Assembly: GCA_025093555.1 (NCBI GenBank)
Contig: JAIWNF010000014.1
Coordinates: 62,001-126,000 of the forward strand
From: Circinella umbellata
Taxonomy: Eukaryota > Mucoromycota > Mucoromycetes > Mucorales > Lichtheimiaceae
Direction of reading: 5' to 3'
DNA length: 64,000 nucleotides
Part shown: positions 1 through 64,000 of the stretch, piece by piece
Layout: every line of letters starts with the position of its first letter
How positions within the stretch are numbered: position 1 is the first letter of the stretch
The notes under the pieces: generated by a model
What the model saw: the letters and a program-made list of their open reading frames with translations, nothing else
What the model was told of the DNA's origin: nothing
Database searches by the model: none
Translations under genes and position numbers: made by a program

Positions 1-1568
1 TCTAAAGATTTAGAGGGTTCCTGATAAACCAAGAGTCTTCCAACAGACGGTAAATATTTTGTTGGGTCCTCAGCATAGACGCGTGATTCAATAGCCCAGC
101 CATTGCATTGAATATCTTGCTGTTGAATCGATAAAGGGTGACCAGCTGCAGAATATAACATTTGTTCGACAAGATCAAGACCAGTAACACATTCTGTAAT
201 AGGGTGTTCTACTTGAAGCCGTGTGTTCATTTCCAAAAAGTAAAAGTTACGATCGGTATCCATCAAAAATTCCACCGTACCTGATTTTTGATAATTAATA
301 CTCTTGTTTTTTTAGAACGACAAATTTCTGTAATAATCCGATACACATATATGCAGGTACAAACATATAAGCAGATTTAATTCATCTCCCCTGTTATTTT
401 AATTTAAATTTCATTTTTACCTGCCGAATTGTATTTTACATGACGTGCCAACGCAACAGCTTCTTCACCCATTTTTTTCCTTGTTTCTGGATCCACATGA
501 ACACTGGGTGATTCTTCAATCACTTTTTGATTTCGTCGTTGAATCGAACATTCCCGTTCTGGAAGGTAAACCACATTACCATGTTTATCCCCCAATATTT
601 GAATTTCGATATGCCGTGGTTGATCAATATACTTTTCAATCAACAACCGATCGTCATCGAAAGAAGATTTTGATTCTTGTTTCGCCAATTTAAAACCTTC
701 TTTTAATTCATCATCGTTCCATGCAATTCGCATTCCCTTTCCACCACCGCCCGCACTCGCCTTCACCATAACTGGATAACCAATGTCATGAGCTACTTGA
801 AGAGCTGTTTGAACTGATTTTACTTCACCATCATATCCAGGAATACAATGAATATTACTAGCATGAGCAATCAATTTACTTTGAATCTTATCGCCCATAG
901 CAGCAATTGCATCGGCAGAAGGTCCAACAAAGGTAATATTGGCATCTTCTAATGCCTTGACAAAAGCAAAATTTTCGCTTAGAAACCCATATCCAGGATG
1001 AACAGCTTGGGCATTCGTTTGTCGTACAGCATCTAGAATCCGGGGTATGGATAAATAGGATTGTGCATCACCCAGACACACAGCTTCATCAGCCAGCTGA
1101 ACATGCTGTGCCTTTGCATCAAGTTCGGAATACACTGCGACAGTGCGTATGCCCATTTTACGAGCAGTTTTGATTATTCGACAAGCAATTTCTCCTCGAT
1201 TGGCGATAAGTAACTTATCAAAAGTCTTTATGTATATATATAAATATTAGATTCGTTCCAAAGAAAAGAAAAAAGACGTTTTCACTTTTTGTAAAACGTG
1301 AATGTTCATTATGAATAAATTATATTACCTTCTTATAAGGTAGCGCATTTGTTGAATATCGAATGGTCGTTGGTAATAAATGGGAATTCTTACTATTTCG
1401 ATAATATGTCGATCGCGTTTTTGGTTGGTATAAAGAAGGTGATCGATAAAATGAACCATGAGTGGAAAAATGTCGTGTATGTAATAACAGAGTAGGAATT
1501 GGTGCGTGAGCCGTAGATCTCGACACATTTAGTAAACGACCTCCTACTCTGTAAATGTGTGGTGACAT
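1..1568 (-). CDS. PCCA: Propionyl-CoA carboxylase alpha subunit (biotin carboxylase), 3' part outside window
   Basis: The enzyme carboxylates propionyl-CoA to methylmalonyl-CoA in the mitochondrion using ATP, bicarbonate and biotin; this is the alpha subunit. Three exons are visible: 1568-1329, 1225-421 and 280 to the window edge. All have GT-AG borders and keep frame. The first 80 residues are basic and rich in Ser, Thr and Arg, as in a mitochondrial presequence. The biotin carboxylase domain follows, with [13 protein letters not shown], the ATP-grasp glycine loop [47 protein letters not shown] and, in the third exon, [14 protein letters not shown]. The wording around these motifs fits PCCA better than methylcrotonyl-CoA or pyruvate carboxylase. 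The BT and biotinyl domains lie beyond the window. Confidence is high for biotin carboxylase and good for PCCA. Confidence 0.88.
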
Positions 1569-2125
1569 GGCATTAGGAGGAGCTTAGTGTTTTATGGTTA
1601 AGTTTCCTGGTATAATTCGTTTCAATGACAACAACAAAAAATGTGGGGAGAAAAAGAGATAATGATCCTGCGGAGCAAAACTGTAGTACTGATTGATTAT
1701 AAACGTGAGAGAATAGAATGCATTTTTTGTCATGTTTTTTATTTTCAAAAATTACTCTTATTCTTGCTATAGTCTTTCTAACCGTCCTCTGAAATTAATA
1801 AATCAAACCGATGGTTTCGAGGTGATATTCTTTATAAGCTCATCTTCCCACTAATTTCTTTTTTCTTTGAAAGTACAATGCAATACGATTTCGTAAAGTG
1901 TGGTCATAATATCGTTGTGGCATATAATTTACCCGGAAATGATGTTATTTTTCACACACTTTGCGAAATAATACATTATATATAAAAGATCAAATAATTA
2001 CTACTATTATTATCACAGACATAATAATTGATTGAACTCTTTTAAAAAGAATGAAAATGAGCAGGTAGTTCAAAGGTTATAAGTCACAGTTATAATGGTA
2101 ACTACTATCGGTGATAGATGTTTTT
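1569..2125. other. Intergenic: PCCA 5' flank and original left flank of the triplicated block
   Basis: No open reading frame of note. The stretch is AT-rich and lies between the PCCA start codon and the left edge of unit A. Units B and C have VPS27 3' sequence at the equivalent place, so this is probably the original single-copy flank. Confidence 0.6.
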
Positions 2126-2317
2126 TTCGTTGGACTGAGTTTTAATCCAATGATAACTTAGCTGAAGGTTCCTCTCTTTTGTTTTTTTCTTCGTAGCAAC
2201 TATTTTCTTTGTTCCCCTGTGAGCAAAGATCATGGGCTTCCATATATACATACAAACAAAAAGTTTGGAATGATTTCGTTGTGTGATTCAGACTTGTACA
2301 ATAATCTTGGTTTTTTT

Positions 2318-2896
2318 CTAACCCTAAACAACAATTATTTTTACATTTTCTTTATTTTCTTTATTGGAAATGAAAATGAGCTTTTTCAACTGCGCGTAGT
2401 GGTTGGATAACTCTGGTTATTTTTCGTTTTTGCGATCATCGGTTTTTCGCCAGAGCATTATAAAAAAAAGAAAAGTATAAAGATCGTCCCTGTGAGTACA
2501 TTTGATCTGTTTTACTTTTAATGTCGCGCGGATTTTTTTCTTGCATGACTTCAATGATTTCATTTTTTTGATTTATTTATCTATTAGGTGAAAGTAATCC
2601 TTTTCAGTTGATTGATAAAAAAAAATTTGGTGTCATAATCAAATCGCAAGAGAATCACGTTACTGTTCGCTACAGGCGTTTGATTCAATCATTGTTAGTT
2701 TGGTATATCCTGTTCGTAACCATGCTTGCGGTGTAGAGAAGCTACAATAATTGGATCATTGACTTTTGAAGAAAGTTATGCTTCTCTTGGGTTTTTTTTT
2801 TGGATGTTGACGGGATATGGAAGCCTGATAATAAATAAAGCTTTTTTCCTCCTCGATGTCAAGGCAGGTCTTCGTCCTGAGGAGGATGGATCCAAT
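2318..2896 (+). ncRNA. Candidate telomerase RNA core, unit A
   Basis: The block has no convincing reading frame. CTAACCCTAA at 2318-2327 would template TTAGGGTTAG, about 1.7 repeats of TTAGGG. An H-type pseudoknot follows: stem 1 CTCTGG 2411-2416 with CCAGAG 2450-2455; U-rich junction 2417-2431; stem 2 GCGATC 2432-2437 with GATCGT 2482-2487 (one G-U pair); A-rich junction 2456-2481. A closed domain at 2750-2896 is held by ATTGGATC/GATCCAAT and contains an 8-bp arm (2847-2854 with 2879-2886) and a weaker arm near 2768-2784, reminiscent of the CR4/5 three-way junction. Known fungal telomerase RNAs have these parts in this order. True ends are not visible. The alternative is a telobox in the TERT promoter with chance pairing. 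The plus strand is chosen from the template sense. Confidence 0.55.
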
Positions 2897-3332
2897 GATA
2901 CTTGTGTGCTTTTTTTTTTTCGAAAAGCATATTAGCATTGGTGAACTAAGACCTTGACAACAATGACAAGAAAAAGTTTGCCTGGAGACGAAGTCGTCAT
3001 AGTAATTTGAAGTCAAGGATAGTGGGTGGTTTAATTTAAGAATGATTGTTTTTTTTTTCTTTTATTCGTGACATTTTTCAAATAAACAAATCGTTGGTAT
3101 TTAATATCATACTTTTAAACTTTAAACTCTTTTATCATTTGACTTCAGTAAGAGCGTCAGCCTATTATCAATGTATATGTTTTTATTGTCGATATGCTCT
3201 TAGAGAAATAATGATTTTCTTGAGGCAACTTGTACATTCGAGAAAAAAAAAATCAAAGTCAGGGCTCCTTTATAAAAAAAGAAAAGTACTGAATGTTATT
3301 ATAGACCGTTTTAACTTTTTGTTTCTTTCATC

Positions 3333-4366
3333 ACGGCTACAGTGAATGAGGCAACGAAAGCCAATAAAAAAAGACTATGACGTTTGGATTTACCCAATCA
3401 CCTTTGACTGTGACATGTTACTGAGATTTAAACAGGTAAGCATAAAGCATAAGAGAGAGAAAAGTTCATACATTATTACTTTATTAGCGTCAATATTAAA
3501 AAAAAGTTATTGGTGTCATGGATTGGTTCAATAGTGTCACATTGGAATATAACTCCAATAATAAAAAGACGTGGGAAAAAAAACAGAAGGAAGAAATTCT
3601 AATGCCAGGAGAAAATATAATGGAGAGTTCATGATTGCGTGTGTGGAGATGAAAATTCTACTTATGTTACTGCTACCAAGAACACTGTTAACAATCGGAC
3701 CATTAATAATGAATCTACCAGTAGTCGAACTATTGCCATTGAATCCAGCGCTATGGAATCGAGTTTATTTGAAGTGATAAGTACGTTTTCGAAAGTGTTA
3801 ACTGTAGCTGCAATAGAATTTAGTATTAACAGATCCAAATTCTATTATAACACTACAAACATTTACAGATAGCAGCAGCAGCAGAAGAAGCAGCAATAAT
3901 CATCTTCTTGAAGACATTCATAAAAACATTAAAATACATGTACCATTGGTGACACCTTTGAGTGTAAAGGGAACAAAAAAGTAAAATGCAACACTCTCTG
4001 TGGCAAAATGGATGTCGAACAATAATATTTAGCTACTTCAACAATATAATCTGGTCAAATATTATATTTACAGTAAGTATGACAAATAGCTAGTTAGTAT
4101 TATCATTTTATTTTTTAAATAGTTATAAGTTCCAACCCATATATAAAATACAATTAATCATTTTACAATAGAATAATCTCGCTACTAGGGGTCATTTCCT
4201 AATTGAGAACAATTAATTTTTTTTGCCTCATACATGTTATCCGGGCCCAATTATCAGGTATAAAAATTGTTCATCATAATATTTTCTTTTATACTTGTTT
4301 GACCATTTATATATATATTGAAGTTGACATTACAGTTTTAACTGTTATATTATATGTTTTTTTTAG
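3333..4366 (+). other. Unrecognised segment replacing the TERT N-terminal exons, unit A
   Basis: Sequence shared with unit B stops at about 3332 and resumes at about 4267. In unit B the same interval encodes the TERT N-terminal domain; here it is unrelated. Short open frames exist at 3346-3534 (starting MRQRKPIKKDYDVW, with a donor-like GTAAGC after LLRFKQ) and 3639-3872 (Ser/Thr/Asn-rich), followed by a CAG/AAG run near 3871. The frames do not join into one readable protein and I do not recognise them. Both versions share CAATTATCAGGT at the right edge, which could be the exchange point. Confidence 0.5.
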
Positions 4367-5959
4367 GTCCGCGTATTAATTTTATAATGGATAGTATTAG
4401 TAATAGTAACAACAAGCAATAACAGGGTTATTCTAGTACCCTGGATATCACCAATACAAACAATTACGCCATACGTCCATCTATCATGCTTCACAATAAC
4501 GATTTTCTCCAAAAACCATCCACATGGATGATGGATACTGCTGTGGAACAATTGAAAATCACCTTTCCAAAAGAATTTGAAAAGGTTAGAGTAATTACCT
4601 AATGTGTTTCTCTGAATAGTTGTTAAATTTTCAGCTGCTTTACAATTACGTAGAAAGGAAAAAAGTTTCCACAACGATTGAGCACTATTGAGAATATTAT
4701 TGAAAAAATCATTCAAAAAAGTGCGAAATCAAAACCAAGAGCATTATTGATTCAGTATTGCCCATACCCAAAGGTACAATTTTGTTATTTTTATCGTTTA
4801 TGTTGGAATAGGAACTTGATTGTAATCTAATTTCTAATGAACATACCTCTATAATATATAATATATTATTATTAGACTGATAGTCCTCTTGACCGGATGG
4901 AGACATCACCCAATCAAGTATGTATAAAAGTTTTTTCTCATTAACATTTGTTGGGTTTCTTTTTTTTAACTTCTCAACATTTTTTTTTCCTTCATAGTTA
5001 TATCAATTCATTCTTGAACAAACGAAACATGTGTTTCCGATTAAATTTTTCGGATCTGAAGAAAACTTCACACATATCTTAGCACGTATGTATATATTAT
5101 TATTAATAACAGTGCTTTAACAAAAAAAAATGCATTTATTTATCAATAAACATGTTATAATATTTAGTTGTGAAGAAAGTATAAAAGATTGGAAAACGAG
5201 AAGTACTATACTTACCTGATATGCTCAAAGAATTTGATGTAAGTTATCATAATAATAATATTAGAGTGATAGAATATGTATTAAATCAATCATTTATCTA
5301 TACTGTAATAATATTAGTTAACGGTGTGTCAATGGCTTAAACCACCACGAGATCCAAACACTATGGATCGCGGTCAAGACGAAATCAACAAAGAAAAGCA
5401 ACTTTTATATCAAGCTATTGCGTGGTTTATTCACAATTATGTTTTCAATTTGATCAAGGTATTAATAACAGACAAATTGTCCCGATTGATTTGCATCATT
5501 ATTCAATTTGTGACATTTGATTTAATGTCACCATTACTGTTATTATTTTAGTCATATTTTTATGTAACTGAAGCAAGTACCACAAGTAATAAAATTGTTT
5601 TTTTCCATGCGAATGTGTGGAAGAAAAAATCCATGGAATTGGTTAAAGAACTTCTCACTGATCAGCGATACGAAAAGGTGGATTCTACTGTAAGTTATAA
5701 TAAAACAAATATTTAACTATATATATAACTAATTCTTAAAGTACATTAACAAATGAATAAAATAGTCAAATACATCTTCAACAGCAAAGATCCGATTTGT
5801 CCCGAAAGGAAAAAATATTAGAATTATTACAGACATGGTAAATACATTTGTTTATTTTATATAATACTAATGCCCGTAGATCAGATTTTTTAAGCTAACT
5901 TTAAATTAATATTTATGTAGTCGAATATCAATCGACGCAACAAGTCAAAACTTCATAAG

Positions 5960-6176
5960 GTGTATCCTGACTTAAACCGTCAAAATATGGGGTGCAATAA
6001 GAATTGACAAAAAATTGTCAGAAATAAAGCTATAAACATTTTGAGCCCCAATATACAGTATGTTAATTGAAGTATTCTGAAGAAATGTTACGGAACAGTT
6101 TTTTAAAAAAGACATTTTTCGTCGAGATTTGTCACTTCAAAGTTTTGTCAAAATATGGTATTTTACTAAGTAAAAG
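5960..6176 (+). other. 217-bp GT-AG intron-like insertion in TERT, unit A
   Basis: It sits exactly between AAG and GCA codons of the exon after motif 2. It begins GTGTATCC and ends TAAAAG. Unit B reads straight through (AAGGCATTAAAAG), so the segment is absent there; unit C has it at 30024-30240. GTCAAAATATGG occurs near both ends (5979-5990 and 6147-6158) as a direct repeat. It is either a gained intron-like element or an intron cleanly lost from unit B. Confidence 0.75.
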
Positions 6177-6966
6177 GCATTAAAAGTTATTGATTATGAA
6201 CGAAGTCGTAAGCAATTCGAATCTGTTGGTAAATCGGTAACCAATTCATTGGATCTTTTTGAAAAGCTTTCAAATTATAAATCAAACATTTTTAAGAACA
6301 TCCCTAAAGAGTAAGTATCAAAAGTAACGGGTTTCGTATACTGTATATGTATTTGTAATATATACATAGTAACAATTACAATTATATCTGTAGTCAAGCA
6401 TTACATTTTGTAAAAACAGATGTTATGAGCAGTTTTGATTCTATTGATCAATGCTTACTCTTGGAGATCTTGAAAAATACTTTAGAAAAGGTTGGTAGTA
6501 TATATCAATTAAAGCTATAATAATTGCTTATTAAAATTAGTTAGACGGTAATAATGGTAAATATGCGTGTACGAGTTAGAGTAAGAGAGACTACTAACAA
6601 ATATTCAACAAAATGTAGCAATACAATTACAAGTCATTTGTCACTACATACAGTCGATCTGGTAAAACCAGGTGGAAGTCTGAGTTATGTGTAGAAACAC
6701 CTAGTAAGTAGTTTTAAATCTATTATTTGAATAAAATAGAATGATATTATGTCAAGGCTAACAAACAATCGATTCAATAAAAGGTACATCTTCATCATCC
6801 GAAAAAGAAATACAAAAATTAGCAGAAAAATTTACTCAGTCTATTTGGATTGAAGGTGTAAGTTTATATCATTATTATTCTTATATGTTGATGAAAAAAC
6901 TATTCGTATTATTGACTGAATAACTGACTTTTTTTTTAAACTTTATCTGTTTATATATAATTTTTA

Positions 6967-9443
6967 GGGTAGTGCTACCTGTGCGATTTTTTTCTCGCTT
7001 GTTTTAAATTGTAGTGGTACAGCGCAAACAGTCATAGCCAATCCTCTAGTGATATTACCAGTACGACTTCTCTTACTAAACATACTTCATTAAGACTCTA
7101 TACATTTTTTTCCTCTACGTATAATAACTTCTCATGAATGATATTCGTTTTGATTAATTCTACACTATTGAAACGAACCTACTAAAATTAATACGTAATA
7201 TAGAATATACGTATAAATTTTTACTGTTCATTGATGATAACCTATCTACAGAAAGAAGATAATATTCTTGAATTTTTTGATTAAAATGGCTTTATTGGTG
7301 CGATTTTTCATTTTTTTTTAGAAAAAAATTACAAGTGCGCCCTTATCCGTGCGATTTTTTTGTCTGGGCGTAAAATATGAGAAAAAGCTGTGCGATTTTT
7401 TTTTTCACTTCTAAATGGCATAGCTAACAGTTTATTTGATAATGTAAAAGTAGTCTACCAAAATATATAATATAAGAACTTATTGATTATGACTAGTTAT
7501 TAGCACCAACTTGCTCGCATATTATACACAAAAAACAGATAATGCACTTGGATTATTTGATTAAAAACGGCTTTATTGGTAGTGCGGTGCGATTTTTTTT
7601 ATTTTTTTGAAAAAATTACAAGTGCTTTTCCGTGCGATTTTTTTTCACTTCTAAATGGCATTGCTATCAGTTTATTGACAATGTAAAATTAGTCCACTAA
7701 AATATAATATAAAGGTATGTCGATTATGACTAGTTATTAGCACTGACTTGCTCAATATTATTCACAAAAAAGAAGATAATACTCGGGTTATTTGATTAAA
7801 ATGGCTTTATTGGTGCGATTTTTTTTTAGAAATGATCTCCATGACTACATTCGATTTAACTTAATATTTTACATATTTCTTATAGTGTAATGTTCCAAGC
7901 CAAAACCGTATAAAACAATAAGTTGACTATATCCATTTGTAAATTCATTTTAATGGGAAAATAGTGGATATAGAGTTTTCCGTCTGAAGCCACGTGTGTC
8001 AAAGCGAGTCAAGAATCGTCTATTTTGGTGCTCAACAGAGGTGCAACTGTATAAAAGCAGAGTCTGTCACTAGTCATTTATGCTATCTATTTTCGAATGT
8101 ACATCACCAAACTTCATCTTATATGGGAAATGTGTAGCAAATTTTATATAATTCTGGAGCTTTAAACAGCACAACACTAATCAACAAAAATAGAAAATAT
8201 CGTTTAAAAATGTTCTCATGGCTCATGGGCAGCATAACTCCTGGTACAGTACTTCTAACTACATTTACCTGACCGTGGATTAAGTACATGATGGGCATAA
8301 AGGTGGTCAGTAAATTAGGTAGGAACTTCTATAGTTATGTTGCTATGATAGTACGTAATTGTGTCAATATCAAATAATAAATAGATACTGACTGGTGATA
8401 CATATTTACAGAAGGAGCAGGTTGTAAAACAAATGAAGGTCAGAACGTTTTGCTTTATTTCTTGTGGAACATTTGCCAGGAAATGTTGTTTCAAGAATGG
8501 ATGAGCACGGTTCATTTTGTCGATCAGAAAATTCGAAATCATTTTTCTGATCATACGTACGTATGCATGTCAATTAACAATACTTCAAGTTAGAGGGACA
8601 TCAAACTAATTATGTTTTTACTTTATGTGTCTCCTATCTACAATGATGCAACTGTTTTCTGAAGTAGTTTGAAGAATACTCAATAAAATGTAGAAGATAA
8701 TATTATTGATTGTTGCTATATTGAAACCATTGTATTATCGTTGATAAGATCGACAAAATAATAATAAAATATCAAATAAATATATGTTGTTAATAAGATA
8801 ATCCACGAACAGTGAGTTAGAAAAAAATCGCACCAATAAAGCCATTTTAATCAAATAACCCAAGAGTATTATCTGTTTTTTGTGTATAATATGCAAGCAA
8901 GTTGGTGCTAATAACTAGTCATAATCAATAAGTTCTTATATTATATATTTTGGTAGACTACTTTTACATTATCAAATAAACTGTTAGCTATGCCATTTAG
9001 AAGTGAAAAAAAAATCGCACAGCTTTTTCTCATATTTTACGCCCAGACAAAAAAATCGCACGGATAAGGGCGCACTTGTAATTTTTTTCTAAAAAAAAAT
9101 GAAAAATCGCACCAATAAAGCCATTTTAATCAAAAAATTCAAGAATATTATCTTCTTTCTGTAGATAGGTTATCATCAATGAACAGTAAAAATTTATACG
9201 TATATTCTATATTACGTATTAATTTTAGTAGGTTCGTTTCAATAGTGTAGAATTAATCAAAACGAATATCATTCATAAGAAGTTATTATACGTAGAGGAA
9301 AAAAATGTATAGAGTCTTAATGAAGTATGTTTAGTAAGAGAAGTCGTACTGGTAATATCACTAGAGGATTGGCTATGACTGTTTGCGCTGTACCACTACA
9401 ATTTAAAACAAGCGAGAAAAAAATCGCACAGGTAGCACTACCC
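6967..9443. mobile_element. Long-inverted-repeat (foldback-type) element in a TERT intron
   Basis: The 2,477-bp element is flanked by the 8-bp direct repeat AATTTTTA (6959-6966 and 9444-9451). Units B and C have a single AATTCTTA here. Termini are GGGTAGTGCTACCTGTGCG inverted, and the inverted repeats extend roughly 610 bp inward on each side (about 6967-7575 and 8822-9443). Inside, a box AATGGCTTTATTGGTGCG followed by a T run recurs in tandem near 7287, 7569 and 7801 and in inverse orientation near 8822 and 9105. No transposase is readable. The 8-bp target duplication would suit hAT-like or Merlin-like mobilisation, but the family is not assigned. Confidence 0.9.
8210..8594 (+). other. Possible exon-like reading inside the foldback element
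   Basis: The unique core (about 7840-8820) has a TATAAAAG-like box near 8050. A start is possible at 8210 (MFSWLMGSITPG). After an acceptor-like TTTACAG at about 8406-8412 an open stretch reads CKTNEGQNVLLYFLWNICQ and continues to a stop near 8594. No family is recognised. It could be a captured gene fragment or chance. Confidence 0.2.
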
Positions 9444-11149
9444 AATTTTTAGCCTAATCATACATCTCAAAATAGCGAAGAATTACTTCAATTGATTGCT
9501 GATCATATTCAAAACAGTGTTACCAAAGTCTGCTATTTTCTTTCTTTTTTTCTTTCTAACAATTACTTAACTAATCAATATAACATATTGCAAAACACTG
9601 CTTCTTAGATTCAAGGTAACAACTATCGACAAACTATTGGAATTCCACAAGGATCATGTTTGTCAACTATGCTCTGTGATCATTTTTATACACAAATGGA
9701 AAATGAGTGTTTAGAATTCATTAAACACGACCCAAATGCTGTAAGCCTTTTTTATTATTTTTATAATTTTATTTTGCAGTTATTTGTTTATACAATATAC
9801 TGATATATATAATCATCTATTGCCAATGGTAACTAATTATTTCTTTTCTTTATACTAATTTTATCATTAGTTGCTGCTTCGATATGTTGACGACTTTTTG
9901 CTTATTACACCTAATGCTACTACTATCAAACAATTTTGTCTTTTTATTGAACAAGGTTTGAGATATTATATGATTTAGTATAATACTTCCTTTTTTTTCC
10001 TTCTGTCTTGTATAGCTTTTATAAATAACATTTTTCTGATTTATTAGGCAAAAACAATTATGGAGTAAGATTTAATCAAGCAAAATCAGCAACGACTCTT
10101 GAAGATATGAATCACATTCCATTTTGGAATGAATCTGGTACCTTATTTCCTTTTATTTTATTTCTATTTTGCAAACTATTTAACATATCTTGTTACAATC
10201 ATTTCCCGCATAATACGTACGTACTGAACTTTATCACTATTAAATGAATTTGTATTTAGAATTATCATGGTGTGGATTAAACATCAATACCAGTACTTTG
10301 GATATCTGTTCGGATTTCTCAAGATATAGAAAGAACAGTACGAATATACATATATTCCTTTGAAATATTTGAATTAACAATGTCAGATCAAATTATGATG
10401 TGCGGCTAACATGTATATTTATCTCTCTTCTATTATTTCATCATTCAGATATGCGTGATTTGATGACTTTAAAATCTGTTTCTTATTATAAGGATATTCA
10501 ACGACAAATAACCCAGTAAGTATAAGAGAGAGAGAGAAACCAAGCCTCTAGATTCTGCATTACTGTATATATGTAAATGAAGAAAATACTATACTAATGA
10601 TCTTCATACATCTTTTTTTTTTTTTTTTTTTTGAAAAAAAAAGAACTATGAAAACAAAACAAACTCGACTTTTGGTTGATGTTGACTTTAATGCAAGAGA
10701 TACCATTTACCGAAATCTATTTGAAGCTTATTTACTTTCAGCTTTAAAATTTCGTATCTATGTTCGACAATTGTTTATGTATAATAAGAAAGTTTCCTGG
10801 AAAATTATATTCAGTAAAGTGTCATTATATATATCAAGTTATCTTTTTTTTACGTTGTATGATACATAAAATACTAATTGGAGAAACTGTTTATATATAC
10901 ATATATATAGAAACTTTATTACAGGCACAAAAAGAAACATCATCAAGGCTATCACCATACTTGAATCATTCCAGTATACGTATTTTATTCCTATACGCTT
11001 TTTGCAAAATTCTCAATCGGAAACGTAAATCATTTGGGACTTTGTTAAAGCTTTTAGAAAATGAATTGAGAAAACAAAAACTATCGAGAAATGTTAAAAG
11101 AATGATTGTAAACTGGCCTTCATGTAGTTTAATCAATTTACCATTGTAA

Positions 11150-11889
11150 TCTATTATCAATTCTATTTCCCGGTATGTAACACCCCCGGGTCATTTCTTA
11201 TTTCAAGTAACCCAAGTCATATGACGTGTCTTATATTCTTATACCTATCAGACTCCTTTTTGTTTTTGTTTATCATCATATATCAGATATAATATCCAAA
11301 GAAAAAGGAATCCCGATCATTATAATAAATAAATTGAGTTTTTTTTAACCCCCCCCCTTCAAGACATTTAAATTGGGTACAAATTTAAGCAAACAGAGAC
11401 TTTTTGTAGTATAAATTATAATGTTTTATTTAACGGCACTATACGTATCCTTATCAAGAATCAGCAAAAAATACATATGATTATATAATTATACTAGTAC
11501 AATAATAAGTGTTAGAAGTTTTTTTCTTTGTATAAAACTATAATAAATGAGAAGATATTGTCAGCGTTCCTCAATTCAACTACGCACGTATTATATCGAT
11601 ACGTATCAAAAAGCAATGTTCTCATTTATGTACTATTTATTATTATCGCTTGGCGGTTATTATATATCATATTGTATACGTAATTAAATAACGCTTGAAT
11701 GCTAATAATATAGAAGAAGAAAATATCAATATATCTACCGTGTATGATACAATTATATATAAAAGAGGTTGTATATTTTATTGAAAGAAATACTGTAAAA
11801 TATTAATAAAAAAAGTGTGGGTGTGACGGATAGATAGAAAAGTTGTATAATAACATAGTGACATACAAAAATCATATGATTTAATAAAA
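11150..11889. other. Intergenic between TERT and dioxygenase pseudogene, unit A
   Basis: The two genes converge here. The DNA is AT-rich with a C9 run near 11350 and several short palindromic TACGTA-type words. No gene is supported. Unit C carries an almost identical stretch and unit B a diverged one. Confidence 0.5.
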
Positions 11890-13084
11890 TTATGATTTGA
11901 TTGGGGTAGCAAGATTGTAAATAACAGCCCCTTCACCTAATAAACAAATTAATGTTATATAATAAGTCAAGTAATGAACACAATAAGTAAAGAGAACACA
12001 ATAACTTACTATAGTCCTTTCCCTCTTCACGTTCATACGATGGAGGGAAAAGATTTCGTTTTTCAGCGTAATAGTGATTACGCATATCACCTTCACGAGC
12101 TGCATTATAAGTCAAATAAACAGCAATTCTAGAATTACGTATTGGTATTGTTATTACCAGATCGATGAGCAAGATAAGCACCAAAAATAAGGACAGATCC
12201 CTAAATAATAGACAAGAAGTTGATAACAAGGGAAAAGAAAGAACATGTATATATTAGCATTTTGGTTTTTTTTTTTTACTTAGCATTGCGCTATATACAC
12301 ATTATTTAGTTGAACAACAGCAGCTCTGCTGCTAGTAATAAAAGTAATGAACGTCATACAGGTTGTAAATAAATAGGTTTCCACTCTTGTTTATTACACC
12401 AATCGACAGCAATAGATCCATCATGTTTTTCTTGTGGTAAAATTCCGCGTTCAAATTGGTTTTTATGTGATCCAGGTACAACTTCTAGACAGCCATTTTC
12501 AGCAGTAGTAGGATCAATAGTGAACATAACAGTCATATGAGAAGATTGACAAAATTGAACAAAAGCAGGAGCATCTTGATGAGCAGGAAATCCTATTAAT
12601 ATTATATATAATTATTAGCCATTGTCGTTACATAACAATTAGGTAAGCTATTACATGAATAGATATATAATATTTTCTTTCATTCAAGAATAACAAATTT
12701 CTTTAGCATACGTACCTCTACCACCGGGAAAGTTTATATTTGACTTTTTCTTTGAACAATTATATTTTTCATTGTGAAGCTTTTCCAAAACATCTAAAAG
12801 TCTTTGACTTTTAACATAACCAGACATGGCTTCATGAAATGGAGTAAAATTTTCGGTACGGAATAGCTGATTTTCACCGGAAACAGTATTGGTTTCATAA
12901 TATTGCATCCATTTACCCTTTTCTTTACCCCAATTTTGGAGCTCATGACAATAATTTGTTAAAGTTTAATGTTCTTGAATAGAAAGAAATCATTGATCAT
13001 CAAATATCCATTTTCTTTATAAGATTCAAGTTGTTCGGTAGATAAGCCATAGGGTTGAGTATTCTGTACAGAAGAATTAGTCAT
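11890..13084 (-). pseudogene. Phytanoyl-CoA-dioxygenase-like (PhnY/TmpA-like) pseudogene, unit A
   Basis: This is the counterpart of the intact unit C gene at 33466-34650. The start codon (13084) and the segments encoding MTVMFTIDPTTAENGCLEV and the C-terminal ATPIKS are still readable. The codon pair for QA in the intact copy (CAAGCT) reads TAAACT here (near 12967-12972), giving an in-frame stop about 40 residues in. Small indels around 12720-12770 also shift the frame near the first-exon donor. It probably encodes no enzyme. Confidence 0.8.
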
Positions 13085-13848
13085 TCTTAATTGATTAATT
13101 GGTTTGATCTTTGTTAAGTAGTAGTAGTGCTGACAGGTCGACTTGGTAATGACTTGAGTTTGTTTGTTTTACTACGTATAGAAACAAAAGGGAAAAAAAC
13201 ATCAAATTCCAAAGTTTATATATTATGTAAAATATAGAAAATACAAACCAATAAATAAGCAAATAGTGTAAAAAAATATCAAGAAAACATCGTTCCTCGG
13301 AAGCGCTCGCTTGAAGCGATTCATGTTGTGTAAACAATTACATAAGTTTGTGTTCTCACGAACCTGCGCAACATAGAGTACATAACAGATCTTTTGCAGG
13401 ATACCTTTAAAAAACTGAATATAAAGAGGGGGCCTAGAACTTTTACTCAGGAACGTAAAAAAAAAGATGACTAGGTAGATATTATACGAATCCACGTGGC
13501 ATCGAAGAATGTCCAAACTTATTATCATCATGGGAAGAAGAAAAGGTAGAAAATCGATAATGATAATGCCTCACAGAGAAATAGAGACTGAAGATAGACA
13601 CTGTATAAAGAAGGGCTGATGACGATTTGTACAATGATAACATCAGAACTAAATCAGGTAAAATTGTACAAAAGCTTGTATATTCCCTAGTTTGAATCCC
13701 TGAAAATTACGTGCCATTCCGCGGAACCAGTTCAAAAAGCCCCTTATAAGGGTTCCCCTTTAATGTTATTAATCAAATGAATAACATATTTTATATCGTT
13801 GCCTTCATTTGCTAATTATAACAAGATATTTACTCCATATACAAAAAA
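13085..13848. promoter_or_regulatory. Divergent intergenic region, unit A
   Basis: It lies between the two pseudogenes and is homologous to the unit C promoter at 34651-35429. It keeps CCACGTGG (near 13493), TTCCGCGGAA and CCTTATAAGG (near 13740). Conservation of these three words in a copy whose genes are broken may only reflect recent duplication. Confidence 0.45.
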
Positions 13849-14750
13849 ATGAATTCTGAAATTTCAAATCAAGTTGTTGATACTGTATTCAAAGTTCTTA
13901 TCGATGGAGGCAGTAAACAAGATTATATTGGTGAAAAAATTTCCCAACTTGAACATAGTCTTCAAGCTGCTGTTCAAGCATTAGAGACCAGTAACGTATT
14001 TTTATTGTATTATCATCAATAATTATATGATACTAAAAAGACCTATACTATTATGCTAAAACTATTTCTATAGAGGCAGATAATGAAACAATATTGGCGG
14101 CACTTTTGCATGATATTGGTCAGTTTGCAACATCTGCCGATCAAAAACAATGATGTTCTGTGATACTTCTGCGCTCGCAGAACTAGAGCCAACAAATTCT
14201 ACTACCACTTCTCCCAATTCAACCATTAGTGTTGGAGTCACTGGCCATGAACGTATCGGTGCTGAATATCTCCGCAAACTAGGATTTTCGAACAAAGTGG
14301 CTCAACTAGTTGAATCACATGTACCGGTCAAACGTTATCTAACAGGAAAGGACCATAGTTACTATGAAAGTTTAAGTGGCGCTAGTAAACTATCTTTAAA
14401 GTATCAGGTAAAGCCTCCATCATTGACTTTTATAAATCATACCATCAGTGTTTGCTGGAATGTGTTTTAGCTATAGCAGTGGATATATATATATATATAT
14501 AATATAAGAAAATGTATACTGTAGTAGAATATGAGACGAACTGACTGACCCATTTATACACTATAATTTATTTATCTAGGGTGGCCCATTTAAACCAGAA
14601 CAAGTGCAAGAGTTTGAAGAAGATCCTTTATTTGAATTAAAAGTTCAAGTCCGGAAATGGGATGATGCTGCTAAAGTGGTTGGTCTTGAATTACCTGATC
14701 TTGAATCATATCGACAAATGGCTGTGGACCATCTTATGAACAAAAGATAA
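13849..14750 (+). pseudogene. PhnZ/TmpB-like HD-domain oxygenase pseudogene, unit A
   Basis: This is the counterpart of the intact unit C gene at 35430-36358. The first exon (MNSEISNQVV...), the HD box LHDIGQ and the later iron-ligand region are recognisable. After GCCGATCAAAAACAA the reading hits TGA (near 14151): unit C has AAATGATCTGTG, while this copy has AATGATGTTCTGTG, a net two-base change that breaks frame. Downstream the protein resumes in another frame (starting MMFCDTSALAELEP). The C-terminus is also altered (HLMNKR then stop). Unit B has the same lesion. Confidence 0.85.
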
Positions 14751-14963
14751 AGTAGCAGCTACATTAGCATAATTAATTTACAATAAATAATAATAAGTTG
14801 TAGAGTATTTCCTAGTACATGAATAACATGTGACAGTTTAAAAAAAATACATAAGCACGTTTTTATATTCAAGAGACAAAAAACATAATATAAAATGGAT
14901 ATTTGTATTGATATATATGATAAAGAAAAGTAGAAAAGAGAAAAAAATAGGTACGTAGATTTA

Positions 14964-15550
14964 TTATAGATCAATCAAAGGTGCTTCTTCAATAGGTTTT
15001 GATTGTTGGACTGGTTGCTGAGGTTGGGATGAAGGAGGTGTTGGGGTATGATTAGGAACAGAAGGGTACATGGGTTGTTGGGGTTGCTGTGGTTGTTGTG
15101 ACAACTGCGGATAAGGTTGTTGAAATTGCTGAGATTGTTGATGTGTATATTGAGATTGAGAAATGTTTTGGATAATTGGAGGTTGAACAGATTGTTGCTG
15201 CTGTTTAGGTACTGGTGATCCAGTGTACGTAGCCATATTTTTGTGGTTGTTCGGTTTGATAAGGATATGACACAGGTGGTGCATTTGGAGCACCATTATG
15301 AGTTAATGTGGAATATGTGGATGGATAATTGTTGGTAGGAGGTTGCATGGTAGGGTACAAAGAAGAAACAGGCTGCTGTTGTATTGGTGAAGTAGGCGTG
15401 ATAGGGTATTGAGCTCCTGCATGATTTTGAGTCCCTGTTGAAGAAAAAGTTCCTCGATTATAAGAATTTGCTACTCGTTGCTAAAGTAATTGATTATATT
15501 TTTTTAGAGACATATTCAATTTTTCATGCAGCTCAGCAAATTTTTCTAAG
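14964..15550 (-). pseudogene. VPS27 3'-end fragment, unit A
   Basis: Only the last exon of VPS27 is present, cut at the duplication breakpoint inside KFAELHEKL. It is Gln/Pro-rich and ends [12 protein letters not shown] to TAG change (LLQQR region, near 15483) and a frameshift near 15235 (ATATTTTTG in place of GTATTGTTG) break it relative to the complete gene at 36579-39146. Confidence 0.85.
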
Positions 15551-15752
15551 TGGATTATAATTCGTTGGACTGAGTTTTAATCCAATGTTAACTTAGCTGA
15601 AGGTTCCTCTCTTTTGTTTTTTTCTTCGTAGCAACTATTTTCTTTGTTCCCCTGTGAGCAAAGATCATGGGCTTCCATATATACATACAAACAAAAAGTT
15701 TGGAATGATTTCGTTGTGTGATTCAGACTTGTACAATAATCTTGGTTTTTTT

Positions 15753-16331
15753 CTAACCCTAAACAACAATTATTTTTACATTTTCTTTATTTTCTTTATT
15801 GGAAATGAAAATGAGCTTTTTCAACTGCGCGTAGTGGTTGGATAACTCTGGTTATTTTTCGTTTTTGCGATCATCGGTTTTTCGCCAGAGCATTATAAAA
15901 AAAAGAAAAGTATAAAGATCGTCCCTGTGAGTACATTTGATCTGTTTTACTTTTAATGTCGCGCGGATTTTTTTCTTGCATGACTTCAATGATTTCATTT
16001 TTTTGATTTATTTATCTATTAGGTGAAAGTAATCCTTTTCAGTTGATTGATAAAAAAAAATTTGGTGTCATAATCAAATCGCAAGAGAATCACGTTACTG
16101 TTCGCTACAGGCGTTTGATTCAATCATTGTTAGTTTGGTATATCCTGTTCGTAACCATGCTTGCGGTGTAGAGAAGCTACAATAATTGGATCATTGACTT
16201 TTGAAGAAAGTTATGCTTCTCTTGGGTTTTTTTTTTGGATGTTGACGGGATATGGAAGCCTGATAATAAATAAAGCTTTTTTCCTCCTCGATGTCAAGGC
16301 AGGTCTTCGTCCTGAGGAGGATGGATCCAAT
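15753..16331 (+). ncRNA. Candidate telomerase RNA core, unit B
   Basis: The sequence is nearly identical to the unit A block: template CTAACCCTAA at 15753-15762, pseudoknot at 15846-15922 with the same stems and U-rich/A-rich junctions, and the closed domain ending at about 16331. In this unit the block is followed directly by the TERT start codon at 16797, so the native spacing between core and TERT is about 470 bp. Confidence 0.55.
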
Positions 16332-16796
16332 GATACTTGTGTGCTTTTTTTTTTCGAAAAGCATATTAGCATTGGTGAACTAAGACCTTGACAACAATGA
16401 CAAGAAAAAGTTTGCCTGGAGACGAAGTCGTCATAGTAATTTGAAGTTAACGATAGTGGGTGGTTTAATTTAAGAATGATTGTTTTTTTTTTCTTTTATT
16501 CGTGACATTTTTCAAATAAACAAATCGTTGGTATTTAATATCATACTTTAAACTTCAAACTCTTTTATCATTTGACTTCAGTAAGAGCGTCAGCCTATTA
16601 TCAATGTACAATGTATGTTTTTATTGTCGATATGCTCTTTTAGAGAAATAATGATTTTCTTGAGGCAACTTGTACATTCGAGAAAAAAAAATCAAAGTCA
16701 GGGCTTCTTTCCAAAAAAAGAAAAGTACTGAATGTTATTATAGACCGTTTTAACTTTTTGTTTCTTTCACCCCACTTACTCCAACGGAGGTCAACA

Positions 16797-19700
16797 ATGT
16801 CAAAATACCCAAGTCATTTCAAAAAGTTTTTTAAAAATATATTAACGATCGATCAATATCTTTTTCAGACATTCAACATTGATTTAAAAGATGTGGATTC
16901 TATGGTTGATCAAGAAGTACTTCAAAATAGAATCGTAGATCGTATTGTCATTGGAATTCCTTATTTAGTTATGGAGTATGGAGGTACAGAGGATCCCCGT
17001 TAATTTCATATCCGTTAATTTTCACACCCCAATAACTTCATAAAAAATGAAGGAAAGGTAAAACTAACATAAGAAAATTTTCACATCCTCCTTAATTTCA
17101 CTTTCACAGCACTTGGCGGCATTGAATCCTTAACGGATATGTAAATCAAAAAAAATTATGTGATAAATATAAGGATTGTAATTAAATTAGTATACAGGAT
17201 GGGTTACTTTTTTTATTACGCCATTTGCATGTTTTTTATGAAAGGTTTACTCAATGTTTATTTTCTTCTTGTTTTTCTCGTTTCAAGTTTTTGCATATAG
17301 TACTGATATCAGGTGCCTTAAACAGCTTGAATTCATTTTTAGCCCATCATGATAGCGATCGGTTTGTCATGGTTTCTGGGTTAAGTTTTTTTTTTTCTCA
17401 GTCAGAATACTATACTGTTCAGCTGCCAAGCCAACGTTAGATTCGGTTCCTGTCATTTTATTTTGGTATGTATAAAGCAAAAATATAGAAAGATGAAAAG
17501 AAAATAAATTATCTCTGCACTATATATAACTGTTTTCAAAAGCAAAAAAAGTGTTATAGACGTGCTCAAATAAAAAAAAGAAGTAGTTACAAAAATGCAT
17601 CAAGAACAATCGTATAAAAATAACTTATTAATTAATACGTATTATGATACAATAAAAGATATACAGTAATGAGCTGAAGTATTCAATATATGCACATTCT
17701 TGGAGAAAAACTTCATAGTATCCGTTAATTTTCACACCCCTTCATTTTCACAAAAAAAATGGAAAATGGCCCTATGAAATTAACGGGGATCCTCTGTAGT
17801 ACTTTTAATTATGGGCAGGGCAGTATCAGTAGTAGCAATAAAAGAAAATCTATGAACGAAGTATGTATATAAGTGTTTATGTGTGTAAAGAATTATGGAT
17901 CGCTTTTTTTTTTGTTATTTTTTTCATGCATAATAGTAATAAGATTAAATATGTATAAGCTTATCAATGAAATTCGATGTGAAATACTTACTGCACGTAA
18001 AGGTTCGGAGCATATGTTAAAATCTGGTGCTTATTTAGTAAATATTTGAATTTTTCCTTCACTGATAAAAGTGTAATCTTATCAAATATATTAAAAACAG
18101 CGCAAACGTATTCATCCATCAATATATTTTATTATAATAATAGAGCTTGGATCGAGATCATTCAAACAAAAGGATTATCATGGAAAAAATGCCAAATACT
18201 ATTATTAATGAATTATTAAACCATGAATGGAATATATTGTTAAAATGGTTAGTAAAAAAGAAAAATTACGTGTAATGTTTCTTTATCATATTTACCTCCA
18301 ACTGATATGTTCCCGTCCGCTTTTTTTTTCATAGTATTGGAGAAAAAGCCATGAGACAATTGATAACAAACATTGTATTGTTTGTAGGAGTTTCAAATGA
18401 TAATTACTATCAATTATCAGGTTCATCATAATATTTTCTTTTATACTTGTTTGACCATTTATATATATATTGAAGTTGACATTACAGTTTTAACTGTTAT
18501 ATGTTTTTTTTAGGTCCGTATTAATTTTATAATGGATAGTATTAGTAATAGTAACAACAAGCAATAACAGAATTATTCTAGTACCATGGACATCACCAAT
18601 ACTAGCAATTACATCATACGTCCATCTTTAATGCTTTACAATAACAATTTTTTCCAAAATCCATCCACATGGATGATGGATACTACTGAGGAACAATTGA
18701 AAATCATTTTCCCAAAAGAATTTGAAAAGGTTAGAGTAATTACCTAATGTGTTTCTCTGAATAGTTGTTAAATTTTCAGTTGCTTTATAATTACGTAGAA
18801 AAGAAAAAAGTTTCCACGACGGTTGGACACTATTAAGAATATTATTGAAAAGATCATTCAAGAAAATGCTAAATCAAAACCAAGATCATTATTGATCCAA
18901 TATTGCCCATACCCAAAGGTACAATTTTGTTATTTTTATCATTTATGTTGGAATAGGAACTTGATTGTAATCTAATTTTTGATGAACATACCTCTATAAT
19001 ATATAATATATTATTATTAGGCTGATAGTCCTCTTGACCAGATGGAAACATTACCCAATCAAGTATGTATAAAAGTTTTTTCACATTAACATTTGTTGGG
19101 TTTCTTTTTTTTAACTTGCCAACATTTTTTTTTTCCTTCATAGTTGTGTCAATTCATTCTTCAACAAACCAAACATGTGTTCCCGATTGAATTTTTTGGA
19201 TCCGAAGAAAACTTCAAACATATCTTAGCACGTATGTATATATTATTATTAATAATAGTGCTTTAACAAAAAAAAATGCATTTATTTATCAATAAACATG
19301 TTGTAATATTTAGTTGTGAAGAAAGTATTAAAGATTGGAAAAAGAGAAGTAGTATACTTACCTGATATGCTCAAAGAATTTGATGTAAGTTATTATAATA
19401 ATAATATTAGAGTGATAGAATATGTATTAATCAATCATTTATCTATACTGTAATAATATTAGTTAACAGTGTGTCAATGGCTTAAATCACCACGAGATCC
19501 AAACACTGTGGATCGCGGTCAAGACGAAATCAACAAAGAAAAGCAACTTTTATATCCAGCTATTGCATGGTTTATTAACGATTATGTTTTCAATTTGATC
19601 AAGGTATTAATAACAGACAAATTGTCCCGATTGATTTGCATCATTATTCAATTTGTGACATTTGATTTAATGTCACCATTACTGTTATTATTTTAGTCAT

Positions 19701-22580
19701 ATTTTTATGTAACTGAAGCCAGTACCACAAGTAATAAAATTGTTTTTTTCCATGCCAATGTGTGGAAGAAAAAATCCATGGAATTGGTTAAAGAACTTCT
19801 CACTGACCAGCGATACGAAAAAGTGGATTCTACTGTAAGTTATAATAAAACAAATATTTAACTATATATATAACTAATTCTTAAAGTACATTAACGAATG
19901 AATAAAATAGTCAAATAGATCCTCAACAGCAAAGATCCGATTTGTTCCCAAAGGAAAAAGTATTAGAATTATTACAGATATGGTAAATACATTTGTTTAT
20001 TTTATATAATATCAATGCGCGCAGATCAAAATTTTTTAAGCTAACTTTAGATTAACATTTATGTAGTCGAATATCAATCGACGCAACAAGTCAAAACTTC
20101 GTAAGGCATTAAAAGTCCTTGATTATGAACGAAGTCGTAAGCAATTCGAATCTGTTGGTAAATCGGTAACCAATTCATTGGATCTTTTTGAAAAGCTTTC
20201 AAATTATAAATCAAACATTTTTAAGAACATCCCTAAAGAGTAAGTATCAAAAGTAACGGGTTTCGTATACTGTATATGTATTTGTAATATATACATAGTA
20301 ACAATTACAATTATATCTGTAGTCAAGCATTACATTTTGTAAAAACAGATGTTATGAGCAGTTTTGATTCTATTGATCAATGCTTACTCTTGGAGATCTT
20401 GAAAAATACTTTAGAAAAGGTTGGTAGTATATATCAATTAAAGCTATAATAATTGCTTATTAAAATTAGTTAGACGGTAATAATGGTAAATATGCGTGTA
20501 CGAGTTAGAGTAAGAGAGACTACTAACAAATATTCAACAAAATGTAGCAATACAATTACAAGTCATTTGTCACTACATACAGTCGATCTGGTAAAACCAG
20601 GTGGAAGTCTGAGTTATGTGTAGAAACACCTAGTAAGTAGTTTTAAATCTATTATTTGAATAAAATAGAATGATATTATGTCAAGGCTAACAAACAATCG
20701 ATTCAATAAAAGGTACATCTTCATCATCCGAAAAAGAAATACAAAAATTAGCAGAAAAATTTACTCAATCTATTTGGATTGAAGGTGTAAGTTTGTATTG
20801 TTATTATTTTTATGTGCTGATGAAAAAGCTACATTATTGACTGAATAACTGACTTTTTTTTTAACTCCATCTGTTTATATATAATTCTTAGCCTAATCAT
20901 ACATCTCAAAATAGCGAAGAATTACTTCAATTGATTGCTGATCATATTCAAAACAGTGTTACCAAAGTCTGCTATTTTCTTTTTTTTTCTTTTTCTAACA
21001 ATTACTTAACTAATCAATATCACATATTGCAAAACACTGCTTCTTAGATTCAAGGTAACAACTATCGACAAACTATTGGAATTCCACAAGGATCATGTTT
21101 GTCAACTATGCTCTGTGATCATTTTTATACACAAATGGAAAATGAGTGTTTAGAATTCATTAAACACGACCCAAATGCTGTAAGCCTTTTTTATTATTTT
21201 TATAATTTTATTTTGCAGTTATTTGTTTATACAATATACTGATATATATAATCATCTATTGCCAATGGTAACTAATTATTTCTTTTCTTTATACTAATTT
21301 TATCATTAGTTGCTGCTTCGATATGTTGACGACTTTTTGCTTATTACACCTAATGCTACTACTATCAAACAATTTTGTCTTTTTATTGAACAAGGTTTGA
21401 GCTATTATATGATTTAGTATAATACTTCCTCTTTTTTCCTTCTGTCTTGTATAGCTTTTATAAATAACATTTTTCTGATTTATTAGGCAAAAACAATTAT
21501 GGAGTAAGATTTAATCAAGCAAAATCAGCAACGACTCTTGAAGATATGAATCACATTCCATTTTGGAATGAATCTGGTACCTTATTTCCTTTTATTTTAT
21601 TTCTATTTTGCAAACTATTTAACATATCTTGTTACAATCATTTCCCGCATAATACGTACGTACTGAACTTTATCACTATTAAATGAATTTGTATTTAGAA
21701 TTATCATGGTGTGGATTAAACATCAATACCAGTACTTTGGATATCAGTTCGGATTTCTCAAGATATAGAAAGAACAGTACGAATATACATATATTCCTTT
21801 GAAATATTTGAATTAACAATGTCAGATCAAATTATGATGTGCTGCTAATATGTTTATCCATCTCTCTTCTATTATTTCATCATTCAGATATGCGTGATTT
21901 GATGACTTTAAAATTTGTTTCTTATTATAAGGATATTCAACGACAAATAACCCAGTAAGTATAAGAGAGAGAGAAAAACCAAGCATCTAGATTCTACATT
22001 ACTGTATATATGTAAATGAAGAAAATACTATACTAATGATCTTCATACATCTTTTTTTTTTTGAAAAAAAAAAGAACTATTAAAACAAAACAAACTCGAC
22101 TTTTGGTTGATGTTGACTTTAATGCAAGAGATACCATTTACCGAAATCTATTTGAAGCTTATTTACTTTCAGCTTTAAAATTTCGTATCTATGTTCGACA
22201 ATTGTTTATGTATAATAAGAAAGTTTCCTGGAAAATTATATTCAGTAAAGTGTCATTATATATATCAAGTTATCTTTTTTTTACGTTGTATGATACATAA
22301 AATACTAATTGGAGAAACTGTTTATATATACATATATATAGAAACTTTATTACAGGCACAAAAAGAAACATCATCAAGGCTATCACCATACTTGAATCAT
22401 TCCAGTATACGTATTTTATTCCTATACGCTTTTTGCAAAATTCTCAATCGGAAACGTAAATCATTTGGGACTTTGTTAAAGCTTTTAGAAAATGAATTGA
22501 GAAAACAAAAACTATCGAGAAATGTTAAAAGAATGATTGTAAACTGGCCTTCATGTAGTTTAATCAATTTACCATTGTAA
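16797..22580 (+). pseudogene. TERT: Telomerase reverse transcriptase, unit B (N-terminus kept, exon 1 interrupted)
   Basis: This is the only copy with the N-terminal (TEN) region: MSKYPSHFKKFFKNIL at the start, then small exons near 17945-18037, 18144-18247 and 18335-18420. The last gives IGEKAMRQLITNIVLF and NDNYYQLSG, matching the TERT pattern IGD..(V).LL...VF....YLQ(V)SG. Later exons follow the unit A structure (18799-18918, 19463 onward) and all reverse transcriptase motifs are present. The T-motif exon is open (KKVLKIGKREVVYLPD) where units A and C have a stop. Problems: an 810-bp element in exon 1 that introduces stops, a 2-base deletion after GGTCCG (18514-18519), and the same CAATAACAG stop as the other units. 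The first exon boundaries (17860 donor) are uncertain in phase. Confidence 0.82.
16987..17796. mobile_element. TA-flanked terminal-inverted-repeat element (Tc1/mariner-pogo type MITE)
   Basis: Terminal inverted repeats are CAGAGGATCCCCGTTAATTT and its complement, about 24 bp in total. TA duplications are at 16985-16986 and 17797-17798. The word TATCCGTTAATTTTCACACC appears just inside the left end and again near the right end in the same orientation. There is no transposase; the ORF at 17225-17440 resembles nothing known to me. Removing the element plus one TA restores an open TERT frame (GGA GGT AGT ACT TTT). Confidence 0.9.
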
Positions 22581-23321
22581 TCTATTACGTATCAGTTCTA
22601 TTTCCCGGTTATTTCTCTTTATAAATAATTCAAGTCATATGACGCATTTTATATTCTTGTACCTATCAGATTCTTTTTTATATTTTATTTATCATCATAA
22701 ATATCAAATATGATTCCCAAAGACAAACGAATCCCGATCAGTATGGTAAATTAATTGAGTTTTTTTAACAAAAAAAATCCAAGACATCTAGTTTACCTAT
22801 GTATAAAATTGGGTACAAATTTAAGCAAACAGAGACTTTCTGTAGTATAAATTATTATGTTTTGTTTAACGGCACTATACGTATTCTTATCAAGAATCAA
22901 CAAAAAATACATATGATTATATATTGTCCTACAATAGTAAGTGTTGGAAGTTTTTTTTCTTTGTATAAAACTATAATAAATGAAAAGATCTTGTATAGCG
23001 TTCTTCAATTCAACTACGCACGTATAATATCGATACGTATCAAAAAGCAATTTTCTCATTTATGTACTATTATTCCTTGGCAGTTATTATATATCATATA
23101 GTATACGTAGTTAAATAACGCTTGAATACTAATAATATAGGAGAAGAAAATATCAATATATATAATAAATATGATACGATAATATATAAAGAGGTTGTAT
23201 ATTTTATTGAAATAAATAAATCATTATTTTAAAGAAATGTGGGTGTGACGGAGAGATAGAAAAATTGTATAATAAAGTAGTGACATACAAAAATCATATG
23301 ATTTAATAAAGTTATGATTTG
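22581..23321. other. Intergenic between TERT and dioxygenase remnant, unit B
   Basis: Diverged counterpart of 11150-11889. An opposing pair of roughly 90-100 codon frames (22793-23059 and 22799-23101) overlaps on the two strands. Neither is kept in units A or C, so I do not call a gene. Confidence 0.5.
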
Positions 23322-23794
23322 ATTGGGGTAGCAAGATTGTAACTAACAGCCCCTTCACCTAATAAACAAATTAATGTTATATAACAAGTCGAGTAATCAA
23401 CATAATGAGTAAAGAGATCACAATAACTTACTATAGCCTTTCCCTCTTCACGTTCATACGATAGAGGGAAAAGTTTTCGTTTTTCAGCCTAATAGTGATT
23501 ACGCATATCACCTTCACGAGCTGCATTATAAGTCAAATAAACAGCAATTCTAGAATTATTGGTATTGTTATTACCAGATCGATGAGCAAGATAAGCACCA
23601 AAAATAAGGACAGATCCCTAAATAATAGACGAGAAGTTGATAACAAGGGAAAAGAAAGAATATGTATATATTCGCTTTTTGGTTTTTTTTTTACTTAGCA
23701 TTGCGCTATATACACATTATTTAGTTGAACAACAGCAGCTCTGCTGCTAGTAATAAAAGTAATGAACGTCATACAGGTTGTAAATAAACAGGTT
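23322..23794 (-). pseudogene. Dioxygenase 3' remnant, unit B
   Basis: The last two exons of the PhnY/TmpA-like gene and a few codons of the preceding exon remain. The sequence then jumps, at AACAGGTT/TTACTACATA, to what is promoter sequence in the other units. About 0.7 kb, including the start codon and the HxD iron-binding exon, is deleted. Confidence 0.85.
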
Positions 23795-24475
23795 TTACTA
23801 CATATAGAAACAAAAGGGAAAAAAACATCAAATTCCAAAATTTATATATTATGTAAAATATAGAAAATACAAACCAATAAATAAGCAAATAGTGTAAGAA
23901 AATATCAAGAAAACATCGTTCCTCGGAAGCGCTCGCTTGAAGCGATTCATGTTGTGTAAACAATTACATAAGTTTGTGTTCTCACGAACCCGCGCAACAT
24001 AGAGTACATAACAGATCTTTTGCAGGATACCTTTAAAAAACTGAATATAAAGAGGGGGCCTAGAACTTTTACTCAGGAACGTAAAAAAAAAGATGACTAG
24101 GTAGATATTATACGAATCCACGTGGCCTCGAAGAATGTCCAAACTTATTATCATCATGAGAAGAAGAAAAAGGTAGAAAATCGATAATGATAATGCCTCA
24201 CAGAGAAATAGAGACTGAAGATAGACACTGTATAAAGAAGGGCTGATGACGATTTGTACAATGATAACATCAGAACTAAATCAGGTAAAATTGTACAAAA
24301 GCTTGTATATTCCCTAGTTTGAATCCCTGAAAATTACGTGCCATTCCGCGGAACCAGTTCAAAAAGCCCCTTATAAGGGTTCCCCTTTAATGTTATTAAT
24401 CAAATGAATAACATATTTTATATCGTTGCCTTCATTTGCTAATTATAACAAGATATTTACTCCATATACAAAAAA

Positions 24476-25379
24476 ATGAATTCTGAAATTTCAAATCAAG
24501 TTGTTGATACTGTATTCAAAGTTCTTATCGATGGAGGCAGTAAACAAGATTATATTGGTGAAAAAATTTCCCAACTTGAACATAGTCTTCAAGCTGCTGT
24601 TCAAGCATTAGAGACCAGTAACGTATTTTTATTGTATTATCATCAATAATTATATGATACTAAAAAGACCTATACTATTATGCTAAAACTATTTCTATAG
24701 AGGCAGATAATGAAACAATATTGGCGGCACTTTTGCATGATATTGGTCAGTTTGCAACATCTGCCGATCAAAAACAATGATGTTCTGTGATACTTCTGCG
24801 CTCGCAGAACTAGAGCCAACAAATTCTACTACCACTTCTCCCAATTCAACCATTAGTGTTGGAGTCACTGGCCATGAACGTATCGGTGCTGAATATCTCC
24901 GCAAACTAGGATTTTCGAACAAAGTGGCTCAACTAGTTGAATCACATGTACCGGTCAAACGTTATCTAACAGGAAAGGACCATAGTTACTATGAAAGTTT
25001 AAGTGGCGCTAGTAAACTATCTTTAAAGTATCAGGTAAAGTCTCCATCATTGACTTTTATAAATCATACCATCAGTGTTTGCTGGAATGTGTTTTAGCTA
25101 TAGCAGTGGATATATATATATATATGTATAATATAAGAAAATGTATACTGTAGTAGAATATGAGACGAACTGACTGACCCATTTATACACTATATTTTAT
25201 TTATCAAGGATGGCCCATTTACACCAGAACAAGTGAAAGAGTTTGAAGAAGATCCTTTATTTGAATTAAAAGTTCAAGTCCGGAAATGGGATGATGCTGC
25301 TAAAGTGGTTGGTCTTGAAGTACCTGATCTTGAATCATATCGACAAATGGCTGTGGACCATCTTATGAACAAAAGATAA
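24476..25379 (+). pseudogene. PhnZ/TmpB-like HD-domain oxygenase pseudogene, unit B
   Basis: It has the same frame-breaking change as unit A (CAAAAACAATGATGTTC, near 24767-24783) and the same truncated end (HLMNKR). It differs from unit A by only a few bases, for example in the intron and around TTTACACCAGAACAAG. The shared lesion dates the A/B split of this part after the loss of function. Confidence 0.85.
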
Positions 25380-25592
25380 AGTAGCAGCTACATTAGCATA
25401 ATTAATTTACAATAAATAATAATAAGTTGTAGAGTATTTCCTAGTACATGAATAACATGTGACAGTTTAAAAAAAATACATAAGCACGTTTTTATATTCA
25501 AGAGACAAAAAACATAATATAAAATGGATATTTGTATTGATATATATGATAAAGAAAAGTAGAAAAGAGAAAAAAATAGGTACGTAGATTTA

Positions 25593-26179
25593 TTATAGAT
25601 CAATCAAAGGTGCTTCTTCAATAGGTTTTGATTGTTGGACTGGTTGCTGAGGTTGGGATGAAGGAGGTGTTGGGGTATGATTAGGAACAGAAGGGTACAT
25701 GGGTTGTTGGGGTTGCTGTGGTTGTTGTGACAACTGCGGATAAGGTTGTTGAAATTGCTGAGATTGTTGATGTGTATATTGAGATTGAGAAATGTTTTGG
25801 ATAATTGGAGGTTGAACAGATTGTTGCTGCTGTTTAGGTACTGGTGATCCAGTGTACGTAGCCATATTTTTGTGGTTGTTCGGTTTGATAAGGATATGAC
25901 ACAGGTGGTGCATTTGGAGCACCATTATGAGTTAATGTGGAATATGTGGATGGATAATTGTTGGTAGGAGGTTGCATGGTAGGGTACAAAGAAGAAACAG
26001 GCTGCTGTTGTATTGGTGAAGTAGGCGTGATAGGGTATTGAGCTCCTGCATGATTTTGAGTCCCTGTTGAAGAAAAAGTTCCTCGATTATAAGAATTTGC
26101 TACTCGTTGCTAAAGTAATTGATTATATTTTTTTAGAGACATATTCAATTTTTCATGCAGCTCAGCAAATTTTTCTAAG
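25593..26179 (-). pseudogene. VPS27 3'-end fragment, unit B
   Basis: Practically identical to the unit A fragment, with the same nonsense and frameshift changes and the same truncation point. It is followed by the same 10-bp filler (26180-26189) and then unit C. Confidence 0.85.
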
Positions 26180-26381
26180 TGGATTATAATTCGTTGGACT
26201 GAGTTTTAATCCAATGTTAACTTAGCTGAAGGTTCCTCTCTTTTGTTTTTTTCTTCGTAGCAACTATTTTCTTTGTTCCCCTGTGAGCAAAGATCATGGG
26301 CTTCCATATATACATACAAACAAAAAGTTTGGAATGATTTCGTTGTGTGATTCAGACTTGTACAATAATCTTGGTTTTTTT

Positions 26382-26960
26382 CTAACCCTAAACAACAATT
26401 ATTTTTACATTTTCTTTATTTTCTTTATTGGAAATGAAAATGAGCTTTTTCAACTGCGCGTAGTGGTTGGATAACTCTGGTTATTTTTCGTTTTTGCGAT
26501 CATCGGTTTTTCGCCAGAGCATTATAAAAAAAAGAAAAGTATAAAGATCGTCCCTGTGAGTACATTTGATCTGTTTTACTTTTAATGTCGCGCGGATTTT
26601 TTTCTTGCATGACTTCAATGATTTCATTTTTTTGATTTATTTATCTATTAGGTGAAAGTAATCCTTTTCAGTTGATTGATAAAAAAAAATTTGGTGTCAT
26701 AATCAAATCGCAAGAGAATCACGTTACTGTTCGCTACAGGCGTTTGATTCAATCATTGTTAGTTTGGTATATCCTGTTCGTAACCATGCTTGCGGTGTAG
26801 AGAAGCTACAATAATTGGATCATTGACTTTTGAAGAAAGTTATGCTTCTCTTGGGTTTTTTTTTTGGATGTTGACGGGATATGGAAGCCTGATAATAAAT
26901 AAAGCTTTTTTCCTCCTCGATGTCAAGGCAGGTCTTCGTCCTGAGGAGGATGGATCCAAT
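26382..26960 (+). ncRNA. Candidate telomerase RNA core, unit C
   Basis: The template word CTAACCCTAA lies at 26382-26391, the pseudoknot at 26475-26551 and the closed domain ends at about 26960. As far as I can read it is identical to unit A, so the three copies give no covariation support for the fold. Confidence 0.55.
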
Positions 26961-27396
26961 GATACTTGTGTGCTTTTTTTTTTTCGAAAAGCATATTAGC
27001 ATTGGTGAACTAAGACCTTGACAACAATGACAAGAAAAAGTTTGCCTGGAGACGAAGTCGTCATAGTAATTTGAAGTCAAGGATAGTGGGTGGTTTAATT
27101 TAAGAATGATTGTTTTTTTTTTCTTTTATTCGTGACATTTTTCAAATAAACAAATCGTTGGTATTTAATATCATACTTTTAAACTTTAAACTCTTTTATC
27201 ATTTGACTTCAGTAAGAGCGTCAGCCTATTATCAATGTATATGTTTTTATTGTCGATATGCTCTTAGAGAAATAATGATTTTCTTGAGGCAACTTGTACA
27301 TTCGAGAAAAAAAAAATCAAAGTCAGGGCTCCTTTATAAAAAAAGAAAAGTACTGAATGTTATTATAGACCGTTTTAACTTTTTGTTTCTTTCATC

Positions 27397-28430
27397 ACGG
27401 CTACAGTGAATGAGGCAACGAAAGCCAATAAAAAAAGACTATGACGTTTGGATTTACCCAATCACCTTTGACTGTGACATGTTACTGAGATTTAAACAGG
27501 TAAGCATAAAGCATAAGAGAGAGAAAAGTTCATACATTATTACTTTATTAGCGTCAATATTAAAAAAAAGTTATTGGTGTCATGGATTGGTTCAATAGTG
27601 TCACATTGGAATATAACTCCAATAATAAAAAGACGTGGGAAAAAAAACAGAAGGAAGAAATTCTAATGCCAGGAGAAAATATAATGGAGAGTTCATGATT
27701 GCGTGTGTGGAGATGAAAATTCTACTTATGTTACTGCTACCAAGAACACTGTTAACAATCGGACCATTAATAATGAATCTACCAGTAGTCGAACTATTGC
27801 CATTGAATCCAGCGCTATGGAATCGAGTTTATTTGAAGTGATAAGTACGTTTTCGAAAGTGTTAACTGTAGCTGCAATAGAATTTAGTATTAACAGATCC
27901 AAATTCTATTATAACACTACAAACATTTACAGATAGCAGCAGCAGCAGAAGAAGCAGCAATAATCATCTTCTTGAAGACATTCATAAAAACATTAAAATA
28001 CATGTACCATTGGTGACACCTTTGAGTGTAAAGGGAACAAAAAAGTAAAATGCAACACTCTCTGTGGCAAAATGGATGTCGAACAATAATATTTAGCTAC
28101 TTCAACAATATAATCTGGTCAAATATTATATTTACAGTAAGTATGACAAATAGCTAGTTAGTATTATCATTTTATTTTTTAAATAGTTATAAGTTCCAAC
28201 CCATATATAAAATACAATTAATCATTTTACAATAGAATAATCTCGCTACTAGGGGTCATTTCCTAATTGAGAACAATTAATTTTTTTTGCCTCATACATG
28301 TTATCCGGGCCCAATTATCAGGTATAAAAATTGTTCATCATAATATTTTCTTTTATACTTGTTTGACCATTTATATATATATTGAAGTTGACATTACAGT
28401 TTTAACTGTTATATTATATGTTTTTTTTAG
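27397..28430 (+). other. Unrecognised segment replacing the TERT N-terminal exons, unit C
   Basis: Same sequence as 3333-4366. It leaves this TERT copy without the N-terminal domain exons. Small open frames at 27410-27598 and 27703-27936 are not recognised. Confidence 0.5.
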
Positions 28431-31400
28431 GTCCGCGTATTAATTTTATAATGGATAGTATTAGTAATAGTAACAACAAGCAATAACAGGGTTATTCTAG
28501 TACCCTGGATATCACCAATACAAACAATTACGCCATACGTCCATCTATCATGCTTCACAATAACGATTTTCTCCAAAAACCATCCACATGGATGATGGAT
28601 ACTGCTGTGGAACAATTGAAAATCACCTTTCCAAAAGAATTTGAAAAGGTTAGAGTAATTACCTAATGTGTTTCTCTGAATAGTTGTTAAATTTTCAGCT
28701 GCTTTACAATTACGTAGAAAGGAAAAAAGTTTCCACAACGATTGAGCACTATTGAGAATATTATTGAAAAAATCATTCAAAAAAGTGCGAAATCAAAACC
28801 AAGAGCATTATTGATTCAGTATTGCCCATACCCAAAGGTACAATTTTGTTATTTTTATCGTTTATGTTGGAATAGGAACTTGATTGTAATCTAATTTCTA
28901 ATGAACATACCTCTATAATATATAATATATTATTATTAGACTGATAGTCCTCTTGACCGGATGGAGACATCACCCAATCAAGTATGTATAAAAGTTTTTT
29001 CTCATTAACATTTGTTGGGTTTCTTTTTTTTAACTTCTCAACATTTTTTTTTCCTTCATAGTTATATCAATTCATTCTTGAACAAACGAAACATGTGTTT
29101 CCGATTAAATTTTTCGGATCTGAAGAAAACTTCACACATATCTTAGCACGTATGTATATATTATTATTAATAACAGTGCTTTAACAAAAAAAAATGCATT
29201 TATTTATCAATAAACATGTTATAATATTTAGTTGTGAAGAAAGTATAAAAGATTGGAAAACGAGAAGTACTATACTTACCTGATATGCTCAAAGAATTTG
29301 ATGTAAGTTATCATAATAATAATATTAGAGTGATAGAATATGTATTAAATCAATCATTTATCTATACTGTAATAATATTAGTTAACGGTGTGTCAATGGC
29401 TTAAACCACCACGAGATCCAAACACTATGGATCGCGGTCAAGACGAAATCAACAAAGAAAAGCAACTTTTATATCAAGCTATTGCGTGGTTTATTCACAA
29501 TTATGTTTTCAATTTGATCAAGGTATTAATAACAGACAAATTGTCCCGATTGATTTGCATCATTATTCAATTTGTGACATTTGATTTAATGTCACCATTA
29601 CTGTTATTATTTTAGTCATATTTTTATGTAACTGAAGCAAGTACCACAAGTAATAAAATTGTTTTTTTCCATGCGAATGTGTGGAAGAAAAAATCCATGG
29701 AATTGGTTAAAGAACTTCTCACTGATCAGCGATACGAAAAGGTGGATTCTACTGTAAGTTATAATAAAACAAATATTTAACTATATATATAACTAATTCT
29801 TAAAGTACATTAACAAATGAATAAAATAGTCAAATACATCTTCAACAGCAAAGATCCGATTTGTCCCGAAAGGAAAAAATATTAGAATTATTACAGACAT
29901 GGTAAATACATTTGTTTATTTTATATAATACTAATGCCCGTAGATCAGATTTTTTAAGCTAACTTTAAATTAATATTTATGTAGTCGAATATCAATCGAC
30001 GCAACAAGTCAAAACTTCATAAGGTGTATCCTGACTTAAACCGTCAAAATATGGGGTGCAATAAGAATTGACAAAAAATTGTCAGAAATAAAGCTATAAA
30101 CATTTTGAGCCCCAATATACAGTATGTTAATTGAAGTATTCTGAAGAAATGTTACGGAACAGTTTTTTAAAAAAGACATTTTTCGTCGAGATTTGTCACT
30201 TCAAAGTTTTGTCAAAATATGGTATTTTACTAAGTAAAAGGCATTAAAAGTTATTGATTATGAACGAAGTCGTAAGCAATTCGAATCTGTTGGTAAATCG
30301 GTAACCAATTCATTGGATCTTTTTGAAAAGCTTTCAAATTATAAATCAAACATTTTTAAGAACATCCCTAAAGAGTAAGTATCAAAAGTAACGGGTTTCG
30401 TATACTGTATATGTATTTGTAATATATACATAGTAACAATTACAATTATATCTGTAGTCAAGCATTACATTTTGTAAAAACAGATGTTATGAGCAGTTTT
30501 GATTCTATTGATCAATGCTTACTCTTGGAGATCTTGAAAAATACTTTAGAAAAGGTTGGTAGTATATATCAATTAAAGCTATAATAATTGCTTATTAAAA
30601 TTAGTTAGACGGTAATAATGGTAAATATGCGTGTACGAGTTAGAGTAAGAGAGACTACTAACAAATATTCAACAAAATGTAGCAATACAATTACAAGTCA
30701 TTTGTCACTACATACAGTCGATCTGGTAAAACCAGGTGGAAGTCTGAGTTATGTGTAGAAACACCTAGTAAGTAGTTTTAAATCTATTATTTGAATAAAA
30801 TAGAATGATATTATGTCAAGGCTAACAAACAATCGATTCAATAAAAGGTACATCTTCATCATCCGAAAAAGAAATACAAAAATTAGCAGAAAAATTTACT
30901 CAATCTATTTGGATTGAAGGTGTAAGTTTGTATTGTTATTATTTTTATGTGCTGATGAAAAAGCTACATTATTGACTGAATAACTGACTTTTTTTTTAAC
31001 TCCATCTGTTTATATATAATTCTTAGCCTAATCATACATCTCAAAATAGCGAAGAATTACTTCAATTGATTGCTGATCATATTCAAAACAGTGTTACCAA
31101 AGTCTGCTATTTTCTTTTTTTTTCTTTTTCTAACAATTACTTAACTAATCAATATCACATATTGCAAAACACTGCTTCTTAGATTCAAGGTAACAACTAT
31201 CGACAAACTATTGGAATTCCACAAGGATCATGTTTGTCAACTATGCTCTGTGATCATTTTTATACACAAATGGAAAATGAGTGTTTAGAATTCATTAAAC
31301 ACGACCCAAATGCTGTAAGCCTTTTTTATTATTTTTATAATTTTATTTTGCAGTTATTTGTTTATACAATATACTGATATATATAATCATCTATTGCCAA

Positions 31401-32724
31401 TGGTAACTAATTATTTCTTTTCTTTATACTAATTTTATCATTAGTTGCTGCTTCGATATGTTGACGACTTTTTGCTTATTACACCTAATGCTACTACTAT
31501 CAAACAATTTTGTCTTTTTATTGAACAAGGTTTGAGCTATTATATGATTTAGTATAATACTTCCTCTTTTTTCCTTCTGTCTTGTATAGCTTTTATAAAT
31601 AACATTTTTCTGATTTATTAGGCAAAAACAATTATGGAGTAAGATTTAATCAAGCAAAATCAGCAACGACTCTTGAAGATATGAATCACATTCCATTTTG
31701 GAATGAATCTGGTACCTTATTTCCTTTTATTTTATTTCTATTTTGCAAACTATTTAACATATCTTGTTACAATCATTTCCCGCATAATACGTACGTACTG
31801 AACTTTATCACTATTAAATGAATTTGTATTTAGAATTATCATGGTGTGGATTAAACATCAATACCAGTACTTTGGATATCTGTTCGGATTTCTCAAGATA
31901 TAGAAAGAACAGTACGAATATACATATATTCCTTTGAAATATTTGAATTAACAATGTCAGATCAAATTATGATGTGCGGCTAACATGTATATTTATCTCT
32001 CTTCTATTATTTCATCATTCAGATATGCGTGATTTGATGACTTTAAAATCTGTTTCTTATTATAAGGATATTCAACGACAAATAACCCAGTAAGTATAAG
32101 AGAGAGAGAGAAACCAAGCCTCTAGATTCTGCATTACTGTATATATGTAAATGAAGAAAATACTATACTAATGATCTTCATACATCTTTTTTTTTTTTTT
32201 TTTTTTTGAAAAAAAAAGAACTATGAAAACAAAACAAACTCGACTTTTGGTTGATGTTGACTTTAATGCAAGAGATACCATTTACCGAAATCTATTTGAA
32301 GCTTATTTACTTTCAGCTTTAAAATTTCGTATCTATGTTCGACAATTGTTTATGTATAATAAGAAAGTTTCCTGGAAAATTATATTCAGTAAAGTGTCAT
32401 TATATATATCAAGTTATCTTTTTTTTACGTTGTATGATACATAAAATACTAATTGGAGAAACTGTTTATATATACATATATATAGAAACTTTATTACAGG
32501 CACAAAAAGAAACATCATCAAGGCTATCACCATACTTGAATCATTCCAGTATACGTATTTTATTCCTATACGCTTTTTGCAAAATTCTCAATCGGAAACG
32601 TAAATCATTTGGGACTTTGTTAAAGCTTTTAGAAAATGAATTGAGAAAACAAAAACTATCGAGAAATGTTAAAAGAATGATCAGAAACTGGCCTTCATGT
32701 AGTTTAATCAATTTACCATTGTAA
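28431..32724 (+). pseudogene. TERT: Telomerase reverse transcriptase, unit C (stops, N-terminus missing)
   Basis: Exon pattern and protein are the same as unit A without the foldback element, so the exon encoding PNHTSQNSEELLQL starts at 31027. All reverse transcriptase motifs (1, 2, A, B', C, D, E) and the C-terminal extension are present; catalytic aspartates are in KTDVMSSFD and RYVDDF. TAA interrupts the T-motif exon at 29246-29248, and the CAATAACAG stop is present near 28484. The 217-bp intron-like insert is at 30024-30240. It could yield protein only by readthrough or an unseen splice form. Confidence 0.83.
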
Positions 32725-33465
32725 TCTATTATCAATTCTATTTCCCGGTATGTAACACCCCCGGGTCATTTCTTATTTCAAGTAACCCAAGTCATATGAC
32801 GTGTCTTATATTCTTATACCTATCAGACTCCTTTTTGTTTTTGTTTATCATCATATATCAGATATAATATCCAAAGAAAAAGGAATCCCGATCATTATAA
32901 TAAATAAATTGAGTTTTTTTTTAACCCCCCCCCTTCAAGACATTTAAATTGGGTACAAATTTAAGCAAACAGAGACTTTTTGTAGTATAAATTATAATGT
33001 TTTATTTAACGGCACTATACGTATCCTTATCAAGAATCAACAAAAAATACATATGATTATATAATTATACTAGTACAATAATAAGTGTTAGAAGTTTTTT
33101 TCTTTGTATAAAACTATAATAAATGAGAAGATATTGTCAGCGTTCCTCAATTCAACTACGCACGTATTATATCGATACGTATCAAAAAGCAATGTTCTCA
33201 TTTATGTACTATTTATTATTATCGCTTGGCGGTTATTATATATCATATTGTATACGTAATTAAATAACGCTTGAATGCTAATAATATAGAAGAAGAAAAT
33301 ATCAATATATCTACCGTGTATGATACAATTATATATAAAAGAGGTTGTATATTTTATTGAAAGAAATACTGTAAAATATTAATAAAAAAAGTGTGGGTGT
33401 GACGGATAGATAGAAAAGTTGTATAATAACATAGTGACATACAAAAATCATATGATTTAATAAAA
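32725..33465. other. Intergenic between TERT and the intact dioxygenase, unit C
   Basis: The two genes converge. The DNA is AT-rich, almost identical to 11150-11889, and includes a C9 run near 32926. No gene is seen. Confidence 0.5.
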
Positions 33466-34650
33466 TTATGATTTGATTGGGGTAGCAAGATTGTAAATAA
33501 CAGCCCCTTCACCTAATAAACAAATTAATGTTATATAATAAGTCAAGTAATGAACACAATAAGTATAGAGAACACAGTAACTTACTATAATCTTTTCCCT
33601 CTTCACGTTCATACGATGGTGGAAAAAGTTTTCGTTTTTCAGCATAATAATGATCACGCATATCACCTTCACGAGCTGCATTATAAGTCAAATAAACAGC
33701 AATTCTAGAATTATTGGTATTGTTATTACCAGACCGATGAGCAAGATAAGCACCAAAAATAAGAACAGATCCCTAAATAATAGAGAAGAAGATGATAACA
33801 AAGGAAAAGAAAGAACATGTGTATATTAGCTTTTTGGTTTTTTTTTAACTTAGCATTGCGCTATATACACATTATTCAGTTGAACAACAACAGCTCTGCT
33901 GCTAGTAATAAAAGTAATGAACGTCATACAGGTTGTAAATAAACAGGCTTCCATTCTTGTTTATTACACCAATCAACAGCAATAGATCCATCATGTTTTT
34001 CTTGTGGTAAAATTCCGCGTTCAAATTGGTTTTTATGTGATCCAGGTACAACTTCTAGACAGCCATTTTCGGCAGTAGTAGGATCAATAGTGAACATAAC
34101 AGTCATATGGGAAGATTGACCAAATTGAACAAAAGCAGGGGCATCTTGATGAGCAGGAAATCCTATTAGTATTATATATAATTATTAGCCACTGTCGTTA
34201 CATAACAATTGGATAAACTATTACATGAAGAGATATATGATATTTTCTTCTTTCAAGAATAACGAATTTTTTTAACGTACCTCCACCACCAGGAAGTTTA
34301 TAATTGACTTTTTCTTTGAACAATACATATTTTTCATTGTGAAGCTTTTCCAAAACATCTAAAAGTCTTTGGCTTTTGACATAACCAGACATGGCTTCAT
34401 GAAATGGAGTAAAATTTTCGGTACGGCATAGCTGATTTTCACCGGAAATAGTATTGGTTTCATAATATTGCATCCATTTGCCCTTTTCTTTACCCCAATT
34501 TTGGAACTCATGACAATAATTTGTTAGAGCTTGATGTTCTTGAATAGAAAAGAAATCATTGATCACCAAATATCCATTTTCTTTATAAGATTCAAGTTGT
34601 TCGGTAGATAAGCCATAGGGTTGAGTATTCTGCACAGAAGAATTAGTCAT
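33466..34650 (-). CDS. PhyH-family Fe(II)/2-oxoglutarate dioxygenase, PhnY/TmpA-like
   Basis: Predicted to hydroxylate the carbon next to phosphorus in an aminoethylphosphonate-type substrate, preparing it for C-P cleavage by the neighbouring HD enzyme. Four exons (34650-34281, 34162-33930, 33772-33586, 33512-33466) join in frame to 278 residues. The iron triad is visible as HQD (H128, D130) in FPAHQDAPAFVQFG and H213 in AYLAHRSGN. R224, eleven residues after that His, sits where PhyH enzymes bind 2-oxoglutarate. ENGCLEVVPGSH and the YNAAREGD..DHYYAEKR stretch also fit bacterial TmpA/PhnY-like proteins as I remember them. No targeting signal is evident. It is divergent from the HD gene with a 779-bp shared promoter. 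A fatty-acid or alkaloid substrate remains possible; the partner gene is the main argument for phosphonate. Confidence 0.75.
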
Positions 34651-35429
34651 TCTTAATTGATTGATTGGCTTGTTCTTTGTTAAGTAGTAGTAATGCTGAT
34701 AGATCGACTTGGTAATGGATAGAGTTTGTTTGTTCTACTATAGAAACAAAGGGAAAAAAAAGAGCAAATTCCAAAAGTTTATATACGTATCATGTAAAAT
34801 ATACGTAGAAAATAAAAATCAGTAAATAAGTAAGTAGTGTAAGAGAATATCAAAACATCGTTCCTCGGAAGCGCTCGCTTGAAGCGATTCATGTTGTGTA
34901 AACAATTACATAGGTTTGTTTTCTCACGAACCCGCGCAACATAAAATAGCAGATCTGTTGCAGGATACGTACCTTTTAAAAAAATGAATAAAAAAAGAGG
35001 GGCCTGGAACTTTTACGTACTTAGGAACGTAAAAAAAAAGATGACTAGGTAAATATTATATGATTCCACGTGGCCTCGAAGGGTGTCCAAACTTATTATC
35101 ATCATGCGAAAAAGAAGAAAAAGGTAGAAAATCGATAATGGTAATGCCCCACTGAGAAATTGAGACAGGGGCTGATGACGATTTGTACAATGATAACATC
35201 AGAACTAAATCAGGTATAATTGTACAAAAGCTTGTATATTCCCTTATTTGATTACGTGAAAATTACGGATCATTCCGCGGAATTAGATCAAAAAGCCCCT
35301 TATAAGGGTTTCCCCGAATTATTTTTCTTTTTTTTGTCCTTTTAATGTTATTAATCAAGTGAATATTTTATATCATTGCCTTCATTTGTTAATTATAACA
35401 AGATATTTATAATCCATATACAAAAAAGA
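34651..35429. promoter_or_regulatory. Shared divergent promoter of the PhnY-like/PhnZ-like pair
   Basis: Three symmetric words stand out. CCACGTGG at 35066-35073 contains the CACGTG core bound by Pho4-type bHLH factors. TTCCGCGGAA at 35273-35282 is a perfect 10-bp palindrome. CCTTATAAGG at 35298-35307 matches the MADS-box CArG consensus and includes a TATAA core. All three are also present in units A and B. Phosphate-responsive control is an inference from the CACGTG box and the proposed function. Confidence 0.5.
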
Positions 35430-36358
35430 ATGAATTTTGAAATCTCGAATCAAGTTGTGGATACTGTATTCAAAGTTCTTATCGATGGCAGTAAACAAGA
35501 TTATATTGGTGAAAACATTTCCCAACTTGAACATAGTCTTCAAGCCGCTGCTCAAGCATTAGAGACCAGTACCGTATTTTATTATTTATTACCATTGTTA
35601 ACTATATGATACGTATATATTACTAAAAAAAACTATACTATTACGCTATAACTATTTCTATAGAGGCAGACGATGAAACAATATTGGCGGCACTTTTGCA
35701 TGATATTGGCCAGTTTGCAACATCTGCCGATCAAAAACAAATGATCTGTGATACTTCTGCGCTCGCAGAACTAGATCCAACAAATTCTACTACCACTTCT
35801 CCCAATTCAACCATTAGTGTTGGAGTCACTGGCCATGAACGTATCGGTGCTGAATATCTCCGCAAACTAGGATTTTCGAACAAAGTGGCTCAACTAGTTG
35901 AGTCACATGTACCGGTCAAACGTTATCTAACAGGAAAGGACCATAGTTACTATGAAAGTTTAAGTGGCGCTAGTAAATTATCTTTAAAGTATCAGGTAAA
36001 GTCTCCATCATTAACTTTTATAAATCATACCATCAGTGCTTGCTGAATTCTGTTCTAGCTATAGCAGTGGATATATATATTTATATATATAATATAAAAA
36101 TGTATACCGTAGTAGAATATTGACGAACTGACTGACCCATTTATACACTATATTTTATTTATCAAGGGTGGCCCATTTACACCAGAACAAGTGAAAGAGT
36201 TTGAAGAAGATCCTTTATTTGAATTAAAAGTTCAAGTCCGGAAATGGGATGATGCTGCTAAAGTGGTTGGACTTGAAGTCCCTGATCTTGAATCATATCG
36301 ACAAATGGCTGTGGGCCATCTTATGAAGCAAGATAAAGTAGCAACTGCATTAGCATAA
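35430..36358 (+). CDS. HD-domain mixed-valent diiron oxygenase, PhnZ/TmpB-like
   Basis: Predicted to split the C-P bond of a 1-hydroxy-aminoalkylphosphonate, releasing phosphate. Three exons (35430-35573, 35666-35995, 36167-36358) give 221 residues. The order matches bacterial PhnZ: lid residues Y25 and E28, ligand H35 (YIGENISQLEHS), HD pair H60-D61 (ALLHDIGQ), H105 (TGHERIG), H129 (ESHVPVKRYL) and D186 (RKWDDAAK). The spacing Y+3=E and Y+10=H equals Y24/E27/H34 of PhnZ. K133, S151 and R183 fall at the offsets of PhnZ K108, S126 and R158, recalled as substrate-contact residues. The GGPFTPEQ...FEEDP tail is typical of the phosphonate-operon HD family. A Ser/Thr/Asn-rich loop (about 74-103) is longer than in bacterial proteins. 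Myo-inositol oxygenase, a distant relative, lacks the Y/E lid. Confidence 0.82.
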
Positions 36359-36578
36359 TTAATTTACAATAAATAATAATAACAATAATAATAATAATAA
36401 TACCAATAGGTTGTAGAGTACTTCCTAGTACATGAATAGCATGTAACAGTTCAAAAAAATACATAAACATGTTTTTATATTCAAGAGACAAAAAATATAA
36501 TATAAAATGGATATTTGTATTGATATATATGATAAAGAAAAGTAGAAAATAAGAGAAAAAAAAAGGTACGTAGATTTA

Positions 36579-39146
36579 TTATAGATCAATCAAAGGTGCT
36601 TCTTCAATAGGTTTTGATTGTTGCACTGGTTGTTGAGGTTGGGATGAAGGTGGCGTTGGGGTATGATTAGGAACAGAAGGGTACATGGGTTGTTGGGGTT
36701 GCTGTGGTTGTTGTGATAACTGCTGCGGATAAGGTTGTTGAAATTGCTGAGATTGTTGATGTGTATATTGAGGTTGAGAAATGTTTTGGGTAATTGGAGG
36801 TTGAACAGATTGTTGCTGCTGTTGAGGTGCTGGTGATCCAACGTGGCCGTATTGTTGTGGTTGTTCGGTTTGATAAGGATATGACACAGGTGGTGCATTT
36901 GGAGCACGGTTATGAGTAGATGTGGTATATGTGGATGGGTAATTATTGGTAGGAGGTTGGATGGTTGGGTACAAAGAAGAAACAGGTTGCTGTTGTATTG
37001 GTGAAGTAGGAGTAGTAGGGTATTGAGCTCCTGCATAAATTTGAGTCCCTGTTGTAGAAAAAGCTCCTCGATTATAAGAATTTGCTACTCGTTGCTGAAG
37101 TAATTGATCATATTTTTTTACAGACATATTCAATTTTTCATGCAACTCAGCAAATTTTTCTAAGTACGATTGCAATGAGTAAAATAAATATATGAATATT
37201 ATTATTTTTTTGGATTTTTAATAAATACATAAGTACTTACGATATCTTTGACTCGCTTCATCCAGATTCTTTACTAACTTTGGTTGTAAAGTACCAATTT
37301 GAGTATAAAGACGATTAATTTGATTGTCATTACCAATCGTGTTTCCAGAATCATTGATTCGATGCATCAATAATGAAAATAACTCAATGTTTTCCATTTC
37401 TACAGGTGTTAGTTCATCCCCTTTTACACCTGTCGTTGCACTTGTATGAGTATTCTTAGTTGTTGTTATTGTTGGTGCCTTTTGATTAGTATAATATTCA
37501 AAAGTAGATTTTTGTGCGTCTTCCATGTCTTTTAATGATGCTGCTATCGCGGCAGCTAATTCTGGATCTTCTTCATCCTCTCGACCTTCACTATGTTGTT
37601 GTTGATTATTGTTCACTAAAGACGACGTTTGTTCCCATTCAGCCGTTTTATTGCTTTCCACCTTATTGTACGGTGATGGCGAGTTATATCCTCCATATCC
37701 ACTAGTTTGTTCAGCGTCTATCTTAGACAATTCAAGAGCTTTCTTCAAATCTTCTTCAAATTGCGTATCATCATCATTAATGTTATTATTATTATTATTA
37801 GCCGTTGTCTTAGTTGTAGCGGGCTGTGAATGGTTTAGTATTGTGGGAGTGCGAGCCGATGAAGGTGTTGCTTGCGCTGCGGCGGATTGTGGTGGTGCAC
37901 CTGGATAAAGTGGTAATGGACCATCTTTCTTAGCAACACGCGATAACTTAAGCTTGATATAACATCCATAACATACTCGAACAGATTCATCAATTGCCAT
38001 ATGAGGTAAAGGTAATGATTTTGAAGAACATTCTTGACAAAACGTTCCACCACAATTTCGACAATGATGCTATAAGTAACATGACCCCGCATATAAATTT
38101 TCAGTTACTCGTTCAATTTTGTTACAAATACCTTTTTCTCTCCTCTTCCTCAGATCCTTTGATCATTTGTCTATATAAAATCTTAATACCTTACGATTAG
38201 TCAGAGTAAATGGCGTTCTACAACGTTCACATACATCTGAGTCCGTCCATTCAGGAGGCTGTCATATACAAATATAAAACAGTGTTAATAGTGAAACAAT
38301 AAGCCATTGCTTGTTGCTATGAATGTATTCATAGAGTACATAATTACCGCAATGGTCTCTAATAAAAATGAATTCACTGGTTCTTGAACTTCGGGAAAAG
38401 AAACACCTTCTGCGCGAAAAAGATTATAGGTATCGGTCAAGTAACTAAGCGATGGAGTATTTTTGGCTGCGATAGCCCATGTTTGAAGAATTGATAATGT
38501 ACGTAATCTTACATTATAATCCGTACTCTATATATATATATATTATTATCCTTATTCTTATTTACCCATTCCCATGTGGTATATCCATCTTATTCGATAA
38601 CCAAAACAAAACAATAAACATTATGTTTTTCTTTTAACATACCGATGAGTGTACTATAGAAGAGATACCTTCCATAAACTCACGACTAGCTATTTCTCGA
38701 ACAAACTGATCACCTCCATTTTTCAAACAAGTATCTGTGAGCTAATATAAATAATAAATGTATGAGTAATTTTTCTTTTTCTTTTTTTTCCTTTTATGTA
38801 CGTGTGTATTTAATACATAAAAAAAAATCTTACAGATAACGTTGCCATTTGAACGTTTGGATTTTTATGTTGGAGACGTTTATGTAAGGAACGCATAGCA
38901 TCTTTGGCATTAACTTTTTTACTACGAATTTGATCACTAATCATAAATTGAAGGGCAACGTCTTCTTGGTGTGCCGGTAAGAGTTCCGACGTTGCTTTTT
39001 CTAATATAATAATAAATATTTTTGTTATTTTATGTAGAAACATACACATACATACATATATATATATATGTAGTTTGAAAGAAAAAGTATTTTTTTTTAC
39101 CAATAAGCTCATCTAAAGGAGTTTGACCCCACCACAATGAGACCAT
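36579..39146 (-). CDS. VPS27: VPS27, ESCRT-0 subunit (VHS-FYVE-UIM)
   Basis: VPS27 recognises ubiquitinated cargo on endosomes and starts multivesicular-body sorting. Seven exons (39146-39101, 39000-38834, 38741-38643, 38527-38348, 38258-38190, 38069-37241, 37159-36579) join in frame to 656 residues. The VHS domain (about 1-150) begins [15 protein letters not shown] and includes [17 protein letters not shown]. The FYVE zinc finger (about 180-260) shows C-x2-C pairs, the R(K)HHCRNCGG core and the CYGCY end, fitting phosphatidylinositol-3-phosphate binding. Two ubiquitin-interacting motifs follow: [13 protein letters not shown] and [16 protein letters not shown]. The C-terminus is a Gln/Pro-rich tail ending EEAPLIDL, a clathrin-box-like acidic end. 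Its last exon is the fragment copied into units A and B. Confidence 0.92.
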
Positions 39147-39402
39147 AATAAGTTTTTTTGTTTTTTTATGCGAAGAACGCGCAGCAAAGTGTGGTAATAG
39201 AGAATTTAGAGAAGAGAAACGTGGAGGAGTAAAAAAAAAGTAGTTGGGAAAAAAAAAAGCGAGAAGGACCAATCAAAGTCACAAAAATAATCCAGTTTCC
39301 AATTACAGGAACCAAAAAGTAATTTTGCATATTTTTTTTTTTTCCTCTCTGCACCGAAAGAAAAAAAGAAGAAGTATTTTTTTATCTCTCTAACGATTCT
39401 TA
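39147..39402. promoter_or_regulatory. Divergent promoter between VPS27 and TFB5
   Basis: 256 bp rich in poly-A/T runs separates the two start codons. No specific operator is recognised. Confidence 0.5.
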
Positions 39403-39630
39403 ATGGTTAAGGCAGTAAAAGGTGTATTGTTGGAGTGTGATACGACGGTCAAACAAATAGTTCTCAATCTCAACAAAAAAGGCAACTTTGTGATCGAAGA
39501 TCTTGACGAGACTCATTTGTTTGTAGAAGCATCGTGTGTTAAAAATCTTCAATATCAACTCGATCGAATTCTTGACGAAAACGCTTATACCATTTCAGCA
39601 GAAGATCGAGAGAATAAAGGAAAAAACTAA
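39403..39630 (+). CDS. TFB5: TFIIH subunit TFB5 (GTF2H5/TTDA)
   Basis: Smallest subunit of TFIIH; it stabilises the complex and stimulates the XPB-type helicase in nucleotide-excision repair. A single exon encodes 75 residues, close to the family length of about 70. Starting MVKAVKGVLLECDTTVKQ, with FVIEDLDETHLFVEA and a C-terminal helix ending AEDRENKGKN, it follows human GTF2H5 (GVLIECD, IQDIDDTHVFV). The start is the first ATG and no intron is needed. It is divergent from VPS27 and 302 bp upstream of RRN7. Confidence 0.92.
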   Translation: MVKAVKGVLLECDTTVKQIVLNLNKKGNFVIEDLDETHLFVEASCVKNLQYQLDRILDENAYTISAEDRENKGKN

Positions 39631-39798
39631 TTTTTTTATTTCCCATTACAACAATAACAATTTTATTACTTTTGTACATTTTTTATTCTATTTTTTCATT
39701 CATTCCAATTCAATTCAATTCATTAACTTTTTTTCTCTTTTAAAAATACAATACACAAGAAAGCTTTCATATTATTATTTTCACCTTTATTCATAACA

Positions 39799-39925
39799 CG
39801 CACACGCACACACAAGCGCGCATTATAATTTGTATATTACATTTTTCTCCCTTTCTTTTTTTATATTTGTAACTATATACCACCAACAACAACACACACA
39901 CACACACACACACACAAACAACAAG
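39799..39925. repeat. CA-rich microsatellites upstream of RRN7
   Basis: An imperfect ACACGCACAC tract near 39799-39820 and a longer pure CA run near 39892-39916 lie just before the RRN7 start codon, probably in its 5' untranslated region. Confidence 0.8.
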
Positions 39926-39932
39926 AACGAAC

Positions 39933-41935
39933 ATGAGAAGAAAAGAACCTTGTGAACGATGTGGAACAAGACGTTTTAAAAAAAAGTCTGACGGTACAAT
40001 GGTATGCAAGAATGGTCACGTATTACTCGGTTGGATAGAACAAACCCAAGATGATGGAATAATTTATACCGGTAGAAGACGAAAACGAGTAAAAGGACTC
40101 AAACATGTTGATAACGAAGATGATCGTAAGTCATATGGGTCAATGAATTAGGGTTTTAATTGATTAAACGACACATAATTTTTTATCTGACTTTCTTACT
40201 TTTTTTTAGGGTATACGGGTATGGATCGAGAAAGTGTCATTGTTCAAGTCTGTCAAACTGGATTAAATTTAATAGTCGAATATTGTGTTCGTGAATTCGG
40301 TTTTCCAGAAAATATTCAAATAATTGCGCAATCAATATGGGAAATTTATGTTATTGGCAGTGAAAAATCAATTACTTTTGATATATTTGATACTGAAGAT
40401 GATGATCACTTTGATCACAGTCAACAATCACAACAACAGTCAATAACTGGAAACGTTTTGAAAACAATGCCCATGCCATCAAGAACTTTGGAAGATGAAT
40501 TAGGTGTTGATTTCGATGGCGATGATCCATTTGATAAAGAAGTACAAAACCATATTAATGAAGAAAAGCAACGACATCAACAGAAAAAAGGAAAGGATGC
40601 ACATGACAACAGTAACGATGGCAACGATGGCAACGATAATGACTATAATGATAATGACAAAGATGACAATGAAGGAATATATGAATGGCCACAATTACGA
40701 TACGCTCATATCATTATATTTTTATTTTTAACATTCAAATGGGCACGTCTTCCAGTTTTATTTTCTGATATTCGTCGATGGTGTCAAACATTACAGCTTC
40801 CTTATATGGATACGCTATACCAAATACCAGACAGAGTGGTCCGACGTCTCGATCGAGCTACTATTTACACACTCAAATATATACCGTATATTTCTGTCTT
40901 GAATAAAGACTTACGTCGCTATCAAATTTGTTTTGAAAAACATTGTGGACTTAAATTTTCAAATGAGAATGTTCCTGGTTTACTTCATCGGTTATATCCT
41001 CATTTTGGTCTACCAGGTAAATATTTATATCTATACATGTACTATCTCGTTCATTTTTATCTTTTTTATTTCTAATCTTCAAACGAATAGATACATTTCG
41101 AAGTCATGCAAGCGTAATTCTCCAAAAGATGCAAAAGAGTATGGTGAAACATGACAAATATTTCAAAACTAAAGATAAAAATGATGATATTCAAGCTGTC
41201 ATATGTATGGTTATGGTTATCAAAATACTTTACTATCTGGATGATCGACCTGAAGGCAAAAAAAATCGACCTTTACCAACAGCACCATCAAAAAGAATCC
41301 ATTATTAAAAATATACAATCTAGTATACATCAATGTAAAAATATCAAGAGAAAAAGGTAAATAATAATAACAAAGCTAGTAGTATGGAAAACAGAGAAAC
41401 TGACTATAAGCATTTATTTATTGTTGTTGTTTACTAGGTTGATGGCGATGAATGGTGAAAATTCTCAAGTGAACATTGCGTTTCTTGAAAATCTTGTTCG
41501 AATGCTTCAAATAGCCAATTTTACAAAAAAAGAAGGTAAAATAGCAATTAATAATCTTTTTATATCATTATCATATTCTAAGCATATATGTCTTTAAAAA
41601 TAATAGGTCTCACATTCAAAAAAGAAGTTTCTTCTACTGGGAAACAATTCAATAAGCAATTCGATTTGATTTATTTACCATCAGAACAACTTCAAGACTT
41701 GAACTTTTTGAATTGTTTGGATTTAAAGAAGGCTAAAGATCAAATTAGTAATTCACCATCTGTTTATGATATTACATTTCAAAAAAGAAAAACAGCAATT
41801 TATCGGGCTAAAATAATGTCGGAAGAGTATCGAACTCTTCTAGAACTTGCTGCTTGTTTAATCGATGTAGATATTAGTTATTTACAAGTTTCATTAACTA
41901 GATTCGAATATCGATTAAGAAACTTTATTGGATAA
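39933..41935 (+). CDS. RRN7: RRN7/TAF1B, RNA polymerase I core-factor subunit (apparent one-base frameshift)
   Basis: A TFIIB-related factor that recruits RNA polymerase I to the rDNA promoter in the nucleolus. Exons: 39933-40125, 40210-41016, about 41092-41357, about 41438-41535 and 41609-41935. The N-terminal zinc ribbon reads CERCGTRRFKKKSDGTMVCK; after it come the B-reader-like GWIEQTQDDG and the cyclin-fold region (MDRESVIVQVCQTGLNLIVE onward). An acidic Asp/Asn insert (about 200-225) separates the two halves. In exon 3 the frame reads DDRPEGKKNRPLPTAPSK, then needs a one-base shift at the A run 41290-41294 to reach KESIIKNIQSSIHQCKNIK and join the next exon in phase. The shift may be a sequence error or a real lesion. 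Confidence 0.82.
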
Positions 41936-42193
41936 AAAAATAAATAAATTGTGCTGTTTTTTTTATTTTGCATGATTTGCTGGGTTCATATGTAATTTTC
42001 AAATATGGTTTAAAACGTCTACGTGTGTACGTACATTATATAATTTTGTCCCGATATAAAAAAAATTGTGAATAGGCGCGCGTATATGTAATATATTTCT
42101 TTCTTTTCTTTTCTTTTGATCATTTCCTCCATTTCTATTCCATATATTTCGTTTTCATAGTATAATAATAAAAAAGAGAGAAAGAAAAGAATC

Positions 42194-44953
42194 ATGGTAT
42201 GCTATTTATCCAACAAAACAAAAAAAAAACTCGTTCTTCTTTCTTATCATCAATTGTATATATTTACTGTTCATCGCTCTACCTCATTATAGCTTCTTCG
42301 AATTCGATCAAAAGAGGGTATGAGCCGAATCCAAGTCGAGCCAACCGATACTTTTGCTTCTTTAGCAGAAAAGGTATATATATTATATTGAGGTAGTTAT
42401 GGGACAGAACAATATATAACTAAAAAAACCCCTCTTAATGAACCCTTCTTCACTTCTTCAAAAGATCGCGTCAACTCTGAAACTTGATAATGCCGATACG
42501 ATTGCAGTTGGTAATCAACCTAGCCCTGATTCAGCTACACCTATTGTACAACTTAAAGAAAAAACCATTGGTTCTACTGAATTAAAGTAAGGTTTTATTC
42601 TTTAATATTTGGAAAACTTTGAGTAGAAATTGGAGGAAGGAAAAAAGAAATGCTTATTCAATATGGTTTAAATGGCTATCACACAAGAACTAGCTCTCTG
42701 TTTCATTAATCTTCTTAATTTTTTTCTTGTTGGCAATATATTTATATATAGACATGGTGATATTGTCTACGTTTCATTTCCTGAATCAACAAGTACCACA
42801 GAGGAAGCTTCTTCTTCATCTTCTACCGCAGCTGCACAACAACCGAAACCTAAAGATTCTTCGGGATATATTCCGATTGATGATCTTCAATCTATAAAAC
42901 AGGATGAAGTAGATAATTTTCTCGAAAAACAACGTGGACTTATTAAGAGACCAAGAGATACTGATTTGTAAGTGTGTGTCTGTGGAGATCATGGGGGATG
43001 TGGATGATAGGGATATAGGTGGATGGACATATCTTTCTCACATTGACGAACTTTCTCTAAATTTGGATTGTGACATTTTATTATGATTAATTTGTATATA
43101 CAGCTGTCGTCATGGTGATAATGCAATGTGCGATTATTGTATGCCATTAGAGGTAATGATAATAGCTTAGTAAAACATACGGCGAGACACATATGCTAAT
43201 AGACTATGTATATATATAAAAGCCATACGATCAAAGATATCTAGAAGAAAACAAAATTAAGCACATGTCTTTTCATGCTTATTTACGACAAATTGGTGCT
43301 GCTAAACAAACAAGTGCTCCGTCATCAGATGTTTTAAAACAACTACCACCTTTGGAAGAGCCAAACTATAAAGTTAAAGTACCATGTACGGGTGGACATG
43401 CTCCTTGGCCAGAAGGTATCTGTACAAAGTGTCAGCCAAGTGCAATTACTTTACAAAGACAGGTATGTATAAAAAGAAGGATGGAAAGAGGATTTGGGGG
43501 GAAAGAGTAATGATAATTTTTGGGATGTCTGTGTCTGTGTTCCTCTTTGACTGATCATGAAAAAAAAATAGACCTACCGTATGGTTGATCATATTGAGTT
43601 TTCATCTGCTGGATTAATCGATACATTTTTAAACTCATGGCGTAGTACAGGCTGTCAAAGAATTGGATATCTTTATGGTCGTTATGAACCCTATTTGGAA
43701 GTCCCTCTTGGAATCAAAGCCGTTGTAGAAGCCATTTATGAACCTCCTCAAGAGGATCACGTGGATGGTATCAAATTAGCATTACCATGGGATGAAGAAC
43801 AAACAAGGGTCAACAAAGTAGCAGAAGCATGTGGCCTCTCCATTGTGGGAATGCTTTTCACAGATTTGATTGATGATGGCACCGGAAAGGGTACTGTTAT
43901 TCCAAAGCGACATGTGGATTCCTACTTTTTATCTTCTCTTGAATGTGCCTTTGCTGCCGAAATGCAAAAACGCCACCCAAGTCCTTGTAAACATTCCGCT
44001 ACAGGCAAATATGGATCAAAATTCTTGACATGTGTTGTTTCCGGTGATTTGGAAGGGAATATTGATGTCAAGGCATATCAAGTATCTGAAACAGCAACAG
44101 CATTAAAAGATGCGGACATTATTGAACCCAGCCGAAAACCATCAGTTATGCGCGTTCATGAAAGTGTATCTCATGAACGGTATGTGCCTGAAGTATTTTA
44201 CAAGTTCAAGAATGAATATAATGTAGTGGTCAAACAATCAGCGAAACCTACATTCCCTGTTGAATATTTGTTGGTTAATGTAATGTATTCAATATCATTG
44301 TTAAATCTCTTACTGTTTTTTTATTTCATAATGAAACTGTACGCTAACAAACAGCAATGAATAACATCTAGGTAACCAACGGTTTTCCCCATGAACCTGA
44401 TCCGCTTTTCATTGCTTCTCCAGGATTTACTGTTGAAAATAGACAAGCTCAAGATGTCGGCACTTTATCCAAATATTTGAATAATGCTTCTAATCCTGAA
44501 CAGCTCAAGAAACTCTTATCTGATTTCCATGTACTTTGTTTTATTGCTTCTTTGAATACCCTGAGTCCAAATGAATTTGATACAGTATGTCAAGTTGCTA
44601 CAAAACGTGATGTACCGGCAGATATATTAGAAACATTAGATGGCTGGAAAACATTGACTGTCCTTTTAAAGGAAGCAGGTAAAAAAAAAGATAGGGAAAA
44701 AGAGATTTATTTTTTAAGAAAGAAAGAGTAAGATGTTTAGAACTATAATCTTACTATTTGTCTATCGGTTTATTTTATTTTTATAGAAGGAAATGCTCGT
44801 TATAATACACCCTCTTCACGATCAGCAACAACCTCAGGTGCTGCTACTCCAGCAACATCTGAATACGCAGAAGTATCATGTCGACATTGTACTTTTGCTA
44901 ATCCAGGTGGAGCTGTCAACTGTGAAATGTGTGGGTTGCCTTTAGGAGATTAA
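42194..44953 (+). CDS. NPL4: NPL4, Cdc48/p97 ubiquitin adaptor
   Basis: Partner of Ufd1; it brings ubiquitinated substrates to the Cdc48 unfoldase in ER-associated and general protein degradation. Nine exons: 42194-42196, 42293-42373, 42465-42586, 42752-42967, 43104-43152, 43223-43462, 43572-44279, 44372-44678 and 44787-44953. They give 630 residues. Domains: N-terminal ubiquitin-like fold ([20 protein letters not shown]), zf-NPL4 zinc site ([20 protein letters not shown]), the MPN-like NPL4 core ([22 protein letters not shown]) and a C-terminal RanBP2-type zinc finger ([20 protein letters not shown]). Exon 1 consists of the start codon alone: ATG is followed directly by GTATGC, and reading on would meet a stop. 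Without that splice the frame would have to start at a later Met. Confidence 0.92.
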
Positions 44954-45332
44954 TTATACATTGTTTGAATACTAAAATAAAAAGGATTAAAATAAAAAAA
45001 AAATTGCTACATATAAAAGAAAAAAAAAGTTTGAAATCAGCTTCTTATCAGACAACAATTTATCTTGATACTTGGGGGGGGGATTTTTAATATATATAGT
45101 GGAGAAAAGGATAAAATAAAAACAAGGGCCTATAACAGCGTATCATTATTATTATAATTTAGATGTAAGGTATACATTGCATCTCTAGTGGAGCGCTATT
45201 ATGTTTCCATGGTAGCATTACTGCTATTATATACGGCATATGATTATTTACGTAGTTGATCTCGAATAATTATTTTATTTAAAAAGACTATAGACAAACA
45301 CTCAATGATACCATAAACATTAATCAGCGGCG

Positions 45333-45386
45333 ATAGGACCTCGTTGATTCCATACTCGTTAACTTTCACATCTCACTCATTTCACA
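45333..45386. mobile_element. Degenerate relic resembling the MITE terminus in unit B
   Basis: TAGGACCTCGTTGATTCCAT followed by ACTCGTTAACTTTCACATC resembles the left end of the element at 16987 (GGATCCCCGTTAATTTCAT, then CCGTTAATTTTCACACC). I cannot find the matching right end nearby. Confidence 0.35.
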
Positions 45387-46376
45387 GAAAATCAGTGAGT
45401 AGAAAAATTGCATAGATAATATATTTTCAGATTCCCGGTTATTTCACATTTTCAATAGAATCAAAGGGGTTAAAGCATCTCAACGGGAGCGGAAAAACAA
45501 TAAAAAAACATTCACATTTTTGAAGATCTACTATATATTGATTTATTAAATTAGTATCCAATAAGGGTACGTAAATGTATTGAGCTATGGATTTTTCAGA
45601 ATAAAAAAAAAAGTCGCAGGCCAGACAGCTTATCTTTGTTAATCCTACTTCTATTATATAAAGAGTAAAAGAAAATGATTGATAATTTTTTGTGGATGTA
45701 TGTATTACAATAAAGTGATCATAATCTATGTAAAATCCAATAGAACTATAATATACAACACGTGAAAAGCGGGTAAAGTTGGCTATTTCTGTAAAATATG
45801 AGGAAACCAAAAGATATTTAGTGTAATGCATGGTATTTGCCTACAACATACGTTTAACTCACTTGTTGCACTATAATTGTGCAAATTATACTATTAGAGC
45901 CACACCAGGAAAGAAAGTACCGCTTATTATTAATTGTCTCAAAAGTCAGAAACAAACTTGTATATCTGATGTAAAATAAAATAATAAACGTTTATAAATA
46001 TGTACTACGTTTACAGTAATTACTTCATAGATACGTAACTGCTTACGCGCCATCGTTGTTGTATATTCGTCAACGGGAAAATGACTCTAAGGTGTGTAAT
46101 ACTTATGCCCATGTGCAAAGCAAGCAGGTAAAAAAAAAGCAATAGACATTATATAAGCATGACCCGCAGATTAATTAGTTTGAGAAAACAAATACACAAC
46201 AGTGTTTTTTCTTTTAAAATATTTTATGCATCTTATTAAACCAACCTTATTATGTGTTGCATACATGTTTCAGGTAATTAAAGTAAGAGAATGGTTATAT
46301 ATAATATCTTCTTGCCCACGCGTCACGTTAGTACATCAACAAGTTAAGTTGCTTTATATTAAGGAATTCCGGTCCC

Positions 46377-46408
<32 letters not shown>

Positions 46409-46417
46409 AGAGAGAGA
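46377..46417. repeat. Long A run followed by GA repeats
   Basis: About 28 consecutive A residues are followed by several GA dinucleotides. It could be a simple repeat or the tail of an old retroposed sequence. Nothing recognisable precedes it and no flanking duplication is obvious. Confidence 0.7.
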
Positions 46418-47945
46418 AGACATGCATGAACACGAGTTGTCTTCTGCTTCTTAAAACATCTTATAATCCAAATTTGAATATTCTGTTCCTGAAAAATGTG
46501 AGGGTTTATTATAATTTATTGCGTAAGCTATAAATATATTTGAGCATTGTTATATTATTGTTATTATTACGTATTATTAAGCGTATATGCGCCTTAACTA
46601 ATGGAGAAAAGTTAATTTCTGGTGGAGTCAGAGAATGAATTCTTAAGATTATGGCGGCTGAAACCTCAAGTTCCACTAAAACAAACTTCCATTATCTTTC
46701 TAAGGAAAGTCCAATCCCAATGGTGCTATTAAATAAACATGAACTTTTGTATAAATGTTGTTGAACAACATATAGTGTATACAGGGTATAAGATATACGG
46801 TTGATATGTAAAAGTTTTACCAACAAGTAAATAAAAATTTAGGAAATCAACGAACTTTGTTTTTTCTTTATTTTGATACTGTAGTTTAATGTATTTCTAT
46901 CGATATGTGGTGATATTTCACATAAATCATGTGGTGTGTGCTGTTATACAGCCAAGACGCATTCTATTGCATGATGCGACATAATATATAGAATACAGAC
47001 AAGTGAATAGTCATACGTAATAAGAAGCTTTATTTGACTTATTGTAAAGTCTGTGTACGTAATAAATGGTAGAGGAATTACAGCTTATTTCAGTTCGATG
47101 AAAAGTAGCTTATTTGAATAACCAACGATAATAGCACTTTTATTCAATTAGACTGCATTGCAGCAATAGTACGGTACATATTCTTCGCATATACATTATA
47201 TTCAAGGTAAACAAACAGAGTACTATTTTTAATTCCCACGAGAGACATCTGACATCAATAATAAGGTGCATAATGCACTTTTCTTTTCTTTATATCTTTT
47301 ATACAACAGCCTAATAAGCATGAAAACTTGTTTATTTAATATTACAAATAAAATGGTAAACATATTTTACATTGACAAATACTAATGCACAACAGTTCTT
47401 TTTTTTGAAAACGTCATAAAAAACTACTTTTAATGCACAATGAATAAAAAATGCCTGAAGAAGAAAGTTGGTAAGGGGAAATGGAGGAAATTTTATTTTA
47501 CGTACGCATGCAATCTAAATAATTTCAATACGTACTTGAGTGCTGAAATCGGTGTTGTTACTTATAAGGTTATTATTATTTTATCCATTTTGTGAAATCA
47601 CTCCAGGCCTTGGTTTTTTTTTATCATATATGCAGTTTCTTTTTTCTGTTTTAAGGTTCCTGATCTGGATTTAGGAACCAAGTTTTGTTTGTAATTCTGA
47701 TTATATCAATGAAAACCCTTCTTTTTTTGTTCCTCAAATGACGACCCTTATTTTTTGAATTCTCCTTTATGGCTTTTTTTTTTTTCTTTTTTGAGTCCTT
47801 GCATAAATATTATTCTTTGAAAAAATAATGACAGATAGAGTCTATAAATATCGCTCATAAAAAAAATATTTTTGATCTTGTATTCCTTTTTACTTTTCTT
47901 TTCATTATAATTATAAATCACTACGTAAAACGTGACTTTTAGGAT

Positions 47946-50285
47946 ATGGATACAAAAGAACAACAACGCGTATCTATTTTAAACCGATCCGATGTGGAGG
48001 ATATCAAATCAAAGTTATTAAGGTATATTATTATATCGTAGTATTGAATCAATCGTCAAGTGAATTTTGATATATATGGAATGGAATTGTATACAACTAT
48101 ATTTATTATTTTATACCAATTTTCGAAAAACGAATATGTAGAAAACTTGATTTGCGACTCATTCCATTACTATCTGTTTTATATCTTCTTTGCTTTCTCG
48201 ATCGGTAATTCCTACACAATAACTATTAATATATACGGCATATGATCATGTTGTCGTTTTCACACTCTAATTATCTGATTGAAAAGAAATTAACATCACA
48301 AACGTATTTATAATGTATTTTAGATCGAACATCGGCAATGCGAAGCTAGGAGGTCTTGAGGATGATTTACATATGAATCACTTTCAATATCAGTGGAGTC
48401 TTTCAATATTTTTTGCGGGCTACATTCTTTTCCAACTGCCATCAAATGTGATCATGCGAAGGTGGCGTCCATCATTCTGGCTCTCCTTTTTGATGTTGTA
48501 AGTGTTTTCCACTCGCTTACCCCTACTGCTTCTCTCTTACATCCGTACCACTTTATTATCCCTGAAGGGCTCATGTCTATATATCGCTTCTGCCATAAAT
48601 ATATTTCTCTTCTTCTTTTTGGGTTTGTGACACTAAATCGATTAAAATAACCGTTTATAGATCGTGGGGAATTGTAGCTACAGCAATGGCTGCTTGTGAA
48701 AATTTTGCTGGGCTAATGGTATGCCGTTTATTGCTGGGATGTTTTGAAGCAGGTAAACTATTGTATTTTTTTTGCATATATGTGATTATATATATGAATT
48801 GTTTGTCTAATATGTACGTAAATTTTATTATCATATTTATTTGTTGAATGCTCATATAGGATTCTTCCCAGGTGTCGTATATAGTAAGTTTAGACGGTAG
48901 ATAGTAAATTTTTGAAGGGTACAAATATAGCTTTTTATATACTGATAATATAAATATAACAGTGCTTAGCCTTTGGTACACTCGTCAAGAATATGGACGA
49001 AGAGTAGCATTATTTTTCTCATTTGGATCACTCGCAGGTGCATTTGGTGGTATTCTTGCATACGGGTAAGCGAAAAATTAGATGGTTGTTTTCTGTGAAA
49101 TTATAACAGCCCGAATATTAACTTTATTTGCTACGTATTGTTACTATGTGTACCTAAATTTTAAAGTATAAGTCAAATTCCTACACATATCCTGGCCACA
49201 TGGCAATGGTAAGAAAATCACCTTATATATAAGCTATATAGTAATGAGGAAACAAGTTACTTTTCTGTTAAAAAAAAATGACCATTAATATATATATATA
49301 TTTTGTGTATATAGGCTATTTATTATTGAAGGTTCACCCTCCATCCTTATCGCTGTCTTTTCCGCATGGTATCTCCCAGATTCACCTGAAAAGGCTAAAT
49401 TTTTGACTAGTGATGAACAGCAATTAGAAATTGAACGGTTAACTGAAGGTTAGTTGAGGGAGGGATGAAAAGCATGCTTGAATAAGTTTTAGAGATGGAA
49501 ACACAAAATAGCTTACATAGTTGATGCATTGTTCTTTTTTTTTTCTTAAAAAACGAAAAGATGCTGGTGCTAGTCAAGATCATTCATTTTCATGGCCACA
49601 AGTCGTATCAGTTTTCCAAGATTGGAAACTCTACATTTATATCTTTATCTATTTAACCGGGTCTATAATGCTTCATGGTGTAACGCTCTTTTTACCATCC
49701 ATTGTCGCCGGTATGGGGGAATGGAGTAATGCTCAGGCTCAATTACTTACTACACCCCCTTATATATTAGCCTTTATCGCTACGATTACGATAGGTCGTA
49801 GTTCTGATCATTTCTTTGAGCGAGGATTCCATATGGTTGCATGTGATGTTGTAGCGATCGCGGGATTCTTACTTTTGATCCTTATCCCTCAAGAACAGGT
49901 AGCAGTCCATTATTTTGCTGCTTGTCTGGTGGTTATTGCTGTTTATGCCAATGTGCCAGCCAAAGTAGCTTGGTTTACAAATAATTTTGGTGGTTTAACG
50001 AGACGTGCCATTGCTTCAGCTGCCATTGTTTCTATTGGTTTAGTAGGAGGGATTTTTGGAGGGCAAATTTATTATGATGGTCCTGAATATAGAAATGGAA
50101 ATACGATTGCTTGTGCATGTGCTGCAGCACAGCTGGCTGCAATCTTGATCTTACGGTTCAAATTGGCAAGAGAAAACAAAAGAAGAACTCAACTTTCAGA
50201 ACATGAAAAAGAATTAGAATTGCTTAAATATGGTGGTTTACAACTTATTGGTGATAGACATCCAGATTTTCGTTATGTATTATAA
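47946..50285 (+). CDS. MFS transporter, anion:cation symporter family (Tna1/Dal5-like)
   Basis: A plasma-membrane proton symporter of the group that includes the yeast nicotinic acid (Tna1), allantoate (Dal5) and biotin (Vht1) permeases; the substrate cannot be told from sequence. Nine exons (47946-48022, 48142-48204, 48324-48497, 48661-48752, 48860-48883, 48963-49065, 49167-49208, 49315-49448, 49561-50285) join in frame to 477 residues with about 12 hydrophobic segments. Family motifs: LDRSNIGNAKLGGL after TM1, SIFFAGYILFQLPSN, CRLLLGCFEAGFFPG, YTRQEYGRRVALFFS and WLFIIEGSPSI. The 24-bp fifth exon is unusually short but keeps phase. The charged C-terminus ends HPDFRYVL. No pathway neighbours are present. 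Confidence 0.85.
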
Positions 50286-50608
50286 ATAATCAATAATAAA
50301 TAATAATTAGTAGTCAGTGAAATATATGATATTTATATATAATTGTTATATATTATAAACTTGAAATAAAAGAAAGTGCGTAATGTGTGTAAAAAAAAAA
50401 AGAAACTAAAATAAAACGCGAAACAAGCACATGAAAAAAAAATAAGAAAATAAAAAGGGGGGGAAAACTATAAAAGGAGAGAGTGTTGGAAAAAAAAATG
50501 GGAGTTAAGGGGGATGAGTATCTCAGTTCAATTGTGGAGAAAGGATGTATGTGTTTGTGTAAAAGGGGTCGTCTATGATACAAGGGTTGTTAATTGATTG
50601 ATTGATTA
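50286..50608. other. Convergent 3' intergenic between MFS and CHD genes
   Basis: The two genes end facing each other. The stretch is purine-rich on the plus strand with A and G runs. No gene is supported. Confidence 0.5.
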
Positions 50609-57459
<6,851 letters not shown>

Positions 57460-60400
57460 ATTCGATTCTTATAACGATGGGGTTGAGAAAGGAGAGAGAA
57501 GGGAGAAAATAAGGATGTAACTTAATGTGTTTATGTTATTTCTTGAAATTTGATGCTTAGTAATATATATACGAAAAGAAAATAATTATTGCTGTAGTTG
57601 TCTCGTTACTGTTATATTATATATATGTATGAAAACAAGAGTGTTTGTTTAGAACACTTTCTGTTTTTTTATAAGTCGTTAAGGAAAAAAGGCACCAAAG
57701 CAGCTTTTACGCTGGTTGCGGAATAATTGGTTTCCTAACAAAATATTGAAAAAAAATAACATGTCAGGATTCCCAGCCCATTCTCATGTTTATGTTGTTT
57801 ATACTCCATTGGATGATCGCCTTTGCTCTTTCTTCATGCTCCATACTACCAGAACCCCTACCCTGCTCCGCTCCGTTGTATGCTTGCCTTTCATCCCCAT
57901 GACATTGAAGACATTGATTCCAGGCCCGCCTACTAGTACGGATCTTTTTTTTTTTCCTCTTCTTCAGTTTCTCCCTTCTCTCTTTTCCTTTTTTTGTTCT
58001 CTCTCTCTCACTCTCCCCTTCGCTCTACAATCACTCTATTCCTCTTTTTAGTCATAAATGTTGATCAGCCATATCGTTTCTTTGAAAAAACTAACGCGCG
58101 ATCACAAAAGATCTTCATGTTGTTGACAAGTCCAATCTTGATCCCAATTCTCACTCTAATCCAGCTGACTCCTTCTTTTTATACCCTCTCTTTCTTTCTT
58201 TCTATCACACAACTATAATCTTCATCCACCCCCAAAAAAAGAAATCATGACGTTACCAAAAGTCAACTGGTGTTAATTACAATTGATGCCTTTTACTTTT
58301 TTTTTTTCACTCACTCCAAAATTTCAAAGTTGGGGGAGTAGGGCTCCTAATCAATACAAAGTTCCACCTTCTGTAGTCGTCGGTCAAAGTATACTGGACC
58401 AGAAGGGAAAAGGCAAGGAAAACAAAAAAAAAATAGTCTCTCTCTCCAATTTTTTATGAGTTTTTTCGCGAGTTCGTCCGCCAGTGGATGATTTTTCAAT
58501 TGCCTGGCGAAACCCCGAGTGATAGTCCCAAAGAGATGATAATAATAATGAGATTTATTTTATTGTACAACTTTTTCTTTTTTTTTACCTCTCTTCTTAA
58601 CTCTTTTTTCTAAAGAAAAAAAAATTACTTTTTGGTTGTCAAGGTCATTTATCAAATCCTTTTGCTAGCAAAAATAACTTAAAGACTTCAAAACTTTTTA
58701 CTTTCACAGTGTTGCCATGTAACCAACCTTCTTTGACATCAAAAAAAAAAATAATAATAATAAGGGGGGGAGGACAGGTTTAGGAAATAAACATGTTGAA
58801 TGGCGTTAGATATAATTGGTTTTAATATGAAAATAGCGTCGAAATGACCTTGCCCTGACAAATTAAAAGGAAAAAAAAAATTTTTTTTAAGACGTCGTAA
58901 AATTATTATTATTTTTTGTCGCCAAATCCATTTCACAACATCAATAATAAACAAACATTCGCTTATTGTCCCTTCCCCGCCCCCCCCCCCAAAAAAAAAC
59001 CCACACAAGCACGACATAAGTGTAAATCAAGAAAGATTAAATCATGGAATCGTGTAACGAATCACTATGTATTACCTTCTTTCTTTTTTTAAACTTTATA
59101 ACAAAATGATTGTGAGCGCATGCTTTATTTCTTCTTGCAGATATATATATTATATATATTTTACTGTTAAATCGATTATTTTTTTCCTGATCATTATATA
59201 CATAAATCCCTTTTTTACTAACTTATTCTATTTCTCCCTCTTTTTTTCTTACAAAAAATAATAGTTTTTTATATCCCCCCCGGGAATTACAAATGGGGTA
59301 AAGATTAGGTCGATCCAAAAGGAAAAATCCAGCGGTCGGATATTAAATTTGGATTTTTTTCGCCAGAAGATAAAGGAGAACAATAAAATCAAAAACGCGG
59401 GATTCTTTGTATAGATGGCAATAATGAAAGTTGTTGGTGGAATTAAGCATGTAGAGTTGTCTAACCCTTTTCATATCGAATATTAAATTCATAATCAAAT
59501 ATTACCATCGAAGAAAGAAAAAAAGATAAGATGATTGTGAAAGAGCTTCCCTCTATGTAGATATGCATATACATACTTTTTTACTACTTAATATTCCTGA
59601 TTATAGTTTTATTATTTTTAAGATATTCTTTTATAACTTATTATTCAAAACTCACTTTAGGCTATCGTATGACTTAGTTGCATGATATAATAGAAGAAAA
59701 GGAATTTGTTCTAAAAGAACAAGATTATCCGTTTTGTTCCGTTTGCATAATGCACATTAGCAACAAAATTATTTGAAAAGAATACCTACTTTTTCTGATG
59801 CAGACTGGACAGCAGTAAAAATATAATAAAAGCAACGGCATGTTATTCTTTTGATTCTTATTTGCGAGCAACGCCATAACACTTAAGATCCGTATATATC
59901 GATAATAATTACTCATATATGATAAGAAAAAAGAGGCAGGCGATTATATTATTGAAATAATTAGAAAAAATACTATCTAGTGATAATAGTACTCTTGCGC
60001 TTCTTATGTGATTTTCATTATTTACGTAAAATATAGATAAATATTTTTATTATGTAAAAGCAACCTGATTATTATAAGCATGGTGACAGTAATGTTCTTT
60101 ATTTCGTATTAGAAAAGAGTTTTAGTTAGAATGATTTAGTTTGAATATTCATATTGATTATACTGTAATCCAATATGCTCCCGTAAATAAAAATTGTATT
60201 TTGGCATTATTACTGTCGTTCCTCACGAACGAGATTGATTAACTATACTATTTAAAGAAATGCATATTTAGTTAGGTTTTACAATGTCAGCATGCGTTAC
60301 AGAGTGCTGGAGTTCTAGTTAATATATGATACGTATCTCTTAATATATCTTTACGTATTAGAATGGATGTATTAGCTCTTGACACAACAATTCTTATGTA

Positions 60401-60974
60401 AGATGTTGGATCAATTATTACTCATCAACGCCTCGCTATATTCTCCAACAAAGTAATACTGACTGCTCTGTAAAGACAGTACTTTCAATACATTTTTTTA
60501 CAACAAGTTTGTTCATATTTATAGATATACACTATATACGTATCAAGCTGTTGTAAAGCTCTTACTTAGAAGAAACAAACCTAATTCACTGGAGATAATC
60601 TCATAGTTACTATAAGAACTTTTAAAATTATAAGATGATCCAATAATAATAGTATTATTTTATCTGATAGTATATATGTATTTTTATTAACCATGCAAAG
60701 AATAATTTATCCCTGTATGCATTACAATGATATTAATAATAAATAAAAACATAACAAAACTTTTTTGTGCCAAAACAAAAAAAGGAAAGGAAGGGAGAGA
60801 GAGAGGTGAAGTATTTTTTATAATATGTAGTTGTTATTAATTGTAATAGTAATAGTGGTGGTGGTAATAGTAATATGTAGTGTGAGTATTAGTGCTTAAA
60901 AAGTATTTCAATTGCTAGAGTGAGGATACGTCAAATTAAAATGGGGGTTGGGTTATAGGGATATCTTATTTTTT
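57460..60974. other. Gene-free interval between CHD-like and DIC1 genes
   Basis: 3.5 kb. The first 300 bp should hold the CHD-like promoter. Open frames at 57716-58218 are pyrimidine-rich low-complexity sequence with no family resemblance. There is a small inverted repeat CGCCAG/CTGGCG around 58479-58508 and homopolymer runs (C11 near 58980, C7 near 59275). No RNA gene is recognised. Confidence 0.5.
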
Positions 60975-62179
60975 TTAAATGTTTACTGTAATTGATGCTG
61001 TTTTTTTGTCTTGGAATTCTTGATACCATGTTTTAAGTTGTTCGAGAACAACAAATGTAATAATAGTTTGTGGACCCAATCGAATAAATGCTGGTGTCCA
61101 TCCTTTAAAAAATGATCCCAATCCTTCTGCTTTATACATTTGTGCCATTACTGATAACGCTGATTTATTTCCATCTTTTGCACTCATAACACGAGTCTTT
61201 ATAACGTCGGCTGGATTACAGGCGGTCGTTGCTGCTAAGCCCTATTCATATTAAAAATGAGAGAATCAAATTAGAATATGATAACTACCCTTATCACACA
61301 GGACTACATGTCAAAATATATACATCCTTTTTCCTTTTCCCCAACCTCCTCTTAACCAAATAAAAAAAAAGTATACTTACAGCCAATACACTTGATGTAA
61401 AATGAAGTGGTAATCCATCATCCAGTGAGGTATGTCGTATTAATAAGTCTTTGAATATATCATATGATACACATTGTGCAGAAGTAACCAAAATGGCTCG
61501 ACTAACATTGGGTCCAAGTCCTCGGAATAATGTTGATATACCTTCTTCCCGAGAAATTCGTACAATACCGTCAATTGCATTTTTATAATTACGTCGTTGT
61601 GCTAGAGGTAATTGACCATCATTTTGCATACGAACCTATTTATTATCAACAATAATCATCACAAGTCAGTATACCAAAAAAAACGTCTGTATGATCCCAA
61701 TTTGAAATTATTCTTACATTTACAATATCTCCAGGTGATCCACATGCACCACCTAAAGCTCCAGCTATAACTGAACAACCCAATAATTGCCATACGTGAG
61801 GTTCTATCAAATATATTTGTATAATATCAGTAACAATAATAATTATAATAATAATTGAGAAACAATTATAATAATAAGAATCTTTACTTTGTGTTTTAGT
61901 CAATAACTCGTGTTTTAGTTTTTCATAAACACCTAAACGAACTGTGGCGTATGTTGCTTGTCGTAAAATACTAGCAGAAAGTCCTGCATATAAGCGTAAT
62001 GCACCCTCATTACGAACAATGGAGAGCATTGTTTTTAACATGCCAGCTTTTTCATGACCTGTCATTGTTTGCAATCGCACTTTGGTCAAGTCTAAAGGGT
62101 GAACTGTTATGGAGGCTATCATAGAAGCAGCACCACCAAAGAAAAAAGGTGTTGAACGTTTAACAGTATTCGTTGCCAT
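60975..62179 (-). CDS. DIC1: Mitochondrial dicarboxylate carrier (SLC25 family)
   Basis: Exchanges malate or succinate for phosphate across the inner mitochondrial membrane. Four exons, about 62179-61889, 61803-61718, 61635-61381 and 61241-60975, read in phase to about 300 residues, the normal carrier length. The three repeats each show a P-x-[DE]-x-x-[KR] signature: HPLDLTKVRLQ, SPGDIVNVRMQ and NPADVIKTRVM. FFFGGAASMIASITVHP and SVIAGALGGACGSPGD follow Dic1/SLC25A10 closely. In repeat 2 Asn replaces the usual basic residue after DIV, as I recall for the dicarboxylate group. Coordinates near the first donor may be off by one base. Confidence 0.88.
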
Positions 62180-64000
62180 AATTATTTTCCAAAAGTAATA
62201 AAATAATAATAAAAAGGGTAAAGAAGTGAAGAAAAGAAAACGAAAGAAAAGAAAAGGGTTATATTATGTATGAAAAAAAAAGTTGGAGTGAAACATTTCT
62301 TATGTTATAGGTTTAAATAATTGAAAATAGAAAAAAGTCGATTTGCAATGAATGGAAAATACCGGTGTCAAAAATTTGCTCCCCACAATGCATATACTCC
62401 CAGCATAATACAATCATCGGAAAGGGAAACCTTTTATCCGACGTTTGTATTTGTTATTTATTCATGATGAATCATCTTAGGCACACCAATGATTCTCTTT
62501 AATAATAATCCTTTCACTCTTTTAGTTGTTATTACAATACTGTCACCCCCCCTATCGATCCTGCTGCTGCTGCAAGTGCATATAGGAGCAGAAGAGATAT
62601 CCCCTAAATTTTTAGAAATAAAGGTTTTCACACCGATAAGGAGCACTTTTTTTTTTGTATATTTACGTATAAAAATGAATGGCGGCAATAATTAAACAAA
62701 AATGATTCCGTTCTCTTGAACGAGAACAATCTTATATATGTTATCTATGTATTCCTTTGAAAAGCTTATTATTGAAGAATTCTTCTGCACCACTTTATTT
62801 TTAATGGATAACTCGACTGTTTTCATAATTATTATTACTTGAATAAAAACATTTGTTTTGATAAATCTCTGAAGCATTTCTAGCTCATATCATACGTAGT
62901 AAAATATGAATCATGGATCAACATGGCTACTACATATATTGTTATATGAGGCTTTCTGTCGCTTTTAATCACAAGAATTATCATACCACGTATCCTTTTT
63001 AGATAATACCCATAGTCCAATCAAAATTCTTAATTGGTCAGCATGGATACATAAATTTAATTATATCTTACATATGAAAAAAAAATTGTAAGTCGCCCTT
63101 TGTAATGAAAAATTGTTTCAGTTTCAAGACGTGTAATTGCGTGGCCATTATAATTGTGGGCTGATAAAATGTACCGGTATGGGGTAATTTTTCATTGGCG
63201 GTACCACAAAATGCACGTTATATTATATATGCTAACAATAATAAATTATATAACAACTGTAACTTTGGATGGCAACAGAAGCACCTAAAGGGGGTGTGAT
63301 TAAAGATGTCTTATTCTATTTTTATATTTTTGATGAACGCAAGCACATGCATAGTTCACTGTATAAATTGAATACACTTAAAAAAAACATTCTTTGGGTG
63401 TTCTCACATCTTCTTTCTACGGCAACATTTGAGTTGACTCATTTTTTTTAAAAAAAAAAAATCTGGGTGCGGTAATTTTGCTACGTATCAAATGAAAATA
63501 ATTTTTAAATAAAGGTTGTTGTCGCTGTTTGCAAAAAAAAAAAAACCAGGGCATAATGATAATTATAACACTCCAAAAAAAAATATAAAAAAAACTTTCT
63601 ACGCATATACGTAAATGTTGGTACCTGCATCGAATTATGCAAATCAAAAGAGGTTTATCATAGGTATTATGGATACCTGCTTTATGTATGTATGCGTTTG
63701 TTGTTGGGTGTTTTAATAAAACTTTGAGATTACCTATATAATATAAAATGGATAGAACAATTCATCCCAGGATAAATGGATTGACTCACCAGAATTCGCT
63801 TATGTATATATCTTCGCTGTCTTTATATGAACTCACTCGCATCATTATTCATCTTGGTCACAACAGTTTTTCAAAAAAAAAAAAAATCTTGTTTTTATGG
63901 TAAGGAGCAGATTATGTATGTGCGGGACAAATCAATAAAAACGCTTCGCTTCATGCAATACGTATCCATTAATGTCCAAAAAATAGAATAGCAAGAGCTT
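62180..64000. other. Upstream of DIC1 to window end: no gene recognised
   Basis: It includes the DIC1 5' flank and 1.5 kb of AT-rich DNA. The small frames at 62458-62877 and 63269-63451 lack introns, motifs or family similarity. A fragment starting MATEAPKGGVIKDVLF at 63269 is too short to judge. Confidence 0.5.

Follow-up and report, generated by a model that had tools for sequence, protein, structure and literature searches.

A candidate telomerase RNA gene with a template for TTTAGGG, immediately upstream of a triplicated TERT gene in Circinella umbellata

The window analysed here (the whole stretch of DNA, 64 kb in length, within an 858-kb contig of the 50.8-Mb assembly) carries a TERT gene, and the question that this locus raises is whether the block immediately 5' of it encodes the telomerase RNA. 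A first-pass annotation had proposed this on the basis of a template, a pseudoknot and a CR4/5-like domain lying in that order. We find that the half of the proposal concerned with the template and the pseudoknot is best read in this way, on partly other grounds, and that the CR4/5 half is without support. Our preferred reading, to which we give a probability of about 0.65, is that the block represents a TERT-linked telomerase RNA gene of a Mucorales-like fungus, because the template fits a telomeric repeat that the earlier annotation did not know of, a rare pseudoknot follows it in the right order and on the right strand, and both are linked to the only TERT found. From these features we infer that the block is transcribed and that the resulting RNA, with the approximate ends given in Table 1, binds TERT, possibly also through a second TERT-binding domain, and functions in telomere synthesis.

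Table 1. Features of the candidate telomerase RNA locus and of the adjoining TERT gene (window coordinates)
Feature	Position	Strand	Remarks
Candidate telomerase RNA, unit A, approximate extent	2154-3148	+	Putative; ends approximate
Candidate template CUAACCCUAAAC	2318-2329	+	The 2320-2329 part, AACCCUAAAC, matches (CCCTAAA)n
Pseudoknot stem 1, CUCUGG 2411-2416 / CCAGAG 2450-2455	2411-2455	+	Also in three MFE folds
U-rich junction (loop 1) UUAUUUUUCGUUUUU	2417-2431	+	DNA letters TTATTTTTCGTTTTT
Pseudoknot stem 2, GCGAUC 2432-2437 / GAUCGU 2482-2487	2432-2487	+	One G-U
A-rich junction (loop 3)	2456-2481	+	
Stretch with diverged paralogue on contig 145	2466-3173	+	About 65% identity; genome search and alignment
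Proposed CR4/5-like closed domain, 8-bp closing stem ATTGGATC/GATCCAAT (2750-2757/2889-2896)	2750-2896	+	Foldable, not above chance
Sm-like AUUUUUCA	3073-3080	+	Weak, by eye; well conserved 3' stretch
Possible incomplete-splicing 3' end: GUAUUU 3097-3102, branch-like UUUGAC 3138-3143, CAG 3146-3148	3097-3148	+	Weak, by eye
Unit B copy, template	15753-15764	+	
Unit B copy, pseudoknot	15846-15922	+	Same sequence
TERT exon 1	16797-16985	+	Found in unit B only; interrupted by inverted-repeat element
TERT core exons, unit B: RNA-binding domain, RT motifs, C-terminal extension	18613-22580	+	
Unit C copy, template	26382-26393	+	

The assembly presents a unit of 11-13 kb in three head-to-tail copies (A, 2126-15551; B, 15561-26180; C, 26190-37165), each of which starts with the candidate block and continues with TERT on the same strand; the proposed position upstream of TERT was borne out in all three copies. 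In unit B, 1,044 nt separate the start of the template from the TERT ATG, and the gene preceding the block in the window, on the opposite strand, is a biotin carboxylase. The identity of TERT is clear: a hand-spliced protein of 705 aa from unit B matched the Pfam families Telomerase_RBD (8e-29) and RVT_1 (4.2e-12), with TERT_C just under the cut-off. The closest of the 69 proteins found was the TERT of Lichtheimia ornata (32%), and the others included TERT matches from Mucor, Mortierella, basidiomycetes, ascomycetes and animals. The designation Mucorales-like was derived solely from the TERT protein. When the genome was searched with the RNA-binding domain (eight candidates scored), these three places were the only ones listed. 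By eye, no copy has an evidently intact TERT frame in this assembly. From 2154 to 2909 the three units do not differ at all; beyond that, A and B diverge at scattered places, and A and C remain identical as far as 6838. In their TERT segments, A and B show 2.4-6.4% difference. Since the unit B block lies in a 3.6-kb stretch that is 99.1% identical to unit C, the agreement among the copies is a weak argument for constraint, and recent conversion or duplication may explain most of it.

The candidate template reads CTAACCCTAAAC in DNA letters. Its part CTAACCCTAA (2318-2327), annotated earlier and confirmed here in letters and coordinates, is a 10-nt exact piece of (CCCTAA)n, and the overlapping AACCCTAAAC (2320-2329) is a 10-nt exact piece of (CCCTAAA)n. 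AAC stands at both ends of the latter, 7 nt apart, which gives an alignment repeat of 3 nt and is what a processive template for TTTAGGG needs. The telomere of this genome is known from one contig end: a 7-mer pattern search showed that contig 99 ends in TTTAGGG, with 17 units within positions 13720-13845 of its 13,851 and the G strand outward. That array contains no TTAGGG unit, and two or more tandem TTTAGGG units were found nowhere else in the assembly. Contig 99 is most likely part of this genome, because pieces of it, 54-131 bases long, have matches of 78-100% at 11 places distributed over 10 other contigs. The outermost 300 bases of 19 contig starts and of the end of contig 46 held no three exact copies of any 5-12-mer, and generic 6- and 7-mer patterns yielded TTGTGG microsatellites, all of them contig-internal, and the TTTAGGG end of contig 99. 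As in telomerase RNAs, the template is longer than one repeat of the telomere of the same species, as known from that single end, and it contains a direct repeat for realignment. Next to this telomere, at contig 99:12221-13851 (L085), subtelomeric arrays of GATGGCCGTYAGGCCATCC, GGCCAGTCGCCTTCGGCGAAAGA and GGGGGGACTAAGAT units precede the TTTAGGG run.

The earlier annotation had assumed TTAGGG telomeres and a template read as CUAACCCUAA. This arrangement would agree with CTAACCCTAA being equally an exact piece of (CCCTAA)n, with the TTAGGG telomeres given for Mucor (PMC11258239), and with the statement in PMC7952879 that TTAGGG is widely conserved in Mucoromycota. Against it, the 50.8-Mb assembly contains no (TTAGGG)3, the one telomere-like end consists of TTTAGGG, and Umbelopsis nana is reported to have AAACCCT repeats at its ends (PMC13042297), so that we hold a TTAGGG template with TTAGGG telomeres to be highly improbable. 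The same annotation had named telomeres other than (TTAGGG)n as grounds for discarding the candidate. Taken to the letter this is what the one contig end presents, and it does not refute the candidate, because the template also encodes TTTAGGG.

The template word alone proves nothing, because three other, unrelated places in the genome carry the full 12-mer. The 101.6 Mb of both strands contain 90 occurrences of AACCCTAAAC, of which 16 belong to the telomere array, 3 to the candidate copies and 71 to other places; for CTAACCCTAA the total is 33, three of them in the candidate copies. Within the window, 10-mers of (CCCTAAA)n or (CCCTAA)n are found at the three candidate copies only. Taking some 13 registers of either repeat together, each at a rate of about 0.5 per Mb of strand, one would expect about 0.007 template-like words in each kb of a single strand, a figure that is post hoc and to be discounted.

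The second element is the pseudoknot. At 2411-2487, 3' of the template and in the same form in all three units, two stems interlock to form an H-type pseudoknot whose junctions are U-rich and A-rich; the pairings CTCTGG/CCAGAG and GCGATC/GATCGT of the first-pass annotation proved right in letters and coordinates. In addition, UUUUU at 2443-2447 is able to pair with an A-run within 2462-2475, beside stem 1; human telomerase RNA has a comparable U/A arrangement with U-A.U triples. A pseudoknot with such junctions, 3' of the template and rare in the background, is at the sequence level what a telomerase RNA presents. At strict settings it was found in none of 1000 shuffles and in none of 484,400 background strand-bases (some stretches of which overlap). 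At a moderate setting (6-bp stems with at least three G or C, loop 1 at least 50% U and loop 3 at least 45% A), 477,374 strand-bases of background without overlap contained 6 pseudoknots, that is, 0.0025 per 200 nt; looser settings gave 49 (at least two G or C in 6-bp stems) and 225 (5-bp stems), the counts before overlap removal being 8, 52 and 231. All settings were chosen with the candidate known, and these rates are thus post hoc and to be discounted. The candidate is positive at all three. We also scanned 55 other template-like sites, namely 28 AACCCTAAAC sites and 27 of the 30 other CTAACCCTAA sites, three of the latter holding both words: none had a pseudoknot with 6-bp stems within 250 nt, and five had one at 5-bp stems. 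The joint occurrence of template-like word and pseudoknot is more than chance.

These counts bear on the possibility that the telomerase RNA lies elsewhere and that the block is a decayed or passenger copy, or a member of some other non-coding RNA family with a second member on contig 145. The scan covered 31 of the 71 other AACCCTAAAC sites and 27 of the 30 other CTAACCCTAA sites, the genome-wide word search covered these two repeat registers, and the family has two loci whose common part, described below, excludes the template, all of which leaves some room for it. We consider it quite improbable, given the 0 of 55 alternative sites with 6-bp stems (5 of 55 with 5-bp stems) and the template and pseudoknot that stand unchanged in all three copies.

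The nested fold of the pseudoknot segment has -12.8 kcal/mol, compared with -8.0 and -4.2 for the stems alone, and about equals their sum; we counted this against the candidate. In the MFE fold of 2154-3110 a helix (2313-2319/2469-2475) stops just before 2320 and leaves AACCCUAAAC unpaired, while two shorter folds differ. A predicted helix ending there would suit the 7-mer reading of the template; it is part of a longer helix around it (2295-2319/2469-2500), some letters of which also belong to stem 2. Across three ensembles the 12 template letters are on average unpaired at 0.62-0.64, as against 0.39-0.47 for the average letter, and the AACC of the template is unpaired only about one third of the time in all three, which was again counted against. 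The global fold stability of 2154-3110 (z = -2.2) was rejected as evidence, because among 16 control segments four fall below this value and a fifth comes to -2.14.

As for the CR4/5 domain, the 8-bp stem that closes it has the letters and coordinates described earlier and is not clearly above chance. Of 500 shuffles of 2500-2910, 317 contain one or more helices of 8 bp. The number of such helices, with overlapping runs counted, is 11 in 2500-2910, reached by 1 of 500 shuffles, and 16 in 2330-3100, reached by 2 of 500. The local MFE fold of 2700-2910 includes the closing stem (the centroid all but one of its pairs) and, with z = 0.21, is no better than shuffles; the stem is absent from the MFE fold of 2154-3110. 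P6.1-like hairpins numbered five, with 5.3 expected by chance. The claim stands unproven, because neither the local fold, nor the P6.1 scan, nor the MFE fold of the longer RNA gives it support, and the three-way junction finds none in the contig 145 paralogue either.

Telomerase covariance models rarely reach new clades. The check with such models, which the earlier annotation had suggested, turned out negative: Rfam gave no match at gathering score in the 64-kb window, and the eight matches up to E = 10 in 2100-3360 included no telomerase family. The contig 145 locus (L007, 1240-2600), searched permissively, returned nothing relevant. The longest ATG-started frame on the sense strand of 2150-3150 has 46 aa; on the minus strand a stop-to-stop frame of 101 codons (2756-3061) was counted against the reading as an RNA gene.

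The strongest point against a telomerase RNA is the diverged paralogue at contig 145:142699-143111, minus strand (L007, 1501-1913), the single further relative returned by the genome search. By eye, it lies between a transposase-like frame on its upstream side and a choline-kinase-like gene on its downstream side, and it has the direction of the latter. Its identity to the block is uneven, with 0.77 and 0.82 in 60-column windows from 2780 and 2795 and 0.73-0.77 in those from 3024-3064, and its most conserved words are GACRTTTTTCAAATAAACAAATCRTTG and TTATCATTTGACTT. The sense strand of the 2.7 kb around it holds no 7- or 8-mer of either telomere repeat, and so no template. No pseudoknot was found there at the moderate setting; a loose setting gave one AU-rich match without U-run, just 5' of the shared part (background at that setting, 0.02 per 200 nt). 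Paired folding of the block and the paralogue revealed no overall covariation, and the energy z was positive in 16 of 21 windows, the lowest being -1.61. Six compensatory pairs in 2825-2974, reached by 3 of 60 shuffles, come from the best of the 21 windows and were not counted as support. Either the paralogue is an old copy of the telomerase RNA gene, truncated at its 5' side, or what the two loci have in common is something else.

The most obvious such alternative takes the block to be the TERT promoter and 5' leader, or some other regulatory stretch upstream, in which the template word and the pseudoknot are coincidences of AT-rich DNA with T- and A-runs. It would account for the place of the block directly 5' of TERT in unit B and for a paralogue that also lies 5' of another gene, in the same direction, and retains only the part from about 2466 onward; telomere-like 10-mers found tens of times genome-wide and the lack of overall covariation fit it as well. 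It would have to leave to accident both the coincidence of template and pseudoknot in the right order and on the right strand, each of them rare by chance at such a site, and the match of the template to the 7-nt repeat of the one telomere-like contig end, and we consider it unlikely.

If the block is a telomerase RNA gene, as we prefer, each unit would carry it immediately 5' of TERT and in the same direction, and its RNA, of about 1 kb between putative ends, would present the template 5'-AACCCUAAAC-3'. The telomere 3' end ...GTT would pair with the 3' AAC of the template, TERT would copy the remaining template so that TAGGGTT is added, and the new GTT would realign on the 3' AAC, generating (TTTAGGG)n. 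The pseudoknot just 3' of the template, with its U-rich and A-rich junctions, would keep the template positioned in the active site, which is the role of such pseudoknots in other telomerase RNAs. A more specific proposal is that RNA and enzyme come from one linked unit, the telomerase RNA being the 5' part of the TERT transcription unit or sharing its promoter region, and that a Mucorales fungus whose telomeres are of the plant type, TTTAGGG, has triplicated this whole unit in head-to-tail order; this we regard as unlikely.

Telomerase RNAs change very fast, and the vertebrate pseudoknot is known to have a U-rich loop 1 and an A-rich loop 3. The candidate shares with vertebrate telomerase RNA the pseudoknot topology and a stem 2 able to end in U-A pairs beside stem 1. 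Vertebrate RNAs also have an H/ACA domain and P6.1 (for the domains, see PMC8480181); neither has been demonstrated in the candidate, whose template serves a different repeat length. According to PMC3603654, Aspergillus TERs likewise are long non-coding RNAs with a CCCUAA template core followed by a U-rich/A-rich pseudoknot, and Sm-like and splice-like 3' motifs like those of filamentous-ascomycete TERs are conceivable in the candidate. The same paper describes a covariation-supported three-way junction with p6.1, whereas no P6.1 was found in the candidate, which also has a 7-nt telomere repeat, and it places the A. oryzae TER gene between those for Zpr1 and a TATA-box interacting protein, while the candidate adjoins TERT. 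For the basidiomycete Ustilago maydis, PMC10035886 reports a ter1 whose pseudoknot is CS3/CS4-like and whose Sm-like site reads AAU5-6CY, to be compared with the candidate pseudoknot and AUUUUUCA. The ter1 transcripts begin on the upstream side of a protein-coding gene, which may parallel the TERT linkage proposed here; the neighbour is UMAG_03168, downstream of which ter1 lies, and not TERT, and ter1 has a P6.1-like element (PMC10035886).

The first-pass annotation knew of no telomerase RNA from this part of the fungal tree and of no TER-TERT pair. Among the matches listed in the open-licence literature we likewise found no established telomerase RNA from early-diverging fungi, including Mucoromycota and Mucorales, and no described case of a TER adjoining TERT or of a TTTAGGG-linked telomerase RNA in Mucoromycota. 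That statement needs one amendment, for a weak suggestion exists for Lichtheimia corymbifera, of the same genus as our best TERT match (PMC4133162). In that paper the L. corymbifera candidate is described as near the shortest ciliate RNAs (150 nt in Tetrahymena paravorax) and as having no homologues in other basal fungi; we set it beside our block by description only. If our reading is true, a gap that separates the ascomycete, basidiomycete and animal RNAs would be filled by a Mucorales RNA that combines a vertebrate-like pseudoknot with a template for 7 nt, and if TER adjoins TERT, reading upstream of TERT could find the RNA in other Mucorales.

Some minor observations concern the insertions in the triplicated unit and the surroundings of the template. 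In unit B, TERT exon 1 is broken up by an inverted-repeat element (16985-17799; ends CAGAGGATCCCCGTTAATTTC and GAAATTAACGGGGATCCTCTG) that by eye is of mariner/pogo-like type and shows an apparent duplication of TA, and a related element is upstream of the contig 145 paralogue (L007, about 2410-2600). Where unit B has TERT exon 1, unit A (3331-4268) and the equivalent part of unit C have unrelated sequence. The TERT of unit A is further split by a 2.5-kb insertion (6967-9443), the inverted ends of which are 97% alike, with short repeats around TGTGCGATTTTTTT. A TERT exon of units A (5960-6174) and C (equivalent position) contains an insert of 214 bp, and unit B lacks this insert. By eye, it starts with GTGTAT and ends with AAAAG, exactly between AAG and GCA, and on this account it could be a newly gained intron. 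Finally, CCCTGTGAG, closely followed by GATC, occurs twice (2215-2223 and 2488-2496), flanking the template and the pseudoknot.
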